Assembly (NCBI GenBank): GCA_900471605.1
Contig: UCEY01000006.1
Coordinates: 62,001-126,000, forward strand
Direction: 5' to 3'
Length of the DNA: 64,000 nt
DNA from: Hyphomicrobiales bacterium
GTDB taxonomy: Bacteria; Pseudomonadota; Alphaproteobacteria; Rhizobiales; Rhizobiaceae
Shown here piece after piece: positions 1 to 64,000 of the stretch. The position numbers were made by a program, and so were the translations under genes. A model generated the notes under the pieces. That model was not told the origin of the DNA. It searched no databases and saw nothing but the letters and a program-made list of their open reading frames with translations. The stretch's first letter is position 1, and each line of letters opens with the position of its first letter.

Positions 1-405
1 CCTGTCCCGCATATGAGACTGATCGCCGTTCAGAATGACTCGCATGACGCGCTCGTAGGCATCAGGGTAGTAGTCGCGAAGTGTGCGATCTGCCAAACGC
101 CGCTCGTAAGTGGTGAACAACTGAGGGAAGGCATGGGCGACCTTCGCCCATTCGCAGTCTTCCTCGTAGAAGCCCTTATCATTGCGGTAGAGTGGATGGA
201 CGACGGCATTTGCGATTTCGTCGAGTTGGAAGCCGCCATGGCTGGCGGTGGAATGCAGAATGATGCTGCCGGAGAATTGCCGTGAGACCTGCGCCATCCC
301 CCATGGTGTTGAGGCTCCTGCTTCTATCGTCGGCCGGTCCAATGCCTGAAGCTCAGTCTCATGCGCCGCTTGTTCTGCTGCCATGTCATCATGGATCTTT
401 GCCAT
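1..405 (-). CDS. DUF7007-domain protein, partial (C-terminus beyond window edge)
   Basis: The first 135 codons of a minus-strand gene are visible; the rest lies outside the window. The ATG at 405 is preceded by AAGGAG seven bases away. The protein carries a STPWG motif near residue 29, then SHGGFQL and GFYEEDCEWA, which I recognise from DUF7007 proteins of rhizobial plasmids and phages; their function is not known. It lies downstream of the ParB-like gene on the same strand, with a rho-independent terminator between them, so it probably has its own promoter or depends on read-through. The family call is from memory of the motif and is moderately sure. Confidence 0.7.
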   Translation of the reverse strand, partial: MAKIHDDMAAEQAAHETELQALDRPTIEAGASTPWGMAQVSRQFSGSIILHSTASHGGFQLDEIANAVVHPLYRNDKGFYEEDCEWAKVAHAFPQLFTTYERRLADRTLRDYYPDAYERVMRVILNGDQSHMRDR

Positions 406-430
406 GACAAACTCCTTCTGATTGCTGGAA

Positions 431-463
431 ACAAAAACGCCGCCAGCGTGAGCCAGCGGCGTT
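431..463 (-). terminator. Rho-independent terminator after the ParB-like gene
   Basis: Reading the minus strand, AACGCCGC (463 to 456) pairs perfectly with GCGGCGTT (443 to 436) around a 12-base loop, and the stem runs directly into a run of five T residues. It sits 24 bases past the ParB-like stop codon. Confidence 0.7.
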
Positions 464-486
464 AGTTCAGATCCGAACGCCTGGTG

Positions 487-2259
487 CTATTCGGCGGCGT
501 CGCGGAAAGTTTCGTCAGCCTCTTCCTCGGCTGTGGACTGATCCACGAGGTCATCACCGAGAAGCTGATCTTCGAGTGCATCGGACATGTTTTGGGTATG
601 CTCCAGTCCGCTGTCGACGCTGGCAAAACGTCCCGCCCACGACCGCACGTCCTCAATTGACGGCGCGAGCAGTGCTGCCGGATGCACCAGCTTGCCCTGA
701 GCAAAATGCTCAATCAAAGCGACACGGGTGTCCTTTACCTTGATACGAGCGGGGACAGCCGCCGCTTCCGCCGCAACCTCCAGCGCGTTGCGCGACAGGC
801 ACGAAAGGAAGTCTTCCGTCGCCATATTGGGCAGGAATTGATCGGCGCCGATAGCGTCCCCGGCAATACGGGCGATCAGGCCGCTATCGGAGCGATTGCG
901 CCGCAGAGACAGGACTTCGATCAGCACCGAGCGCGCAGCCTGCAGCAGCGTCTCGCGATCGAAGGACAGCTTGCCGTCCTCGTCGATCAGCCGGGCAGCA
1001 TGCGGCCCGCATTTCGCACGACCATAGGGATTGTCGGATGAGCCGCTGGCGACCGTGACATTCATGCCGGTGAAGGCGAGAATGAGCAAAGCCATCAGCG
1101 TGTCGTCTTCGATCGGCGCACGGGCGAGCGCCTCGTGCAGGGCGTCAGTCCGCAAGTCGCCGATCATGTCGAGACCCTTCTGGGTCACGTCGGGCCGCAC
1201 CTTCGGTTCCTCGACCTCATCTACGACGGTTTCGACGCCATCGGCATCCTTGACCAGCCTCGGCTTCTTCACCTCGGGCATGCGGTAGGCAACGGACTGG
1301 ACCGACCCGTCGCGCGCGTTGATGTACCAGCCGGTCAGGTCGCCCTTGCCCGGTTTGCCGTAGATCTGTTGCGCCTTTGCCGGTAGTTTTGCCTGGCCGT
1401 ATTCGTTGGCCTCGATGATCGAGCCTCGCTTCGGCAGATTGTTGGCCAGCCACTCCTGCTGCGCCCCGAGAAACGCCTCGACGTCAGTGGTGTAGCGGCT
1501 GTCCTCGTCGGCGGGGGCAAACAGATCCTCCACCCAGACGACACCATAGGCCTGCGCCAGATCATCACCGAAGCTCGCATGTTTGGCGAGCATCCGTGTT
1601 GTGGTGAGTGCGCGGGCGACCTCCCACCACGACACCTGTGGATCCTGTTTCTTCGGCCGGTACTTCTTCCAGACCTCGGCCTGCTCCTCCTGCCCTGCGG
1701 ATGCAATTGTGCGCAGCTGCTGCTCGTTCGGCATATCGCCACGCGCCATCTGATCAAGCATCGCGGGCAGGATGTTGGCGAGCAGCCGCAGCTTTCGGAT
1801 CTGCCGGGCAGGTAGCGCCAGCGCCATCGCGATTGACTCCTCCGTCCATCCCAATGCCACCAGCCGCTCGATCGCACGCCACTGGTCGACGGGGTTCAGC
1901 GGTTCGCGGGCGATATTCTCCGCAAAGGACTGCATGGCACCAAGATCGTCGGAAGGATCGGCCAGCAGCAGGGGAATTTCTGCGAGATCCGCGGCAATGG
2001 CTTGTGCCGCGCGACGATGTCCGAAAACGATGATGTAGCTGTTGCCGCCTTCCGGATCGAGTTTGACAATTGGTGGCTGGACGACACCGATCGCCCTTAT
2101 CGATGCGCACAGAAGCGCGTCGGACTGCGGCGAAGATTTCGACTGACGGGACCGGTCGGGATTGTCCTTCAGACTGCGCGGATCTGCTGCTATCAACTGC
2201 ATGTCAAATGACCTTTTCGGTTTCGGGCGGACGGACTGTCCTTGCCTCCTCATCTTCAT
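487..2259 (-). CDS. ParB/RepB/Spo0J-family nuclease-domain protein (large plasmid form)
   Basis: A 590-residue protein with a ParB N-terminal domain: the box GHRRAAQA lies near residue 78 and ENIAREPLNPVDQ about 45 residues later, followed by a helix-turn-helix-like stretch (WTEESIAMALALPARQIRK). True partition ParBs are about 280-350 residues, so this is the long C-terminally extended form found on rhizobial accessory replicons; no ParA neighbour is present, so a role in plasmid segregation should not be assumed. I chose the ATG at 2259, with AGGAG upstream; the frame stays open to 2361 and an internal ATG (MQLIAADP) also has a purine-rich leader. It is the first of a minus-strand group with the DUF7007 gene and probably belongs functionally with the methylase-helicase block. 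Confidence 0.8.
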   Translation of the reverse strand: MKMRRQGQSVRPKPKRSFDMQLIAADPRSLKDNPDRSRQSKSSPQSDALLCASIRAIGVVQPPIVKLDPEGGNSYIIVFGHRRAAQAIAADLAEIPLLLADPSDDLGAMQSFAENIAREPLNPVDQWRAIERLVALGWTEESIAMALALPARQIRKLRLLANILPAMLDQMARGDMPNEQQLRTIASAGQEEQAEVWKKYRPKKQDPQVSWWEVARALTTTRMLAKHASFGDDLAQAYGVVWVEDLFAPADEDSRYTTDVEAFLGAQQEWLANNLPKRGSIIEANEYGQAKLPAKAQQIYGKPGKGDLTGWYINARDGSVQSVAYRMPEVKKPRLVKDADGVETVVDEVEEPKVRPDVTQKGLDMIGDLRTDALHEALARAPIEDDTLMALLILAFTGMNVTVASGSSDNPYGRAKCGPHAARLIDEDGKLSFDRETLLQAARSVLIEVLSLRRNRSDSGLIARIAGDAIGADQFLPNMATEDFLSCLSRNALEVAAEAAAVPARIKVKDTRVALIEHFAQGKLVHPAALLAPSIEDVRSWAGRFASVDSGLEHTQNMSDALEDQLLGDDLVDQSTAEEEADETFRDAAE

Positions 2260-2524
2260 TTCGAAGACATCTCCTGGACCGCAGGAAGGACCGGCGGCTG
2301 CAATTGCGCCGGAGCAGACCTGGCTTGCGGGAGAGCGAGGCATACCTGCCTTGCGAGGCAAGCTGGCCCGGTCTCCGCGACCGGCGCGATTGAGGGAACC
2401 GTCAGCCGTTGGACCGTCCTTGCGAACCGGTTTCCATTTCCTTTTCCTCCCCCATCTTTTCCTTCCCTCCTCCCTTCCCCCGTGATGTCACGCGATTTTA
2501 AGCAATTGCTGCTGAACTCGCGTG

Positions 2525-3571
2525 ATGACAAAACCGCCGCGCAAGAAATCCCAGCCGCTGTTGCGGGAGACAGATGCTCCGATCCGATCACGGCCGCGCA
2601 AACCACGTGATCCCGCGCAGCCACAGCTGCCTTTCGATCCGATGCCCGACCTGATCGAACCCTGCCTGGCGCTGTTGAAGGCAAAGCCGCCGTCCGGACC
2701 GGACTGGATCTACGAGATCAAATGGGACGGCTATCGAGTGGCGGTCCATATCGAGCCGAATTCCGTCCGGATCATCACGCGCGGCGGTCACGATTGGACG
2801 GAGAGGTTTCCGGCGATCGCCGACGCCGCTCGCAAGCTCGGCGTCGGAACTGCCATTCTCGATGGTGAAGCCGTCGTGCTTGACAACGAGGGCCGCTCCG
2901 ATTTCGGCGCGCTGCAGCGTTCGCTCGGGGGGCGCGGTGGAAAAAAGGCGTCGGCCGAAGCTGTCCTCTACGCGTTCGACCTTTTGTATTTCGACGGTCA
3001 CGATCTGACGAACATGGAGTTGTCCGGGCGCCGTCATCTGCTCGAAGACTTGATCGGTGAGAGCGAGGGAGCAATCCGTGTCTCTCAGGAGGTGGAAGCC
3101 GATGGGCCTACTCTTCTTGCGGCCGCCTGCGAACACGGCTTTGAGGGCATCATCGCCAAGCACCGCGACAGCACGTACCGCTCCGGTCGCCTTGGCGACT
3201 GGCAAAAAATCAAATGTGTGCAGAGCGAAAGCTTTGTGATCGTCGGATATGAACCATCGACTGCCGCACGCGGGGGGATTGGCAGCCTGCTGCTCGCAGC
3301 CTACCAAGGCGACGCGTTCGTCTATGTCGGCTCGGTCGGGACGGGCTTCAAAGAGAAAGACGCGATCGAACTACGCCGCATGCTGGACGCATTGAAGACA
3401 AAGCGTCCAACGGTCGCCGTCGACAAGAAGGGTGTCGTCTTTGCCCAGCCGACCTTGATTGCCGAGATCGAATTTCGCGCCTGGACCGACGATGGCAAGC
3501 TGAGGCACGCATCCTACAAGGGATTGAGAGAAGTGCAGGACAACGCGGCGATCTACAAACTCGACGACTAG
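2525..3571 (+). CDS. Stand-alone ATP-dependent DNA ligase (LigD ligase-domain type)
   Basis: A 348-residue ATP-dependent ligase. The adenylation motif YEIKWDGYR (catalytic Lys near residue 60) is followed by LDGEAVVLD, FEGIIAKHRDSTYRSGR and a C-terminal OB-fold region ending AEIEFRAWTDDGKLRHASYKG. The phosphoesterase and polymerase domains of full LigD are absent, so this is a ligase-only paralogue of the LigD found at 41369-44032. Such enzymes seal nicks or double-strand breaks, some with Ku. Start: GTG-ATG at 2522-2527; no good ribosome site is visible, and I prefer the ATG. It is the only plus-strand gene in the plasmid block and ends in a hairpin shared with the convergent methylase-helicase gene. 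Confidence 0.88.
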   Translation: MTKPPRKKSQPLLRETDAPIRSRPRKPRDPAQPQLPFDPMPDLIEPCLALLKAKPPSGPDWIYEIKWDGYRVAVHIEPNSVRIITRGGHDWTERFPAIADAARKLGVGTAILDGEAVVLDNEGRSDFGALQRSLGGRGGKKASAEAVLYAFDLLYFDGHDLTNMELSGRRHLLEDLIGESEGAIRVSQEVEADGPTLLAAACEHGFEGIIAKHRDSTYRSGRLGDWQKIKCVQSESFVIVGYEPSTAARGGIGSLLLAAYQGDAFVYVGSVGTGFKEKDAIELRRMLDALKTKRPTVAVDKKGVVFAQPTLIAEIEFRAWTDDGKLRHASYKGLREVQDNAAIYKLDD

Positions 3572-3594
3572 CTTTCCAAGGTCTCAAAACGAAA

Positions 3595-3622
3595 GAGCGC
3601 TCGACCCTTTCGGGGAGCGCCC
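3595..3622. terminator. Hairpin between convergent genes
   Basis: GCGCT (3597-3601) pairs with AGCGC (3616-3620), with an inner CCC/GGG stem and a TTTC loop. No long T-run follows, but its position between the ligase stop and the convergent helicase stop suits a bidirectional terminator. Confidence 0.45.
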
Positions 3623-3744
3623 TTCCAACCCGGACAGCTTCAAACGCGCGGCGATTGCCACTGCAGGAAACCATCGAAACGGGTGATGACCGATAGATGT
3701 GCATCGCCCGGTCCCGTTTCAAGTGGCGGGGGATAAGCCGCTGT

Positions 3745-6700
3745 TCAAGCGGCTTCCTGTCGATCCTCCTCTGGCTCATTGGCGGCTGCCGCTAGATCCC
3801 TCTCGATCTCGTCCAGTTGGCTCAGCTTGAGTTCAAGTTCGGCTTCGAATGAGAAGCTTTCTCCCAGACGCGGTGTGTAGGATGCAAGACGACGGTTCGC
3901 ATCGGCAAGGCGATTGCGATGGTTCTCGCGTTCATGTTCGAACCCGCCAAGCGCATGCTCGAGCCTGGCGATCGCGCCGATCGGGGTGGTGGTTACTGCC
4001 AGATCGATCTCATAGTCGCCGCCCGTGCGCTGGAGCAGGGTGTCATATCGGTAGCCATCCTTACCAAACCGCTCACCCTGATAGACGAGGTCGAAGCCGC
4101 CGATCGCGGCGATAACGACTTCATTCTCCTGCTGAAGCTGAACGAGCGTCAGGATCTCCTTCATCAGCGCCCGGCCCGCGAGCTTGCGCTCATCGAAGTC
4201 AGTGCTGCAAACCTGCATCGAGAACGCATCGCCAGCGGTCGGGACCAGGCGTTCGATATCCTTGGCCAAATCCTCGATCCGGCGGGTGGAAAACTCAATA
4301 TCCCGTTCAGCATCGCGGATCTGCCGGCGGATCGCATGCTGGTCATCGATATGCGCGGCCCGCAAGCGGTCGAGGCGAGCGATCTCGGCCTCGAGCCCCG
4401 CCTTCTGCATCAGACGCTCGTCGCCAGACGCGATGGCCTTGGCCATGGCGAACTGGTTTGCCTGCCCCTCACCCATGTCCTCCAGCCGTCGAACGCTGGT
4501 GTCGCCCGAAAGAGCCGCTGCGATGAACCGGGCTTTGCGCTCGTTGTTCTGCCACATCGTGGCATCGAGGCTGCCAAGCGTTGCATAGGCGAAGACGTCG
4601 ACTTCATCATGCTGGTTGCCCTGACGGATGATCCGGCCTTCGCGTTGCTCTATTTGCGACGGCAACCAAGGGACGTCGAGGTGATGCAGGGCTTTCAGCC
4701 GCGCCTGGACATTGACGCCGGTGCCCATGGTTTCTGACGAGCCGATCAACACGCGGACCTTGCCGGCATTAAAGTCGTTGAAAAGCCGCTGCTTGGCATC
4801 CGACTTCTTGTAATCTTGCATGAAGGCGACTTCGGATGCCGGCACGCCGAGTCGGATAAGCTCGTCGCGGATCCACCTGTATGCGGAAAAACCGCGGGAC
4901 GCCTCGACACTCATCGTGCCGAGATCGGAGAAGATGAGCTGGCCGGCGCCTGGCCGGTCGTAAGACTTGCCGTCCTTACGGCGATACTCAGCCTCTCCCG
5001 TTTCCTGCCATATCCGGTAGGCGTTGGCGACCAACGCATTCAGCTTGTTGGCGGCCTCGTTCTCGATGGCTTGATCGACCAGCCGAAGATCGATGGCGGC
5101 GTGCCGCCCGTCGGTGATGACGGAGAGCAGTATGTCGTCGCCTGGCTTGGGCGGCCCATCCCGCATCTCGATCGCCTTGATCCGCGCGTCCAGCTGCCTC
5201 TGGTAGGACTTGAAAGCGGCCGTCGGCTCGGCGGTGATGATCTGGCGCTTTCCGCTAGAGATATTGGGAACCTTTACATAAGTTTTCAGATCGACCGGCA
5301 GCACGACGTCGGCGAAGGAGCGGAACATGGCGATGAGTTCTGGCACGTTCACGAACTGGCTAAAGCGCGTGACCGGCTTGTATTTGCCGGACGGCTGCAG
5401 TTCGAGTTCCGTCGATGTGTCGCCGAAGGTCGAGGCCCATGCGTCGAACTCGTGCAGACCACGTTCCGACAATGCTGCCGGCTCCATCATCCGCTGCACG
5501 GAGAACATCTCGCCGAGCGTATTAGTGATCGGAGTGCCCGAAGCCAGCACCAGCGCCCTGCCCTGGTTCCTGGTTTCAATAAAGCGGGATTTGACGAACA
5601 GATCCCAGGCCCGCTGCGATCCGTTCGGATCGACACCGCGCAACGTCGACATGTTGGTGGCAAAGGACAACTTGCGGAATTCCTGCGCCTCGTCGACGAT
5701 GATCTGGTCGATGCCCAATTCGGAGATAGTGAGTAGGTCGTCCTTGCGCGTGGCGAGTGCCTCAAGCCTTTCCTTATGACCCTCCTTCATGCGCTCGATC
5801 CGCTTGCGGGACAGACGGTCGTCGCGTTCGACCTTGGTGAGCAGCTCCTCGTAAAGCTCCAATTCGTCCTGGATCATCTGCGCCTCGAATGCGGAGGGAA
5901 CCGAGATGAAGCGAAACGCCGAATGGGTGATAATGATCGCATCCCAGTTCGCTGTCGCCGCCCGCGACAGGAAGCGGTGACGCTTTTCCTTCACGAAGTT
6001 GGTCTCGTCGGCGACAAGAATGCGGGCGTTGGGATAGAGCGCCAGGAATTCGCGTGCGGCCTGCGCCAGGCAATGGCCGGGCACGACCAGCATTGCCTTG
6101 TTGATCAGGCCGAGGCGGCGCTGCTCCATGATGGCGGCCGCCATGGTCAGCGTCTTGCCGGCACCGACGGCGTGCGCGAGATAGGTGGCACCCGCCGAAA
6201 TGATCCGCCAGATGCCGCGCTTCTGATGACCGTACAAAGAAAAGGCGCCTGAGGCGCCGGGAAGCTGGAGATGATCGCCGTTGAAGGAACGCGGCGCGAT
6301 GTTGTTGAAGGTGTCGTTATAGACGCGCGCCAGCCGATCGGTTCGATCTGCATCCGACCAGATCCATGCTTGGAATGCCGCCTTGATCTTGGCGAGCTTT
6401 TCCTTGGCCGCTTCCGTCTCCACCGTATTCAGCACCCGACGCTCGGTCTCGCCGTCGCGGATCGTGTCGAAGATCTGCGGCACGGAGGAATTGAGCGCAT
6501 CCGAGAGCAGTTGGCCGGCATGGCGGCGGTGGGTGCCCCACTCCGTGGTGCCAGCTGCCGACCATTCGAGTTGACGGGCATTGACCGTCCATGTCGCCAG
6601 CTCCGGCAGATGGTGTATAGAGATCTCGGCATCCATAGTCTGTTTCACGAAGGCGACGACGTCATCGGCCGGGATCCACGGCGCACCAAGCCGAGCGGTG

Positions 6701-8826
6701 ATGTCTGAGGGTCGAAGATCGGCAGGCTGCACACGCTCAAGAGCTGCCACGTTTCGGGCGAAGGCCGGATCGAGCCCGGCTGCAGCGCGAGCAACCGTGA
6801 GCTTTGATCGCACGGCGCCCGACAGATAGGCGTCAGCCACCTGCCAGGACCCGTCTGACGGATCTCGGAAGATCGCATCGCCCAGCTCGGCGAGCACATC
6901 AGCGACATCACGATGCAGCAGTTCGGCGATATGATCGGGATCGACGTGGCCGCGCTCGTTCAAGACGACAGCAAGCGCGTCGAGGGCCGAAGTGATGACG
7001 GGTGCCGGTGGCGGTGCGATGACCCGTTCAGTAAAGATCGGCCCGGGTCTGGCCGTGTTGGTCTCCAGATCATAGTCTTCGATGGAGGCCACCAGCCAGC
7101 AATCGGGGTCATCGAGGAATGGCGAGATGTTTGGCCGACGATGGACCTCCCTGATCTCACCCGTGTCCGGATCCTCCGATGTCGAGACGGAGGTAAAGTT
7201 GATCGGACCAAATTCGCGCACGAAGCTCGACCAGGCGATGCGCAGCGACACCTGCGCTTGTCTCCACGGCTGATCGCGCTCCTGCAGCTTGAGAATGAGC
7301 CGGACGGCATCACGGATCGGAATGAGCTTTCGGATGATCAGCGCGTGCTTGGCGAAGATGCCGTCAGCGCTGCGGCCCTTCCTGACTTCGACCGGAACAG
7401 CGATCCCATCCAATACCTGCATCAAGGCCGTGCCCTTGCCGATAAAATAGCTTCCCTCGCGCACCTTGGGATCGTCTGGACGCTCTGCCATCGCATCGGC
7501 GACTTCGTCCTCAAGGGCGAAGTCGATTGTGGAGGTCTCACCGTCATAGATGTCAGCTGGTAGCTGACCGATCGCGGCGTTCAGGCTCGTTTCGAGATCA
7601 CCACTGATCGGGATGCAGGTATAGGTCTCGCCAAACGGTCCCGAGGTGACGGCATGGCGGCCCAGCACCATGTCGGGATGATCGGCGAACCACCTGTTGA
7701 TACGGACGCTGCCGCCCTCACCTTCCACCGACGCATCCGCAAGATCGACCCAGCTATCGTCTCCAGCCATCTCGTCCGCATGGCGCCTTCGGAAGAAGAG
7801 GATATCAACGACGACATCGGTTCCAGCGTCAGCCCGAAAACTTCCCTCTGGCAGGCGGATTGCTCCGACAAGATCGGCCAGGCTGGCGATGTGCTCGCGG
7901 GCGCGGCTGTCAGCCTTGTCCATGGTGCCGGACGAGGTGACGAAAGCGGCAAGCCCGCCGGGCTTCAGCCTATCGATCGACTTGGCGATGAAATAGTCAT
8001 GCAGCCGTAAACCGAATGACCGGAAAGCCGGGTCGCTTTTCACCGTGCGGTCGGAAAACGGCGGATTGCCGATCGCCAGATCGAAATGGGCTGGCAGATC
8101 CGTCCGGGCGAAATCACCTGTGATGATTCTGGCCCGCGGTTGTAGCAGTCGGACGATGCGTGCTGTGACGGGATCGAGCTCGACGCCGGTGACGTGGCTG
8201 ACCTTGGAGAGCGCATCCTGCATCAGCGCCGGAAACATCCCCGTGCCAATCCCCGGCTCCAGGATCCGTCCACCCTTGAAGCCCATCCGGATCAAGCCCG
8301 CCCAGATGGACCGAACGATAAACTCGGGTGTGAAGTGTGCATATTGCGTGCAGCGCGCCAGCGACGCGTAATCACCTGGCGCCACAGCGCTTTCGAGATT
8401 GCCAGCGAGCTCTTCCCAGCCTTTGCGAAACGCTTCTTCGCCCGGCCGCCGGAATATGCCGTTGGCCAGATCCGAAGCGCCGAAGCCGGTGAACTTGATC
8501 AGCCTGGCCTGCTGGTCAGGTCGCGCCGGCAATCCGTGACGCTCGATCTCGTTCGCCAGCATGATGGCGGCGATATTTTCCCTCGCACGGTCGCGCCACG
8601 ATTTTGCGAGACCGCGAGAACCCTGCAACCGAAAATCCACCTTCGCTCGCATCTGCGCTTTGGGCTTAGGTTCTTTGCGAACAGGTGCGGCCAGCGCCGG
8701 CGTCGACGGCGGCGGGTCAAGATCGGCCCCGAACTCTGCTGCGAAACCGGGCATACCGAGATCGAAACCGGAAGAAAGAGCCGTATTGCCGAACAGGTCG
8801 ATGGTGAAAGGATCGTCATGCGCCAT
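3745..8826 (-). CDS. N-6 DNA methylase / DEAD-type helicase fusion (DarB / strawberry-notch-like)
   Basis: A 1693-residue protein. Near residue 192 is an AdoMet-binding motif (EPGIGTGMFP) and near 254 the N6-adenine methylase catalytic motif NPPF. The second half is a superfamily-2 helicase: Walker A GAGKT near residue 885, DEAQ box near 1045, SGTPITNT (motif III) and QREGRIIRQGNQ (motif VI) near 1395, followed by a C-terminal segment rich in charged helices. This methylase-helicase fusion is the architecture of phage P1 DarB, which is co-packaged to protect incoming DNA from restriction, and is frequent on rhizobial plasmids and integrative elements. Start at ATG 8826 (MAHDDPF) with AGGAG seven bases upstream. 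It probably acts with the flanking DUF1419, TOPRIM and ParB-like proteins on mobile DNA; that role is inference. Confidence 0.85.
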   Translation of the reverse strand: MAHDDPFTIDLFGNTALSSGFDLGMPGFAAEFGADLDPPPSTPALAAPVRKEPKPKAQMRAKVDFRLQGSRGLAKSWRDRARENIAAIMLANEIERHGLPARPDQQARLIKFTGFGASDLANGIFRRPGEEAFRKGWEELAGNLESAVAPGDYASLARCTQYAHFTPEFIVRSIWAGLIRMGFKGGRILEPGIGTGMFPALMQDALSKVSHVTGVELDPVTARIVRLLQPRARIITGDFARTDLPAHFDLAIGNPPFSDRTVKSDPAFRSFGLRLHDYFIAKSIDRLKPGGLAAFVTSSGTMDKADSRAREHIASLADLVGAIRLPEGSFRADAGTDVVVDILFFRRRHADEMAGDDSWVDLADASVEGEGGSVRINRWFADHPDMVLGRHAVTSGPFGETYTCIPISGDLETSLNAAIGQLPADIYDGETSTIDFALEDEVADAMAERPDDPKVREGSYFIGKGTALMQVLDGIAVPVEVRKGRSADGIFAKHALIIRKLIPIRDAVRLILKLQERDQPWRQAQVSLRIAWSSFVREFGPINFTSVSTSEDPDTGEIREVHRRPNISPFLDDPDCWLVASIEDYDLETNTARPGPIFTERVIAPPPAPVITSALDALAVVLNERGHVDPDHIAELLHRDVADVLAELGDAIFRDPSDGSWQVADAYLSGAVRSKLTVARAAAGLDPAFARNVAALERVQPADLRPSDITARLGAPWIPADDVVAFVKQTMDAEISIHHLPELATWTVNARQLEWSAAGTTEWGTHRRHAGQLLSDALNSSVPQIFDTIRDGETERRVLNTVETEAAKEKLAKIKAAFQAWIWSDADRTDRLARVYNDTFNNIAPRSFNGDHLQLPGASGAFSLYGHQKRGIWRIISAGATYLAHAVGAGKTLTMAAAIMEQRRLGLINKAMLVVPGHCLAQAAREFLALYPNARILVADETNFVKEKRHRFLSRAATANWDAIIITHSAFRFISVPSAFEAQMIQDELELYEELLTKVERDDRLSRKRIERMKEGHKERLEALATRKDDLLTISELGIDQIIVDEAQEFRKLSFATNMSTLRGVDPNGSQRAWDLFVKSRFIETRNQGRALVLASGTPITNTLGEMFSVQRMMEPAALSERGLHEFDAWASTFGDTSTELELQPSGKYKPVTRFSQFVNVPELIAMFRSFADVVLPVDLKTYVKVPNISSGKRQIITAEPTAAFKSYQRQLDARIKAIEMRDGPPKPGDDILLSVITDGRHAAIDLRLVDQAIENEAANKLNALVANAYRIWQETGEAEYRRKDGKSYDRPGAGQLIFSDLGTMSVEASRGFSAYRWIRDELIRLGVPASEVAFMQDYKKSDAKQRLFNDFNAGKVRVLIGSSETMGTGVNVQARLKALHHLDVPWLPSQIEQREGRIIRQGNQHDEVDVFAYATLGSLDATMWQNNERKARFIAAALSGDTSVRRLEDMGEGQANQFAMAKAIASGDERLMQKAGLEAEIARLDRLRAAHIDDQHAIRRQIRDAERDIEFSTRRIEDLAKDIERLVPTAGDAFSMQVCSTDFDERKLAGRALMKEILTLVQLQQENEVVIAAIGGFDLVYQGERFGKDGYRYDTLLQRTGGDYEIDLAVTTTPIGAIARLEHALGGFEHERENHRNRLADANRRLASYTPRLGESFSFEAELELKLSQLDEIERDLAAAANEPEEDRQEAA

Positions 8827-8924
8827 TGGAAAACTCCTGTGAGTGGGCGCGCCGAGGCACACTCGCAGGCGGTGCGGGTGTTGCCAGGACGCGGATGATG
8901 GAGGTTTTGAAGTGAAGGCTGCCG

Positions 8925-9542
8925 TCAGGCAGCGATGGTTTCCGGGAAATGACGGAATTGTACCGGCAGCTTCGCGGCGATCTCCTCGTCCGTCAGATCG
9001 TCGAGCAGCTTCCAGATCTTGCCCTGAGTGGCGGGATAGTTGAGCACGATCTGGCGATTACGCAGATCGGCTGGAAAGCGGGCATCGGCATAGCCGCGAA
9101 AATCCGGACCGGTCGCGCTCCAGATATGGTCGCGCTTTTCTTGGTCGCTCATGGCGCGGACCGGCCGGGATTCACGGGCGATGATTTCGGCGCGCATCCG
9201 GTCGGGCGACTGACGATCGCCCAGGTCGCAATAGCCGTGAAACCAGCTAGACCGATCATCGATCGTCAGCGCAAAGAACATGCTGGTGACGCTGGCGGCC
9301 AGAAACTCCCGCATGGCGAACATGTCGCCGCGGTAAAACAACGGCGGCAGGATCTCGAACATGTGGTCGTGGTCGGTTTCGGATATCTCGAACCACTCGC
9401 CGACATATCGCGTGCCATTCATCCGATCATCATCGAACGGTGCTTGGGAGTGGCGATTGAACAGGGCGTACATTTCGTGACGGCTGGCCACACCTTCGAA
9501 CACTTTGCGATGTGCTGGACGGATTGCTGGGGAAACGGACAT
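8925..9542 (-). CDS. DUF1419-domain protein
   Basis: A 205-residue protein of the DUF1419 family, which I know from rhizobial plasmids next to methylase-helicase genes; function unknown. The central segment ISETDHDHMFEILPPLF, then FFALTIDD and RSSWFHGYCDLGD, are the recognisable parts. The frame is open 52 codons further upstream, but the ATG at 9542 (MSVSPAIRP) has an AAGGAG six bases before it and is the better start. No signal peptide or membrane segment is seen. It lies 98 bases upstream of the methylase-helicase start and on the same strand, so co-transcription is likely. Confidence 0.75.
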   Translation of the reverse strand: MSVSPAIRPAHRKVFEGVASRHEMYALFNRHSQAPFDDDRMNGTRYVGEWFEISETDHDHMFEILPPLFYRGDMFAMREFLAASVTSMFFALTIDDRSSWFHGYCDLGDRQSPDRMRAEIIARESRPVRAMSDQEKRDHIWSATGPDFRGYADARFPADLRNRQIVLNYPATQGKIWKLLDDLTDEEIAAKLPVQFRHFPETIAA

Positions 9543-9672
9543 CTGCGGCTCCTTCGGGGTTACGACTGAAGCGAAGCCTGATCGACCTCTCTGTTCAGTC
9601 CTTTGATTGCCCCTCCTCAGCCGGCGCCTCGCGGGCAGCGGGTCAAGGGCCGCCTTCAGGCGGGCGGCAGCT

Positions 9673-10605
9673 TCACCCTTGATGCGTTGGCCGCGCATGC
9701 GGCAGCTCTCCTTTCTCCCTCCTCTCCTTCAGTTCCTCATTCCAATCCTCACTCTGCGGCCTGAGCCGCGAGAAATCGCAACCTGCGCGATCCGCCATCT
9801 GGCGCAGGCGGTCGGCGAAAACCTCGCCCTGAGCGTTATTGTCCGTCGCGGCCACAAGCCAGGCGCCCTCCCCGGAAGCCAATGTTTGTAACGCTTGGGC
9901 CGTCGTCGGCGACCAGCCGCCACCGGTGCTGACATACAGCGTGTCGGTTCGCGTCTGCTCGATCGCAGCCAGGCTGAGCGCGTCGATTGCCGCCTCCGTC
10001 ACGCAGATCCGAAGGGCCTCCACTATTCCGAACCGGAAGAGCGTCTTGGCGCCGCCCTTGGAGAACCCGCGCCAGTCCGGGCCGCGTTCCTCCCAGCCAA
10101 TGACCGTGCCAGTCTCATCGACGTGCTTCGCCCACATGGAACCGCAAGGCCCTTCCCGCAGAAGATCAATTTCGATGGCAGCAGAGATCACCTGCCATGG
10201 CAGCGCACGGCATTGCTGCAGATAGGTCCAGGTCGCCGATCCGCGCCACGGCCGTTTTCGGTGCACCCAGCGATCGGCAATCGAAGCCAGAGGCTGGCAA
10301 CGAGCAGGTTTGATCCATGCCGGTGCTGCTGGCTGAAACGAGACAAGACCTCCGACAACCACGAGGGCATCGGCAAATCCGATGTCATGCAGGTAGCCCG
10401 CGAGATCGAAAACATCACCCTTGGCGTCGGAACGGGCGTCAAACCAACCTTTGTCGTCATGAATCACGATAATGATGTCATCGTCGCGTCGGTATTTGAC
10501 CGCCCGGCGCGTGCTTTCCTTGCGATCGACAGCAAATCCTTGCCTTTCAAGAACAGCCGAGCAGCCAACCCGGTCACGCAGCTCCTCAATGTCCTTCTTT
10601 TCCAT
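9673..10605 (-). CDS. DUF3991 / TOPRIM-domain protein (plasmid primase-like)
   Basis: A 310-residue cytoplasmic protein. The N-terminal third carries a DUF3991-type region (residues about 10-90); from about 190 a TOPRIM fold is visible: CVTEAAIDALSLAAIE supplies the conserved Glu and AATDNNAQGE the acidic DxD-like site. Such proteins resemble the TOPRIM part of DnaG/relaxase-associated primases but lack a zinc finger and helicase, and their biochemical role is not established. GTG-GAC-ATG: I take the ATG at 10605 because AAGGAG lies five bases upstream. It is the upstream member of the minus-strand group leading into the DUF1419 and methylase-helicase genes. Confidence 0.78.
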   Translation of the reverse strand: MEKKDIEELRDRVGCSAVLERQGFAVDRKESTRRAVKYRRDDDIIIVIHDDKGWFDARSDAKGDVFDLAGYLHDIGFADALVVVGGLVSFQPAAPAWIKPARCQPLASIADRWVHRKRPWRGSATWTYLQQCRALPWQVISAAIEIDLLREGPCGSMWAKHVDETGTVIGWEERGPDWRGFSKGGAKTLFRFGIVEALRICVTEAAIDALSLAAIEQTRTDTLYVSTGGGWSPTTAQALQTLASGEGAWLVAATDNNAQGEVFADRLRQMADRAGCDFSRLRPQSEDWNEELKERREKGELPHARPTHQG

Positions 10606-10769
10606 GTCCACTCCTTGATTGTCCTTGCTCTTTCGGCTGCCAGCGCCAAGGCGCGAAGATGCAAGCGCGCAAGGGCGCGGTTCGCAACCTGCAGATCTGC
10701 GAGGTCTGGCTCGCGGCGAAGCCTCCCTTGCGCGTGCAACAGCGCAAGCGGCACGCGCTCCCGAAGGGG

Positions 10770-10790
10770 GATCGGCTCAATGAGCCGATC
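10770..10790. repeat. 21-bp perfect palindrome at the stop of the small ORF
   Basis: GATCGGCTCA (10770-10779), one central A, and TGAGCCGATC (10781-10790) are exact reverse complements. It overlaps the stop codon of the small ORF. It could be a terminator-like hairpin in RNA or a protein-binding palindrome in DNA. Confidence 0.6.
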
Positions 10791-10956
10791 GATAAGCGAA
10801 GGGATCGTATTCGTTGATGACGGCGTCCTCGTCGCCGTCATATTCGGCCGAAGGCATGACGCCGATATCTCCGTCGATCTCGAAGAGGGTGACCGGGACC
10901 ATCAGGGTCCGGGCAAGATCGAGTGCGTGGTTTCGTGCGAGGCTGAGATCCAACAT
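10777..10956 (-). CDS. Small acidic hypothetical protein
   Basis: A 59-residue ORF beginning MLDLSLARNHALDLART, acidic in its second half (EYDGDEDAVINEYDPFA). The ATG at 10956 is preceded by GGAG at six bases; an in-frame ATG four codons upstream lacks one. I do not recognise a domain. Position just upstream of the TOPRIM gene on the same strand and a good ribosome site are the arguments for it being real. Confidence 0.5.
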   Translation of the reverse strand: MLDLSLARNHALDLARTLMVPVTLFEIDGDIGVMPSAEYDGDEDAVINEYDPFAYRSAH

Positions 10957-11422
10957 TTGAGGCTCCATCCGGCCGCGGGGCCGATCCCCGCTCGATGGCG
11001 CCCGTTTGAACCGGGCCTGACCGCGGTCACCTCGCAGGCGTTGCTGGAGAGGTCGGAGCTCGCTCGCGAACCCCTTGCGGGTTGACCGTCCAAGGTCGGG
11101 ACTGGATCAGGGATGCCAGACAAGAGAGCGGGGTTCGGCGGCGCTTCTGGGTGGAGCCGATTTGCATGCGTCGATCGGCATAGAGCTCCATCGAGCGCAG
11201 CGAAACTGCATCTCCCTATGGCTGACTGATTCTTCGGATGAAAGGTCCGGCACACGCTCACGAGAAATTCTGCCGGCTTGAGCATGAGACGGCTCAGTGT
11301 TGATAGATTGGACGTGTACATCGCAGGCTAGGTCGGCTGGTCGCGAGATATCGGTAGGTGGCTGATGCCTATATCGTCGTTGGATCGCCCAGCCACCATT
11401 GAACTGGCAGTAAAGGTTCTGA
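10957..11422. other. Gene-free boundary between plasmid block and catabolic module
   Basis: No convincing gene on either strand. The first 140 bases contain several short GC-rich hairpins, for example GCCCG/CGGGC at 11000-11016 and AACCC/GGGTT near 11070-11083. The remainder shows nothing I can assign; it may hold decayed sequence at the junction of two accessory modules. Confidence 0.5.
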
Positions 11423-12592
11423 TCAGGCCATATCGCGCGCGAAATCAAACGAGCGGAACGGCTCTATTACGTCCAGATCGATCTCGGCGCCAAGGCCGGG
11501 CGCGGTGGGAACCGAAAATCTGCCGTTTTTGATTTGCTTTTCAATCGGGTTCTTCAAGACCTGCACGTAGTCGTTCGCGTCGGCGAAATAAGGATAGGTC
11601 TCGAGCGGCATGGCCATGGCGGATGCTACCGCCACCTGGACCGAGGCCGCGGTGCAAAGAGAGCTGGCGCAATTGTGTGGCGAAACCCGCACGTTGTAGG
11701 CTTCCGCCATGGCAGCGATCTGCACAAGTTCGAAAACTCCTCCGCAGTTGCCCACGTCGGGCATCACGATATCGACACCACCAGTCTCAAGAAGGTTTCT
11801 GAAGCCACTGCGAGTATAGACGCGCTCGCCGGCGGCGATCGGGACAGGCCAACGCCCCGCGAGGTTCTTGAGTCCGTGCACGTTAAAGGGGTCGAGCGGT
11901 TCTTCGACCCAGATAACGTCGAGCTCGGCACAAACATCCATGAAACGGATGAGCTGATCATTGTTCAGCCCGCCGGAGAGATCGAACATCAAACCGATGT
12001 CCGGACCAACTGCCTTACGCAGCGTCCTCGCGCGATCAACAGCCCGCTTGAAAGCATCATCATCGAGCTGACGTCGCTGGACGTGCCGAAGTGTCCCTCC
12101 CTTCTGTTGAGTGGCGAACGGATAGGATTTCAGGATTCGAAATCCGTCCACCAAGGGGCGTTCAGCCGCATTTGCCCAACCAGTGACATCGTCATGATTG
12201 CTGCTCCATCCGTTGGCGTAGGCTTCCAGCTCAGTCTCGAACCGTGCGCCGAAGAGTTCGTAGACCGGTACGCCAAGAGCCTTTGCCTTTATATCCCATA
12301 ACGCCTGGTCGATAGCACTGAGCGCAGCGAACACCACCGCGCCTCCACCTTTGGTCCAAAACGAATTATCGTAGATGTCGTGCCATATCTGGCGAGGGTA
12401 GGTGGCGTCGGCACCGATCACGCGTGGACACAAGTCGGTTAGCATGCCTGCGGCCGCTTTTGCCCCAATCCCATAGGCGACTGCGGCTTCGCCGTACCCG
12501 AGAAGTCCGTCCTTCGTCCTCAATTCGACGATGACGGGGTGTAGACCTGCACCTTGGATATTGAAGATGCGCATGTTTTCGATAGTCAGCAT
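11423..12592 (-). CDS. Mandelate racemase/muconate lactonizing enzyme-family protein (copy 2)
   Basis: A 389-residue enolase-superfamily enzyme. Metal ligands are visible as LMFDLSGG (Asp), WVEEPLDP (Glu) and AAGERVYT (Glu); the His-Asp catalytic dyad is in VMPDVGNCGG and SPHNCASS, and RILKSYPF carries the lysine at the end of the second barrel strand. Members abstract a proton alpha to a carboxylate, most often as sugar-acid dehydratases or racemases; the substrate cannot be read from sequence. GTG at 12601 is possible, but I choose the ATG at 12592. It is clearly related to the copy at 19035-20261 and is the last gene of the minus-strand module, 128 bases after the chemoreceptor. Confidence 0.85.
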   Translation of the reverse strand: MLTIENMRIFNIQGAGLHPVIVELRTKDGLLGYGEAAVAYGIGAKAAAGMLTDLCPRVIGADATYPRQIWHDIYDNSFWTKGGGAVVFAALSAIDQALWDIKAKALGVPVYELFGARFETELEAYANGWSSNHDDVTGWANAAERPLVDGFRILKSYPFATQQKGGTLRHVQRRQLDDDAFKRAVDRARTLRKAVGPDIGLMFDLSGGLNNDQLIRFMDVCAELDVIWVEEPLDPFNVHGLKNLAGRWPVPIAAGERVYTRSGFRNLLETGGVDIVMPDVGNCGGVFELVQIAAMAEAYNVRVSPHNCASSLCTAASVQVAVASAMAMPLETYPYFADANDYVQVLKNPIEKQIKNGRFSVPTAPGLGAEIDLDVIEPFRSFDFARDMA

Positions 12593-12720
12593 GATGTACA
12601 CTTTCTGGCGGCTTGGGGAGCACTCTGCGACCTGTCGCAGACGCTTTGATCAGTTGCCGAATGCGAAGCGCAGTCCGGCACTAGGTGGTTCTGAAGTTCG
12701 GGATCGGCGGATTTCCTCCG

Positions 12721-14970
12721 CTAAGCTGCAACACTTGCGGTGCTGCCATGTGCTGCCGCGCCTAAGGTAAACGAGCCAATCAGGTCCAGGAGCCTCGCTG
12801 CCTCGCTTTCCAGTGATGCACAGGCTGCGGTTGACTCTTCGGCCATGGCTGCAGTTTGCTGGGTGGCTCGATCGATTTCATTGATCGTCGCTCCGAACCG
12901 TTCAAGGTGCCTTGCCTGGTCAGAGGCGGTCGATGCTATATTCGAGACGACTGTCTTGATATTGGCGATCTGGCTCGCAATGTTCTTCAACTGGTCGCTC
13001 GTGGAACTGACGAGCGCCGTGCCCCGCTGCACCCGTTGTGACGAGGTTGCTATAAGATCCCTTATTTCTCGTGCGGCTTCCGCCGAACGTTGTGCGAGCG
13101 CACGAACTTCAGAAGCCACGACGGTGAAGCCGCGTCCTGCTTCACCCGCACGCGATGCCTCGACGCCAGCATTAAGCGCTAGGAGATTGGTCTGGAACGC
13201 GATCTCATCGATGACGTCTACGATAGTCGCAATCTGATGCGATGACTCCTCGATCTGGCTCATGCCTTCGATCGCCTGCGAAACGACCGCGTCGGACGAA
13301 GACGCGTCGCGATGAACGGCGGAAACGATGCGGTCCGCTTCATCAGCGGCCTTCGCGGTGCGGCCGACGTCGCCAGATACACTGTTCAACGTCCGTACCG
13401 CCTCTTCGAGGACCACAGCTTGTTTCTCTGTGCGCCGGGCGAGCTCGCGGGTGCCGCTATGCATTTCATTGGCGATCGATGTCATGCTTGTCGCCTGAAC
13501 ACACACCGTCGAGATCGTCGTCTCAAGCTGGGTGACCGCGGCATTGAAATCATCACGAAGCTGCGCGTAGTCGGGCGGGAAGGCCATGGCTATCCTACGG
13601 GTCAGCACACCTTTTGCCAGAGCCGACAAGGATTCTCCGATCTCGGCGACGACCCTTGCCTGCTCCTTGAGCCGATGCTGGCGTTCGGTCTCGCTCGCGA
13701 GCCGTTCGGACTCAGATGCAATTTCGAGCGTCCGCGCAGCGTGTTCGGCGGCCTCCTTCGCGACGGCATTTTCCTTGAAGATCAGGACGGCTCGAGCCAT
13801 GTCGCCGATCTCGTCACGACGGCCCGTACCATCGACCTCACAGCTCGCGTCTCCGCTGGCAAGGCGTTTCATGTCAGACACCAGACGGAGGATGGGCCGT
13901 GAAATTGATCTCGAGGCGAAGGTGGCAGCGAGCAATGTCATCCCAATAGTCATCGCAGTCAGCAAGACGATATTCTGGAGAAGGCTCGAGGCAGGCGCAA
14001 GGATCTCTGACTTCGGCTCCAGTGCGATGACGTTCAGGTTCTGGTCGTCAAACACCAGTGGTGCAACCGCAGCCAACATTTCATTTCCGCGGAACTGTAG
14101 TGTCTTCAGACCATCGGCGGCGCCTTCCGTTCGGCCGAGGGTAACGGAAGCCGACCTGGCATCTTCAAACCTCGACCTTGACCGCAGTCCACCATCAGCG
14201 CCCGTGGCAATCGCTTCGCCGTGCGGGCCAAATCCGCTGGAGTTGCGCATGATCGTATCGATCGCCTTCGTGCTCACCCCGATGATAAGGGTCCCGGCTC
14301 GTTGGCCTGCGGGACGAGTACCCGGCGGCGTTGGTACGGCCACGGCTATATAAGCCGTCCCATCAGAACCTTCCTTCGGTGCAGAAAAATCAGTAATCAC
14401 CGCATCCTTCCTGTCCTGCGAAATGTTGAGCGGCACTTGCAGGACGTGATCCGGCCCGAGAGGGCCAAGTGGGTATTTTTCGGTGCTGTAGAGGAGCGAA
14501 CCCTTCTTATCGACAAGGGTTATACTTGTGAAATCGTCCTTGGCCGCAAGTGCGCGCAGCCAGGGGTCTATCTGCTTGAAGTTGTCCAGGTAATATCCTG
14601 CATTCGAGGTCATCACCCCGTTCAGGTTCGACCCATCCACGAGAACCTTGGATAGGGCAAGGGCCTCATCTTTCGGCATGCTCGCAAGGCCAAGATATAA
14701 TCCGTCGAAAATTTGCGCAAACCCTGGATTGTTGGCGAGCGTCGCAGTCTCCGCTTTCAGTGCATCGAGCCTCGTCGCCAGGATGTCGCGCCTTGTTTCA
14801 GCGACATATCGCAAATGGGTGCCAATCAGTGCTTCTGTTGTCGAAAAAGCAGTTCTGGAGGCATAGAGAGCCACGGCGCCACATGAGAGTGCGGCGATCG
14901 CGACCATAAGTAATGGAATCTTGCGCCCTATCGACCACCTGAAATTCGGCGCATGATATGTTATCGTCAT
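12721..14970 (-). CDS. Methyl-accepting chemotaxis protein with periplasmic sensor
   Basis: A 749-residue membrane chemoreceptor. Transmembrane segment 1 spans about residues 16-38 ([19 protein letters not shown]) and segment 2 about 335-357, enclosing a roughly 300-residue periplasmic region of Cache type. A HAMP domain follows, then a second HAMP-like stretch and the signalling domain with the canonical hairpin tip [19 protein letters not shown] near residue 590. The ATG at 14970 has GGATGGAGAA just upstream. Its place 102 bases downstream of the ABC-transporter ATPase gene, on the same strand, suggests it senses the compound this module imports or degrades; that link is inference. Confidence 0.92.
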
Positions 14971-15072
14971 TTCTCCATCCCCTCAACGAATTTCGACCCA
15001 GCCGCGCCCGTCGCCATGCACATCTCGGCAATTGCAAATGCCGCCCGGCGACGTGGCTATCGCTGTGGTACA

Positions 15073-16149
15073 TCAAGCAAAAACGTGCGTTTGCCTCACA
15101 TCCCACTCAAGATGGAGTGGTGCCCCCGGCTCGGCCTCCGGCAGTGAGTAGTCGTTGGGAATTCTGATCGCGATCTCGCTTCCAGCGGCCAATCGGGCCC
15201 GGATCTCTGCGGACTCGCCGAAGAATGTGGTGCCGGTCGTTACCCCCTTCAGGACGTTTCGATCGGCTGATACCGCCTGACCGAGCAGGCTGATATGTTC
15301 AGGGCGAACCATCAGCCTGACCTTCTGACCTTCGGAAAAACCCTCGCGCGAAGGGGCGGCGATTTCTTCGCCGGACGAAAGCCGACACACGGTCCTCTCG
15401 CTCGTCCTGGCGGTGACAGTCGCGTCAATGAAGTTGGAGCTCCCGAGGAAGTCGGCTGCGAACGCCGTTTCTGGAGTGAAGTATAGCTGTCGCGGCGTAC
15501 CGATTTGTTCAATGCGGCCGCCGTTCATCAACGCCACGCGGTCGGACATCGACATGGCCTCCTGCTGGTCGTGCGTCACATAGAGAATTGTGATGCCGAG
15601 GCGATCGTGCAGCTCCTTGATCTCGAACTGAAGTTGCTCGCGAAGCTTCTTGTCGAGTGCGCCCAACGGTTCGTCCATCAGGACGAGCGAGGGATTGTAG
15701 ACGATTGCCCGCGCGATCGAGACACGCTGCTGTTGTCCACCGGACAAGGCCTGCGGCTTGCGATCCTTCAAATGCTCCAGCTGTACGGTCTTGAGGGCAT
15801 CGTGCACCTTTCGCCGGATCTCTTCGGTCGCGGTCTTTCGTATTTTCAGTGGAAAGGCCACGTTGTCGAAGACCGTAAGGTGAGGCATCAGGGCATAGTT
15901 CTGGAAGACCATGCCCAGATCTCTCTCCCGGACCGGCATCTCTGTCGCATCGCGCCCGTTGATGATGATCCGTCCTTCCGTCGGCAGTTCCATGCCGGCG
16001 ATGATCTTCAGAAGCGTCGATTTCCCGGACCCACTGGGTCCGAGTAGCGTAACGAATTCGCCTTCCCTGACCTCGAGGTCCGTCGGATGGAGAGCGGTTA
16101 CAGGGCCGTAGCGTTTTGAAACCCCGTGCAGTGTCAGTTTGGAGGTCAT
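15073..16149 (-). CDS. ABC transporter ATPase, spermidine/putrescine (PotA) type
   Basis: A 358-residue nucleotide-binding subunit: Walker A GPSGSGKST near residue 38, Q-loop VFQNYALMPHL, signature LSGGQQQR, Walker B LVLMDEPLGALD and switch His in THDQQEA. The last 120 residues form a TOBE-type regulatory domain. It would energise the two permeases encoded directly upstream at the inner membrane. The gene starts 37 bases after the permease stop and is the last transport gene of the set. The subfamily covers polyamines but also many other small charged solutes, so the neighbouring sugar-acid enzymes are a better guide to the substrate. Confidence 0.93.
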   Translation of the reverse strand: MTSKLTLHGVSKRYGPVTALHPTDLEVREGEFVTLLGPSGSGKSTLLKIIAGMELPTEGRIIINGRDATEMPVRERDLGMVFQNYALMPHLTVFDNVAFPLKIRKTATEEIRRKVHDALKTVQLEHLKDRKPQALSGGQQQRVSIARAIVYNPSLVLMDEPLGALDKKLREQLQFEIKELHDRLGITILYVTHDQQEAMSMSDRVALMNGGRIEQIGTPRQLYFTPETAFAADFLGSSNFIDATVTARTSERTVCRLSSGEEIAAPSREGFSEGQKVRLMVRPEHISLLGQAVSADRNVLKGVTTGTTFFGESAEIRARLAAGSEIAIRIPNDYSLPEAEPGAPLHLEWDVRQTHVFA

Positions 16150-16186
16150 GGCTATGTTCTTTCTGTCTTACTCGCGGTTGCCAGCG

Positions 16187-17014
16187 CTAGAACCCGTCTG
16201 TGTTTTCGGGTTGTGCGAAAGCGGACACGAGGGAAACGATAACAGTTATGAAAACCAGGAAGGTCGAGATCGCAGCCAAAACAGGAGATACCTCCCATTG
16301 GATCGAGCTATACATCTTGACCGGGAGGGTCGGTTGGTCGCTGCGGGCGATGAACCAGGAGACGATGACCTCGTCGAAAGACAACAGGAATGCAAACAAC
16401 GATCCCGACAGGACTGGCCCTTTGATCGCGGGGAGAACGACGCGGAAGAAAACTTGTAGCTGTGTTGCTCCCATCACCATCGCTGCGTTCTCGATGTTTC
16501 GATCAAGATGTTTGAGACCGGAGAGTGTCGTTACGACAAGGAAAGGCGTGATAATCACGGCATGGCCCATGACGAGCCCGAGCATTGACCCGTTGATGTG
16601 CAAGGTGGCGAAGTAAAGATAGAGCGCGAGCGCTACCACGATCGTCGGAGCGAAGATCGGGCTAAGGAGCATGAAACTGAGCGCCTTTTGGCCGAAGAAG
16701 TTGGTGCGTGAGAGCCCATAGGCCGCCGGCACGCCCATCATTAGCGCCAGGCCAGTTGCAATCAGCCCCAATACAAAACTGCGCCCGCCCGCCGAAAGCC
16801 ACCCTTGTGCCGGATCAAGCGCCTTTGCATAAAGGTCCAGCCCCCACTGTTGCGGCGGAAACACGAGTTCATTCGACGTACCAAAGGACATTGGCACCAC
16901 GATCAGGGATGGCACGATCAAGAACAGATAAACGAGCCACGCGATGAGGACTGATGCTGAGATCGGGCGTCCAAGCCGTGACGTGGCCTTCGCGGATTGA
17001 TGTAGAGTGTTCAT
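16187..17014 (-). CDS. ABC transporter permease, PotC type
   Basis: A 275-residue inner-membrane protein with about six hydrophobic segments and the permease EAA-like loop ENAAMVMGATQLQVFFRVVLP near residue 175. The frame extends ten codons upstream, but the ATG at 17014 (MNTLHQS) lies four bases after the stop of the preceding permease and has AGG seven bases upstream, pointing to translational coupling. With its partner it forms the channel of the polyamine-type importer. Ends QPENTDGF. Confidence 0.9.
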   Translation of the reverse strand: MNTLHQSAKATSRLGRPISASVLIAWLVYLFLIVPSLIVVPMSFGTSNELVFPPQQWGLDLYAKALDPAQGWLSAGGRSFVLGLIATGLALMMGVPAAYGLSRTNFFGQKALSFMLLSPIFAPTIVVALALYLYFATLHINGSMLGLVMGHAVIITPFLVVTTLSGLKHLDRNIENAAMVMGATQLQVFFRVVLPAIKGPVLSGSLFAFLLSFDEVIVSWFIARSDQPTLPVKMYSSIQWEVSPVLAAISTFLVFITVIVSLVSAFAQPENTDGF

Positions 17015-17018
17015 GTCA

Positions 17019-17909
17019 TCACCTCGAGAGACGAGTTCGAACAAATGCCGCTGTTGAAAGGATCAGCAAGGCGAGCAGGATAAGGACAACGGCGATCGCC
17101 GATGCCATGCGCCAGTCGAGGGCCTCGCGAACGTAAAAGTCGACAAGGTTTGCCATCATAAGATCTTGCCGGCCACCAAGCAGGGATGGGGTGACAAAGC
17201 TGCCCATTCCAATCACCGAGGCCATCAAGCCGCTGGCAAGAACTCCGGGCAGGCTCAAGGGGAACGTGACTTTCCAGAAAACCTGCATGCCGGTCGCGCC
17301 CATGACTTCGGCCGCGTCGCGCAGCGCTTTGTCCTGGGAAAGCAGGCTGCTCAGGATCGGCAGGACTGAAAAGGGAATAAGCCAGTGCGCCATGCCAATG
17401 ATGACGCCGGCCCTGTTGAAGATCATCGGGACGACCACATTGGTTCCCGAAATCGCCTGTAGCGCCTGGTTGATTATCCCGTTGGTTCCCAACAGGACTG
17501 TGAAGGCAAAGCTCTTCACCAAAATGCTCGTCCAGAACGGGAGCATGACCAGGATGATATACAGCCGGCGCTTTCGCTGCGGCATGCGCGAGAGATGATA
17601 TGCGACAAAGTAGCCGCAGATCACGGAGATCAGCCCGGTCATGAAGCCGATTGAAAGCGTATTGATGAGGGCGCGATGGAATAGCGCCCCCGATACGAAT
17701 TCCCGATAGGCCGAAAGCGTCCACGTGCCGTTTGTGTAGAAACTCGCCCTCGCAACGCCGAGCAACGGGACACAGAACACCAGCAACATGAAGACGGTCA
17801 GGGGAAGAAGAAAGGTCCCGAACCCAAGTGTTCTGATCATGATCGGGATGCGGCCACGATGGGCCTTACCAATCGTCGTATTTGTTTCCAGCGCGTGCAT
17901 CGTCTGCAT
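17019..17909 (-). CDS. ABC transporter permease, PotB type
   Basis: A 296-residue inner-membrane permease with six hydrophobic segments, the first at about residues 28-52 (FLLPLTVFMLLVFCVPLLG). The EAA loop is DAAEVMGATGMQVFWKVTFP near residue 205. The ATG at 17909 follows the binding-protein stop by 23 bases; a second ATG three codons in is an alternative start. It partners the downstream permease. Confidence 0.9.
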   Translation of the reverse strand: MQTMHALETNTTIGKAHRGRIPIMIRTLGFGTFLLPLTVFMLLVFCVPLLGVARASFYTNGTWTLSAYREFVSGALFHRALINTLSIGFMTGLISVICGYFVAYHLSRMPQRKRRLYIILVMLPFWTSILVKSFAFTVLLGTNGIINQALQAISGTNVVVPMIFNRAGVIIGMAHWLIPFSVLPILSSLLSQDKALRDAAEVMGATGMQVFWKVTFPLSLPGVLASGLMASVIGMGSFVTPSLLGGRQDLMMANLVDFYVREALDWRMASAIAVVLILLALLILSTAAFVRTRLSR

Positions 17910-17932
17910 TGGCCCTCACTCCGTCGTCTGGT

Positions 17933-18994
17933 TCAGGTCAGCAGCCATTCCTTGAAGCGACGATCCAGCTGAAGAAACTTGTCCGCCCAGAATTCTTCCT
18001 TCACCAGCACCATCTTGGGATCGGTCGGACTGGGGAGAACGGCACGAACGTCATCAGGGAGCGTTTCCAGGACGCCTGGACGGACGGGAACTGATGCGTA
18101 GGCTTTCGCCAGATTGGCCTGGATGTCGGGCCGGCACGCGAACTCGATGTAGCGCATTGCCTGCTCCCGCCGTTTCGACCCCTTGAGGACGGAATAATAT
18201 TGCGTCAGCAAAAGCGCCTGGTCGGTGGAAAAGTCCACGCTGAGACCTTCCTTTTTAGCGGTCGCAACACGGCCGTTATACGTGTAGGAGTAATCAATCT
18301 CACCGGCCGTCAGGAGGCTGATCGTCTGAGGCGTCTGATCGATCCACTTTGCTACGCGCGGTTTTACCTTGTCCAATGCAGCAAAGGCACGGTCGACGTC
18401 CAACGGATAGAGGTTGGCCGGTGAAACGCCATCCGCTAGCAATGCGAGTTCAAGTGTCTCCGAGACGCGAGTCCGCAGACCGATCTTGCCGGGATGTTTC
18501 TGGTCGTCCCAGAGATCGGCAAATGTCTTTGCCGGGCTCATCGTACGCTTCGGGTCGTAGGCGATCCCTCCGGCATAGATCAGGAACGGCATGCAATGGG
18601 GTGTCGCCCTGGCCACTAGATCCGACGTCTTGATGATCTTGGTATCCAGTTCCTCGAACAGGCCCTCTGCCGCGGCATTGAGGAGCGGTCCGCCGCTACC
18701 GTCCAAGACGTCCCATTCGAGATTGCCAGTTTGAACCTGCGCCTTGGCTTTCGCAAGGTCAGGACCATTGGCAATAGTGACCGCGATGCCCGTTTCCTTG
18801 GTAAATGGATCGACGATCACCTTCTGGACCACGTCGGCAAAGCTTCCGCCAAAAGTCACCATGACGACGGGGTCGGCGGCGCCCGCCTTCGAAGCTGAAA
18901 GCACGAAGGGGGCGGCAAGAAGCCCGGCGCCCATCCCGCTCAAAACCTGCCGACGGGTCGACGTCAGGAATCGCGATTGATCTACTTTTTTCAT
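17933..18994 (-). CDS. ABC transporter substrate-binding protein, PotD type, Tat-exported
   Basis: A 353-residue periplasmic binding protein of the spermidine/putrescine class. The N-terminus has a twin-arginine signal (STRRQVLSG, then GAGLLAAPFVLSASKAGA) with likely cleavage after KAGA near residue 40. The mature part starts with VVMVTFGGSFADVVQKVIVDPF, typical of this family. The ATG at 18994 is preceded by GAGGAGAGAG; upstream in-frame starts lack this. It is the second gene of the operon, 40 bases after the first enolase-superfamily enzyme, and should decide the substrate range of the importer. Confidence 0.9.
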   Translation of the reverse strand: MKKVDQSRFLTSTRRQVLSGMGAGLLAAPFVLSASKAGAADPVVMVTFGGSFADVVQKVIVDPFTKETGIAVTIANGPDLAKAKAQVQTGNLEWDVLDGSGGPLLNAAAEGLFEELDTKIIKTSDLVARATPHCMPFLIYAGGIAYDPKRTMSPAKTFADLWDDQKHPGKIGLRTRVSETLELALLADGVSPANLYPLDVDRAFAALDKVKPRVAKWIDQTPQTISLLTAGEIDYSYTYNGRVATAKKEGLSVDFSTDQALLLTQYYSVLKGSKRREQAMRYIEFACRPDIQANLAKAYASVPVRPGVLETLPDDVRAVLPSPTDPKMVLVKEEFWADKFLQLDRRFKEWLLT

Positions 18995-19034
18995 TGCTCT
19001 CTCCTCTTTGTTTTTCAGATCTGTAGTTTGATAG

Positions 19035-20261
19035 TTACCCGAGGGCGCTTCTGACTTCATTCAAGCCAGCCGTCGTTGTGCTTGGCGACGCCCTAGGGCC
19101 ACAGGTCACCTCGGCAAAGACGTGATCCTGCATGACGGACTCGTTCAAGGTGACGCCGTAGCCAGGTGCGTCCAAAACAGACAGGGTCCCGTTAGAAGCA
19201 CGGTTCTCGAAGGCCTCGGTCGCAACTTCGATGTACCCCGGAACAGCCGTCCAGTAGGGGAAGTGTTCCTGGATGTAGAAATTCGGGATGCAGGCGCTCA
19301 TGTGGACCGCGATGCTGGCCCCGACTGAACTGGCACACACATGCGGCTGGACCTTAAGCCCGTATGAGTTGGCAAGGGCCGCGACCTTGATCGCCTCGGC
19401 GAAGCCCCCAACGTTGCCGATATCGGGCTGAAGGATACTGACAGACCGTGTTGCCAGCAGTTCCCGGTAACCGCCAAGAAGGTAATGCCGCTCCCCGGTC
19501 GCGATAGGGATATTGACGGCGCCTTTAATCTGGTTCATCGCCCCAACATCCGTAGGGTCGATAATTTCCTCGACAAACGAAATCCCGCAATCCTCGACTT
19601 CGCGACAAAATCGTATCGTGTCCGAAATCGAGAGGCCGCCCGCCAGATCGAGCATAAGGTCAACCTCCGATCCGATGACTTTGCGGACTTCACGCACCAG
19701 ATTTACGGCTCGACCGACAGCATGACGATCATCAGAGCTACGATTTGACGGGTGCTGAAGGGTCCCGTTGGGCCGAATCCGTGCCAAAGGGTACATTTTA
19801 AGAGCAGGATGACCGTCCCTTACAGCGCCCTCGGCGCGTTGAAGAAGCTCAATCTCCGATGCTGCTCCAAAATACCAGCCGTTGGCGTAGTACGGTAGGC
19901 TCTCGCGCATCTTCCCGCCGAAAAGCTCATAGACTGGAACATTCAAGGCTCTCGCCTTGATATCCCAGAGCGCCTGCTCAATGGCGCTAAAAGCGGAGCC
20001 CGCGATCCCGCCGGGGTTCCTCAGCCAGAATGACTGATCATACATTTCAGCCACGATTGCGTTCAGGGAGCTCGGGTCTCTTCCGACGACGAAACGCTCG
20101 CAGAGGTCCTTGATCATGCCGGCTGCACTGGTCCCGCCGGAACCGTATGAGGGCGCTGCCTCGCCGAGACCGACAACTCCCGAATCCGTCTCAAGCTTGA
20201 CAATGACCGGCTTCAGACCCTCGCCCTGGACGTGGTAGACAGTCGCGGATTTAACCCTCAT
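19035..20261 (-). CDS. Mandelate racemase/muconate lactonizing enzyme-family protein (copy 1)
   Basis: A 408-residue enolase-superfamily enzyme. Metal ligands appear in LMLDLAGG, SFVEEIIDP and ATGERHYL; the catalytic dyad in LQPDIGNVGG and QPHVCASS; a lysine in ALKMYPLA. The N-terminal capping part has VGLGEAAPSYGSGGTSAAG, matching the equivalent stretch of copy 2. It is the first gene after the LysR regulator and is likely co-transcribed with the transporter, so the imported molecule is probably its substrate or a precursor. The frame is open 17 codons upstream of the ATG at 20261; I prefer this start because the homology begins here. Confidence 0.87.
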   Translation of the reverse strand: MRVKSATVYHVQGEGLKPVIVKLETDSGVVGLGEAAPSYGSGGTSAAGMIKDLCERFVVGRDPSSLNAIVAEMYDQSFWLRNPGGIAGSAFSAIEQALWDIKARALNVPVYELFGGKMRESLPYYANGWYFGAASEIELLQRAEGAVRDGHPALKMYPLARIRPNGTLQHPSNRSSDDRHAVGRAVNLVREVRKVIGSEVDLMLDLAGGLSISDTIRFCREVEDCGISFVEEIIDPTDVGAMNQIKGAVNIPIATGERHYLLGGYRELLATRSVSILQPDIGNVGGFAEAIKVAALANSYGLKVQPHVCASSVGASIAVHMSACIPNFYIQEHFPYWTAVPGYIEVATEAFENRASNGTLSVLDAPGYGVTLNESVMQDHVFAEVTCGPRASPSTTTAGLNEVRSALG

Positions 20262-20588
20262 CTTTTCATTGCCCTCCGATAGGCATAGCCATCCATGCGC
20301 GCGCTGATACACCCGCGTCAGTTGAGATCACGAAGTTGAACGGTGCGGTGTTCCCATCGCCATTTGCGACAAGACCCTTGAACGCTCTTCATCGGTGGCT
20401 GTTCTAGGCACTAGCTAAGTATTACATGGGAAAGATCGTCAAGCAGTGGGCAATCCCCTAGATTCGCACGTGATTTCAGATGCTTGATGCAGACTTTTTG
20501 TCTCACCCTGTCGCCCGTATGATAATGATTATAACTCCAGGTAATGATACCTGAGGGCTTTCACCGGATTAGCGCGCAAAATCTTCAG
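20262..20588. promoter_or_regulatory. Regulatory region between LysR gene and catabolic operon
   Basis: No gene is visible. Two palindromic elements lie close together: ATAAT-G-ATTAT at 20522-20532 and GGTA-ATGA-TACC at 20540-20551. On the minus strand a possible -35 TTGACG (20442-20437) and -10 TACTTA (20421-20416) are separated by only 15 bases, so this promoter is weakly supported. The arrangement suits LysR-type activation of the operon starting at 20261. Confidence 0.4.
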
Positions 20589-21566
20589 CTACCATCCCGC
20601 AGTTCGGTCTTCGGCAGCAGCGAGTGCCACCTTCCCGGCGAAGGTGAAGCTTTGCTTTGATTTTTGAATTTCGAGGAGGTCAGAGCGGACCTCGTTTTGC
20701 ATCCATCGTCGAACCTTCTGGACAAGATCACTTGGGGGATACAAGTCGTTGGTAAGAAGGTTGTAGTTTGCACCGGAAGCCAAGAACGTATCCGAAGCAG
20801 CCAGCAGCTTTCCGGAGCGTATCAGCCTGGAAGTGACAGAGAGCCAGCCCAACACCACTCCTTGCCCGTTGATGGCAGACTCAAGCGCCACTGAGTAATC
20901 TGAGAAGTGCAGGTGCTTGCAGCCCTTGGGTAACGCGAAGCCGCTGCGTTTAGAGAAAGTCTCCCAATCGCACCAATGATCAGTCAGTGAGATCAGAGTA
21001 TGCGGCCGGCGAGATGTCGGATTGTCGAGGGAGACGGTCCGACGCAGATACTCTGGCGACGCCATCGGCTGTATGATCTCGGGCAGATAAAGCGTTTCGC
21101 GACTTGTCGTTCGGCCCGCCTCCCACCGGCGAAGCCCGAGGTCGGCGAGCACCGGTCCGTCGCCCACGGCACCGGCTATAAGTTCAAAGCGTAGATCGAC
21201 ATCTGGGAAGATTTGCCGAAATTCGAACAAGCGTGGGATGAGCCAGTGCGACGCCATAGAAGATGAAATCGACAACAAGACCGAACTGCGGTCTCGTTGC
21301 GCGCGCCATCGCGCAAGAAGTCCGTCCACCGCATGGAACGCATCGGAAAGAACAGAACTGAGTTCGGAGCCTTTTTGCGTCAACCGGATCGTTGGTCCGG
21401 ATCGTTGGAAGAGTTGTTCCCCGAGTTCCGTTTCGAGTGCAGCAATGGCCCGGCTGACCGCAGGCTGCGTGATCTGGAGCTCATTTGCCGCCTTCGAAAA
21501 CGAATTCAGGCGCGCCGCTGCCTCAAAGGCGTAGAGTGTGTGGGGTGCTGGTCGTTTAGGCATCAT
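20589..21566 (-). CDS. LysR-family transcriptional regulator (GcvA-like)
   Basis: A 325-residue regulator. The winged helix-turn-helix covers about residues 8-65 (SFSKAANELQITQPAVSRAIAALE), followed by the LysR substrate-binding fold. The N-terminal PAPHTLYAFEAAARLNSFSKAA style is that of the GcvA group. It lies directly upstream of, and in the same direction as, the enolase-enzyme/ABC operon, with a 327-base regulatory region between, so it is the likely regulator of that operon and would respond to its substrate. Start is the double ATG at 21566. Confidence 0.88.
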   Translation of the reverse strand: MMPKRPAPHTLYAFEAAARLNSFSKAANELQITQPAVSRAIAALETELGEQLFQRSGPTIRLTQKGSELSSVLSDAFHAVDGLLARWRAQRDRSSVLLSISSSMASHWLIPRLFEFRQIFPDVDLRFELIAGAVGDGPVLADLGLRRWEAGRTTSRETLYLPEIIQPMASPEYLRRTVSLDNPTSRRPHTLISLTDHWCDWETFSKRSGFALPKGCKHLHFSDYSVALESAINGQGVVLGWLSVTSRLIRSGKLLAASDTFLASGANYNLLTNDLYPPSDLVQKVRRWMQNEVRSDLLEIQKSKQSFTFAGKVALAAAEDRTAGW

Positions 21567-21640
21567 GGTAAGACTCTATGCATCCCATCCTGGTTTCTGA
21601 CATGTCCCACGGCCCGGCATCATTCCAGGACCGCACCGCG

Positions 21641-23284
21641 TTAGCCAACATCTTTTAATCTGCTTTCAATAAGCAGTCCGTGCTCGTCCATGATCGGGTG
21701 GGCGACCGAGACGATATGGGCATTGATGCGCTTCAGGTCGCGCAGCATGTCGAGATGCAGCGAGCTGGTCTGCAGGCTGTCGGCGCGGCCGTCGCGCAGG
21801 CGTTCCAGATGGCGTTCGGAGGACTGCTTTTCCATGCGGCGGACCTCGACCTTCACTTCCATCATCTGCTTGGCGAGCTTGAAGTCGCGGGTGACGAAGA
21901 TCGTCTGGGCGATGCGCAGGTTGTCGATCGTCAGATGGAAGAGCTTCTTCAGCTCCTCATAGCCGTCCTCGGAGAATTTGAGGCCGAGCGAAGCCTTCTT
22001 GGTGACCTGCGGCAGCAGGCCCTTCTCGATGATGTCGCCGATATGTTCGAGATTGATCGCATAGTCGATAATGACGATCGAGCGGCGGCCGTTCTCTTCA
22101 CTCAGGCCTTCGCGGCCGAGCTTGGAGAGATAGATCTTCACTTCCTGCTGCAGGCTGTCGACGCGCTTTTCCAGCGAGGGGATTTCCTTGAGCTTGGCGA
22201 GATCGTCCTTCTCGAAGGCGTCGGAGGCGCGCATCAGCATGCGCTCGATGAGATCCCCGACGCCGAGCGTTTCGCGGGTGGCGCTGGCGAGCGCCACGAC
22301 CGGCGTCGAGAGTTCGCCCTGATCGAGATATTTCGGCGCATTGTCGGCCTGCACCTCTTCCGGGACCAGCCGCAGCATCAGCTTCGACAGCAGTTGCGAG
22401 AAGGGCCAGGCGAGTGCGGCAAGGATCAGGTTGAAGCCAAGATGGGCGTCGACCGGCAGCTTGGCGGGCGAGAGCGGCAGCATTTCCAGGATATCGGCGC
22501 CATAGCCTGCGAGCGGCAGCGCGACAGCGCAGCCGATGGCGCGCACGATCAGATTGCCGAGCGTGACGCGCTTTGCCGAAGGCGGGCCGGAGAGCGAGGC
22601 GACGACGGGGGGGATCGCGCCGCCGAGATTGGCGCCGAGCACCAGCACGATGATCAGGCCGGCCGAGAGGATGCCGGTCGAGGCGAGCGACAGGATCAGC
22701 ACGACGGCGGCGAGGCTGGAGGAAGAAATGAAGGCGATGCCGGCGGAGAAGGCCAGCGCCACAGGCCAGGCATTGTCGAGCAGGCCGATGAAGGCGGCAA
22801 GCGCCGGCGACTGGCGCATCGGCTCGGTGGCGCTGCTGAGAAGATGCAGCGACAGCAGCATCAGGCCGATGCCGATCAGCGCCGTGCCGCCGCCCTGGCG
22901 GGAGGTCGAGCCGCTGCGATAGAGCACGATGCCGGCAAGGATGACGAGCGGCGACAGCCACTCGATGCCGGTCGCGACGATCCAGGCGGTGACGGCGGTG
23001 CCGACATTGGCGCCGAGGAGCACGATCTGCGCCATGCGCGGCTTGACGAGCTCACGTTCGACGAAGGAAGCGACCATCAGCGCCGTTGCCGTCGAGCTCT
23101 GCAGTGCGATGGTGGCGACGAAGCCCGAGACGAAGGAACGCAGGCCGCTCCGCGTGCCGGTCGCGAGACCGGTGCGAAGCTTGGCGCCGAAGGCCCGCGA
23201 CACGCCGTCCTTCACCTGCGCGAGGCCGAACAGCAGCAAGGCTACTGCACCGAACAGATTAATCATGACGATTGTCGACGTCAT
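21641..23284 (-). CDS. Na+/phosphate cotransporter family protein with PhoU-like tail
   Basis: A 547-residue membrane protein. Residues 1-310 contain two repeats of Na/Pi-cotransporter type, with the signature QSSTATAL near residue 61 and FISSSSLAAVV near 190; hydrophobic segments alternate throughout. Residues about 335-540 form a PhoU-like helical domain (MLMRASDAFEKDDLAKLKE onward). The family exports or imports phosphate with sodium. Codon use is strongly GC-biased, which gives a 540-codon open frame on the opposite strand that I consider spurious. It is probably transcribed alone from the region shared with the divergent DeoR-type gene. Confidence 0.88.
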   Translation of the reverse strand: MTSTIVMINLFGAVALLLFGLAQVKDGVSRAFGAKLRTGLATGTRSGLRSFVSGFVATIALQSSTATALMVASFVERELVKPRMAQIVLLGANVGTAVTAWIVATGIEWLSPLVILAGIVLYRSGSTSRQGGGTALIGIGLMLLSLHLLSSATEPMRQSPALAAFIGLLDNAWPVALAFSAGIAFISSSSLAAVVLILSLASTGILSAGLIIVLVLGANLGGAIPPVVASLSGPPSAKRVTLGNLIVRAIGCAVALPLAGYGADILEMLPLSPAKLPVDAHLGFNLILAALAWPFSQLLSKLMLRLVPEEVQADNAPKYLDQGELSTPVVALASATRETLGVGDLIERMLMRASDAFEKDDLAKLKEIPSLEKRVDSLQQEVKIYLSKLGREGLSEENGRRSIVIIDYAINLEHIGDIIEKGLLPQVTKKASLGLKFSEDGYEELKKLFHLTIDNLRIAQTIFVTRDFKLAKQMMEVKVEVRRMEKQSSERHLERLRDGRADSLQTSSLHLDMLRDLKRINAHIVSVAHPIMDEHGLLIESRLKDVG

Positions 23285-23655
23285 CCCGCCACTCCTTGTT
23301 AACGAGGGGAGATCGCATCTGAACTTCAGACAGCGTGTGTTCCCGAGAGCCGCCGCCCGCCCACAACAGGTCCGCCAGGGACGAGCAGCAGCCTCTCTGG
23401 GAGGAGAATGCTGGCTCTACTGCACCGGCCGACAGATGAGGTTCGCCTATGGCGGCCTCACACTGGCGAGCATGATTGATATCGATCACGTTGGCAAGAT
23501 AGTTTTGCATTCCCCGTTTTGTTCACTTTCAATATTTGGGGTCGTACGCGCTAAATTGCTGCAAAGCAGCACGTTTTGTCATGAAATCGTCATTTGACAA
23601 AGATCGATATCAATCATACACGTGATCGAAATAGGTCACAAAAGGGAAGCGCTTT
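23285..23655. promoter_or_regulatory. Divergent control region with DeoR-type operator candidates
   Basis: This 371-base intergenic region separates the Na/Pi gene from the DeoR-type gene. It contains a 16-bp exact inverted repeat pair (ATGATTGATATCGATC at 23472-23487 and its reverse complement at 23602-23617), a second inverted repeat TTTGTCA (23575-23581) / TGACAAA (23595-23601) and a small hairpin GCTGC-AAA-GCAGC (23558-23570). TTGACA at 23594-23599 is a candidate -35 for the plus-strand operon and is overlapped by the repeats, as expected for repression. The first 180 bases show nothing I can assign. Confidence 0.55.
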
Positions 23656-24429
23656 GTGCTTACAATCGCCCAGGAACGTCAGGCAAGAATTGCGGAATTG
23701 CTGCGCGAGGAACAATTCCTGGCGATCAATACGCTTGCTGAGCGCCTTGGAATTTCACTTGCCACGGCCCGTCGCGACCTCGACGAACTCGAGCAGGCAG
23801 GTGTGCTGCGACGGACGCACGGCGGAGCTGTCAGCGTCAATCAGGTCGGGCAGGACACGACGCACGCTGCACGGTCAGTCTCGCGGCAAGCCGAGAAGGC
23901 CGCGATCGCTGCCGTTGCAGCGGGCATGATTGCTGAAGGTGACGCAGTATTTCTCGATGCAGGTACTACCGCGCTGGAAGTTGCGAAGATCCTTTCAGGC
24001 CGCAAGGGCCTGACCCTGATCTCGAATGGTCTCGACATCATTGCCGAGCTCTCACGCGGCGACGGAAACGGCATCTACTCAGTCGGCGGCGAATTCACCG
24101 ATACGAACCGCTCGTATCGCGGACCGCTGGCGGAGAATTTCGTGCGCCAGTTCAATGCTGACAAGCTGATCCTGAATGCGAGTTCCATCGACCTTGATCG
24201 GGGGACGATCTGCACCTCGAACCCGGTCAACGCCAGCATCCAAAAGGCAATGATCGAAGTCTCGAGGCGCGTGATCGTTGTCGCCGATCATTCCAAGTTC
24301 ACCAAATCGAGCCTCTCGGTCACCACCAGAATCGAGGACGTCGGCGTGATCATCACCGACGTCGGCGCCAAGTCGATCGTCGATACAGTGCCAGAAAAAC
24401 TGCGGAGGAAGTTCGTCATCGCGAACTAA
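23656..24429 (+). CDS. DeoR-family repressor, AccR-like
   Basis: A 257-residue regulator starting with GTG. Residues 1-57 form the DeoR winged helix (LAERLGISLATARRDLDELE, then RRTHGGAV), and residues 75-235 the DeoRC sensor with DAGTTALEVAKIL, which normally binds a sugar phosphate. It is the first gene of the operon that continues to 33046. The agrocinopine repressor AccR of Ti plasmids is of this family, stands in the same place before the same series of genes, and responds to a sugar phosphate released by the operon's own enzymes. I infer the same logic here; effector unknown. Confidence 0.88.
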   Translation: MLTIAQERQARIAELLREEQFLAINTLAERLGISLATARRDLDELEQAGVLRRTHGGAVSVNQVGQDTTHAARSVSRQAEKAAIAAVAAGMIAEGDAVFLDAGTTALEVAKILSGRKGLTLISNGLDIIAELSRGDGNGIYSVGGEFTDTNRSYRGPLAENFVRQFNADKLILNASSIDLDRGTICTSNPVNASIQKAMIEVSRRVIVVADHSKFTKSSLSVTTRIEDVGVIITDVGAKSIVDTVPEKLRRKFVIAN

Positions 24430-24489
24430 GGCTCGGTGCCGCCGCCGAATAGCAAGCCAGAATCTACTCTTAAGTCCGGGAGAGGACCA

Positions 24490-26055
24490 ATGATCAAGAC
24501 TGATCGCAGACGTTTTCTTATCGGCGCCAGCGTTGCTGCTTTGGCGTCGACGACGAGCATGAGACTTACCTTCGCAGCCGACCGCAAGGCGCTGAAGATC
24601 GGCGTGAACGGCTTGCCGTCATCGCTGGAGCCTATCAACGGGATCAGCAATACGGGCCCGCGTATCATCAACCAGATCTTTGACACTCTTATTCGTCGCG
24701 ACTACTTCGCCGAAGGCGCGAAGGGCAACGGCATCAAGCTCGTGCCAGCACTTGCGGAGAGCTTTGAACGCATTGATGACAAGTCGGTCCGCTTCAAGCT
24801 TCGCCAAGGTGTCAAATTCCACAATGGCACCGAGATGACTGCCGAAGATGTTGCCTTCACCTTCTCGTCCGAGCGCCTTTGGGGCGACGAGGCAATCAAG
24901 ACTGTGCCGAACGGCCGCAACTTCTCGCCCAACTGGGACGAACCCGTTGTCGAAGACAAATACACGGTCGTCCTGCGTACCAAGACCCCGTCCTATCTCA
25001 TAGAGAAGTACCTGGGCTCGTGGCTTGGCCCGATCGTTCCGAAGGAATATTACAAGAGCCTTGGCGCGGTTGCTTTTGGCAACAAGCCGATCGGTACCGG
25101 CCCCTACAAGTTCAAGGAACTCGTTGCCAACGATCATGCCACGCTGGAGGCGAACGATGGCTATTGGGGCGAAAAGCCCACGGCTTCGTCAATCACCTAC
25201 CAGGTTGTTGCCGAGCCGGCGACCCGTGTCGCCGGCCTTATCAGTGGCGAATACGACATCATCACGACCCTTACGCCGGACGACATGGCGCTGATCGATG
25301 GATACGACGACCTCGAAACGCGCGGGACGCTGATCGAAAACGTTCACATGTTCACCTTCAATTTCAACAATCCGGTCGTCCAGTCCAAGGCATTGCGCCG
25401 GGCGATGTCGCTCGCCATCAATCGGCCGCTGATGGTCGAGGCATTGTGGAAAGGCAAGGCGTCAATCCCGAACGGCTTCAACTTCCCGAGCTATGGCGCA
25501 AGCTTCGATCCAAAGCGCAAGCCGATGGAATACAACGTCGAGGAAGCCAAGCGTCTGGTGAAGGAAAGCGGCTACGACGGCAAGCCGATCACATACCACA
25601 CCATGGGCAACTACTACGCCAACGCAGTTCCCGCGCTCATGATGATGATCGAAATGTGGAAGGCTGTCGGCATCAACGTCGTTCCGACGATCTACGCACC
25701 GGGAACGACTCCAAAGGACAGCGACATCATGATCCGCAACTGGTCGAACGGCCAATGGCTGACCGATGGTCTGACGACGATGGTTTCCGAGTTCGGTCCG
25801 GGCCGTGGCATCCAGAAGCGCTGGGGCTGGAAAGCGCCGGCCGAATTCAACGAGCTCTGTGACAAGGTCGCGCAATTGAAAGACGGCGAGGAACGCTCTG
25901 CAGCGTTCAACCGCCTTCGCGATATTTTCGAAGACGAGGCGCCGGCCGTGCTGCTCTACCAGCCCTTCGACGTCTACGCGGCGCGCAAGACCGTCCAGTG
26001 GAGTCCGGTCTCGTTCGAAACGATGGAGTTCCGGGGCAACCTGAACTTCAAATAA
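24490..26055 (+). CDS. ABC transporter substrate-binding protein family 5, AccA-like
   Basis: A 521-residue periplasmic binding protein with a twin-arginine leader (DRRRFLIGASVAALAST) and probable cleavage near residue 30. The mature chain has family-5 features: SLEPINGISN, RLRQGVKFHNGTEMTAEDV and KPIGTGPYKFKEL. This family binds oligopeptides, nickel and, in AccA of Agrobacterium, the sugar-phosphodiester opines agrocinopines. The ATG at 24490 is chosen because AGAGGA lies just upstream. The gene follows the DeoR-type repressor by 60 bases and is followed by an intercistronic stem-loop, common after binding-protein genes that need higher expression than the membrane subunits. Confidence 0.9.
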   Translation: MIKTDRRRFLIGASVAALASTTSMRLTFAADRKALKIGVNGLPSSLEPINGISNTGPRIINQIFDTLIRRDYFAEGAKGNGIKLVPALAESFERIDDKSVRFKLRQGVKFHNGTEMTAEDVAFTFSSERLWGDEAIKTVPNGRNFSPNWDEPVVEDKYTVVLRTKTPSYLIEKYLGSWLGPIVPKEYYKSLGAVAFGNKPIGTGPYKFKELVANDHATLEANDGYWGEKPTASSITYQVVAEPATRVAGLISGEYDIITTLTPDDMALIDGYDDLETRGTLIENVHMFTFNFNNPVVQSKALRRAMSLAINRPLMVEALWKGKASIPNGFNFPSYGASFDPKRKPMEYNVEEAKRLVKESGYDGKPITYHTMGNYYANAVPALMMMIEMWKAVGINVVPTIYAPGTTPKDSDIMIRNWSNGQWLTDGLTTMVSEFGPGRGIQKRWGWKAPAEFNELCDKVAQLKDGEERSAAFNRLRDIFEDEAPAVLLYQPFDVYAARKTVQWSPVSFETMEFRGNLNFK

Positions 26056-26072
26056 GACAACGCGATGATCAA

Positions 26073-26103
26073 GGAGCGGTGCGTGGAGGATGCGCACCGC
26101 TTC
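26073..26103 (+). other. Intercistronic stem-loop
   Basis: AGCGGTGCG (26075-26083) and CGCACCGCT (26093-26101) form a perfect nine-pair stem with a nine-base loop, extended by two further pairs. It lies between the binding-protein stop and the ATPase start and has no T-run, so mRNA stabilisation or partial termination is more likely than full termination. Confidence 0.6.
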
Positions 26104-26115
26104 CGGGAGGAAGAT

Positions 26116-27060
26116 ATGCCTAGATTGCTAACGGTCCAGGATCTTGTCGTCGAGATGCCGGGTCGCAACATCAAGATCCTGAACGGCGTGAGCTTTTCCC
26201 TGGATACCGGCCAGACCCTCGGTCTTGTCGGCGAATCCGGCTGCGGCAAGAGCATGACCTGTTATGCCATCGGCAACATGCTTCCGCACGGGCTCGCCCA
26301 AACGGGCGGCTCCGTTGATTTATCAAGCAATGCGACCCCGAGCAAAGCAGGTAAACCGAAGATCTCCATGATTTTTCAGGATCCGACGAGTAGCCTGAAC
26401 CCTGTTCACACGATCGGATACTACCTTGAATCGGCGCTTCACCGCCATCAAGGTCTCAAGGGGAGTGACGCTCGAATGGAAGCGATGCGCCTTCTTGAGC
26501 GTGTCGGTATCGACAGGGTCAAGAGCAGGCTGCGCTCTTACCCACATCAGTTTTCCGGCGGCATGAACCAGCGCGTGATGATCGCTCATGCCCTTGCGGC
26601 TAAGCCTGAGCTCCTGATTGCCGACGAACCGACGACTGCGCTCGATGTAACAATGCAGGCGCAGATCCTTCACCTTCTCGAGGAATTGAAGGCAGAAACA
26701 GGAATGGCGCTCATCATCGTCTCCCACGATCTCGGCGTCATCGCTCGCTTAGCCGACGAGGCAGCGGTCATGTATTGCGGGAAGATCGTTGAAACCGCTC
26801 CGGTGGAAGATCTTCTTGCGCGACCTGCCCATCCTTATGCGCGCGCCCTCATTGACTGCATGCCGAGCATCGATGCGAGCGATCTTGAGCCGCCCGTTCC
26901 GATCCCCGGATCTGTCCCGCTCCTCGATTGCCTTCCCCATGGTTGCTACTTCCACCCTCGCTGTTCGCGCGCGAGCTCTCAGTGTACAGCACAGTTTCCT
27001 TCTTCAGCCATTGTCGGGCCTGCACACCAGGCAGCATGCTACCATCCGGTGGCAGCATGA
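26116..27060 (+). CDS. ABC transporter ATPase, DppD/OppD type
   Basis: A 314-residue ATPase: Walker A GESGCGKS near residue 38, signature FSGGMNQR, Walker B LLIADEPTTALD, switch His in IVSHDLG. The C-terminus has the oligopeptide-type cysteine tail (PHGCYFHPRCSRASSQC), which in this family holds an Fe-S cluster or structural metal. The ATG at 26116 has GGGAGGAAGAT before it. The stop overlaps the next ATPase's ATG (ATGA), so the two subunits are translationally coupled. Confidence 0.92.
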   Translation: MPRLLTVQDLVVEMPGRNIKILNGVSFSLDTGQTLGLVGESGCGKSMTCYAIGNMLPHGLAQTGGSVDLSSNATPSKAGKPKISMIFQDPTSSLNPVHTIGYYLESALHRHQGLKGSDARMEAMRLLERVGIDRVKSRLRSYPHQFSGGMNQRVMIAHALAAKPELLIADEPTTALDVTMQAQILHLLEELKAETGMALIIVSHDLGVIARLADEAAVMYCGKIVETAPVEDLLARPAHPYARALIDCMPSIDASDLEPPVPIPGSVPLLDCLPHGCYFHPRCSRASSQCTAQFPSSAIVGPAHQAACYHPVAA

Positions 27061-28070
27061 GCACGCCCATCCTGAGAACGAAGGACCTGTCGAAGGCGTT
27101 TGGGCACAAGACCAGCCTGTTCTCGAGGTCACACAGCTTTTTCGCGTCAAGATCGATCGACCTTGATCTTGCTGCCCGCGAGAGACTGGGGATTGTCGGG
27201 GAATCCGGCAGTGGCAAGTCTACGCTTGGCCGCCTCCTCCTTGGCTTGACGCCGCCCACTTCGGGAGAGATCTGGTTCGAAGGCATCAATCACAAAGACC
27301 GTACCGCTCGCGACTGGCTGCAGTTTCGAATTCAAACCTCTCTCGTACAGCAGAACCCCCTTTCTGCGTTGAACCCGCAGATGACAGTCGGCAAACAGGT
27401 CTCTGAAGCGCTTCTGGTTCATCGCATCGCCAACCGCGCCGATGCCTATAAGCGGGTCGGCGCGATGTTCGAGCGAGTCGGCCTGTCGGCTACCATGATG
27501 GACCGCTATCCCCACCAGATGTCCGGCGGGCAAAGGCAACGTGTCGTTATCGCGCGTGCGCTGATCCTCAACCCGAAGCTGGTCGTGTTTGACGAGGCGG
27601 TTTCCGCGCTGGACGTCTCCGTCCAGGCTCAGGTCGTAGCGCTGCTGCGAGAGTTATGGCAGGAACTCAACCTCGCCTATGTCTTCATCACACATGATCT
27701 TCGCATCGTTCGCCATCTCGTCGACCGCATAGCAGTGATGTATCTCGGCCGTGTTGTCGAAACAGGTGATATCAGGTCAGTCTATCACTGGCCAAGGCAT
27801 CCATACACCCGTGCCCTTCTTGCTTCGGTCCCGACAATGAACCCGGCTGTACGCAACATCGTGCCGCCTATCAAAGGCGAGCTCGACGTTACGAAAGCCT
27901 TGCACGGCTGCCCATTCCGCTCACGGTGTCCGTTCGCCATCGAAAGATGTTCGTCGGAGACACCGCACCTGCGCCCAGTCGGGGGACAACAGGTCTCGTG
28001 TCATCGTGCTGAGGAATTTCCTCAGTCCATCACATCGCCGGTGGCGGAATTACGCGAGGAGATCGTGTGA
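27057..28070 (+). CDS. ABC transporter ATPase, DppF/OppF type
   Basis: A 337-residue ATPase with Walker A GESGSGKST near residue 48, signature MSGGQRQR, Walker B LVVFDEAVSALD and switch His in FITHDLR; it ends with the cysteine-containing oligopeptide-transport tail (HGCPFRSRCPFAIERC). In the Walker B region the usual DEPTSALD reads DEAVSALD, as is common in rhizobial copies. The ATG at 27057 overlaps the upstream stop, and its own stop overlaps the permease ATG, so coupling continues through the set. Confidence 0.92.
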   Translation: MSTPILRTKDLSKAFGHKTSLFSRSHSFFASRSIDLDLAARERLGIVGESGSGKSTLGRLLLGLTPPTSGEIWFEGINHKDRTARDWLQFRIQTSLVQQNPLSALNPQMTVGKQVSEALLVHRIANRADAYKRVGAMFERVGLSATMMDRYPHQMSGGQRQRVVIARALILNPKLVVFDEAVSALDVSVQAQVVALLRELWQELNLAYVFITHDLRIVRHLVDRIAVMYLGRVVETGDIRSVYHWPRHPYTRALLASVPTMNPAVRNIVPPIKGELDVTKALHGCPFRSRCPFAIERCSSETPHLRPVGGQQVSCHRAEEFPQSITSPVAELREEIV

Positions 28071-28987
28071 TGGGGGCGTTCATCTTAAGCCGCCTTTTCC
28101 GGGCTCTCGTAGTCCTCGTTTCAACAGTAACTGTTGTCTTCATCGTGCTGCGAATTAGTGGCGACGCCGCGCAGCAAATGCTTCCCGACACAGCCAGTCC
28201 CGAGGCGCTGACCGCGTTCCGCGCCAAATGGGGCCTCGACCGTTCGATTTTCGAGCAATACTTGATTTACGTGTCGAACGCTTTGCAAGGAGATTTCGGC
28301 ACATCCTATGCGGACGGACGTGAGGTCTTTGTCATAGTCAGTGAGCGTATTCCGAAGACACTTCTGCTGACAGTCTCCGCTTTCATACTCAGTATCGCCC
28401 TTGGGATACCGGCAGGAATCCTTGCGGCGGTGCGCCGGGAATCTCCGGTGGACAAGGGTGTCATGGCAGGCGCCGTGCTCGGCTATAGCGTGCCGAACTT
28501 CCTGCTCGGTCTTGTGTTTGTCTTCGTTTTTGCCGTGTGGCTCAGGATCCTTCCGAGTTCAGGAAGTTCGACGTGGAGCCATATGATCCTTCCTGTCGCG
28601 ACCTTCGCCTTGTTCAACGCCGCCGGCATAGCCCGCTTCATGCGGTCTACGTTGATCGACGTCCTTGGCCAACCTTATATTTCCGCTGCGCGCGCGGACG
28701 GCATTCCTAACTGGGAGATCATCCTTTTCCATGCGTTGCCCAATGCGGCTATCCCGATGATCACGACCCTTGGGTTTACCGCTGGCGGCCTTCTGGGCGG
28801 CGCCGTTCTCATTGAGCCGGTGTTCGCCTGGCCGGGATTGGGGAGCGGGTTCGTCGCAGCGACAAGCAGCGGTGATCTTGCCGTCGTCCAGGCGATGATT
28901 CTCCTGTTCACTGCTTTCATGGTGACCATCAATCTCACCGTCGATGTCCTCTATGCCGTTCTCAACCCCAAAATCAGGATGCAGTGA
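28070..28987 (+). CDS. ABC transporter permease, DppB type
   Basis: A 305-residue inner-membrane permease with six hydrophobic segments, the first at about residues 8-28. The EAA-type loop AARADGIPNWEIILFHALPNA is near residue 205. The ATG at 28070 overlaps the preceding TGA and has GAGGAG upstream. It pairs with the next permease to form the channel. Confidence 0.92.
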   Translation: MGAFILSRLFRALVVLVSTVTVVFIVLRISGDAAQQMLPDTASPEALTAFRAKWGLDRSIFEQYLIYVSNALQGDFGTSYADGREVFVIVSERIPKTLLLTVSAFILSIALGIPAGILAAVRRESPVDKGVMAGAVLGYSVPNFLLGLVFVFVFAVWLRILPSSGSSTWSHMILPVATFALFNAAGIARFMRSTLIDVLGQPYISAARADGIPNWEIILFHALPNAAIPMITTLGFTAGGLLGGAVLIEPVFAWPGLGSGFVAATSSGDLAVVQAMILLFTAFMVTINLTVDVLYAVLNPKIRMQ

Positions 28988-28988
28988 C

Positions 28989-29855
28989 ATGGCGACGGCG
29001 GTAACTTCCCGACTGAGCAAGCGCAGCTTCTGGGCACCGTTCCAGCGTATGCCGACAAGCATTGGCCTGTGCTGCGCTTGGATCTCTGTTGTTATCTTCG
29101 TGGGGATCGCTGCAAGGTGGGTAGCCCCGTACGAGTATCTGCATCAAGACCCGCTGGCACGTTTTTCGAAGCCATTTATCTCTGCTGCGCACATGCTGGG
29201 CACCGATTATCTGGGCCGTGATGTGGTGAGCAATTTGCTGGTCGCCACGCAGACGACCCTGATGATTGCGATCATCGGATCGCTCATCTGCGCCATCATT
29301 GGTACGAGCCTTGGTCTCCTTGCTGCCCATTTCGGCGGATGGGTCGATAACGCGATCATGGGCTTTTCCGACGCAATGGCCTCCATCCCCTTTATCATTG
29401 TCGCGCTCGGCGTGCTGGCCATCTTTGGGTCGAGCCCCCTCCTCTTTGTCTTCCTCGTGGGGTTCGCGAACTGGGAGCGATATGCGCGTCTGACAAGAGG
29501 CTTGGTTCTCAGTGCCAAAGAGGAAGGTTATGCAGAAGCCGCCCGCATCGTTGGCGTTCCACCGATGCGCATCTACCTGCGGCACATGCTTCCAAATATA
29601 GCCGGCCCCCTCATTGTTCAGTTCACCGTGAACTTCCCCGAGATCATCCTTCTTGAAAGCGGGCTGAGCTTTCTCGGTCTTGGCATTCAACCTCCTGCTA
29701 CCAGCCTTGGCTTGATGGTCGCCGATGGGCGCAGCTATCTCGCGATCGCCTGGTGGTTGGTTGCCTTCCCAGGGGCAGTGATCGTCCTGACGACACTGTC
29801 GATCAGTCTGCTTGGGGACTACCTCCGCGATCGCTTCGATGCACGGCTACGATAA
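28989..29855 (+). CDS. ABC transporter permease, DppC type
   Basis: A 288-residue permease with an N-terminal membrane segment (IGLCCAWISVVIFVGIAARW) and five more, the binding-protein-dependent permease loop AEAARIVGVPPMRIYLRHMLPN near residue 190 and the family's C-terminal GDYLRDRFDARLR. The start at 28989 is one base after the DppB-type stop. It completes the importer of the acc-like operon. Confidence 0.92.
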   Translation: MATAVTSRLSKRSFWAPFQRMPTSIGLCCAWISVVIFVGIAARWVAPYEYLHQDPLARFSKPFISAAHMLGTDYLGRDVVSNLLVATQTTLMIAIIGSLICAIIGTSLGLLAAHFGGWVDNAIMGFSDAMASIPFIIVALGVLAIFGSSPLLFVFLVGFANWERYARLTRGLVLSAKEEGYAEAARIVGVPPMRIYLRHMLPNIAGPLIVQFTVNFPEIILLESGLSFLGLGIQPPATSLGLMVADGRSYLAIAWWLVAFPGAVIVLTTLSISLLGDYLRDRFDARLR

Positions 29856-29869
29856 TGAAAGGAATTAGA

Positions 29870-30673
29870 ATGAACCCGCTGAGAATGACGCCGGGGACCA
29901 TGCGTCTTGCCGGACATAGGGGCCATAGTGAAGGCGCTCCGGAAAATACCTACGCTGCGTTCCGAGCGGCGCGGGAATTCGCAGGCCCCGGGGTTACCTG
30001 CGAGACTGACCTTCGCATCACCAGCGATGGCGAGCTTGTGCTGATCCATGACGAGACTGTCGACCGCACCACCAACGGGCACGGCCTGGTAAATAAGCTG
30101 ACCTATTCGGAAATCGCTGCCTTGAGCGCGGGCTCGTGGTTTGGCGAGGCGTTCGCTGATGAGCGTCTGCCACGACTTCGCGAGGCGCTTCAGTTTGCTC
30201 GCGAGCACAAGATAATCTATCAGCTGGAACTGAAGACCTACGGTCAGGACGACTTGTTCTTCCCGAAGCTGAAAGCTCTGATCGACGAACTTGGCTGCGC
30301 TGAGCTCTTGCAATTCTCCTCTTTCGACTTCGTGCAATTACGCGCCCTGAAGAAGGCGATCCCGGAAGTTCCCACTGTCGGCCTCTCGCACTCGCGCTTG
30401 ATCGACCCGGCAGCGATTGCGATCGAAGCCAATGTTGATGCGATCAACCTCGAGATTCATCATTTCCCGAGCGGCGAAGCAATGCAGCTGCATGCAGGCG
30501 GGATCGCCACCTTCCTCCATGTGCCTCCGCCCAGCAAGCTGAAAACTCTGAAATCCTACGGCGTCGATATCGAAGCCGACGTGGTCGCGTGGATCCGGGA
30601 TGGTCAGCTCGACCAGCTGATCAGCAATGACGTTTCGCAAGTGGCCAGGCTCAAGGCTGAAGCCAATGGCTGA
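29870..30673 (+). CDS. Glycerophosphodiester phosphodiesterase-family enzyme, AccF-like
   Basis: A 267-residue GDPD-fold hydrolase without signal peptide, so cytoplasmic. Catalytic pieces visible are GHRGHSEGAPENT (first His and Glu), CETDLRITSDGELVLIHD (Glu-Asp metal site and second His) and YQLELK. Classical substrates are glycerophosphodiesters; AccF of Ti plasmids uses the same fold to split agrocinopine (a sugar-phosphate-sugar diester). The gene follows the permease by 14 bases with AAGGA before the ATG at 29870, and overlaps the downstream phosphatase gene by eight bases. The importer-plus-diesterase-plus-phosphatase series argues for an imported phosphodiester as substrate. Confidence 0.88.
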   Translation: MNPLRMTPGTMRLAGHRGHSEGAPENTYAAFRAAREFAGPGVTCETDLRITSDGELVLIHDETVDRTTNGHGLVNKLTYSEIAALSAGSWFGEAFADERLPRLREALQFAREHKIIYQLELKTYGQDDLFFPKLKALIDELGCAELLQFSSFDFVQLRALKKAIPEVPTVGLSHSRLIDPAAIAIEANVDAINLEIHHFPSGEAMQLHAGGIATFLHVPPPSKLKTLKSYGVDIEADVVAWIRDGQLDQLISNDVSQVARLKAEANG

Positions 30674-31472
30674 TAGGCAATTGCAGACTGCAATGGAAGT
30701 GATCGTCGAGGACATCGCGCGCAGGGCGGGAGAATTGGCGCTTTATCACTTCCGCTCCCTCGCCGATCTGCCGGTCGAGAAAAAGGGACATCTCGACTTG
30801 GTCACCAAGGCCGATCGTGAAGTGGAAGACTTTCTGATCGCAGAGCTGCGCAAGGCATTTCCCGGTGACGGCCTGTTCGGAGAAGAAGGCGGCGAAATAC
30901 TCGGAACGTCGGGGCGGATCTGGGTGATTGATCCGATCGACGGAACCTTCAACTTTGTTCGGGGTGGCCAGAATTGGGCAATTTCGATCGGCCTCTATGA
31001 GAACCGCCGGCCGACCTTTGGCGTCATCTTCGCGCCTGCCCGTGACCTGATGCTGGTAGGCGGTATTTCCGTGCCGACGCGGCTGAACGGAAAGCCGATG
31101 TCGCCACTCAAGCCTCTCGACATGTCGCAGGCCGCCATGAGCTTCGGGATCCATCCGACTGTCGCCACCAGTGATCGGCTCGAGCTCATGCGTTTCGTAT
31201 CAGATGAACTGCAGATCAGCTTCCGCATCTGCGGCTCGGCGACCGCATCCTTCATTGAGGTCGCGCTCGGAGAGACGGACGGTTATCTCTCGCTCGGTGA
31301 TTCAACCTGGGACGTCATGGCCGCACTGCCCATCCTGGCTAATCTCGGCGTCTCTCATACGATCGACTGGGATCAGATCGAGCTTTCTGAAAAACTTCGA
31401 TTTGCCTGCGGAAGTGACGACTTCGTCGAGCAATTGCGTCCGCTGCTGCAAAATGTTTCCAGGGTGGCTTAG
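30666..31472 (+). CDS. Inositol monophosphatase-family phosphatase, AccG-like
   Basis: A 268-residue member of the IMPase/FBPase metal-dependent phosphatase family. The metal-binding motifs are LFGEEGGE near residue 72, WVIDPIDGTFNF near residue 91 and STWDVMAALPI near residue 217. Its start overlaps the stop of the diesterase, a sign that both act in sequence: the diesterase would release a sugar (or inositol) phosphate which this enzyme dephosphorylates. In Ti plasmids AccG occupies the same position. The precise substrate is unknown. Confidence 0.88.
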   Translation: MADRQLQTAMEVIVEDIARRAGELALYHFRSLADLPVEKKGHLDLVTKADREVEDFLIAELRKAFPGDGLFGEEGGEILGTSGRIWVIDPIDGTFNFVRGGQNWAISIGLYENRRPTFGVIFAPARDLMLVGGISVPTRLNGKPMSPLKPLDMSQAAMSFGIHPTVATSDRLELMRFVSDELQISFRICGSATASFIEVALGETDGYLSLGDSTWDVMAALPILANLGVSHTIDWDQIELSEKLRFACGSDDFVEQLRPLLQNVSRVA

Positions 31473-31509
31473 CGAGAGATCAAGAGCCAGTTGGAGATTT
31501 GCGCGGCTC

Positions 31510-32118
31510 ATGCCATTTGAAAGATCGAAACAGGCCGCCCTTTCGCAACTCGCGCTTGTCGCGGATAAGCTCTGCCGAGGAGAGATCCTCTGGCAGTATG
31601 CAGCCATCTGCTATCGGCATACTGGTCGGAGCGATGGTTCGGTCGAAGTGCTGTTGATTACCAGTCGAGACAGCGGCAGGTGGGTTATTCCCAAGGGCTG
31701 GCCGATGCGGAAGAAAAAGCCGCATGAAGTCGCAAGCCGGGAGGCCTGGGAAGAAGCCGGAGTCAGGGGCCGCATTCGTAAGAAGCCATGGGGATACTAC
31801 ACTTACGTAAAAAAACTCGACGGCGGCGAATTGGTCCCGGCCATGGTGCAGGTGCATCTGATTGACGCGCGAGAGATCGACAACGAGTTCCCGGAACGAG
31901 ACCAGCGAAGACTTGAATGGTTTGCGCCTGCCATCGCGGCGTCCTCGGGCAGCGAACCGGAACTGCGCGGCCTGATCACGAAGCTCGAACAACGTGAGAA
32001 GCGTCGCTTTCGATCATCGCCGGAGACCTTAGACGACGCTACCCTCATTTTGCGCAAGGAGACAGACTGTGGACAAAGGGTTGCTCAGAAAAACGGCGGA
32101 CTTGCGCGGCGTCGCTGA
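31510..32118 (+). CDS. Nudix hydrolase, diphosphoinositol-polyphosphate type
   Basis: A 202-residue protein with a Nudix domain in residues about 20-150: WVIPKGWPMRKKKPHEVASR followed by EAWEEAGV, the Nudix box with its REAWEEAG core intact. The PKGWP form is that of small rhizobial Nudix enzymes related to diadenosine/diphosphoinositol polyphosphate hydrolases. The start at 31510 lacks a clear ribosome site, so upstream translation may feed it. The C-terminal 50 bases overlap the next gene. It is not part of the classical acc operon; whether it serves the pathway or cleans up a by-product is open. Confidence 0.8.
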   Translation: MPFERSKQAALSQLALVADKLCRGEILWQYAAICYRHTGRSDGSVEVLLITSRDSGRWVIPKGWPMRKKKPHEVASREAWEEAGVRGRIRKKPWGYYTYVKKLDGGELVPAMVQVHLIDAREIDNEFPERDQRRLEWFAPAIAASSGSEPELRGLITKLEQREKRRFRSSPETLDDATLILRKETDCGQRVAQKNGGLARRR

Positions 32119-33046
32119 CATTCGTCTGGTAACTCTGGAAGACGGGCCCGGCAGAGGACAGCGTCTCCTCATCGGCCGCAATGCGAATGGGGTCAGGTTC
32201 GAGGTTGCCGTCGACCGCGGCTTCGATATCTCAGAGGTTTCCTACAAGGGCTTCAATATTGGTTGGCAATCCCCGGCGCAGATGCCGTTCCCTTTGCACG
32301 ATCCAGGGTCGGAGGAAGGCTGGGGGTTTTTGCGCAACTTCGATGGTTTCATGGTCACATGCGGTCTCGACCACTTCAGCCGTCCTCACGAAGCCGACGT
32401 CAGCCACTACAACCACCCACACCTCAAGACGAGAAAGATGCCGCTTCATGGACGAATCTCGGTCGAAAAGGCGCGGTTGCTGAGCTACGGCGTGGACGCG
32501 GAGAGCCGTGAAATTTCAAGCGAGGCAATCGTGAGGCAAGCAAGCCTATTCGGTGAAACCCTCGAGTTGCGTCGCAGGATCAGGCTTCCAGTGTTCGGCT
32601 CGGAGTTGATCGTGGAGGACACGGTGACAAACCGTGGCTTTCGCCCGACTGACCACGCCCTCATGTATCATGTCAATTTCGGCTATCCATTTCTTGACGA
32701 CACTCTGACGGTTGAGGGTCTGCCGGATCCACTTCTTTCCGAGCTTCGATCTTACCCTCCACGTCCCTCCGATGATTTCGGCGAGAAGGTCGATGTCGTC
32801 GACAGCCGTATTACTCCGCACCAGGCCCCTGTCGTTCTGCGCAACGAGCAATGCGGGATCGGAGTATCATTCGACTATAGTCAGGCGACCCTTCCTAAGC
32901 TCGCGGTGTGGCGTGCTTATCAATCGGGGATCTTCGCGCTGGGAATCGAGCCGAGGACCGATCTTCGGGCCGGCGATCAACGATTGCTGGGACCGGGAGA
33001 AAGCCGACAATATTATCTTCGGATCGGTGTCGCTGAACTCAAGTAG
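32069..33046 (+). CDS. DUF4432 / aldose 1-epimerase-like protein
   Basis: A 325-residue protein of the aldose-epimerase fold, DUF4432 branch. Recognisable pieces are VAVDRGFDISEVSYKGFNIGW near residue 50, GFMVTCGLDH, MPLHGRIS, a YHVNFGYPFLD stretch and the C-terminal GPGESRQYYLRIGV. It starts with GTG at 32069, seven bases after AAGGAG, inside the end of the Nudix gene. A mutarotase here suggests that the phosphodiester taken up contains a reducing sugar. Last gene of the operon. Confidence 0.82.
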   Translation: MDKGLLRKTADLRGVADIRLVTLEDGPGRGQRLLIGRNANGVRFEVAVDRGFDISEVSYKGFNIGWQSPAQMPFPLHDPGSEEGWGFLRNFDGFMVTCGLDHFSRPHEADVSHYNHPHLKTRKMPLHGRISVEKARLLSYGVDAESREISSEAIVRQASLFGETLELRRRIRLPVFGSELIVEDTVTNRGFRPTDHALMYHVNFGYPFLDDTLTVEGLPDPLLSELRSYPPRPSDDFGEKVDVVDSRITPHQAPVVLRNEQCGIGVSFDYSQATLPKLAVWRAYQSGIFALGIEPRTDLRAGDQRLLGPGESRQYYLRIGVAELK

Positions 33047-33052
33047 GTTGCT

Positions 33053-33079
33053 GTTTGCGAGTGGCAAAAAATGCCGCAA
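33053..33079 (+). terminator. Weak terminator-like hairpin after the acc-like operon
   Basis: TTGC and GGCA pair with TGCC and GCAA around an A-rich loop, with a four-base bulge on the 5' side. No T-run follows. It lies between convergent stops. Confidence 0.3.
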
Positions 33080-33179
33080 AATGGACCGGCAGGTGCACAG
33101 GTAGTCAAGAAAATTGCCAGTCATTGTCACCGCGGGCGAGACAAGCATATGCCACCACCACCCCCGCTCGGTGCGCGCC

Positions 33180-34082
33180 CTAGGCCGCGCGGACCAACAT
33201 TTCAATAAAGGCGCGCACCGCCGGGTTGGTGCGTCGGCTTTGCGGCCAGACGGCGGTGACGTTGTGCCGCTCGACGGAAAACTCGGTAAGGATCGGCGTC
33301 AACTGCGCGCGGTTGACCCAGGCGGTCGCGGCAAAGCTCGTGGCCATTCCAATGCCTGCGCCTGCCGCGATTGCGGTCATGACGCCTTCACTTGCATCGA
33401 CTACAATACCTGATGATGGAACGATTTCGACCTCACGTTCCCCGATCCGGAACGGCCATCGGAAAAGCTGGCCCGTGCTTTTGTAGCGTAAGTTGACGGT
33501 TTCGTGCTCGACTAACTCGTCAGGATGTCGTGGGGTACCGTGCTCGGCCAGGTATTCAGGCGATGCGTAACAACACAGCCGATGTGGGGAGAGACGCCGA
33601 GACAGAAGGCGTGAGTCGTCAAGGTCCCCTATGCGGATCGCTAGATCGACCCCTTCGGCAATCAGGTCGATCATATGGTCGCTGAGCCGCAAGTCGATCG
33701 TCACGCTTGGGTACCGCTTCCTGAACTCCGCAACGGTTGGAGCGATGACATGAAGGCCAATCGGTAGGGAAGTCGCAATTTTAAGGTTTCCAGAGGGTGC
33801 AGCGCGGGCCGCCTTTGCCACTTGCTCGATTTCCTCTGCGTCTCGCAAAAGCTGAAGGGCCCGCTCATGCAATTCCCGCCCCTCGGTGGTCAGCGTCAAC
33901 GAGCGCGTCGTGCGGGTGAAAAGGCAAACCCCAAGCCGATCTTCAAGCCGCTGAACGCTCTTGCTGACAGCCGACGGAGAAATGGACAGCGATCGGGCTG
34001 CAGCCGTGTAGCTGCCCAACGATCCAGCCTTCGCAAAGGCGATGAGACCCGTCAGCCTGTCCAAACCGATTTGTTCCGTCAT
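33180..34082 (-). CDS. LysR-family transcriptional regulator
   Basis: A 300-residue LysR protein: helix-turn-helix at about residues 20-60 ([20 protein letters not shown]), then [21 protein letters not shown], typical of the group controlling oxidoreductases. I take the ATG at 34082 ([10 protein letters not shown]) because the family's N-terminus begins here; the frame runs on to 34124. It is divergent from the quinone-reductase-like gene at 34174, with a LysR-box palindrome in between, so it probably controls both itself and that gene. Confidence 0.85.
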
Positions 34083-34087
34083 GGAAT

Positions 34088-34104
34088 TACTAAAGCGAAT
34101 AGTA
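34088..34104. promoter_or_regulatory. Candidate LysR box in a divergent promoter
   Basis: TACTA-N7-TAGTA, a perfect interrupted palindrome, lies six bases from the LysR start codon and 70 bases from the reductase start. It fits the T-N11-A class of LysR sites. Confidence 0.5.
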
Positions 34105-34173
34105 GCGCAATTATCAATATGCACGGCCTTCCCTATTTCCTTGGAGACAAAGAATTCAAGTGACGAGGTTACG

Positions 34174-35190
34174 ATGACTGAGATGATGGAAGCAGTCCGG
34201 CTGCATGAATTTGGTGGCCCCGATGTTCTCGTGTACGAGGATGCTCCTCGACCTGCACCAGCGAGCGACGAAGTTCTGGTCCGTGTTCACGCTGCCAGCA
34301 TCAACCCTCCCGACCTTTATCTGCGAGACGGCTACCGAGCATTGCCTCCTGAATGGCGGCCGAATGCAACGTTTCCGCTGATCCTGGGAACGGACGTGTC
34401 GGGGGCCGTCGCTGCAGTGGGTGAAGATGTATCCGAGTTCGGCATTGGCGATGAGGTTTATGCCATGGTCCGCTTCCCGGATGATCTGATGAAAGGCAGC
34501 GGTGCATACGCCGATTATGTCAGCGTGCCCGCATCGGAACTCGCAAAGAAGCCATCGGGGATCGATCATCTTCATGCGGCCGGCGCGCCGATGTCGGCTC
34601 TTACGGTCTGGCAGTTTCTTGTGGAGCTTGGCCATGGCTTCGCCAATCCTTTTCAATCTTTGCCCCATGCGCCGATTCCGCTTGCGGGCAAACGCGTCCT
34701 GATCAATGGCGCAGGTGGCGGCGTCGGCCACCTTGCGGTCCAGATTGCAAAATGGAAGGGGGCTGACGTCACCGCCGTCGCTTCGGGCAAGCATGAGACG
34801 CTTCTTCGCGAACTTGGTGCCAACCAGTTCATCGACTACACCAAGAGGTCCATAGAAGACGTCGCACAGGATTTCGATCTGGTGATGGATGCCGTGGGAG
34901 GCGCGAACATCGAACGCTTCTTGAAGGTCATCAAGCCGGGCGGGGCTCTCTTCCTCGTCAACCCCTTGGGCTTTTCCGGTCACGAGGAGGCGACAAAACG
35001 CGGGATCATCGTCTCGTCCGCACAGGTTCGCTCAAGCGGCGCGCAACTGGGCGAGATCGGTCGATTGCTCGACGACGGTACGCTTCGCGTGGTCATCGAC
35101 AGCGAGTTTCCCTTAGCGCAGGCATCTGCTGCCCATCAGCGCGCCACGCAGGGAAGCATTCAGGGCAAGATCGTCCTCAGCGCGGTTTGA
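34174..35190 (+). CDS. NADP-dependent alcohol/quinone oxidoreductase (MDR superfamily)
   Basis: A 338-residue zinc-independent medium-chain reductase. The GroES-like part covers residues about 28-130 ([20 protein letters not shown]), and the Rossmann motif [18 protein letters not shown] lies near residue 178. The closest families are quinone reductases and 2-alkenal reductases; substrate not known. The ATG at 34174 has GAGG five bases upstream. It is divergent from the LysR gene and followed after 60 bases by the small ABM-domain protein, likely in the same transcript. Confidence 0.85.
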
Positions 35191-35250
35191 TGGACATTAG
35201 GTCAGGCGGCTGCATTCAGCTGCTGACACTCTACAGATAAGGCAAGCATC

Positions 35251-35550
35251 ATGCTGATAATAATGGGATACATGCACATCGATCCTGCCGAGGTTCTGCA
35301 ATTTGTTGCGGAACTGAAGGATCTTGCGGTCGTGACAAGACAGCGGCCCGGCAACATATTTTACGACGCCGCACTTGCCGATCCCGAGGCGGGTACGCTG
35401 CTGATCGCGGAACGTTGGGTCGATCAGCAGGCGCTAAGCGCTCATCTCGATGCGGAAGACACCAAAGCTTTCGTTGCGCGCTGGCAGGGACGTGTGCGGG
35501 GCGATATAAGGAAGTTCGACGCGACAAATGAAAGAGGCTTGATGGATTGA
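35251..35550 (+). CDS. Antibiotic biosynthesis monooxygenase (ABM)-domain protein
   Basis: A 99-residue single-domain dimeric alpha/beta-barrel protein: RQRPGNIFYDAALADPEAGT and LIAERWVDQQALSAHLDAEDT match the ABM fold (putative quinol monooxygenase, YgiN-like). The ATG at 35251 has AAGG upstream. Pairing with a quinone-type reductase, as here, is a known association and suggests quinone or phenol detoxification, which remains inference. Confidence 0.78.
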   Translation: MLIIMGYMHIDPAEVLQFVAELKDLAVVTRQRPGNIFYDAALADPEAGTLLIAERWVDQQALSAHLDAEDTKAFVARWQGRVRGDIRKFDATNERGLMD

Positions 35551-35601
35551 AGGATTGTCTCGGCCGCTCGGCCGGCATTCTCGACAAACCTTCACGACAT
35601 T

Positions 35602-35817
35602 TCAGGTGCTGGCCGCCGGCCAGTCATTGGCGGGCTCCTCGATTTGACCTTCCGATGCGTCATCCGCCGGGTCTGGATCACGTTCATTGGCACCCCGAAG
35701 GCGCTCGATTTCCTCGACCGCGGCCTGAAAAACATCGGCCTGCCGCGCTCCGGAAACGACCGCCTGATCCACCAGGTTCGCAAGACCGCTTCGAAACTCT
35801 TCGCGCCAGTCAGCCAT
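35602..35817 (-). CDS. Small conserved hypothetical protein coupled to exonuclease III
   Basis: A 71-residue acidic protein (MADWREEFRSGLANLVDQAV). No domain recognised. The ATG at 35817 overlaps the xth stop by eight bases and has AAGGAA in front, so it is translated with the exonuclease. I have seen similar short proteins in rhizobia. Confidence 0.65.
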   Translation of the reverse strand: MADWREEFRSGLANLVDQAVVSGARQADVFQAAVEEIERLRGANERDPDPADDASEGQIEEPANDWPAAST

Positions 35818-36616
35818 CGTTCAGTTTCCTTCTTTTAATTGGTTTGTCGGATAGCTCGATCCAGACGGGCGCATGATCGCTGGTGTGCTCCCAGCCGCGC
35901 ACGTGTTTGTCGACTTCTGCTTTTTTCAAGCGTGCAGCGAGGTCGGGGCTGAGCAAAAAGTGATCGAGCCTCAGTCCGGCGTCGCGCGCGTAAGCATTTC
36001 GGAAATAATCCCAGAAGGTGTAGATGCGCTCCCCGGGATGCAGTTCACGCAGCGCATCCGTCCAGCCCTGGCCGACCAGTTTGCGAAACGCTTCACGCAC
36101 TTCGACGCGAAACAGTGCATCGTCCGTCCAACGCTCGGGTTTGTAGACATCGAGTTCTGTCGGCATGACATTGTAGTCACCGACCAGCACGACCGGCACC
36201 TCAAGCTCCAGCAATTTGGCGGCATAGTCATACAAGCGCTGAAACCAGCGGAGCTTGTAGTCGAACTTCGGGCCAGGATAGGGATTGCCGTTTGGAAGAT
36301 AGAGGCCGCCAATCACCACCCCATCCACGATGGCCTCGATATACCGGCTTTGCTCATCTTCTGGCTCTCCCGGAAGACCTTTACGCGTCAGGTGCGGCTC
36401 GTGCCCGCGCGCGAGGATGGCAACTCCGTTCCAGGATTTCTGGCCATGCCAGACAGCACCATAGCCGGCGGCCGCGATAGCCTTGGCAGGGAATTTGGCG
36501 TCGGGTGCCTTCAGCTCCTGGAGGATGACCGCATCCGGCTCCGCCTCGTGCAGCCACCGAAGCAGAAGATCGAGGCGACCGTTTACGCCATTGACGTTAT
36601 AGGTCGCGATCTTCAC
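35810..36616 (-). CDS. xth: Exodeoxyribonuclease III (AP endonuclease)
   Basis: A 268-residue enzyme of the exonuclease III family, acting in base-excision repair on abasic sites and 3' blocks. The metal and catalytic residues are in ATYNVNGVNGR, ILQELKAPD (Glu near 38), VLVGDYNVMPTELD (Asp, Asn), LRLDHFLLSP and HTSDHAPVW (final Asp-His). The ATG at 36616 overlaps the TGA of the small upstream gene (ATGA). A rhizobial chromosome usually has its own xth copies, so this one is likely an accessory duplicate within the repair island. Confidence 0.92.
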   Translation of the reverse strand: MKIATYNVNGVNGRLDLLLRWLHEAEPDAVILQELKAPDAKFPAKAIAAAGYGAVWHGQKSWNGVAILARGHEPHLTRKGLPGEPEDEQSRYIEAIVDGVVIGGLYLPNGNPYPGPKFDYKLRWFQRLYDYAAKLLELEVPVVLVGDYNVMPTELDVYKPERWTDDALFRVEVREAFRKLVGQGWTDALRELHPGERIYTFWDYFRNAYARDAGLRLDHFLLSPDLAARLKKAEVDKHVRGWEHTSDHAPVWIELSDKPIKRRKLNDG

Positions 36617-36792
36617 TTGCGCTTGTGATCGCCCTTGTCGCCCTCACCCGGCTTGGCATCGTGCTTCGCGTCATGACGCTTGTCGGCGGACAGGGAACGG
36701 CCGACATCGACGGACTCCTTGAACTTGCCCTCTTCGTCTCGGCGGACGTAGCGTTTGTCGGTACCGGTATCGATGAGCTCACGCTTGCTCAT
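36613..36792 (-). CDS. Small charged hypothetical protein
   Basis: A 59-residue, highly charged protein (RELIDTGTDKRYVRRDEEGK and a Lys/Asp/His-rich tail), probably unstructured. The ATG at 36792 has AGGAGAG upstream, and the TGA overlaps the xth ATG, so it leads the small operon 36792-35602. Function unknown; similar proteins occur near stress genes in rhizobia. Confidence 0.68.
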   Translation of the reverse strand: MSKRELIDTGTDKRYVRRDEEGKFKESVDVGRSLSADKRHDAKHDAKPGEGDKGDHKRK

Positions 36793-36931
36793 GGGACTCT
36801 CCTGCGGTTGCGATACGTCAATAACTCGCGAGGCTACGAAAAGATGCATCGATTCCAGCAGCTTGATCCTGCTCCCCAGGTTGCATCGAAGAACTGAATC
36901 AAGTCATTGAAAAAGAGTCGCTTTTCGGGCC

Positions 36932-36957
36932 GGAACGATTCGCTCACTGATCCGGTT
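36932..36957 (+). promoter_or_regulatory. EcfG/RpoE2-type promoter before the ku pair
   Basis: GGAAC (36932-36936), 17 bases, then GGTT (36954-36957) fits the alphaproteobacterial general-stress sigma consensus GGAAC-N16/17-CGTT with one mismatch, 36 bases before the first ku start. Stress-sigma control of some ku genes is known in Sinorhizobium meliloti. Confidence 0.55.
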
Positions 36958-36992
36958 GAATCGCCAAAGTTGCGTTTCGTATGGAGAGTTCG

Positions 36993-37898
36993 ATGGCAGG
37001 TCAGCGCGCCCAGTGGAAAGGGTTCATAAAGTTTGGCGAGGTCTCGGCCGGGGTCGCACTCTACACCGCAGCTTCGACATCGGACCGCATCACCTTCAAC
37101 ACGATCAACAAGGCGACCGGAAACCGGGTCAACCGCGTCTTCATCGACAGCGAGACCGAAGAGCTCGTCGATAAGGAAAAGCAGACAAAGGGCTTCGAGA
37201 TCGAAAACGGCCAATACATCGTCATCGACCCTGACGAGGTCGCCGCGACAATCCCCGAAAGCAACAAGACGCTTGAGATCGAGGCGTTCATCCCGTGCTC
37301 TGATGTCGATGATGTCTACTTCGACAAGCCCTACTACCTGACCCCTGACAAACTCGGATCCGAAGCCTTCGCGGCACTGCGCGACGGGATGCGCAAGTCG
37401 AAGGTCGCGGCAATCGCCAGGACGGTGCTGTTCCGGCGGATGCGAACGGTCTTGATCCGCCCGCACGGAAAGGGCCTGATCGCCACCACCCTCAATTACG
37501 ACTACGAGGTCCGCTCGTCGAAAAAGGCATTCGAGGAGATGCCGAAGATCAAGATCGAGGGTGAGATGCTCGATCTGGCGAAGCACATCATTTCGACCAA
37601 GAAGGGTGACTTCGATCCCGCCAGCTTTGATGATCGATACGAGGCCGCGCTGGAAGAACTCGTCAAGGCCAAGATCGAGGGCAAGTCGATACCAAAGCGC
37701 AAAAAAGTCGAGGTTTCCAAGCCGAACGACCTGCTTGCCGCCCTACGGGAGAGCGCTGGCATGATGAAGGCGACCGACGAAAAACCGAAACGCACTGCGG
37801 CCAATGCCAACAAAGGCGTAGGCCGTAAGAGCGCCTCGCGCGGAGCTGCGGCGAAGTCCACCGCTTCCAAGGCGGCCTCGCAGCGCAAGTCGGCTTGA
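36993..37898 (+). CDS. ku: Ku-domain DNA end-binding protein (first copy)
   Basis: A 301-residue bacterial Ku, which dimerises around DNA ends and recruits LigD in non-homologous end joining. The core spans residues about 1-250, with QWKGFIKFGEVSAGVALY, FIDSETEELVDKEKQTKGFE and YYLTPDKLGSEAFAALRDGM. The tail from about 265 is Lys/Ala/Ser-rich, the flexible basic extension of this family. The ATG at 36993 is chosen (GGAG six bases upstream) over the one at 36981. It is followed 13 bases later by a second ku gene; rhizobia are unusual in using two different Ku proteins, possibly as a heterodimer. Confidence 0.93.
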   Translation: MAGQRAQWKGFIKFGEVSAGVALYTAASTSDRITFNTINKATGNRVNRVFIDSETEELVDKEKQTKGFEIENGQYIVIDPDEVAATIPESNKTLEIEAFIPCSDVDDVYFDKPYYLTPDKLGSEAFAALRDGMRKSKVAAIARTVLFRRMRTVLIRPHGKGLIATTLNYDYEVRSSKKAFEEMPKIKIEGEMLDLAKHIISTKKGDFDPASFDDRYEAALEELVKAKIEGKSIPKRKKVEVSKPNDLLAALRESAGMMKATDEKPKRTAANANKGVGRKSASRGAAAKSTASKAASQRKSA

Positions 37899-37911
37899 GG
37901 AGGTGGGTACC

Positions 37912-38727
37912 ATGGCACTGCGTCCATACTGGAAAGGATACCTCAAGCTCTCCCTCGTCACCTGCCCCGTGAGCATGACCCCCGCGACGTCTGAATCTGA
38001 AAAGGTCAGGTTCCACACGCTCAACAAGGACACCGGCAACCGGGTCGTTTCCCGGTATATCGATTCCGTCACGGGCAAGCCGGTGAAGGATGAAAACGAG
38101 GCAAAGGGATATGCTCGCGGCGAGAACGACTATGTCATCCTGACCGAAGACGACCTCGATAACGTCGCCCTCGATACGGTGAAGACGATCGACATCGCGA
38201 AGTTTGCGCCCGCCGACAGCATCGAGTGGGTCTACCTGGAAAAGCCGCATTACCTAATGCCCGACGATGCCGTCGGCAATGAAGCCTTTGCGGTGATCCG
38301 CGACGCGATGAAGGCGGACAAGGTCGTCGGGATTTCGAAGCTTGTCATCGGTCGTCGCGAGAAGGCGGTGGTTCTCGAACCCCGGGATGAGGGAATCGTA
38401 CTCTGGTCCCTGCGTTTCGGCGACGAAGTGCGGCCCGAAGAAAACTATTTCGAGGATATCGACGACGAGGTCGATCCTGATCTCATTCCTCTCGTCCAGA
38501 AACTGATCAAGCAGAAGACAAAGCGCTGGTCACCCGACATGGTCAGTGACCCGATCCAGGAGAGCCTCCTCAAGCTTATTGAGGAGAAGAAGAAGGCGCT
38601 CAAGCCGAAGAAGTCGACAAAGAGCAGAAAAGCGGAAGACGTCGAACCGAAGTCCAACGTGGTGAACATAATGGACGCGCTTCGCAAATCGGTTTCTGCC
38701 GAACTGAAGAGCCGGAAGGCTGGCTGA
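37912..38727 (+). CDS. ku: Ku-domain DNA end-binding protein (second copy)
   Basis: A 271-residue Ku, clearly diverged from the copy immediately upstream: RPYWKGYLKLSLVTCPVSM, YIDSVTGKPVKDENEAKGY, YLMPDDAVGNEAFAVIRDAM. The basic tail is shorter, ending in NVVNIMDALRKSVSAELKSRK, a small helical C-terminal motif seen in many bacterial Ku proteins. The ATG at 37912 has GAGGAGGTGG upstream. It is co-transcribed with the first copy. Confidence 0.93.
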   Translation: MALRPYWKGYLKLSLVTCPVSMTPATSESEKVRFHTLNKDTGNRVVSRYIDSVTGKPVKDENEAKGYARGENDYVILTEDDLDNVALDTVKTIDIAKFAPADSIEWVYLEKPHYLMPDDAVGNEAFAVIRDAMKADKVVGISKLVIGRREKAVVLEPRDEGIVLWSLRFGDEVRPEENYFEDIDDEVDPDLIPLVQKLIKQKTKRWSPDMVSDPIQESLLKLIEEKKKALKPKKSTKSRKAEDVEPKSNVVNIMDALRKSVSAELKSRKAG

Positions 38728-38799
38728 GACGATCGACGAGGCAGGCGTCATACACTGCGAACCAGCCCTTCTCTTTTCAACAACTGCCAGATGCCATCA

Positions 38800-38819
38800 C
38801 GGACGGTTCATAACGTCCG
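38800..38819 (+). terminator. Small hairpin after the ku pair
   Basis: CGGACG (38800-38805) pairs with CGTCCG (38814-38819) around an eight-base loop, 73 bases past the ku stop. No T-run, so termination is only possible. Confidence 0.35.
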
Positions 38820-38853
38820 CATGGCTAACAGCATGCTCGTACAAGGCGGTTTT

Positions 38854-38940
38854 CGTTGCATCCTTCACGAAGGCTGCCCCGGAACAAGGTGGCGGCAACC
38901 GTGTTCATCCGGGCAGAGCTCATCAAACAAGGATGCAACG
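38854..38940 (+). ncRNA. Highly structured 5' leader of the DUF2177 gene
   Basis: CGTTGCATCCTT (38854-38865) and AAGGATGCAACG (38929-38940) are a perfect 12-pair inverted repeat. Inside it, CTGCCC (38874-38879) pairs with GGGCAG (38911-38916), GAACA (38882-38886) with TGTTC (38902-38906), and GGT (38888-38890) with ACC (38898-38900), giving one long 87-nt hairpin. The 3' arm contains the AAGGA ribosome site of the gene that starts at 38942, so folding would hide it. It could be a cis-regulatory RNA or a palindromic repeat element that has landed there. Confidence 0.55.
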
Positions 38941-38941
38941 G

Positions 38942-39343
38942 ATGAAGACACTTGGTGTCGCCTACGCCGGAACGCTGATTTCATTTCTGCTCATCGATGC
39001 AATCTGGCTCGGTATCGTTGCCAAGAATTTCTATCGCGAACAACTCGGGGACATGATGCTGCCGTCACCGAATTTTGCGGTTGCTGCTGTATTCTATCTC
39101 TTCTTTGCGATCGCCATCGTGATCCTCGCGGTCCGTCCCGGTCTGGAGGCCGACTCAGTATGGACGACCGTTGGTTATGGGGCAATACTGGGGATCGCGG
39201 CCTATGGAACCTACGATATGACCAACCTCTCGACGCTGAAGAACTGGCCGGTCACGCTGACGATTGTTGATCTGGCCTGGGGTACGGTCCTGACCGCCGC
39301 TGCGAGCGCATGCGGCTACGCGGCAGCCCGTCAGTTCGGGTAG
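38942..39343 (+). CDS. DUF2177-family integral membrane protein
   Basis: A 133-residue protein with four hydrophobic segments (from about residues 4, 48, 80 and 108), beginning VAYAGTLISFLLIDAIWLGI and containing GTYDMTNLSTLKNWP, the recognisable DUF2177 stretch. Function unknown. I choose the ATG at 38942 because AAGGA lies eight bases upstream; an ATG three codons earlier lies within that ribosome site. It follows a strongly structured leader and is followed seven bases later by the metallophosphoesterase gene. Confidence 0.85.
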   Translation: MKTLGVAYAGTLISFLLIDAIWLGIVAKNFYREQLGDMMLPSPNFAVAAVFYLFFAIAIVILAVRPGLEADSVWTTVGYGAILGIAAYGTYDMTNLSTLKNWPVTLTIVDLAWGTVLTAAASACGYAAARQFG

Positions 39344-39349
39344 CAGGCG

Positions 39350-39880
39350 GTGATCTTCTTCACCGCAGACACGCATTTTGCGGATCCACGCGTGTTGCGC
39401 ATCGACCGTCGTCCTTTTCCGGACATGGCATCGCATGATGCGGCTCTCGTCGACAACTGGAATGCCGTGGTCGGGCAGGATGACGACGTCTGGCATCTCG
39501 GCGACTTCATGTCGGTGAAAGGCGGCAACTGTGCGGCTTTGCTTGGGAAACTGAACGGGAGGAAACACCTGATCGTTGGGAATAATGATCCGGAGACGAC
39601 GACGGCATCTAAGGGGTGGGCCAGCGTCCAGCACTATGCCGAATTCCGCGAGGGTGGCCATCACCTGATCCTGTGCCACTACGCATTCCGGACGTGGAAC
39701 CAGATGGGCAAAGGATCGATCAATCTCCACGGCCACTCGCATGGTCGGCTAAAATCCGCTCCGCGCCAGTTCGATGTCGGTGTCGACGCGCAGGGTTTGA
39801 AGCCGGTAAGCCTGGCCGAAATCCTCAATTCCAGGACAAGGACGAAAAGCAGAGAAACCGAAGCCATAGCATTTGCTTGA
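39350..39880 (+). CDS. Calcineurin-like metallophosphoesterase
   Basis: A 176-residue enzyme with the metallophosphoesterase signature set: TADTHFAD (D-x-H), WHLGDFM (GD), VGNND (GNHD with Asn for His), LCHYAF (His) and LHGHSHG (GHxH). The substitution in the third motif occurs in other phage- and plasmid-type members. Start is GTG at 39350, seven bases after the DUF2177 stop, with a weak ribosome site, suggesting coupling. The substrate (phosphodiester, nucleotide or protein) cannot be told. Confidence 0.85.
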   Translation: MIFFTADTHFADPRVLRIDRRPFPDMASHDAALVDNWNAVVGQDDDVWHLGDFMSVKGGNCAALLGKLNGRKHLIVGNNDPETTTASKGWASVQHYAEFREGGHHLILCHYAFRTWNQMGKGSINLHGHSHGRLKSAPRQFDVGVDAQGLKPVSLAEILNSRTRTKSRETEAIAFA

Positions 39881-40018
39881 GACGATAAGCGCTTAGACGC
39901 CGACAAGATCCTCCCAGGCATCGTCACCGGTTGGGTCCAGTTCGAATGTCCTCCACCGGCTGGCGAACGATTTCTCTTCCCAGTCGTTTGACGACTCAAA
40001 CGGATGGAGACAAGAACG

Positions 40019-40975
40019 ATGACCGCAGCATTTACCGCAGCAAAGCAACGCGAAATCCAGGAACAGGTCGCTGAGGCGGATCAGCAGGAGGCTTCGCCCG
40101 AGCCTCGTGCGATGCAAGCCGGTGCCCGTCGATACCCCGAACCGCCGTTTCCAGAGCAGCATCAGGACAAGCCCGGCGACGAAGCCGCCCTTGTGCCGGC
40201 GACGATGTACGACGCGCCGTTCTATATCGGCTCAGCCAAGCTTAAGGACAAGGTCGCGCTGATCACCGGAGGCGACAGCGGTATCGGGCGATCCGTGGCG
40301 GTGCTGTTTGCCCGGGAAGGCGCCGATATCGCGATCGTCCACCTTGACGAGGATGCCGACGCCGAGGAGACGGCAGCCGCCGTCGAGAAGGAAGCTCGCC
40401 GCTGCCTGGTGATCAAGGGCGACGTGAAGGAATCCGCTTTTTGCCGCGACGCCGTCGAAAGGACCGTATCCGAATTCGGGAAGCTCGATGTCCTGGTGAA
40501 CAATTCTGCCTTCCAGGTCCACACCTACGACATCGTCGACCTGACCGAGGATCATTTCGACGAAACTTTGAAGACAAATCTCTACGGCTATTTCCACATG
40601 ACACGCGCCGCGGTTCCGCATCTCAAGAACGGCTCGGCGATCATCAACACGGGATCCGTCACCGGTTTTGACGGCGAAAAGACGCTGCTCGATTACTCGA
40701 TGACCAAGGGCGGCATCCACGCCTTCACTAGGTCACTCGCATCGCAGCTCATCCCCAAAGGCATCCGCGTCAACTGCGTCGCCCCTGGCCCCGTATGGTC
40801 ACCGCTTAATCCAAGCGACAAGGAGCCCGACAAGGTCGCCCAGTTCGGCTCCGGCACGCCAATGAAGCGCCCGGCCCAGCCGGAAGAAATTGCGCCGGCC
40901 TATGTCTTCCTCGCCTCACCGCAATGCTCAAGCTATATCACCGGCGAGATCTTGCCGATCGTCGGAGGGTATTGA
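40019..40975 (+). CDS. SDR-family oxidoreductase (YhdF/YhxC-like)
   Basis: A 318-residue short-chain dehydrogenase with an extra 60-residue N-terminus (ARRYPEPPFPEQHQDKPGDE), a feature of the stress-associated YhdF/YhxC group. Cofactor motif TGGDSGIGRSVAV near residue 80, NNSA for NNAG, catalytic Ser in NTGSVTGF and YSMTKGG (Tyr-x-x-x-Lys). The ATG at 40019 has GGAG nine bases upstream. The next gene starts three bases after its stop. These enzymes are often general-stress induced in rhizobia; the substrate is unknown. Confidence 0.88.
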   Translation: MTAAFTAAKQREIQEQVAEADQQEASPEPRAMQAGARRYPEPPFPEQHQDKPGDEAALVPATMYDAPFYIGSAKLKDKVALITGGDSGIGRSVAVLFAREGADIAIVHLDEDADAEETAAAVEKEARRCLVIKGDVKESAFCRDAVERTVSEFGKLDVLVNNSAFQVHTYDIVDLTEDHFDETLKTNLYGYFHMTRAAVPHLKNGSAIINTGSVTGFDGEKTLLDYSMTKGGIHAFTRSLASQLIPKGIRVNCVAPGPVWSPLNPSDKEPDKVAQFGSGTPMKRPAQPEEIAPAYVFLASPQCSSYITGEILPIVGGY

Positions 40976-40977
40976 GG

Positions 40978-41361
40978 ATGGCACCCATCAGCGAACGACA
41001 GGGTTCATGCCGATGCGGTCGGGTCTCGTTCGCCGTGAAAGGCGAGCCGACACGCATTGGCATCTGCCACTGCACCGATTGCCGCGTCGAGAGCGGATCG
41101 GCTTTCACCTATTTCGGCATCTGGCCTGCAGCCCAGTTCACCAGTGCGGGTGAAACGACCGTGTTTGAAGGCCGCCGGTTCTGTCCTTCCTGCGGCTCAC
41201 GTCTGTTCGCATATGATGAGACGGAGGCCGAGATCAAACTTGGGAGCCTGAACGAGGCGCCAACGGATCTTGTCCCGATCTACGAGCTGTGGGTGAAACG
41301 CCGCGAACCCTGGCTTGCGCCGATCGAAGGTGCGGAACAATTCGACGAGGACCGGACATGA
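40978..41361 (+). CDS. GFA-family zinc-binding protein
   Basis: A 127-residue protein with the Cys pattern of the glutathione-dependent formaldehyde-activating (GFA/CENP-V) fold: GSCRCG, GICHCTDCR and CPSCGS. It binds zinc; the enzymatic role of most members is doubtful. Start at ATG 40978, two bases after the SDR stop, with GGAGGG upstream, so it is co-translated with the SDR. It converges on ligD with a gap of only seven bases and no room for a separate terminator. Confidence 0.85.
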   Translation: MAPISERQGSCRCGRVSFAVKGEPTRIGICHCTDCRVESGSAFTYFGIWPAAQFTSAGETTVFEGRRFCPSCGSRLFAYDETEAEIKLGSLNEAPTDLVPIYELWVKRREPWLAPIEGAEQFDEDRT

Positions 41362-41368
41362 GATCGGG

Positions 41369-44032
41369 TCAGGCAGCGACCTTCCGGGATTTCGCGAGCC
41401 GCTTGATGGCCGGCTCGAGTGGTCGCTGGCCGTCACAGTAGTCCTGCCACGCCGTGCTTTTCTTCAAGAGTTCCGGCACTGTCCTGATCGTAAAGCGCCT
41501 AGGGTCGAGGTCGGCTTTCACCTGCGTCCAGTTGAGCGGCATCGAGACAGTCGCGCCCGGCCGTGCGCGCGGTGACAAAGGCGCGACAGCCGTCGCCATC
41601 CGGTCGTTGCGCAGGTAATCCAGGAAGATGCGACCCTCGCGCTGGTTCTTGGCCATCTTGATCAGGTAGAGATCCGGATTGTCCCGAGCCATTTCCTGGC
41701 AGACGTCATGGGCAAAGCCTTTTGCCCAGTCCCAGCTGAGTTTCTTGCCTTTCGGCACCAAGAGGGGCGTGACCACATGCAGACCCTTGCCACCCGTCGT
41801 CTTGCAGAAGCTGACCAGGCCGAGCTCTTCCAGGCGATCGCGTATCTCGCGTGCGGCCTCAACGACGCTGGAGAATTCGACGCCCGGACCCGGATCCAGA
41901 TCGAAGACCAGGCGTCCAGGAACTTCCGGCTGGTTGGGCTCGCAGTTCCAGGGATGTAACTCGACGCCGCCGATCTGGGCAATCGCCGCCAGCCCTTCGA
42001 CCCGGTCGATCTGCAGGTAGGGCTTCTTGTCGCCGAAGACAGTGACCAGCTCCAGGAGATTGGACGTCCCCGGCATGGCATGGCGCTGGAAAAACTGCTC
42101 GCCGCCAATGCGATCTGGCGTGCGGATGATCGAGCACGGTCGACCCTTGATATGATCGATCAGCCAGGACCCGACAGCTTCGTGATAGCGAGCCAGATCG
42201 GCCTTTGTGACGGGCTTCCCGTCGCCGGCGTCCGGCCACAGCGGCTTGTCAGGGCTGGAGATCATCACGCCCATGACCTCCGCCTTTGCACCCTTGCGAA
42301 ACCGCTTCTGCGCCGGCTTGTCGGTTTCGGGGTCTGGCACCTCGTGTTCAACCGGAGAGGCCGGTGTCTCTGCCTCGACCTCGTCCGCCGGCTTATCCTC
42401 CCGCAAGCCCTTGAATGATGCCTGCCGGACCTGCCCGTCCGCGGTCCAGCCGGCGAATTCGATCTCGGCAACCAGCTCGGGTTTCAGCCAGACAATGTCG
42501 GATGACTTCTTGGGAGCCCCGATGCCCGTGAACGGCGACTTCGACGTTTCAAGTACCCGCAGCTTCGGTAGAAGTGTCTCGACGACCTTTGCGCCGTAGC
42601 CCGTGCCGACCCGGCCGACATAGACAAAATGATTGCCGCGATTGACGCCCACCAGCAGCGAGCGGAATTTGCCGTTGGTCGTAGCGTACGCGCCGATGAC
42701 AACTTCATGGCCAGCACGGCACTTGGATTTCGCCCATGTTTCCGTACGTCCAGACTGATATGGGGCGTCCGCCTGCTTGGATACGATACCTTCCAGAGAC
42801 AGGCGACAAGCAGACTTCAGCACCGCATCGCCACCGGTCTCGAAATGCTCGACAAAACGAAGGAGCGGATCGTCGCCTGCGTCTGATAGGAAGGATGCCA
42901 GCCTCTCCTTCCGGTCCGTCAGCGGATGGTCACGCAGATCGTCATCGCCGACAAACAAGAGATCGAAAGCGAAGTAGACAAGATCGTCGGTCTTTCCTTC
43001 CGAGAGCGCGGCTTGAAGGGCAGCAAAGTCAGGTGCACCGTTCTCATCGAGAGCGCAGATCTCGCCATCAATGATGCAGTCGGGAAGAGAAGAAGCGGCG
43101 GCGGCGATTGCGGGCCATTTCGCGGTCCAGTCGAGGCCCTTGCGGGTCTTCAGCGTCACCTCACCATTCTCGACGCGCATCTGGATGCGGTACCCGTCGA
43201 ATTTGATTTCGTGGATCCAGCCTTTTCCGGTCGGCGGACGGGTAAGGGTCTCGCAAAGCTGCGGTGCGATGAAATCTGGCATCGCAGAGCTTGCACGCTT
43301 CGTGGCCGCGCGTTTTTTCGCTTTGGTTGTGCCCGTCTTTGCCGCCGCGTTGCGCTCGTCAGCGGCAAGGCCATGACGGCTGTCCCAGACGGCATCCGCT
43401 TCGGCCGCATCACCTTCCAGCATGAACGGCGTCGGCTTCCTGCCCTTGCCGGACGCTATCGCCTCCATCGTGCGACCGGATGCAACGGAGGTGATGTTGT
43501 CTTCCAGGATTGCTGTCCCGTCTGCCTCGATCGAATGTTCGTCGTGATGCTTGATCAGCAGCCAGTTGGTTCGCTTGCCGCCGTCTCGATCATGCCGCAT
43601 CCGCACAAGAACGAAGCTTCCTTGCAGGCGTTTGCCGTGCAGTACGAACTTGAAGTCGCCCTTCTTCAGGGCTTCTTCCGGCGATCTGTTGCCTTCCGGC
43701 TCCCAGTAGCCACGGTCCCAGAGCATGACGGTACCACCGCCATATTCACCTTTTGGGATCGTGCCTTCGAAATCGCCGTAATCAAGCGGATGATCCTCGA
43801 CCTCGACTGCAAGCCTCTTGTCGCTCGGATCGAGCGACGGCCCCCGGGTTACGGCCCAGGATTTGAATACGCCGTCGAGTTCAAGGCGTAGATCGTAATG
43901 CAGGCGGGTCGCGTCGTGTTTCTGTATGACGAAGCGCAGGCGATTGGATGGCTTGATGCCCACCTCGCCGCTCGGCTCCTTTGTCTTCTTGAAATCCCGC
44001 TTCGACCGATATGTCGAAAGACTGTCAGCCAT
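41369..44032 (-). CDS. ligD: DNA ligase D, three-domain NHEJ repair enzyme
   Basis: An 887-residue enzyme with the domain order phosphoesterase-ligase-polymerase. Residues about 30-185 hold the 3'-phosphoesterase ([28 protein letters not shown]). About 250-555 is the ATP-dependent ligase: HEIKFDGYR with the adenylated Lys, [26 protein letters not shown]. About 600-887 is the primase-polymerase, with the catalytic FDLDPGPGV and [11 protein letters not shown]. It works with Ku to process and seal double-strand breaks. The ATG at 44032 ([10 protein letters not shown]) has GGAG upstream and is preferred to the start at 44050. The genes for its Ku partners lie 2.6 kb away on the opposite strand. 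Confidence 0.95.
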
Positions 44033-44089
44033 GATCTCGCAACTCCGCAAAAGGATACGAACGGAACCGGCCAGACCGGCTCGTTTTGC

Positions 44090-44398
44090 TCAACGTCCGG
44101 AAACCCGGATCGCATCCAGATCGCCGAAACTGCGCTGCACGGCGGCGATCTTCGAGGATGCAATGTCGGCCGACACTTCGATCTCTCCCTCGAGCGGGGC
44201 ATCGGTTCGCACGCCGCCGTCGCGCCGGACGTCGCCGCCTGAAGGTGCAGATCCTGCAGAGTTTTCTGACGCGACCGGCTGCACGAATATATCGGACCGG
44301 GAAATTCCATGGCTCTGGACCAGATGTTCTATCGCAAGGTCCGCGGCCTCACGGGCCTTGAAGGTTGCGCGGATGGTCGTGGTGCTATCATCAGACAT
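44090..44398 (-). CDS. Conserved hypothetical protein next to ligD
   Basis: A 102-residue protein beginning MSDDSTTTIRATFKAREAAD with IEHLVQSHGISRSDIFVQP, then a low-complexity Gly/Ala/Asp segment and a second short alpha/beta part (IEVSADIASSKIAAVQRSFG). It resembles small stress-associated proteins of rhizobia that act on no known substrate. The ATG at 44398 has GGAGAGAC before it. It precedes ligD in the same direction with 57 bases between them, so both probably share the promoter noted at 44433-44457. Confidence 0.7.
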   Translation of the reverse strand: MSDDSTTTIRATFKAREAADLAIEHLVQSHGISRSDIFVQPVASENSAGSAPSGGDVRRDGGVRTDAPLEGEIEVSADIASSKIAAVQRSFGDLDAIRVSGR

Positions 44399-44432
44399 GG
44401 GTCTCTCCGTGGATATTGGTCGCCGACTACCT

Positions 44433-44457
44433 AACGTCGCCCGGGTCATGTTGTTTC
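44433..44457 (-). promoter_or_regulatory. Possible EcfG-type promoter for the ligD pair
   Basis: On the minus strand GAAAC (44457-44453), 16 bases, CGTT (44436-44433): one mismatch to GGAAC-N16-CGTT, about 35 bases before the start at 44398. Confidence 0.4.
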
Positions 44458-44513
44458 GGTAATCCCGGAAAACGCGATCTGGTCGGCTTGGAATCGTCCC
44501 AACCGGCTGCTAT

Positions 44514-44528
44514 GTTCTTTCTTTGTTT
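44514..44528 (+). promoter_or_regulatory. Near-consensus LexA box before dinB
   Basis: GTTC-N7-GTTT, one base off the alphaproteobacterial GTTC-N7-GTTC direct repeat, 21 bases before the dinB start. The spacer is T-rich like that of the perfect box at 53645. Confidence 0.5.
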
Positions 44529-44548
44529 CCTCCGCGCTGTTGATCCGC

Positions 44549-45646
44549 ATGAACGTCATGGCCGCACCATCCGCTCGCAAGATTATCCATGTCGACATGG
44601 ACGCCTTCTATGCGTCGGTGGAACAGCGCGACAATCCGGAGCTGCGCGGCAAGCCTCTTGCGGTCGGCGGCGCGGCTGCTCGTGGCGTGGTTGCTGCGGC
44701 AAGCTATGAGGCCCGCGAGTATGGCGTCCGCTCGGCCATGCCGTCGGTGACGGCGGCTCGGAAGTGCCCGGAGCTGATTTTCGTGAAACCACGGTTCGAG
44801 GTCTATCGCGCCGTCTCCCAACAGATCCGCGACATCTTCGCGGAATATACGCCGCTGATCGAACCGCTGTCGCTCGACGAAGCCTATCTCGACGTGACGG
44901 AGAATCTCAAGGACATACCGATTGCCACCGAGATCGCGCTGGAGATCCGCGCGAAGATAAAAGCCGTCACTGGTCTCAATGCATCGGCCGGCATTTCCTA
45001 TAACAAGTTCCTCGCCAAGATGGCGTCGGATCTCAACAAGCCGAACGGCCAGGCCGTCATCACGCCGAAGAACGGGCCTGCATTCGTCGAAGGGCTCGCG
45101 GTCAAGAGGTTTCACGGCGTCGGCCCTGCCACCGCCGAGAAGATGCACCGTCTCGGCATCGAGACCGGAGCCGACCTCAAATCCAAGTCGCTGCTCTTCC
45201 TGACGGAAAACTTCGGCAAATCCGGTCCCTATTTTTATGGCATTGCTCGCGGGATCGACGAGCGTCCTGTCCGACCTGACCGGGTGCGAAAATCTGTCGG
45301 CGCCGAAGATACGTTTGTCGATGACATCGACGATCTTGCCCTGGCCACAACTGAGCTCAGACCGCTAGCGGAGAAAGTCTGGTCGCATTGCCAGGCAAAG
45401 TCTATCAGCGGCAGGACGGTAACCGTGAAGATCAAATATTCGGACTTCACCCAGGCAACACGAAGCAGGACGGAGACGTCTCCTGTTTCAGGCGTTGCTG
45501 AAATCATGGAGGCGGCATCGGCGCTGCTTGCCACCGTCTATCCGTTCAAGCGTCCCGTCCGTCTCCTTGGCGTTACGCTCTCCTCACTCACCAACGATCA
45601 GACAGACCATGGCGAGGAACAACCGCAGCTCGATCTGGCTTTGTAA
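44549..45646 (+). CDS. dinB: DNA polymerase IV, Y-family translesion polymerase
   Basis: A 365-residue error-prone polymerase. Catalytic acidic residues lie in IHVDMDAFYASVEQ near residue 15 and SLDEAYLDVT near residue 112; the helix-hairpin-helix is in VKRFHGVGPATAEKM near residue 190, and a little-finger domain follows. The C-terminus QPQLDLAL resembles the beta-clamp-binding motif QLxLF. TTG 44540, ATG 44549 and ATG 44558 are possible starts; none has a clear ribosome site, and I take 44549. A near-consensus LexA site precedes it. The next gene begins only about 25 bases downstream. Confidence 0.92.
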   Translation: MNVMAAPSARKIIHVDMDAFYASVEQRDNPELRGKPLAVGGAAARGVVAAASYEAREYGVRSAMPSVTAARKCPELIFVKPRFEVYRAVSQQIRDIFAEYTPLIEPLSLDEAYLDVTENLKDIPIATEIALEIRAKIKAVTGLNASAGISYNKFLAKMASDLNKPNGQAVITPKNGPAFVEGLAVKRFHGVGPATAEKMHRLGIETGADLKSKSLLFLTENFGKSGPYFYGIARGIDERPVRPDRVRKSVGAEDTFVDDIDDLALATTELRPLAEKVWSHCQAKSISGRTVTVKIKYSDFTQATRSRTETSPVSGVAEIMEAASALLATVYPFKRPVRLLGVTLSSLTNDQTDHGEEQPQLDLAL

Positions 45647-45671
45647 CCGAGAACATTGAGAGGATCGATAG

Positions 45672-46430
45672 ATTTCCCAGAGTCATCCACCCAGAGTTCG
45701 TGTCATCGATCTTGAGACCGGCGGCAATGGCCCGAACGATGTCTGCGAGATCGGCTGGCAGGATGTCGTTCTGGGTGATGACGGCCTGTGGCAGGTTACC
45801 GGGGAGCGAGGCGCACTGCTTGTCAATCCCGGACGGCCAATGACACCGGATACCATCGCAGTTCATCATATCCTGGACAGCCACGTGGCCGATGCGCCGT
45901 TCTGGAAGGAAATCGCCGCAAGCGTATTGCGACCTTCGGGGCGGCTGCATGCGCTTGCGGCGCACCGGGCGGGCTTCGAACAGCGCTATTGCACGCCGCG
46001 CTTTACCGGCGGCACACCCTGGATCTGTACCTGGAAGTCGGCTTTGCGAGTCTGGCCGGAACTGCCGCGCTTTTCCAACCAGATGCTGCGCTACCAGCGC
46101 ATGCCGGAGGGTCTCGTGCATGAGATCGGCCTTCCGGCCCACCGCGCCATGCCGGACGCGTATGTCACCGCGCATCATCTCCGCGACCTGTTGAACGTGT
46201 CATCTCTCGATCAACTCCTGGCCTGGAGCCGCGAACCGGGTCTACTGCCCCGCGTTCCCGCCGGCCCGGACCGCGGCAAAACCTGGGATCGGATTTCTGA
46301 TCAAGCGCTTGAGGACTTCGCGCGGGATCGCGATATCGACGTGCGCTTCAGTGCCCAGACGGAGTTGGCACGGCGCGGAGAACGCCAGGAAATCGCGCCA
46401 CTCGAACCTGCCCAGCGGACACTCCTGTGA
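45672..46430 (+). CDS. DEDDh 3'-5' exonuclease with an apparent ATT start
   Basis: A 3'-5' exonuclease of the proofreading/ExoX type. Motif ExoI (RVIDLETGGNGP) starts at 45699, ExoII is in AVHHILDSHVADAPF and ExoIII in HRAMPDAYVTAHHL, so all four acidic residues and the His are present. Yet in this frame a TAG at 45669 precedes the coding part and no ATG, GTG or TTG occurs before ExoI; the first ATG is at 45840, after the catalytic motif. The codon directly after the stop is ATT, eight bases behind a GAGAGG ribosome site, so a rare ATT start (252 residues) is the simplest reading. A mutated start or damaged gene is the alternative. Its stop overlaps the next GTG. Confidence 0.6.
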   Translation: MSQSHPPRVRVIDLETGGNGPNDVCEIGWQDVVLGDDGLWQVTGERGALLVNPGRPMTPDTIAVHHILDSHVADAPFWKEIAASVLRPSGRLHALAAHRAGFEQRYCTPRFTGGTPWICTWKSALRVWPELPRFSNQMLRYQRMPEGLVHEIGLPAHRAMPDAYVTAHHLRDLLNVSSLDQLLAWSREPGLLPRVPAGPDRGKTWDRISDQALEDFARDRDIDVRFSAQTELARRGERQEIAPLEPAQRTLL

Positions 46431-46753
46431 CGAGGCGTCCTGACAGCATGTCCTACCCTGATACGCCGGATGGGCGGTATTTCGTGGTGCGCGGCCGGCT
46501 CTGGCGCAAGAGCAATCCGGCGCTGGACGACGCCACGAGAGAAAGGCTGGTCAAGGACCTGATGTCAGCAAGACGTGCCGTGCGAGAGGCAAAGGGAGAC
46601 CCGGAGGCCATCAAAACGGCCCGGCATCTGGTCGATCAGGCGAAAGTCGCGCTCGGCGAGCGCGGCGCCCCCTGGTGGGACGATGGCGCACCCGACTACA
46701 ACAGGCACATGGCCAAGAACACGCCCTATGCCGACTGGTTTGCAAGTCTCTAG
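46427..46753 (+). CDS. Conserved hypothetical protein of rhizobial repair loci
   Basis: A 108-residue basic protein, possibly starting with GTG 46427 (overlapping the exonuclease TGA) or ATG 46448. It reads PDTPDGRYFVVRGRLWRKSN, then a helical charged centre and GAPWWDDGAPDYNRHM near the C-terminus. I have met this type in rhizobia near DNA-repair genes but know no function. It is the last plus-strand gene before the convergent SRAP gene, 13 bases away. Confidence 0.72.
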   Translation: MTRRPDSMSYPDTPDGRYFVVRGRLWRKSNPALDDATRERLVKDLMSARRAVREAKGDPEAIKTARHLVDQAKVALGERGAPWWDDGAPDYNRHMAKNTPYADWFASL

Positions 46754-46766
46754 GAACAGGTTGTCG

Positions 46767-47411
46767 TCAAAGCAGCGGCGGCGCCTGCGGCGCTGCCTTC
46801 TTCTTCGCCCATAGCTCGTTTGTCCGCTCCATCGTCACCAACTCGGGCGGAAATGTCCGCTTCTGGAATGCGAGTGCATCGTCAAAACTACCGTGAAGCC
46901 ACTGTTCGTACTCATCGGAATGCAGGAGGACCGGCATGCGATTGTGCACCGGCTGGATGGCTTCGTTTGCATCCGTCATGACGCCGGAATAGACGGGACC
47001 CCATTCATCGCTGATCCGCCACAGGCCTGCCCAGGCAAAGACCGGCTGGTCTTTCAAGGAAAACCAGGTGCGGGTCATCCTGCCCTTCTCGCCCTCGGCT
47101 TCGGCAAAACCCGTGACGGGGATGAGGCACCGCCATTGCGGCTTACGGGCAAGACCGATCCACATGCCTTTCGCGAGATCCGCGATGTTGTTGACAGGCT
47201 TTGGCTTTGCCTCCGGCTTCATGCCTTTCAGGCGGAGCGGAAAGCCCCAGACCATGGAGCGAAGCTCGCGCACACCTTCGTTCTCCGTGACGACCATGCC
47301 AGGCGTGCCCGGATAGACTTCTTCCGGTGCGTTCGATTGCATGGGGTTCGGCACGCAGAAGTGCGCGGCCACTTCCGCGGCAGACAGACGGACAGTGTAC
47401 AAGTTGCACAT
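46767..47411 (-). CDS. SRAP-family abasic-site crosslinking protein (YedK/HMCES-like), intact
   Basis: A 214-residue SOS-response-associated peptidase. Members form a thiazolidine crosslink with abasic sites in single-stranded DNA through Cys2. All key residues are here: Cys2 (MCNLY), Asn75 (KPVNNIAD), Glu104 (GFAEAEG) and His156 (VHNRMPVLL). Length is normal for the family. It probably shields abasic sites arising during mutagenic repair. It is downstream of the second, degenerate SRAP gene on the same strand, 42 bases away. Confidence 0.9.
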   Translation of the reverse strand: MCNLYTVRLSAAEVAAHFCVPNPMQSNAPEEVYPGTPGMVVTENEGVRELRSMVWGFPLRLKGMKPEAKPKPVNNIADLAKGMWIGLARKPQWRCLIPVTGFAEAEGEKGRMTRTWFSLKDQPVFAWAGLWRISDEWGPVYSGVMTDANEAIQPVHNRMPVLLHSDEYEQWLHGSFDDALAFQKRTFPPELVTMERTNELWAKKKAAPQAPPLL

Positions 47412-47453
47412 TCTGCAGACCTTTCGACTGGAAGCGCGAGCACGAGACGTCGG

Positions 47454-48119
47454 CTACATAAGCATGTTGTCCCGACGGGGTGAAGCCTTGGCAGGGGAAA
47501 CCCCGCTCTGCCAGCGATCGCGGCTGTGAAGGATTTCAAAGTCATCGGATGACGGTGGAGCGCGAAACTGAAAAGCGATGACATCCTCGATCGAACCGTG
47601 AAGCCAGCGCTCGTATTCCTCAGGCTTAAGCAAAACTGGCATCCGATCGTTGAATGGCCTGATCTTCTCGTTGGCGGTCATCGTCATGCCGGCGAATACG
47701 GGTCCGAACTCTGGCGTGTTCCTGCAGAAGCCAGCCCAGGCCATGAGGGGATGCCGGTTCAGCGAAAACCAGGAGCGTGTCTTTTCGCCTTTGACGCCGT
47801 CGGGGTTTGCAAAATGCGTGAGCGGGATGAGGCAACGATACCTGGGGTCGACGACGATCCGGTCCCAGAGCGGATTGGTCAAATCGGCAACGAGACCTAT
47901 TCGGCTCGGGGGCTCGCCCTCACGTCGCATGTCGCGGGTCTGCCGCGGAAAGCCCCATGGGACCGACTTCAGCAGCCGCAATCCGTCTTTCTCGAGGACG
48001 ATCAGTCCTGAGGTGCCTTCGACCGTTTCGCTCGGCACCTCAAGCGCCGGCGCCATGTCGACCGCGAAATGGGCGACAATCTCGTCCAGGCTTTTGGTGA
48101 CTGCGAACAGACGCGACAC
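47454..48119 (-). CDS. SRAP-family paralogue lacking the catalytic residues (probable pseudoenzyme)
   Basis: A 221-residue protein that aligns with the neighbouring SRAP protein over its whole length (YRCLIPLTHFANPDG, RSWFSLNRHPLMAWAGF, RMPVLL, EYERWLHGS). The catalytic positions are all changed: Cys2 is Ser (GTG-TCG start, fixed by GAGGAG six bases upstream), the Asn75 region reads SRIGLVAD, Glu becomes Asn105 and His becomes Asn157. It therefore cannot form the usual Cys crosslink or self-process. Its start lies ten bases after the dnaE2 stop, making it the fourth gene of the mutagenesis cassette. It may still bind single-stranded DNA. No frameshift or stop suggests decay. Confidence 0.85.
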   Translation of the reverse strand: MSRLFAVTKSLDEIVAHFAVDMAPALEVPSETVEGTSGLIVLEKDGLRLLKSVPWGFPRQTRDMRREGEPPSRIGLVADLTNPLWDRIVVDPRYRCLIPLTHFANPDGVKGEKTRSWFSLNRHPLMAWAGFCRNTPEFGPVFAGMTMTANEKIRPFNDRMPVLLKPEEYERWLHGSIEDVIAFQFRAPPSSDDFEILHSRDRWQSGVSPAKASPRRDNMLM

Positions 48120-48129
48120 TCCGGTCTCC

Positions 48130-51100
48130 TCAGTGGAAGTTTCTGGATTTGATCTTCAGGTTATCGATATGGAGGTCAGGGATATAGATGTCGCGCGCCT
48201 GCACGGCAGGCTTGGGATTGTCACGCGGATCCGGTCCTCCCCCGTGCTTGACCTGGTCGCCGCGGCCATGCGGAAGCGGGAAGTCGCCCGATCCTCCGTC
48301 CCGATCCCCGAGGCTCGCCAGATCGGAAGAAAAGTCAAACAGGCGCTGGGCGACGAGATGGACGACCTCGCCTTCCCGCTGGATACGCCCGTTGATCGCC
48401 ATCATGCTTGCGGTCATCAGGACGCGCCGCTGGCGTTCGAACAGAGACGGCCAGACGACAGCGTTGACGATACCGGTTTCGTCTTCAAGCGTGAGGAACA
48501 TAACGCCCTTCGCCGATCCCGGTCGCTGTCGCACGAGGACAAGGCCGGCCGTCCACAGCCATCTCCCGTCGCGCTGGCCCATGGCTTCGGCACAGGGCAC
48601 GATACCCTTTCGCTCAAGATCGCGGCGGAGGAAAGAGACCGGATGCGCCCTGAGGGTCAGGCCGGTATGCGAATAGTCCTCGACCACTTCCCTGCCCTCG
48701 GTCATCGACTTCAGCGCAACCTCGGGTTCCTGCATCTCGGCAATAACCCGGGCCTCGCGCTCGGCGGCTGCCGCCCAGAGTTCCAGGGGTTCGTCACGGA
48801 GCGCCTTGATGTCCCACAGCGCCTGTCGCCGTTCCAGTTGCAGTGACGGCAGGAAAGCGTCTGCCTCGGCGAGCTTCACCAGCGAGGACGGTGACACGCC
48901 GGAGCGTCGCCACATGTCGTCGGCGGACGCAAAGGTCTGGTCGGCGCGCGCCAGGATAATTCGCGCGGCATCGCTGGTGGACAGGCCCTTCACGACACGC
49001 ATGCCAAGCCTGACGGCAAAGCGATCGGAATTGCCGATCCGCTCCATGGTGCAGTCCCAGCGCGAGCGGTTGACGCAGACCGGCCGGACCTCGACGCCGT
49101 GGTTCCGGGCGTCCTGGACGATCTGGGCAACGCTGTAGAAGCCCATCGGCTGGCTATTGAGAAGCGCAGCGCAGAAGACGTCGGGGTGATGACACTTCAC
49201 CCATGAGCTCGCATAGGCGATCAGCGCAAAGCTTGCCGCGTGGCTTTCCGGAAAGCCGTAGGAGCCGAAGCCTTCGAGCTGGGTGAATGTCTTCTCGGCA
49301 AATTCGCGGGTGTAGCCGTTCCTGACCATGCCCTCGACGAGCTTGTCCTTGAACTTCGAGACGCCGCCAGTAAACTTGAAGGTGGCCATGGCGCGACGCA
49401 ACTGGTCCGCCTCGCCGGCGGTAAACCCCGCGCAGGTCATCGCGACCTTCATCGCGCTTTCCTGAAACAGCGGAACGCCGAGCGTCTTTCCGAGCACGGC
49501 TTCGAGCTCGGGGGTCGGGTACTCGACCTTCTCCTTGCCCTCACGGCGCCGAAGATAGGGATGGACCATGTCGCCCTGGATGGGTCCGGGCCGGACAATC
49601 GCCACCTGCACCACGAGATCATAAAATGTCCGGGGTTTCAGGCGCGGCAGCATCGCCATCTGGGCGCGGCTTTCGATCTGGAAGGTACCGAGCGTATCGG
49701 CCTTGCGGATCATCGCGTAGGTGGCCGGATCCTCCTGCTCGACATCGGCCAGCCCCATCGGGATGTCCTTGTGCTCGCGCAGCAGCTCGAACGATTTCGC
49801 CATGCAGGTCAGCATGCCGAGCGCCAGCACATCCACCTTCATGAACTTCAGCGCCTCGATGTCGTCCTTGTCCCATTCCACCACCTGGCGGTCCTTCATG
49901 GTTGCCGGTTCGATCGGCACCAGATCGTCGAGCCGGTCCTGGGTGAGGACAAACCCGCCTGGGTGCTGGCCGAGATGACGCGGCGCACCCATCAGCTGGG
50001 CCGAAAGGTCGAGCGCCAGCTTCAGGCGGTAGTCGGCCGTGTTCATGTTGTTGTCCTTGAGCTGCGTTTCGCCGACCCCTTCCGACCAGCCCCAGATGCC
50101 GGAAGAAAGCTGTGTGATCAGGTCATCCGGCAGGCCTAAGGCTTTGCCGACATCACGCAGCGCGCCCTTGGCGCGGTAGCGGGTGACGGTCGAACAGAGT
50201 GCCGAGCGTGAGCGGCCATAGGTCTCGTAGATCCACTGGATGACCTCTTCTCGCCGTTCATGTTCAAAATCGACGTCGATATCAGGCGGCTCGTCGCGCT
50301 CCATCGAAACGAACCGCTCGAACAGCAGGTCACCGGTTTCCGGATTGATGCTGGTGATGCCGAGACAGTAGCAAACGGCCGAGTTGGCCGCCGAGCCCCT
50401 TCCCTGGCAGAGGATTCCTTGCGACCGCGCAAACCGGACGATGCTGTAGACGGTCAGGAAGTAGGGGGCGTATTTCATCACCCGGATGAGTTCGAGCTCG
50501 TGCAGGATCGCCTTGCGGACCTTGCCGGGGATCCCTTCCGGATATCGGGTCGCGGCGCCCTCCCAGGCGAATTTCGTCAGTGACTGCTGCGCATCAAGGC
50601 CCGGCACCAGCGCCTCTTCCGGATACTGATACTGCAGCTCGCTCATGTCGAAGCGACAGCGCTCGACGATCTCGCGGGTTCGCGCCAGCGCTTCAGGATA
50701 CTCCGAAAACAGCCGGTGCATCTCTTCCGGCGCCTTCAGGAAGCGATCGGCATGCCGCTCGCGATCGAAGCCGACGCTGTCGATGGTGGTCCGATTGCGA
50801 ATGCAGGTGACGATGTCCTGCAGCTGCCGGCGGCTGGGGTCATGGAACAGGACATCGTTGGTGACGACCGTTCTCACCTTGTGGCGCACGGCCATGTTCG
50901 AAAGGGTATGAAGCCGCAAGCGGTCATTGGGCCGGCGGCGCAGGCACAGCGACACATAGGCCCGATCCCCGAAGATCGCGGCCACATTCCTGAGCTGTCC
51001 CGCCGTGACGTCGTCGGCCTCGTCAGGGACCAGTATGGCGAGCAGTCCCTCGCCATAGGCTTCCACATCCGAAAGATCGAGGACGCACTTTCCCTTGCCG

Positions 51101-51396
51101 CCCCGGCTCTTGCCAAGCGACAGCAGGCGGGTCAGCCTTGAATAGGCTGGTCGATCGGTCGGATAGACCAGGATCGACATGCCGTCGGAAAGATCGAGCC
51201 GACAACCGACGACCAGTCTCACGCCTGTGGTCTTTGCCGCCTCCCAGGCGCGGACAATTCCGGCGAGCGAGTTGCGGTCGACCACGCCGATGGCATCGAT
51301 CCCGAGGGCTGCCGCGGTGGCAAACAGTTCTTCCGCCGAACTTGCGCCGCGAAGGAAGGAGAAATGCGTGGCGACCTGGAGCTCGGCATATCTCAT
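48130..51396 (-). CDS. dnaE2: Error-prone DNA polymerase III alpha subunit DnaE2 (ImuC)
   Basis: A 1088-residue C-family polymerase. The N-terminal PHP domain starts [20 protein letters not shown]; the catalytic palm has [34 protein letters not shown] and [10 protein letters not shown], supplying the aspartates; an OB domain sits at the end. In Caulobacter and other alphaproteobacteria this enzyme makes DNA-damage-induced mutations together with ImuA and ImuB. The ATG at 51396 overlaps the imuB stop (ATGA); an upstream open extension of 50 residues lies within imuB and is rejected. Confidence 0.95.
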
Positions 51397-52907
51397 CCGA
51401 ACACCCCATGCAGGAACCACTGATGCGATCCCGTGTCCGCGTCCACGCCGTCGCCGGCGCGATAGACCCAGTATCGCTCGCCTGCCTCGTCCTCGACCAC
51501 GAAGTAATCCCGCACAGCCGCGTGTTCCCTTGGTCGGATCCACCACTCGCCGAAGATCCGCTCCGGACCGTCAGCCCGTTTTACGCGCCGGCGTTTTCCC
51601 CGCCAGGTGAACACGGCCGGCGGCTGGTCAGGGAGGAGCGCCGTGACGTCGATGCGCTCGGGGTTCGCCAGCAAGCGCGATGGTCGCGGCCATTTTGCGG
51701 CCCAGGTCGCGCCGGTCTCGTCGTCTGTTGGACCGATACGCCGCATGGACCGTTCCGGGACATCGGAGGCCACCGGTGTGACACGGTAAAGGCGCTGGCC
51801 GCGATTGCCGAGGATGTCGACGAGTGGCGTGACGTCGACCACCTGCTCTGCCACGAGCGAAGAAGCGACCTGACGCTCTTCCAGAGGCTCCGCCATGATC
51901 GCTACGAGCACCATCCGTTCGATACCGAAGCCGGGATCGATCTTTTCAATGCGGTCGCAAAGCAGTTTCGACAGACGCGCCGGGTCGCGGACCGGTTTTG
52001 CCAGGCCGGCCCGGATGGACTGGCGCGTGTTGTCGACACGATGGATCACGAGGTCCGAGCGCCGGACACCCAGACCCTTTTGTTCGAGCCTTGCCGTAAG
52101 CTCGCCGACGAGGCGCCGAACATATTTTGCGATCGTTTCCGCAGCACCGATCGGCTCCTGGAAATTCCGGGCCACTTCGATCAGTTCCGGCGTTCGCAGC
52201 GGTTCGATGGGCTCGGCAACACGGCCGAACAGCTGGTCGAGACGTCGGCCGACCTCGGGACCGTATCTCAGCGTCAACGGTGCGCGCGGCATCGCGGAAA
52301 GTTCGCCGACCGTTTCGACGCCCATCACCCGAAGGCCCTGGATCGTGTCCGGAGAAAGACGCAGGCAGTGGATCGGCAGTCTGGTCACCGCTTTGGCCAC
52401 GCCCCCTACTGGAACGACGGTCGTTCCAGCCGACGTCAGGCGGGTGATGGCATGCGCCGCGCCCCAGGTATCGGCGACCGCAGCACGTGCCGTCAGGCCA
52501 CGCCCCCTTAATCCGTTGACCAGGCCAGAGATCAAGAGGTCCTCGCCGCCCTGCAGGTGATCGGCGCCTTCGGTGTCCATGACGATCCCGTCCATGCCAT
52601 CGACGGCCACCACCGGACTGTATTGCCGCAGCGCCCACAGCGCCAGTCTCTCCAAAGCAGCAGCGTCGGCGGCAGGATCGGCATCGATCATCGCCAGGCC
52701 GGCCACGATTGCCTGCGCCTTGCTTGCCGGCATGCCGAGCTTCAGGCCGAGTTTGCGCGCGGCCGTGTCGGCGGCCGAGATCCATCGTTTCGAGCCTGAC
52801 TTCGAGATGACGACGAGCGGCTGGTCAGCTGGCACGGCTGCCTCGCCATGCCGCCTGATCCTGTCGGTGGGAAGATGAGGGAAGTAGACACACACGACCC
52901 TTGGCAT
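51393..52907 (-). CDS. imuB: ImuB, inactive Y-family polymerase homologue
   Basis: A 504-residue Y-family protein without catalytic acids: the first motif reads [11 protein letters not shown] rather than DMDAFYA, and the second [11 protein letters not shown] rather than DEAYLD. In other bacteria ImuB bridges the beta-clamp to DnaE2. A long C-terminal part (about residues 350-504) follows the little finger and holds many tryptophans ([17 protein letters not shown]). ATG 52907 is chosen over the adjoining GTG because AGGAG is six bases away. The start overlaps the imuA end by 83 bases. Confidence 0.92.
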
Positions 52908-53583
52908 CACAGGCTCCTATCTCGAACTCAGCACACTCGCCTGCCTTCACGCGCATCAATTCGGCCAGCCACCGAGCCCGGCCGACCCCTGCCACCGGCA
53001 GTTCCTCCGATGGCAGCACGCTTACCCTCCATCGTGTCGTCGAAGCTGTCGGATTGCCGAAGTCCGACGCCTCCGTCTGGCGCCGCCATCGTCGCACGAC
53101 GAGCGCCATCGTCCCGGATTTCTCAGCCGCCAGCTGGAGCCGCCGCGAGGAGACCATCGGAAGCCGCACGAGCTCCCCGACAACGGCTCCCAGGCCGCCG
53201 AATGACAAACCTTCTTCCATGGAGGCCAGGACGTCCTCATCCTTGTCACCCTCGCAGAAGATCACGCGGTCCGGATGAAGACCGGCCTGCGCAAGCGCCG
53301 GGAAAAAGAGATCAGGCCGCGTCAGGCACCAGAGCACCTTGCCCTTCGAGCGCGCAGCAATGCCGGCGGCGAACAACGCTGCCGCCGCGCCATCGACCGT
53401 GCCGCCACCGCCACCAGCGATCTCGTGCAGGGCGCCGTGGGAAAGACCGCCTCCCGGCAGGCGGTCGTCGATGTCGCGCACGCCAAATGGAAGGACGGCA
53501 GGTCGCCTGGCCGCACCGCCCTCCAGGTGGGCGATGCGATCCCTGAGTTCCTCGATCATCCGAGGGTTATGGACACGCGACAT
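52825..53583 (-). CDS. imuA: ImuA, RecA/SulA-like damage-response protein
   Basis: A 252-residue RecA-fold relative lacking most ATPase motifs. N-terminal residues read EELRDRIAHLEGG, then PFGVRDIDDRLPGGGLSHGALHEI, the ImuA hallmark, and a central KVLWCLTRPDLFFPALAQAG. It is the first gene of the SOS-induced mutasome operon (imuA-imuB-dnaE2), and a perfect LexA box lies 62 bases upstream of its ATG. Start at 53583 has GGGAGG about ten bases upstream. Confidence 0.93.
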   Translation of the reverse strand: MSRVHNPRMIEELRDRIAHLEGGAARRPAVLPFGVRDIDDRLPGGGLSHGALHEIAGGGGGTVDGAAAALFAAGIAARSKGKVLWCLTRPDLFFPALAQAGLHPDRVIFCEGDKDEDVLASMEEGLSFGGLGAVVGELVRLPMVSSRRLQLAAEKSGTMALVVRRWRRQTEASDFGNPTASTTRWRVSVLPSEELPVAGVGRARWLAELMRVKAGECAEFEIGACDAKGRVCLLPSSSHRQDQAAWRGSRAS

Positions 53584-53644
53584 CGTTCACGGACCTCCCT
53601 CGGCTCGCGTTGAACAGGACATCATGTCCCGCAGAATTGCTAAT

Positions 53645-53659
53645 GTTCTTCTTTTGTTC
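53645..53659 (-). promoter_or_regulatory. Perfect LexA box of the imuA operon
   Basis: GTTC-N7-GTTC, read GAAC-N7-GAAC in the direction of imuA, the alphaproteobacterial SOS operator. A candidate -35 TTGACT lies at 53679-53674, so the box would overlap the spacer and -10 region. Confidence 0.85.
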
Positions 53660-54179
53660 CGGCTGAAGTAAAGAGTCAAGCTGGCATCAGGCGGACTGGA
53701 TCGGATGCCTGTGAACTAATATGCCGAGAATCGTCCTTGGATCATGGCTTTAGCTGTCTTTGCCGCAAGCGTCTGAAGCGACTCATTTTTTCTAAAGTTG
53801 CGTGACAACGGCACGTTTCAGTCGCTGCGGATGCCGCCGCAACCAGGCAAACGGAAGGGCATACCAGCCGCAGCGGGAACCGCGAAGGCCGTTCGCCTCT
53901 CGCAAGACCGGTCAGAAGGGTTGCCGCAGGAGGTTTAGCATAGCGCCGGCGTCAGCCGGAAACCGGGACCGACAGCCCCCGGCGCGCGAGACCGCATCAG
54001 AAGATGGCATGATTTCGCGCAATGGTTCATCTCACGCAATGAGGGCCAGCGCCACGTTCAGGGTCGAAGGATTTTTTCATCACTCCTCTTGAAGCGCGTT
54101 TTTGTCGAAACCAGATCAATTTCGTCAGTCGCCGACAGGGGCTGGCACAACCGGGGGCGCAGGTTTCCGCATCTCCATT
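53660..54179. other. Gene-free stretch between imuA promoter and hsp20 leader
   Basis: Apart from the imuA -35 region I see no gene or repeat. The 96-codon frame at 53802-54092 is without ribosome site or recognisable protein features and is probably not coding. The hsp20 promoter should lie in the second half, but I cannot pick it out. Confidence 0.4.
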
Positions 54180-54204
54180 CCATCTCGCTTTACGGAGGAT
54201 TTGG
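54180..54204 (+). promoter_or_regulatory. ROSE-like RNA thermometer hairpin before hsp20
   Basis: UCGCU (54185-54189), a match to the conserved UYGCU of ROSE elements, can pair with AGGA of the ribosome site (54196-54199) leaving the G unpaired, with CCA (54180-54182) pairing UGG (54202-54204) below. It lies seven bases before the start of a small heat-shock gene, where ROSE elements occur in rhizobia. Confidence 0.5.
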
Positions 54205-54206
54205 TC

Positions 54207-54677
54207 ATGAGAAACGATCTTGATTTTGCACCGCTCTACCGCTCCAGCGTCGGCTTCGACCGCGTGTTCAATCTTCTGAACAGTGCGCAGCGCCTGCAGG
54301 CGATAGACACCTGGCCCCCCTACGACATCGTCAAGACAAGCGAAGACGACTACCGCATCGAAATGGCAGTCGCAGGCTTTGGCGATTCCGATCTCGACAT
54401 CACGCAGGAACGCAACGTTCTGATCGTGAAAGGCCAGAAGGCCGAGGCGAAGGACGGCGAATACCTGCATCGCGGGATCGCCGGTCGCTCCTTCGAGCGT
54501 CGCTTCGAACTGGCCGATCATGTGAAGGTGGAAGATGCCTCGCTGGTAAACGGCATGCTGCGCATTCTGCTGAAGCGCGAGATCCCCGACGCCATGAAGC
54601 CGCGCAAGATCACGATTGGAACGTCGGCCGGACAGACCGCGCCGCTGCAGATCGAAGCGGAACGCCAGGTGGCTTGA
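54207..54677 (+). CDS. Small heat-shock protein, Hsp20/IbpA family
   Basis: A 156-residue alpha-crystallin-domain chaperone that holds unfolding proteins. Opening MRNDLDFAPLYRSSVGFDRV is the IbpA type of rhizobia; the crystallin domain spans residues about 38-130 (PPYDIVKTSEDDYRIEMAVA, ERRFELADHVKVEDASLVNG, IPDAMKPRKI). The ATG at 54207 has GGAGGA at seven bases; an in-frame extension to 54102 is rejected because the family N-terminus begins here. Expression is probably controlled by heat at the RNA level (ROSE-like leader). Confidence 0.92.
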   Translation: MRNDLDFAPLYRSSVGFDRVFNLLNSAQRLQAIDTWPPYDIVKTSEDDYRIEMAVAGFGDSDLDITQERNVLIVKGQKAEAKDGEYLHRGIAGRSFERRFELADHVKVEDASLVNGMLRILLKREIPDAMKPRKITIGTSAGQTAPLQIEAERQVA

Positions 54678-54687
54678 AGGGCTCGCC

Positions 54688-54827
54688 ATGAAGAACGTTC
54701 CGTCAAAAACTTCGTGGTGGAAATCCGCAAACGTCGAGGGCGCAAGCTGACAGCCCCCGATGGAAACCCCATCGCCCGTGTGCTTGAGAAGATGAAGGCG
54801 CAGGTTTCACCGCAGCCTTCGAGGTGA
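54688..54827 (+). pseudogene. Possible frameshifted remnant of a small rhizobial gene
   Basis: ATG 54688 has an excellent GAAGG ribosome site, but its frame stops after 20 codons. Reading from 54696 in the neighbouring frame gives a sensible basic peptide (RSVKNFVVEIRKRRGRKLTA, then ARVLEKMKAQV) up to TGA 54825-54827. NFVVE plus a basic patch is a start I associate with small rhizobial proteins, so a one-base shift after the start codon is likely. It ends eight bases before the terminator. Confidence 0.4.
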
Positions 54828-54832
54828 AGCAG

Positions 54833-54856
54833 CAGGGAGCGCTTCGGCGTTCCCTG
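54833..54856 (+). terminator. Rho-independent terminator of the hsp20 transcript
   Basis: CAGGGAGCGC pairs with GCGTTCCCTG in ten pairs (one G-T) around a stable TTCG tetraloop, followed by a T-rich stretch with TTTT. Confidence 0.75.
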
Positions 54857-54918
54857 TATCGTTTTGCACTAGGATTGGGCGTATTGACCGCCATGATGGA
54901 TCGCACCATCTAGGCGGC

Positions 54919-55545
54919 ATGGCGAAACACGAGAAGAACGACATCGAGCTGATCAGGACATGGACCCTGTCTGCGGCTATTACCATGGGGTCATCCGTGC
55001 GGGCCAAGGGCCTCCTCCAGGAGATACAGGCACGCCTTCCGGCTGTCTCCAGGAAGGCTGTGTCGCTCGAAGGTATAGATCTTGTTCTCGCCATGCCAGC
55101 CGATGCAAGGCCCGCCTTTACCGCAGCGGCATCGATGATCTCCCAGGCGGTGGAAGAGGCGCCGTCACTGCCCGTCATTCCGCGCGAGATCCAGGACATC
55201 CTCGGCATGAAGGCAAGCGAGCGGCATCGATGGCTTGCCGACGGCCGTCTTCCGAGCGCCGGGACAAAGACCGTGAGGCTCGCAGGACGCGCCCGCCAGA
55301 TAACCTTCCACGTCTTCGATCCAAAGGTTGTCGAGGATCTTCTTGACCGTGGCGCCATCGACGAGTGGCGTGTCGAGGATGCTGAGGCGAAGGCGGAAAG
55401 GAGAGCGAAGGCCGCCTATCAGGCAAAGGTGACGCGGCTGGCGAAGAAAAAGAAGACGGCAAAAAAAGCGGACGAGGGCTCACAAGATCCCGCACCCGGC
55501 CTTCGGGGCTGGGAAGATTTCGATCTCGATGGACTGCTGCGCTGA
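54919..55545 (+). CDS. Hypothetical protein with possible winged-helix core
   Basis: A 208-residue protein I do not recognise. The middle (residues about 90-145: IPREIQDILGMKASERHRWL, then LAGRARQITFHVFDPKVVED) looks like a MerR-like or winged-helix DNA-binding fold; the C-terminal part is a Lys/Ala-rich helix (RLAKKKKTAKK) ending in an acidic WEDFDLDGLLR. The ATG at 54919 has AGGCGGC just before it. It is a single-gene unit between hsp20 and a convergent LysR gene. Confidence 0.7.
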   Translation: MAKHEKNDIELIRTWTLSAAITMGSSVRAKGLLQEIQARLPAVSRKAVSLEGIDLVLAMPADARPAFTAAASMISQAVEEAPSLPVIPREIQDILGMKASERHRWLADGRLPSAGTKTVRLAGRARQITFHVFDPKVVEDLLDRGAIDEWRVEDAEAKAERRAKAAYQAKVTRLAKKKKTAKKADEGSQDPAPGLRGWEDFDLDGLLR

Positions 55546-55648
55546 TCAGATGGAGCATGATAATGCCGGGGAATGACGAGGAATTCGCCGCTCGAGGCAG
55601 ACGATATCTGGTTCTCGAGCCGATCCGGACATATCCTCGGCGAAGCAC

Positions 55649-56557
55649 CTAACCCGGCATATGCCCCTGGGACATCTTGAGTGCTGCAATCAGCGCCCGC
55701 AGCGCTGGCGGTGATTGACGCCGGCTTGGGTGATAGAGATGAAAACCCGGAAATGCCGGGCACCAGTCGCCAAGCACCTGGATGAGCTTGCCGGACGCGA
55801 TCTCGTCCGCCACTTCATGCTCCATCATATATCCAAGGCCGGCGCCAGCGCGAACGGCGGCGGCAGGCAGGTCGCTGTCATTGGCGACGAGCGGCCCGCT
55901 GGTGTAGATTTTGATCTCCTTGCCATCTTTCTCAAACTCCCAAGGCAAAAGTCCTCCCGAGGTCGTCAGCCGGTAGCCAATGCAGGCATGGCGGTCGAGA
56001 TCATTTGGAGTGAGGGGCGGCGGATAGCGCTTGAAATATTCCGGCGTTCCAACGAGGACGGTCCGCAAATCTGGCCCAAGCTTGACGGCAATCATGTCCT
56101 TTGCCACCGCCTCCCCCAGCCGGATGCCCGCATCGAAGCCCGAGGCAACGATGTCCGTCAGCCCGTCGTCGATATTGACCTCGACGCGAATATCCGGATG
56201 GGCGAGAAGGAAGGAGGGAAGCTTTGGCAAGAGAACCACGCGGGCAGCATAGGCAAATGTGGTAATGCGCACGGTGCCTGACGGGTTGTCCCGCCATTCC
56301 CGCAACGCTTCCAGCCCCTCTTCTATTCCCGAAAGCGCAGGGCGCAGGGATTGCAACAGGCGCTCGCCCGCCTCGGTCGGCGCGACACTGCGGGTGGTGC
56401 GGGCGAGCAGCCTGACGCCCAGCCTGTCCTCCAGGCCGCGCATGGCGTGGCTGAGGGCCGATGGCGACATGCCGAGCAGTGCCGCTGCGCGCGTAAAGCT
56501 ACGCTCGCGGGCGACCGCCTCGAAAGCCAGAAGATCGTTGAGCTCACCTCGTTCCAT
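55649..56557 (-). CDS. LysR-family transcriptional regulator
   Basis: A 302-residue LysR protein with the DNA-binding domain in residues about 5-62 (SFTRAAALLGMSPSALSHAM) and the group signature ARTTRSVAPTEAGERLL. This group commonly regulates a divergent oxidoreductase; here the aldo/keto reductase at 56653 is divergent, 95 bases away. The ligand is not known. Confidence 0.88.
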   Translation of the reverse strand: MERGELNDLLAFEAVARERSFTRAAALLGMSPSALSHAMRGLEDRLGVRLLARTTRSVAPTEAGERLLQSLRPALSGIEEGLEALREWRDNPSGTVRITTFAYAARVVLLPKLPSFLLAHPDIRVEVNIDDGLTDIVASGFDAGIRLGEAVAKDMIAVKLGPDLRTVLVGTPEYFKRYPPPLTPNDLDRHACIGYRLTTSGGLLPWEFEKDGKEIKIYTSGPLVANDSDLPAAAVRAGAGLGYMMEHEVADEIASGKLIQVLGDWCPAFPGFHLYHPSRRQSPPALRALIAALKMSQGHMPG

Positions 56558-56652
56558 TGCTGCATGGTGCTCACAGGTTCATGCGGCGGGCAAGGGCTAA
56601 TCCCGGCGGTTCGAAGGCCCTAGATCGGGGAAGACAAACATGGAGAACGCAA

Positions 56653-57747
56653 ATGAACCTCACATCCTACCGCACACTTGGGAAATCCGGCCTGATCGTC
56701 AGCCCGTTTGCGCTTGGCACCATGACCTTCGGCGCGGGTCGCTGGGGCGCGAGCGAGACAACCGCCCGCAACCTTTTTGACGCCTACGTGGATGCTGGCG
56801 GAAACTTCATCGATACGGCCGACATCTATTCCGGCGGCGAGAGCGAGACCATGCTTGGCCGCTTTCTTGCAGACAGCGGGCGGCGCGACCGGCTCGTGGT
56901 CGCCACAAAGTCCGGCTTTTCCCGCGGCCAGGGCACGCCGCTCTGGGGCGGCAATGGAACAAAGAATATCCGCCTGGCGATCGATAGCTCGCTGAAGCGG
57001 ATGAAGACGGACTATATCGACATGTACTGGATCCATGTCTGGGATCGTACGACGCCGGCCGAAGAGGTCTTGCAGACGCTGACGGAGGCCGTCCGCTCCG
57101 GAAAGATCCTGTATTATGGCTTCTCCAACACGCCCGCCTGGTATGTGGCGAAGATTGCAACGCTTGCCGAGGCGCATGGCCTGCCAAAGCCGATCGGGCT
57201 GCAATATGCCTACTCGCTGATCGATCGCGGCGTCGAACTTGATCTCATTCCGGCGGGCCAGGAACTGGGTCTTGGCCTCGTGCCGTGGAGCCCGCTCGCA
57301 GCCGGCATGCTCACCGGCAAATATGGCCGCGACAAGCTTGCCGACGCCGCTCGAGCGGCGGCCATGCCGGATCGGGGAGCGGAGGTCGGCGATGAGGGCA
57401 GCAGCGGCCGGTTGAATGGTGACAATCCGTTTGGCGGAATGCTGTTTACCGAACGGAATTTCGCCGTGGTCGATGCGGTCAAGGAGATTGCCGCGGAGAT
57501 TGGACGCACGCCGGCGGAAGTCGCCTTGAAATGGGTCGTGGAACGCCCCAACGTGTCCTCGGTGCTGATCGGCGCCAGCCGGGTGGAGCAGTTGAATGAG
57601 AACATTGGATCGCTCAACGTGGAACTGACAGCTGAGCACCTGGCCCGGCTGGAGCGAGCGACCGCCATGCCACCGATCAATCCCTATTTCATTTTCCAGC
57701 TGCCAATCAGCCAGTTGTTTGGCGGGCAGGATGTGCGGCGCGGGTGA
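56653..57747 (+). CDS. Aldo/keto reductase
   Basis: A 364-residue NADPH-dependent aldo/keto reductase. Visible family parts: GTMTFGAGRWG near residue 22, the active-site Asp-Tyr region NFIDTADIYSGGESE, the catalytic Lys in VVATKSGF, the His in YWIHVWD, and a C-terminal cofactor stretch SSVLIGASRVEQLNENIG. The ATG at 56653 has GGAG seven bases upstream. It is probably controlled by the divergent LysR protein; physiological substrate unknown. Confidence 0.9.
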   Translation: MNLTSYRTLGKSGLIVSPFALGTMTFGAGRWGASETTARNLFDAYVDAGGNFIDTADIYSGGESETMLGRFLADSGRRDRLVVATKSGFSRGQGTPLWGGNGTKNIRLAIDSSLKRMKTDYIDMYWIHVWDRTTPAEEVLQTLTEAVRSGKILYYGFSNTPAWYVAKIATLAEAHGLPKPIGLQYAYSLIDRGVELDLIPAGQELGLGLVPWSPLAAGMLTGKYGRDKLADAARAAAMPDRGAEVGDEGSSGRLNGDNPFGGMLFTERNFAVVDAVKEIAAEIGRTPAEVALKWVVERPNVSSVLIGASRVEQLNENIGSLNVELTAEHLARLERATAMPPINPYFIFQLPISQLFGGQDVRRG

Positions 57748-57850
57748 CACGCACGGCAAATGACGTGATTACGGCTCGGGTATTCTATGAAAGGGTGAGG
57801 CCGGCTGCTTGCGAGAGACGCAGGTCCTCAAAAGACCACCAGCTTGTCTC

Positions 57851-57917
57851 GCGCGGGCCGAGACCCCGGAATGGATGGCGTCACCGATCCATCCGTTCCA
57901 GGGGTCTTGGCGCGCGT
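57851..57917. repeat. Long imperfect hairpin between convergent genes
   Basis: AGACCCCGGAATGGATGG (57861-57878) and CCATCCGTTCCAGGGGTCT (57889-57907) pair with one mismatch and one bulge, and the outer GCGCG-GGCCG / TGGCG-CGCGC parts (57851-57860 and 57908-57917) extend the stem to almost 28 pairs. The rest of the 281-base gap shows only one further small hairpin (GGTC/GACC near 57822-57836). Confidence 0.6.
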
Positions 57918-58028
57918 TGAATACCGATTTAGATCTGGCTCCGGCGTGTATGTAAAGACCCGGATAAACCAAGCAAAGGGCGATCGCCCGGTGACAGGTA
58001 ACAGCGATCAAGTTGCCATGAAACCAAG

Positions 58029-58886
58029 CTATCGCTTGCAAGCCGCGCTTCCCAATGCGACTGACCAATCGTACGCTCCAAAGCCCATCTCTTTCGCCTG
58101 CAACAAGCTATCGCGCAGGGCCATGAGAAGACGTCCGTCCAACTCGTTCTTGGTAGAAACCGCCGCAAGCAGGTCCATGTCCTTCATGGGCAGCGTGAGG
58201 CCGGTCGCAGGAAGCCGCCTCGTACCGGTCACCGACGGCGCGTAGTTTTTGTAGATTGGCGATGAGAACAGGGTCTCCGTCATCAGGGTCATGAATGCAT
58301 CGGAATCTGCGTTCTCGGCATTCAGAATGCCTGAAGCTTCCGCCATGGCACCAACGGCGGCGCCAATGAGGAAGTTGCCGCAAAGCTTGGCGACGTTCGC
58401 CTGTCGAGGCTGGTTGCCGACCACCCACAGGCGGCCGAAGCTTTCGAGAACCGGGCGCAGAATTTCAACGAGGGATGCATCGCCTGCGACGCATATGTTG
58501 GCGGCTTTTAGCCTTACGGCCTCCGGCCGCCCGAAGAGCGGCGCAGACAGATAGCCGATGCCTGCTGTCTGATGAGCCTGGTGAAGCTGGTCGGCAAGAT
58601 CCGGGCTGACTGTCGACATGCAGGCATGCACGACATGTCCGCTGGCCAACGAAAGGACCTCCTGCGTGAGGACCTGGCGCACGGCCGCGTCGTCAAACAG
58701 GACAGACAGAACGATCTCGGACGCAAAGGCGTCTCGGACGTCGTCGAGCGGCTCCGCGCCCAGCTTAACCATGGCCTCGACGGCTGCCGGTGAACGGTTC
58801 CAGACCCGCACCTCGCGTCCAGATGCGAGAAGGTGCGGTACGATCGCAGATCCGATCTGCCCGAGACCAATAACGGAAATCGACAT
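58029..58886 (-). CDS. NAD(P)-dependent 3-hydroxyisobutyrate dehydrogenase-family protein
   Basis: A 285-residue beta-hydroxyacid dehydrogenase / imine-reductase-like enzyme. The N-terminal Rossmann motif is VIGLGQIGSAIVPHLL, the substrate-site stretch MSTVSPDLADQL, and the catalytic Lys lies in ANVAKLCGNFLIG near residue 166. Its start is 94 bases from a divergent MmyB-type regulator with repeated CTGTTAC sites between, so it is probably the regulated target. Reaction direction and substrate cannot be told. Confidence 0.87.
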   Translation of the reverse strand: MSISVIGLGQIGSAIVPHLLASGREVRVWNRSPAAVEAMVKLGAEPLDDVRDAFASEIVLSVLFDDAAVRQVLTQEVLSLASGHVVHACMSTVSPDLADQLHQAHQTAGIGYLSAPLFGRPEAVRLKAANICVAGDASLVEILRPVLESFGRLWVVGNQPRQANVAKLCGNFLIGAAVGAMAEASGILNAENADSDAFMTLMTETLFSSPIYKNYAPSVTGTRRLPATGLTLPMKDMDLLAAVSTKNELDGRLLMALRDSLLQAKEMGFGAYDWSVALGSAACKR

Positions 58887-58908
58887 GATATTCTCCCTGT
58901 TGCCAAAG

Positions 58909-58956
58909 CAGTAACGGGAGATTTAAGCTGTTACCATATGACTTTTATCCTGTTAC
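58909..58956. promoter_or_regulatory. Repeated CTGTTAC elements in a divergent promoter
   Basis: CTGTTAC occurs at 58928-58934 and 58950-58956, 22 bases apart (about two helical turns), with an inverted partial copy CAGTAAC at 58909-58915. The set lies between the dehydrogenase and MmyB-type genes and is a candidate operator. Confidence 0.5.
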
Positions 58957-58980
58957 TATAGCAACCCCCACGGAGTGTCC

Positions 58981-59784
58981 ATGTCGGCGGAGCGATTGGC
59001 GCGACCGGAGGCCCGAACGGAGCTTTCGGAGTTTGTCCGGTATTGTCGTGAGCACGCATCCCCTCAAGAGCTTGGCCTGGCCGTTGGATCTCGCAGGCGG
59101 ACAAAAGGGCTTCGCCGCGAAGAGGTTGCGACGCTGGCTGGCGTGGGTCTCACCTGGTACACATGGTTCGAGCAGGGACGCGACATCCAGGTTTCGGATG
59201 ATTTCCTCAATCGCCTTGGCCGTGGCCTTCGACTTGACCGGGCTGAGCAGGAACATCTTCATGCGCTGGCTGGGCGGGCGCCCTATCGGGCAGAGACACA
59301 GGACGCCGCTTTACCTGCCGGTCTCCTGGCCATGATCAACGCCTTGCCAGACCCTGCCTACATCCTCAACAAACGTTGGGATGTCCTGGCGTTCAACCAG
59401 GCAGCCCTCAAGCTGCTCCCGATGTTTGCCGAGCGCGACCCCAACCTTCTTCGTATCGTCTTTTTCTCCGACAGTTATCGCAAGAGCGTTCGCGAGTGGG
59501 AGACGGCGGCGCGGATCATATTCCTGAAGGCTCGCCACGACTACCTCACGGCCGGCGCCGATCCCATACTGCGTCGACTCCTCGATGAGATCGTCGGCAG
59601 GTTCCCGCCTGCGCAAGCGTGGTGGACCGACCCGGAAGTGGTGCGGATCGGCAACAGCCGCAAGGAACTGTATTCCCAGGAGAAGGGTTGGCAGACCTTC
59701 CAGCTCAGTGTCCTGGCCTATGAGGAACGGCCTGAAATCCGGGTCGTCGTCTATGGGCAGGAACGCTCTCACCAACAGCAATGA
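58981..59784 (+). CDS. XRE-type regulator with MmyB-like ligand-binding domain
   Basis: A 267-residue regulator. Residues about 15-75 hold an XRE helix-turn-helix (LGLAVGSRRRTKGLRREEVA, GVGLTWYTWFEQGRDIQVS), and the remainder the MmyB-like domain (PAYILNKRWDVLAFNQAALK, WWTDPEVVRIGNSRKELYSQ). In actinobacteria this domain binds fatty acids; in proteobacteria such proteins often repress a divergent short-chain or hydroxyacid dehydrogenase. ATG 58981 with GGAG five bases before it is preferred to GTG 58975. Confidence 0.88.
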   Translation: MSAERLARPEARTELSEFVRYCREHASPQELGLAVGSRRRTKGLRREEVATLAGVGLTWYTWFEQGRDIQVSDDFLNRLGRGLRLDRAEQEHLHALAGRAPYRAETQDAALPAGLLAMINALPDPAYILNKRWDVLAFNQAALKLLPMFAERDPNLLRIVFFSDSYRKSVREWETAARIIFLKARHDYLTAGADPILRRLLDEIVGRFPPAQAWWTDPEVVRIGNSRKELYSQEKGWQTFQLSVLAYEERPEIRVVVYGQERSHQQQ

Positions 59785-59926
59785 ATGGGGCCAGGCGCCC
59801 GATCGCGCGCGTGCCCCGCCTCCCAAGTCAACTCAATGTCACCCCAGCTCGCGCAGCTGTCGTACGCTGAGCTGAGAGCACATCCCGCGTGGATCGAACC
59901 GACTGTGTCACTTGACGCTTTCACTA

Positions 59927-59964
59927 ACCTAGTTTATTTCCGAATGGTCGGAAATAAACTAGGT
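59927..59964. promoter_or_regulatory. 34-pair perfect palindrome, TetR operator
   Basis: The 17 bases 59927-59943 (ACCTAGTTTATTTCCGA) are repeated as the exact reverse complement at 59948-59964, separated by ATGG. It ends seven bases before the TetR start codon and overlaps a possible promoter (TTGACG at 59912-59917), as expected for autorepression. Confidence 0.8.
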
Positions 59965-59971
59965 GGAATGC

Positions 59972-60544
59972 ATGGCTCGTCCCCGCAAGCATGACCAGGC
60001 AGCAATTCTGGATGCCGTCGAACGCGTGATCGCCCGCGACGGCGTGCTGACGGTCGATGCCGTGGCGAAGGAGGCCGGCGTTTCAAAAGCCACGGTGCTC
60101 TACGAGCATACCAGCAAACGCGACCTCCTCGCTGCCCTCGTGGCGCGGACGATCGAGGCGGACAATGCTTTCAATGCCGCATGCGAGGCCGGGCTCGCCG
60201 ATCAACCCGACGCGCCCCTGCTGGGCAGGATTGAAGCCGCCCGGCGGACGTCGTTCATCGCCGGCGGCAATGCTGCCGTCCTTGCGCTGATCTCGGCTCT
60301 TATGCAGGACGACGACCTTCGAAGTGCGTTTAGCGCCAATCAGGAGAAACTGCGCGCAAGGCTTCTCGACCACGCCTCGGATTCCCGCCGCACCCGTATC
60401 GCGTGGCTTGCGCTGGAAGGTTTCAAGCTCCAGCAGCACATGGAACTGGTCGCCTGGAGCGAAGAGGAGCGTGCGGAGATTCTCGACGACATTGCAAGCA
60501 TCGCCCGTGACGGCTCGCTCAAGGAGGAGGTGTGCGATGACTAA
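59972..60544 (+). CDS. TetR-family transcriptional repressor
   Basis: A 190-residue TetR protein: N-terminal helix-turn-helix in residues about 8-52 (VDAVAKEAGVSKATVLYEHT), followed by an all-helical ligand domain. ATG at 59972 is used; a GTG three codons upstream lies inside the operator palindrome. The palindrome immediately upstream strongly suggests autorepression, and the gene overlaps the NAD-dependent epimerase gene by eight bases, so the repressor controls that enzyme as well. Confidence 0.9.
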   Translation: MARPRKHDQAAILDAVERVIARDGVLTVDAVAKEAGVSKATVLYEHTSKRDLLAALVARTIEADNAFNAACEAGLADQPDAPLLGRIEAARRTSFIAGGNAAVLALISALMQDDDLRSAFSANQEKLRARLLDHASDSRRTRIAWLALEGFKLQQHMELVAWSEEERAEILDDIASIARDGSLKEEVCDD

Positions 60545-61526
60545 GCGCCACATCTTCATCACCGGCGCGAGCGGCTATGTCGGGCGCAACCTGGTTCGCC
60601 ACTTCGTCCATGCCGGCGATCGCGTCACGGGGCTCGCGCGCAGCGATCGAGGCGCCAAACTTATTGCAGGATTGGGCGCGGCGGCGGCGCGAGGCGACAT
60701 GCTGCGCGACGATCTTTCGCCGCTCATGGCCGGGGCGACAGACCTGATCCATGCCGCAGCCAATGTCGACCACGGGCCTGGAAAGGCGGCCTATGACGAG
60801 AACATCAGCGGCACGAGAGCGGTCATGAGGGCGGCGGCCACTGCGGGGATTGCGCGCGTGGTTCACCTGAGTTCGGACTCAGCACTACAGGGCGGCCACG
60901 CTTTGCAAAACGTCAGCGAGAACCATCCCCTGCCCCGGCGCGCAGCCGGTTCCTATTCCGCAGGAAAGGCTCAGGCTGAGAGGATCGCGCTGAACGGCAG
61001 CAGCGCCACGATGGCTGTCGTTGTCCTTCGCCCCCGCATGGTCTGGGGACGCGACGACACGACAGCCTTGCCAACGCTTGCGGACATGGTACGCGCGGGC
61101 AGGTTCGCGTGGATTTCGGGCGGTCATTACCTGTCCTCCACGACGCATATCGCCAATCTCTGCCATGCCGTCGAACTGGCTCTGACAGAGGGAAGAGGCG
61201 GCGAAATCTACCACATCTCCGACGGTCCGGCCCGATCGTTCCGGGAGACCGTCACCGCCTTGCTCGCAACGCAGGGGCTTGTCCCCCCGGAGAAATCGGT
61301 TCCCCGGCCCGTCTTGCGTCTGATCGCCAGTGCGGGAGACAGGCTCTTTCGCCTGACCGCAGGCCGGCTGCGCGGACCTCTCAGTTTTCAGGAATTTGCG
61401 ACGAGCGCCGTCGAAATTTCGCTCGATATCTCCAAGGCGACGCGCGAGCTCGGATATCGTCCTGTCGTGACCTGGGAGGACGGCTTGGCGGAACTCAGTG
61501 CCGATGTCCGCCCAGAGGTGACTTGA
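60537..61526 (+). CDS. NAD-dependent epimerase/dehydratase-family protein (extended SDR)
   Basis: A 329-residue extended short-chain dehydrogenase. Cofactor motif ITGASGYVGRNLVRHF near residue 8, HAAANVDHGPGK, catalytic Ser in VHLSSDSAL, and SYSAGKAQAE in place of the usual YxxxK: the Tyr-Ser-x-Gly-Lys spacing is kept (Y-S-A-G-K). ATG 60537 has AAGGAGGAGG upstream and overlaps the TetR stop. Related enzymes act on sugar nucleotides, steroids or aldehydes; not resolved here. Confidence 0.85.
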   Translation: MTKRHIFITGASGYVGRNLVRHFVHAGDRVTGLARSDRGAKLIAGLGAAAARGDMLRDDLSPLMAGATDLIHAAANVDHGPGKAAYDENISGTRAVMRAAATAGIARVVHLSSDSALQGGHALQNVSENHPLPRRAAGSYSAGKAQAERIALNGSSATMAVVVLRPRMVWGRDDTTALPTLADMVRAGRFAWISGGHYLSSTTHIANLCHAVELALTEGRGGEIYHISDGPARSFRETVTALLATQGLVPPEKSVPRPVLRLIASAGDRLFRLTAGRLRGPLSFQEFATSAVEISLDISKATRELGYRPVVTWEDGLAELSADVRPEVT

Positions 61527-62001
61527 ATGGGGAATTGGCTCGGCGCCGCTCTGGCCAGCCGGCTTGCCCGATGATTTTGTCCATGGGCTCCATCTGGATC
61601 GGGACAGTGCGCCTGAGCGCAGGCCAGGGATAGCACATCCACCGTTGCTCAGGGTCGGCTGACCCGCGATAGGGCTGGCGTCATCAAAGCAGGGCCATAC
61701 GGAAACCATCGTAACGTCCTCGGCTCTTCAATGCGCATGAGCGCTGGTTGCTCCGCCAGAGCCTTGCAGCTCTCCACGTTCAGCCCTGCCCTGCTTGGAC
61801 GATTGAGCCGATATACGCGCCGATACCTGCTTTAGCAAAAGTGCGTAATTGACCGTAGATATCCCCCGTATATCTTGAGCGAGCGATGGCGCTTGTCTTT
61901 GTCGAGACAGCCAGTCGCATCTCCCAACCGCCCCCGTGAGCATCGGCTGTGCGCAGCATTGGTGCGCGGGTGCCTGTGAACTGAACAAACTGGAGTGTCA
62001 A
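61527..62001. other. Gene-free stretch before the lipase-like gene
   Basis: No ORF with a ribosome site or recognisable product is present on either strand. TTGACC at 61849-61854 with TATCTT at 61871-61876 (spacer 16) is a possible promoter for the lipase-like gene. Otherwise I see nothing. Confidence 0.35.
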
Positions 62002-63228
62002 ATGCATCCCTCACCATTGAGACGGGCGGCTACGCGCGCGCTCGTCATGACCATCCTCGGCTCTTCGGCATTGGCCGCTGTTTCCATCGCCCCGGCCCTG
62101 GCCGTGGAAGATGCGGCAACGTCCGGATCAGTGATTTCCCATACGCCGCACAAGATTTCCTCGCAGATAAAGGGACGCGCGGAGCTCATCGTCCACACCA
62201 TGCAGTCGGTGGCCGGCGTTCAGACAAAGGCCTCGACCCTCCTTCTTGTCCCGGAGGGACAGGCGCCGCAAGGCGGTTGGCCGGTGATTGCCTGGGCACA
62301 CGGGACGACAACGCCTGGCAACAAGCTCTGCGCACCCAGCCTGACTGAGGACCTCGACGGTGGCCTGACAAAGGATGGTTTCAACAGCGATTACCTGTTC
62401 GAAATCTCGACGCTTGTAAACGCCGGCTATGCGGTCGTTGCTCCTGACCTGGAAGGCCTGGGCGAAGTGGCGGAAGTCCCCTACCCCTATTTCAATGCCA
62501 GCAGTTTGGCGCGCTCACTGGTCAGCGGCGTTGTTGCCGCTCACAAGGTGAACGCCGACCTCTCGAACGAATATGTGGCGGTCGGACATTCCGATGGCGG
62601 TCACGCGGTACTCGGCGTCGAAGCCTTTGCCGGGGAAGCCCCGCAGTTCGAGTTCAAGGGCACCGTGGCGATTGCGCCCTATACCTCGATCGAAGACTTT
62701 GTCAAAGAGCTTGGCCAGAGAGCCGCGGCAAAGCCGGAAAAAGCGGGCGATTTCCGTCTCCTGCAGAATTTCAACATCGCCCTCATGACGACCGGACTGA
62801 AGGTGATCGATCCTTCATTCAAGGCTTCATCCGTGATGGGGCCCGATCTTGAAGCGCAGCTGAAGGAATTCACGACACGTTGCTCGGTCCCCGCCATTGG
62901 TGGCCTGTCCAAGGCGATTGCCGCAAAAGGCGCGGCATTCGATGGCTTCAAGGAAGACTGGGCTCGCGATCCAAAGATGGCTGCGTTTCTTGCTGAAAAT
63001 GACCCGGCGGCCAATCCGAACTTCCGCCTCAAGAAGCCAACCTTCATCTCGCTCGGCACTGACGATGCCTTTGTCTTCCAGAATACGACGGCGGCGCTGG
63101 TCGCGCGATTGAAGGCGGAGGGGACACCTGTGACGTACAGGGAATATCCCGGCACGGACCATTTCACCGTCATCCGTGCCGCGCAGCCTGACACGATGGC
63201 CTTCCTGAAACAGCTTTTCGCAAAGTGA
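62002..63228 (+). CDS. Secreted alpha/beta-hydrolase, lipase-like
   Basis: A 408-residue exported hydrolase. The signal peptide runs to about residue 35 (ALVMTILGSSALAAVSIAPALA), cleaved after ALA. The catalytic Ser is in VAVGHSDGGHAVLG near residue 193, the Asp probably in LGTDDAFVF and the His in PGTDHFTVI. The family resembles secretory lipases, and the oxyanion part WAHGTTTPGNKLC is clear. The ATG at 62002 with GGAG six bases upstream is chosen, not the longer frame from 61936. It acts in periplasm or medium; substrate unknown. Confidence 0.85.
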   Translation: MHPSPLRRAATRALVMTILGSSALAAVSIAPALAVEDAATSGSVISHTPHKISSQIKGRAELIVHTMQSVAGVQTKASTLLLVPEGQAPQGGWPVIAWAHGTTTPGNKLCAPSLTEDLDGGLTKDGFNSDYLFEISTLVNAGYAVVAPDLEGLGEVAEVPYPYFNASSLARSLVSGVVAAHKVNADLSNEYVAVGHSDGGHAVLGVEAFAGEAPQFEFKGTVAIAPYTSIEDFVKELGQRAAAKPEKAGDFRLLQNFNIALMTTGLKVIDPSFKASSVMGPDLEAQLKEFTTRCSVPAIGGLSKAIAAKGAAFDGFKEDWARDPKMAAFLAENDPAANPNFRLKKPTFISLGTDDAFVFQNTTAALVARLKAEGTPVTYREYPGTDHFTVIRAAQPDTMAFLKQLFAK

Positions 63229-63235
63229 AGTGCAG

Positions 63236-63276
63236 CGGCGACCGCCGCGACGGAAAGAAGCGCGCGGCGGTCGCCG
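63236..63276 (+). terminator. Strong 14-pair stem-loop after the lipase-like gene
   Basis: CGGCGACCGCCGCG (63236-63249) and CGCGGCGGTCGCCG (63263-63276) are exact reverse complements with a 13-base loop. No T-run follows, and the next gene starts 22 bases later, so it may attenuate rather than end transcription. Confidence 0.6.
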
Positions 63277-63298
63277 GACAATCATGAGGACTCCATCC

Positions 63299-64000
63299 AT
63301 GACAGAAAGCATCAGACGGATCGTGCTTGCATCCAGGCCATCCGGCGCTCCGACGCCGAGTAATTTCCGCCTCGAAGAGGCCACTATGCCGGACTTGCCC
63401 GACGGTCAGGTTCTGCTCGAAACCATCTATCTCTCGCTCGACCCCTATATGCGGGGGCGCATGAGCGATGCCAAATCCTATGCTGATCCGATCCCAATCG
63501 GCGAGGTGATGGTTGGCGCAACCGTCTCCCGGATCAAGCAGTCCCGTCACCGGGATTGGAGGCAAGGCGATATCGTTGTCGCCTATTCGGGTTGGCAGAC
63601 CCATGCCATCTCCGATGGAAGCGATTTGCGGCGCATCGATCCGGCTGTGGCTCCGATCTCGACCGGCCTGGGAGTGCTGGGCATGACGGGCTTCACGGCC
63701 TATGCCGGCTTGCGCAACATCGGTCGCCCGAAACCTGGAGAGACTGTGGTCGTCGCCGCGGCCAGCGGGGCGGTCGGCTCGGTCGTTGGCCAGATCGCCA
63801 GGATCCAAGGCGCGCGCGCCGTGGGAATTGCCGGTGGTGCCGACAAGTGCTCATTCGTGAGGAACGAATTGGGGTTTGACGCCGCGATCGATCATCACGA
63901 TCCAGACTTTGCCCGTCTGTTGGCCGAAGCCTGCCCGGACGGGACCGATGTCTATTTCGAAAACGTCGGCGGTGCCGTCTGGGACGCGGTCCGGCCGCTC
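63299..64000 (+). CDS. NADP-dependent medium-chain oxidoreductase (CurA/prostaglandin-reductase-like), partial
   Basis: The first 234 codons of a zinc-free medium-chain reductase; the end is beyond the window. YLSLDPYMRGRMSDAKSYAD near residue 48 is the hallmark of the leukotriene B4 dehydrogenase/CurA group, and the cofactor motif AASGAVGSVVGQIARIQGA follows near residue 155. These enzymes reduce alpha,beta-unsaturated carbonyls. ATG 63299 has GAGG nine bases upstream. It lies 70 bases downstream of the lipase-like gene, separated by a strong hairpin. Confidence 0.88.
   Translation, partial: MTESIRRIVLASRPSGAPTPSNFRLEEATMPDLPDGQVLLETIYLSLDPYMRGRMSDAKSYADPIPIGEVMVGATVSRIKQSRHRDWRQGDIVVAYSGWQTHAISDGSDLRRIDPAVAPISTGLGVLGMTGFTAYAGLRNIGRPKPGETVVVAAASGAVGSVVGQIARIQGARAVGIAGGADKCSFVRNELGFDAAIDHHDPDFARLLAEACPDGTDVYFENVGGAVWDAVRPL

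Follow-up and report, generated by a model that had tools for sequence, protein, structure and literature searches.

What are the five neighboring genes at the start of this 64,000-nucleotide stretch of DNA (the window) for, and do they work together? An earlier note, made from positions 1 to 10956, had named them as DUF7007, ParB-like, methylase-helicase, DUF1419, and TOPRIM, mostly on one strand, and had suggested that they function together in handling DNA that is incoming or mobile. We found that the block is real and is a single unit. All five families are present by profile matches (Pfam, NCBIfam, and PHROG), and a Pfam profile search puts all of them on the same strand. In the direction of the operon's transcription, the order is a structured element, a short open reading frame (sORF) of 59 amino acids, Toprim, DUF1419, the methylase-helicase, ParB, DUF7007, (ArdC), and DUF736, followed by traG, traD, and traC and then by oriT (Table 1). 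The extent and contents given in the note need some correction: the DUF7007 gene runs past the edge of the window (the complete protein has 216 amino acids, at C48:61755-62405 on the contig), 10956 is the start codon of the sORF with the structured element just outside, and a ligase gene on the opposite strand was missed. (Of the 66 named loci that have room, 12 contain the ligase, on the opposite strand each time.) The block's genes are under purifying selection, with dN/dS of 0.04-0.16. (For the ParB-like protein, the open frame extends to 2361; its dN/dS of 0.09 was counted from the ATG at 2202.)

Table 1. Features of the operon, in window coordinates.
Feature	Position	Strand	Basis
DUF7007 gene, N-terminal 135 codons	1..405	-	Pfam PF22653 2.6e-39; co-occurrence with DUF1419
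Orphan ParB-like protein	487..2202	-	Pfam ParB_N 1.8e-8; NCBIfam PRK13832 909 bits
LigD-like ATP-dependent DNA ligase, passenger	2522..3571	+	NHEJ_ligase_lig 345.5 bits
DarB-type N6-adenine methylase + SNF2 helicase, 1693 aa	3745..8826	-	Pfam, NCBIfam, PHROG
DUF1419 protein, 205 aa	8925..9542	-	Pfam PF07215 3.9e-49; 41 related copies aligned
DUF3991/Toprim primase-like protein	9673..10605	-	Pfam DUF3991/Toprim_2 1.6e-21 / 1e-16; Toprim and DWN motifs; alignment
59-aa sORF, first gene of the operon	10777..10956	-	Similar ORF at Toprim loci
155-position structured element at the operon head	10954..11105	-	Covariance model 133.6 bits; pair counts

Relatives share this arrangement. An order-level search found DUF1419 in just 5 of 297 genomes, and sampling then moved to the family level. 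With the window's own genome left out, there were 92 other best places for DUF1419; removing 6 fragments of under 280 bases left 86, and skipping every third of these gave 58 sampled loci. All 47 Toprim-type loci in the Rhizobiaceae sample are collinear. DUF1419 is present in 51 of the 58 genomes with DUF7007 (p ~1e-30). The families do not show the independent occurrence that the note had named as part of what would count against a unit. All 52 DUF7007 places near DUF1419 have the same strand and order, and across 63 loci, none of nine block families had a best match on the other strand. Toprim is absent from 11 of the 58 sampled DUF1419 loci, and in 7 of these 11, which make up a second lineage, ParB lies upstream. 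The layout is matched in NZ_CP119569, pRi1724, pTiQ15_94, pXAUT01, and pTiC58, and plasmids of Bradyrhizobium, Xanthobacter, and Afipia carry the block too. Of the 27 sampled loci that have room, 24 have ArdC as part of the same-strand unit. (In pRi1724, Pfam confirmed both its ArdcN and its metallopeptidase domain.) We did not find ardC in the present genome.

The conjugative plasmid is a repABC replicon of Ti type (MOBQ). On the contig's + strand, traA and traC are separated by a nic-type site of the MOBQ kind, and we presume the position of the nick within this motif. Using the plasmid's own 15-nt core as the pattern, 21 of 24 loci (this one included) match with at most 2 mismatches, as compared to 4-6 for shuffles; the remaining 3 matches are at chance level. 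The polarity is the same in all 21: the strand is sent toward the block. Given the presumed nick, the block lies on the leading side of oriT; it is transcribed toward oriT, so the entering T-strand is the template of the block's genes. Across 63 loci, traC, traD, and traG are always on the opposite strand from the block families. (The traG and traA pair is missing downstream in 5 of 23 loci with at least 28 kb of downstream sequence.) Two MOBP plasmids show the layout as well, pointing toward mobC/relaxase. Because the families are not independent, are located in leading regions of plasmids that conjugate, and adjoin ardC in most of the sampled relatives, the reading as a functional unit is supported. 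The informative parts are oriT, ardC, the T-strand context, and the structured element, all of which were beyond the earlier reader's view.

We think that the block quite likely serves a conjugative plasmid of Ti type as its leading-region (establishment) operon, and that it probably protects and starts up incoming DNA. During mating, the nicked strand would enter with its 5' end first, bringing in traC, traD, and traG and then the operon, whose products would act early in the recipient. The DarB-type methylase-helicase would travel along and methylate the plasmid DNA, which would blunt restriction. ArdC, in most of the sampled relatives, would coat single strands and blunt type I restriction; the Toprim protein would prime the complementary strand; and the ParB-like, DUF1419, and DUF7007 proteins may load on or process the DNA. 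We infer the operon's anti-restriction role, its expression in the recipient, and the methylation and priming by its products. Leading regions are homes of anti-defense genes on the T-strand, according to sections of PMC11541004, and parts of PMC7213743 describe ArdC acting in recipients. Against this reading, PMC11109961 reports for cloned darB that restriction alleviation came from the plasmid DNA and not from the protein.

The motifs of the individual proteins are intact. The methylase-helicase has N6-methyltransferase and SNF2/Helicase_C domains in one chain (Pfam) and matches PHROG 10089, 'DarB-like antirestriction', with 1633 bits (residues 65-1698). As described in passages of PMC5512222, the DarB-type dyad of polyvalent proteins similarly has the GXGU motif of LPD36, a TP motif, an NPP(F/Y) adenine methylase, and a C-terminal SWI2/SNF2 helicase, and it is accompanied by ArdC, ParB-type, and Toprim primase-type proteins. 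Among 107 copies of the methylase-helicase, GFG[AGS] is kept in 104, TP and NPPF in all 107, and the helicase motifs in 106-107 (the presence of LPD36 was judged by the GXGU motif only). In contrast to the polyvalent proteins, these are encoded by separate genes of an operon and are not joined in a single giant polypeptide, and there is no virion. The note had compared the layout to DarB of phage P1; the DarB-type domain plan is indeed there, but only a local stretch resembles P1 DarB itself (tblastn, ~11-12% of the query at ~30% identity). In one locus (L169), DUF1419 is fused to the methylase-helicase.

In the Toprim protein, TEAA[IV]DA is kept in 117 of 126 copies, ATD in 126, and D[WFY]N in 125. 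The acidic Toprim motifs and the DaN- motif that mark DnaG-type primases of mobile elements are present, with asparagine replacing the second aspartate of DxD in the protein studied here. Profile searches of PDB found no relative of the Toprim protein (best E 0.69) and no credible relative of DUF1419 (best E 0.64), whose predicted model is weak (pLDDT 63). The model of DUF7007 is good (pLDDT 86), and a search of PDB with it gave nothing at E <=0.001 (the best was VIA, with Z 3.7 over 56 residues). In BFVD, its only matches with E < 0.02 were two phage proteins that are also named DUF7007 and one uncharacterized protein. Given these outcomes, the predicted fold does not suggest a function for DUF7007. 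A search of the open-access literature yielded no paper on DUF1419 or DUF7007.

The operon is a known kind of system, and what is new is the alphaproteobacterial variant. The leading-region anti-defense islands, in the parts of PMC11541004 that describe them, also lie beside oriT on the leading side with the T-strand as template; they contain darB, orphan methylases, and further genes against restriction, where the present block has a DarB-like gene; and they have error-prone polymerase genes as their far boundary. (In pTiC58, imuA, a Y-family polymerase, and an error-prone polymerase are beside the operon's head.) Unlike those islands, the operon of Hyphomicrobiales is fixed and collinear and contains DUF1419, DUF7007, Toprim, and ParB; traC, traD, and traG lie between oriT and the island; and the operon's head consists of a structured element and a small ORF. 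The leading regions of F and pED208 (Frpo1-ygeAB, Frpo2-ssb..., and ssb-parB2-psiB-psiA, as given in portions of PMC9849209 and PMC8406263) likewise have repeated structured sequences before their transcription units and an orphan ParB within a unit, but we recognized no ssb or psi gene in the rhizobial block. Plasmid R388 has an ArdC (PMC7213743) that is comparable to the two-domain copy in pRi1724 and to those of other sampled relatives, but not to anything found in the present genome. In the papers listed by our searches of the open-access literature, we saw no description of the operon or of its structured element.

The element is 155 nt long and has covarying stems that form a junction plus a hairpin (93.5% paired, a value that none of 500 shuffles reached). 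Also, in contrast to F and pED208, it is ~70% G+C, is nearly always followed by the small protein, and has no linear sigma-70 promoter (-35/-10 pair) in a scan of the operon's head. The alignment (A5) has 45 of the 50 non-redundant upstream stretches, leaving out L135, L140, and L158 (no element there), L113, and L132. In L158, an element lies ~3.5 kb ahead of its sORF match; a covariance model search found none in L135, L140, or pTiS4. The element is found in 128 of 394 genomes; the sites that were listed are the best 150. Searches of Rfam with window positions 1-12000, and with 10700-11300 at a lax threshold, gave nothing above the gathering score. Toprim is preceded by an ORF similar to the sORF in 29 of 47 and in 62 of 80 loci, and the small protein has no match in Pfam or NCBIfam. 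The pair of element and small protein also precedes ardC, and it also occurs on large contigs that are probably chromosomal. In one list of element matches, identical elements in two genomes, G436 and G468, were matched twice, so that 39 rows are 37 sites.

The wobble pairs do not pick which strand of the element folds: over all pairs, the sense strand has 46 G-U versus 38 A-C, with the closing stem leaning to the T-strand (13 A-C, 0 G-U) and the 3' hairpin leaning to the transcript (39 G-U, 20 A-C). The element could be an RNA leader or a single-strand promoter. Another 18 copies differ from the first set and come mostly from ICE-like contexts. This second set is 86.1% paired (shuffles average 85.3 and reach at most 86.1; slid versions give 36-59%) and has 7 double-change cells (shuffle maximum 6); because it is too uniform and its version slid by +1 has 11 such cells, it gives no covariation support by itself. 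There is also a hairpin over the stop codon of the sORF, which overlaps coding sequence: the T-strand stretch that holds it (C48:72726-72845) has the strongest z of 79 stretches (-7.2), and we found no terminator-like site there. A bolder reading is that the element and small protein are an alphaproteobacterial counterpart of Frpo/ssi, with a structure that folds on the single strand as it enters and activates leading genes while there is still no second strand (the Toprim operon, ardC, and ICE-like core genes, on plasmids and ICE-like elements of Hyphomicrobiales), and with the DUF1419/DUF7007 operon as a new counter-defense and establishment machine driven by it. We consider this possible but rather unlikely.

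Could the block do something other than establish incoming DNA? It might be a maintenance module, a helper in partition and replication, that gives vertical stability rather than transfer. The ParB protein does match 'plasmid partitioning protein' PRK13832, and orphan parB genes have been noted in Ti and opine plasmids, such as Atu6103 of pTiC58 (in part of PMC6546132). But RepA and RepB are encoded elsewhere on the contig, at 11.6-13.9 kb, there is no ParA among the block's genes (so ParB lacks the cognate ParA beside it that a ParABS system has), and 11 of the 66 named loci that have room yielded no ParB, so we view this as quite unlikely. A plasmid defense or exclusion system (similar to BREX, DISARM, or MADS) that labels the DNA as self and keeps out phages or other plasmids seems very unlikely. 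In PADLOC, stretches of the methyltransferase and helicase resemble mad2, DrmD, and BrxH, and pBBta01 and pOC167B have restriction-, abortive-infection-, or TIR-type genes near the block or the relaxase. But those matches span single domains, the NCBIfam scores are far under their cutoffs (DrmD, 55 versus 610; MAD2, 19.4 versus 720), and PADLOC has no match for any other block protein, so that neither a family-level match nor the partner genes of BREX, DISARM, or MADS are present. Defense would also leave the fixed place toward oriT unexplained.

These could also be backbone genes that are inherited together without a joint function. Since most of the sampled plasmids have the Ti-type transfer system in common, some of the order could persist by common descent alone. 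However, the order is retained down to 53% identity of DUF1419 and with another relaxase class, the genes on both flanks (cargo) are mostly not common to relatives, dN/dS is low, and there is the fusion in L169. Hitch-hiking is therefore highly improbable.

The leading-region operon is common to Ti, Ri, opine-catabolic, and other rhizobial plasmids, and it may therefore help decide which soil bacteria receive them. It also places DUF1419 and DUF7007, which are unnamed families, and the small protein in a testable pathway. The structured element is a marker for leading regions in alphaproteobacterial mobile elements, and it allows a direct test of whether early expression beyond the enterobacterial plasmids is timed by single-strand promoters or by RNA leaders.

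Among 394 Rhizobiaceae genomes, we found DUF1419 in 93 and DUF7007 in 58, with both in 51 (Fisher p = 1.3e-30), so the association of these families suggested by the earlier note is borne out. At 52 of 70 DUF7007 places, DUF1419 lies within 25 kb on the same contig, always with the same strand and order (52/52). (For 17 of the remaining 18 places the contig has no DUF1419 match, and the last place is 85 kb from DUF1419.) We then sampled one DUF1419 locus from each of 58 genomes. Toprim precedes DUF1419 in 47 of them, and all 47 loci are collinear. Where there is enough contig, these Toprim-type loci also encode the methylase-helicase (42/44), ParB (37/38), DUF7007 (32/36), ArdC (24/27), and DUF736 (24/27), and traG and traA are present in 18 of the 23 with 28 kb downstream. 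Seven of the 11 loci without Toprim before DUF1419 form a second lineage with ParB upstream (L092, L094, L100, L105, L107, L108, and L110), in which we found neither Toprim nor the methylase-helicase. (DUF736 and/or WGR lies downstream in this lineage where the contig has room.)

Across 63 loci, the best matches to nine block families have zero strand disagreements, and traC, traD, and traG are on the opposite strand throughout; the strand exceptions are one HU and one thermonuclease. Similarly, 80 named loci, mostly from Hyphomicrobiales, contain Toprim (76/76), the methylase-helicase (73/75), ParB (55/66), and DUF7007 (46/65) with zero strand exceptions. As a control, we examined this plasmid's flanking genes: mandelate racemase is in 0/47 and 0/80 loci, and the commonest, an ABC ATPase, has 10 matches in the 47 loci. 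Because the flanking genes are rarely present elsewhere, the block's order cannot be put down to overall synteny alone. (The rhizobial operon head also occurs on a contig, L131, that is deposited as Erwinia oleae; contamination or transfer is possible.)

The genome is 7.1 Mb, and the contig, UCEY01000006.1 (C48), is 189,624 bp, of which we examined 126 kb; the window corresponds to C48:62001-126000. It encodes repABC (10.2-13.9 kb), the coupling protein TraG, a Ti-type relaxase TraA (2153.6 bits against its best NCBIfam family), and, as read by eye, AHL-synthase and trb-type genes. Between traA and traC, on the + strand, is a nic-type sequence, GCGACGTATAATTGCGCCCTTG, which is similar to the MOBQ oriT consensus NWACCNNTAAGTGCGCCCTYNN printed in the accessible part of PMC3832669; the available portion of PMC6546132 places the oriT of Ti and opine plasmids between traC and traA. 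Searching 24 loci, this one included, with this plasmid's own nic core gave 17 with no mismatches, 4 with two, and 3 at chance level (4-5), and polarity is identical in all 21 good matches. If, as we assume from RSF1010, the nick falls before CCCT and the resulting 5' end leads, then the + strand would enter first, with traC, traD, traG, and then the block. Since the block is encoded on the - strand, the entering strand would be its template.

Ahead of a 59-amino-acid ORF (sORF) at the head of the operon, non-coding sequence is conserved across Rhizobiaceae, Bradyrhizobium, Xanthobacter, Bosea, and Parvibaculum. The fold for 46 sequences has 36 pairs in seven helices: a closing stem that encloses three hairpins, and a further hairpin on the 3' side that carries GGAG in its outer strand, ahead of the start codon. 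Pairing holds in 93.5% of cells versus a shuffled mean of 88.7, and 12 pairs change on both sides (78 such cells), which 0/500 shuffles reach; kinship of the sequences alone may beat shuffles, but slid versions of the structure, which retain kinship, pair at 39-47%. Further pair types are no more numerous than in shuffles (308/500), and covariation gains no support from a second set (18 copies) on its own.

A covariance model finds the element in 128 of the 394 Rhizobiaceae genomes, and 75 of these are among the 93 that encode DUF1419 (p = 1e-28). A genome can have as many as seven matches. In a class-wide sample, 3 of the 189 other genomes have the element. The best 150 sites include 49 ahead of a DUF1419 operon, 13 within the block, and 88 away from DUF1419. 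Among 40 sites fetched from those 88, the sORF family follows immediately in 36; three others have damaged or GTG-start copies and one has no sORF. Three sORF proteins had zero matches in Pfam and NCBIfam. (A perfect inverted repeat overlaps the sORF's stop.) The element is present in 36 of the 47 Toprim-type loci, and at 37/37 survey sites it is oriented with the T-strand, the strand that enters the recipient, as template; the next gene is Toprim at 29 and ArdC at 8 (seven directly, one 3 kb on). In 18 traA-bearing loci, 18 element sites lie 6-33 kb from the nic position, which is convincing in 16. Several of the 40 fetched sites away from DUF1419 are on multi-megabase contigs, probably chromosomes, where an ICE-like core follows the element; it includes DUF736 and two genes read by eye as a ParA and as replication-protein-like, and we presume that this core resembles Mesorhizobium symbiosis ICEs.

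Coordinates of features on C48 and in loci (L-numbers) fetched from other genomes or plasmids
Feature	Location	Strand	Remarks
Structured element, 155 positions	window 10954-11105	-	conserved stems; small-protein gene behind
Sequence between sORF and Toprim	window 10607-10795		conserved; may encode another small ORF
Two Ku genes, LigD, DinB, imuA-imuB-dnaE2 (downstream)	window 36981-53583		by eye
Transposase, hydrolase, SDR, AraC genes	C48:55518-60026		by eye; outside the window, at relatives' ardC place; NZ_CP119569 annotated with identical set
Block neighbour in dN/dS set	C48:60486-61070		
DUF1419/methylase-helicase fusion	L169 (Bradyrhizobium iriomotense) 10001-15784		single open frame
Mobile mystery proteins A and B	L195 (pTiC58) 22879-23933	opposite	between Toprim and DUF1419
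Mobile mystery proteins A and B	L009 (pTiQ15_94) 8448-9502	opposite	between Toprim and DUF1419
RES-domain gene, small partner	L193 (pXAUT01) 13532-14393		toxin-antitoxin-like; between methylase-helicase and ParB
TIR, caspase-family, metallophosphoesterase genes	L196 (pBBta01) 14466-21789		close to relaxase; likely defence cluster

What might the element be? It resembles Frpo1 and Frpo2 of F, repeated structured sequences ahead of leading units (PMC9849209, in the part available), in being a recurrent structure that precedes leading units. We found no linear promoter at the element and no Rfam match, and wobble counts favour neither strand. The element is quite possibly an RNA leader. A single-strand promoter, as in F, seems rather unlikely, and a different kind of single-strand signal (a priming site, for example) is improbable, as is something else altogether.

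DUF1419 is in 485 plasmid records by protein search (348 typed conjugative), and the element is in 206 by DNA similarity alone (172 conjugative). pTiC58 has the complete unit, from the element and sORF (ATU_RS26610) through ArdC and DUF736 to traG-D-C. Just past its operon head are ligD, imuA, and two error-prone polymerase genes, which resemble the umu boundary of enterobacterial islands. pRi1724, pTiQ15_94, and pXAUT01 have a similar layout (the methylase-helicase region of pTiQ15_94 is shortened), and pTiS4 is eroded. By gene layout, pBBta01 and pOC167B, typed MOBP, carry the unit directed at the mobC/relaxase side with repABC in between; in pBBta01, integrase-type genes occupy the expected place of ParB.

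Counting from its head, the operon consists of the structured element, the sORF, a DUF3991/Toprim protein, DUF1419, the methylase-helicase, an orphan ParB, and DUF7007. The DarB-type methylase-helicase (1693 amino acids) has the motifs GFGA (at residue 126, counted in the longest frame), TP, and NPPF, which mark the DarB dyad (PMC5512222), as well as intact helicase motifs; these are kept in 104-107 of 107 near-full-length copies. Similarity to P1 DarB was not seen over the full length. The acidic motifs and the DaN- motif (here DWNE), which PMC5512222 links to mobile-element primases, are both present in the Toprim protein, where Asn replaces the second aspartate of DxD. Relative to the Pararhizobium plasmid NZ_CP119569, dN/dS is 0.04-0.16 for seven genes (six block genes including the sORF, and a neighbour) and 0.095 for TraA. 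Besides the in-frame fusion of DUF1419 to the methylase-helicase in B. iriomotense, 142 loci include two more in-frame joins, both with short or damaged stretches. A LigD-like ligase lies between the ParB and methylase-helicase genes on the opposite strand; we found LigD at 12 of the 66 named loci with enough contig, each time in this opposite orientation, so we consider it a passenger.

Known leading regions have anti-restriction genes, orphan methylases, and, in one island, darB, on the T-strand (PMC11541004). Taken as a whole, the block is probably a leading-region establishment operon. We lean slightly towards anti-restriction as its putative main job. ArdC counters HsdRMS inside the recipient (PMC7213743, accessible part), and the copy in pRi1724 has Pfam's ArdcN and MPTase-PolyVal. 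An ArdC query that scored in 36 of 63 loci by tblastn had no match in this genome, in a search with no positive control of its own. Hence, the DarB-type enzyme would be the main candidate here for the putative anti-restriction, with the caution that it is not seen to match P1 DarB from end to end and that cloned darB alleviated EcoKI via plasmid DNA and not via protein (PMC11109961, available portion).

The leading-region island is already known as a kind. Among the matches listed, we found no description in the open literature of this alphaproteobacterial operon with its fixed order, of the two DUF families in it, or of its structured head and small protein. We therefore count the alphaproteobacterial variant as new, and the operon may have one component that is new in itself.
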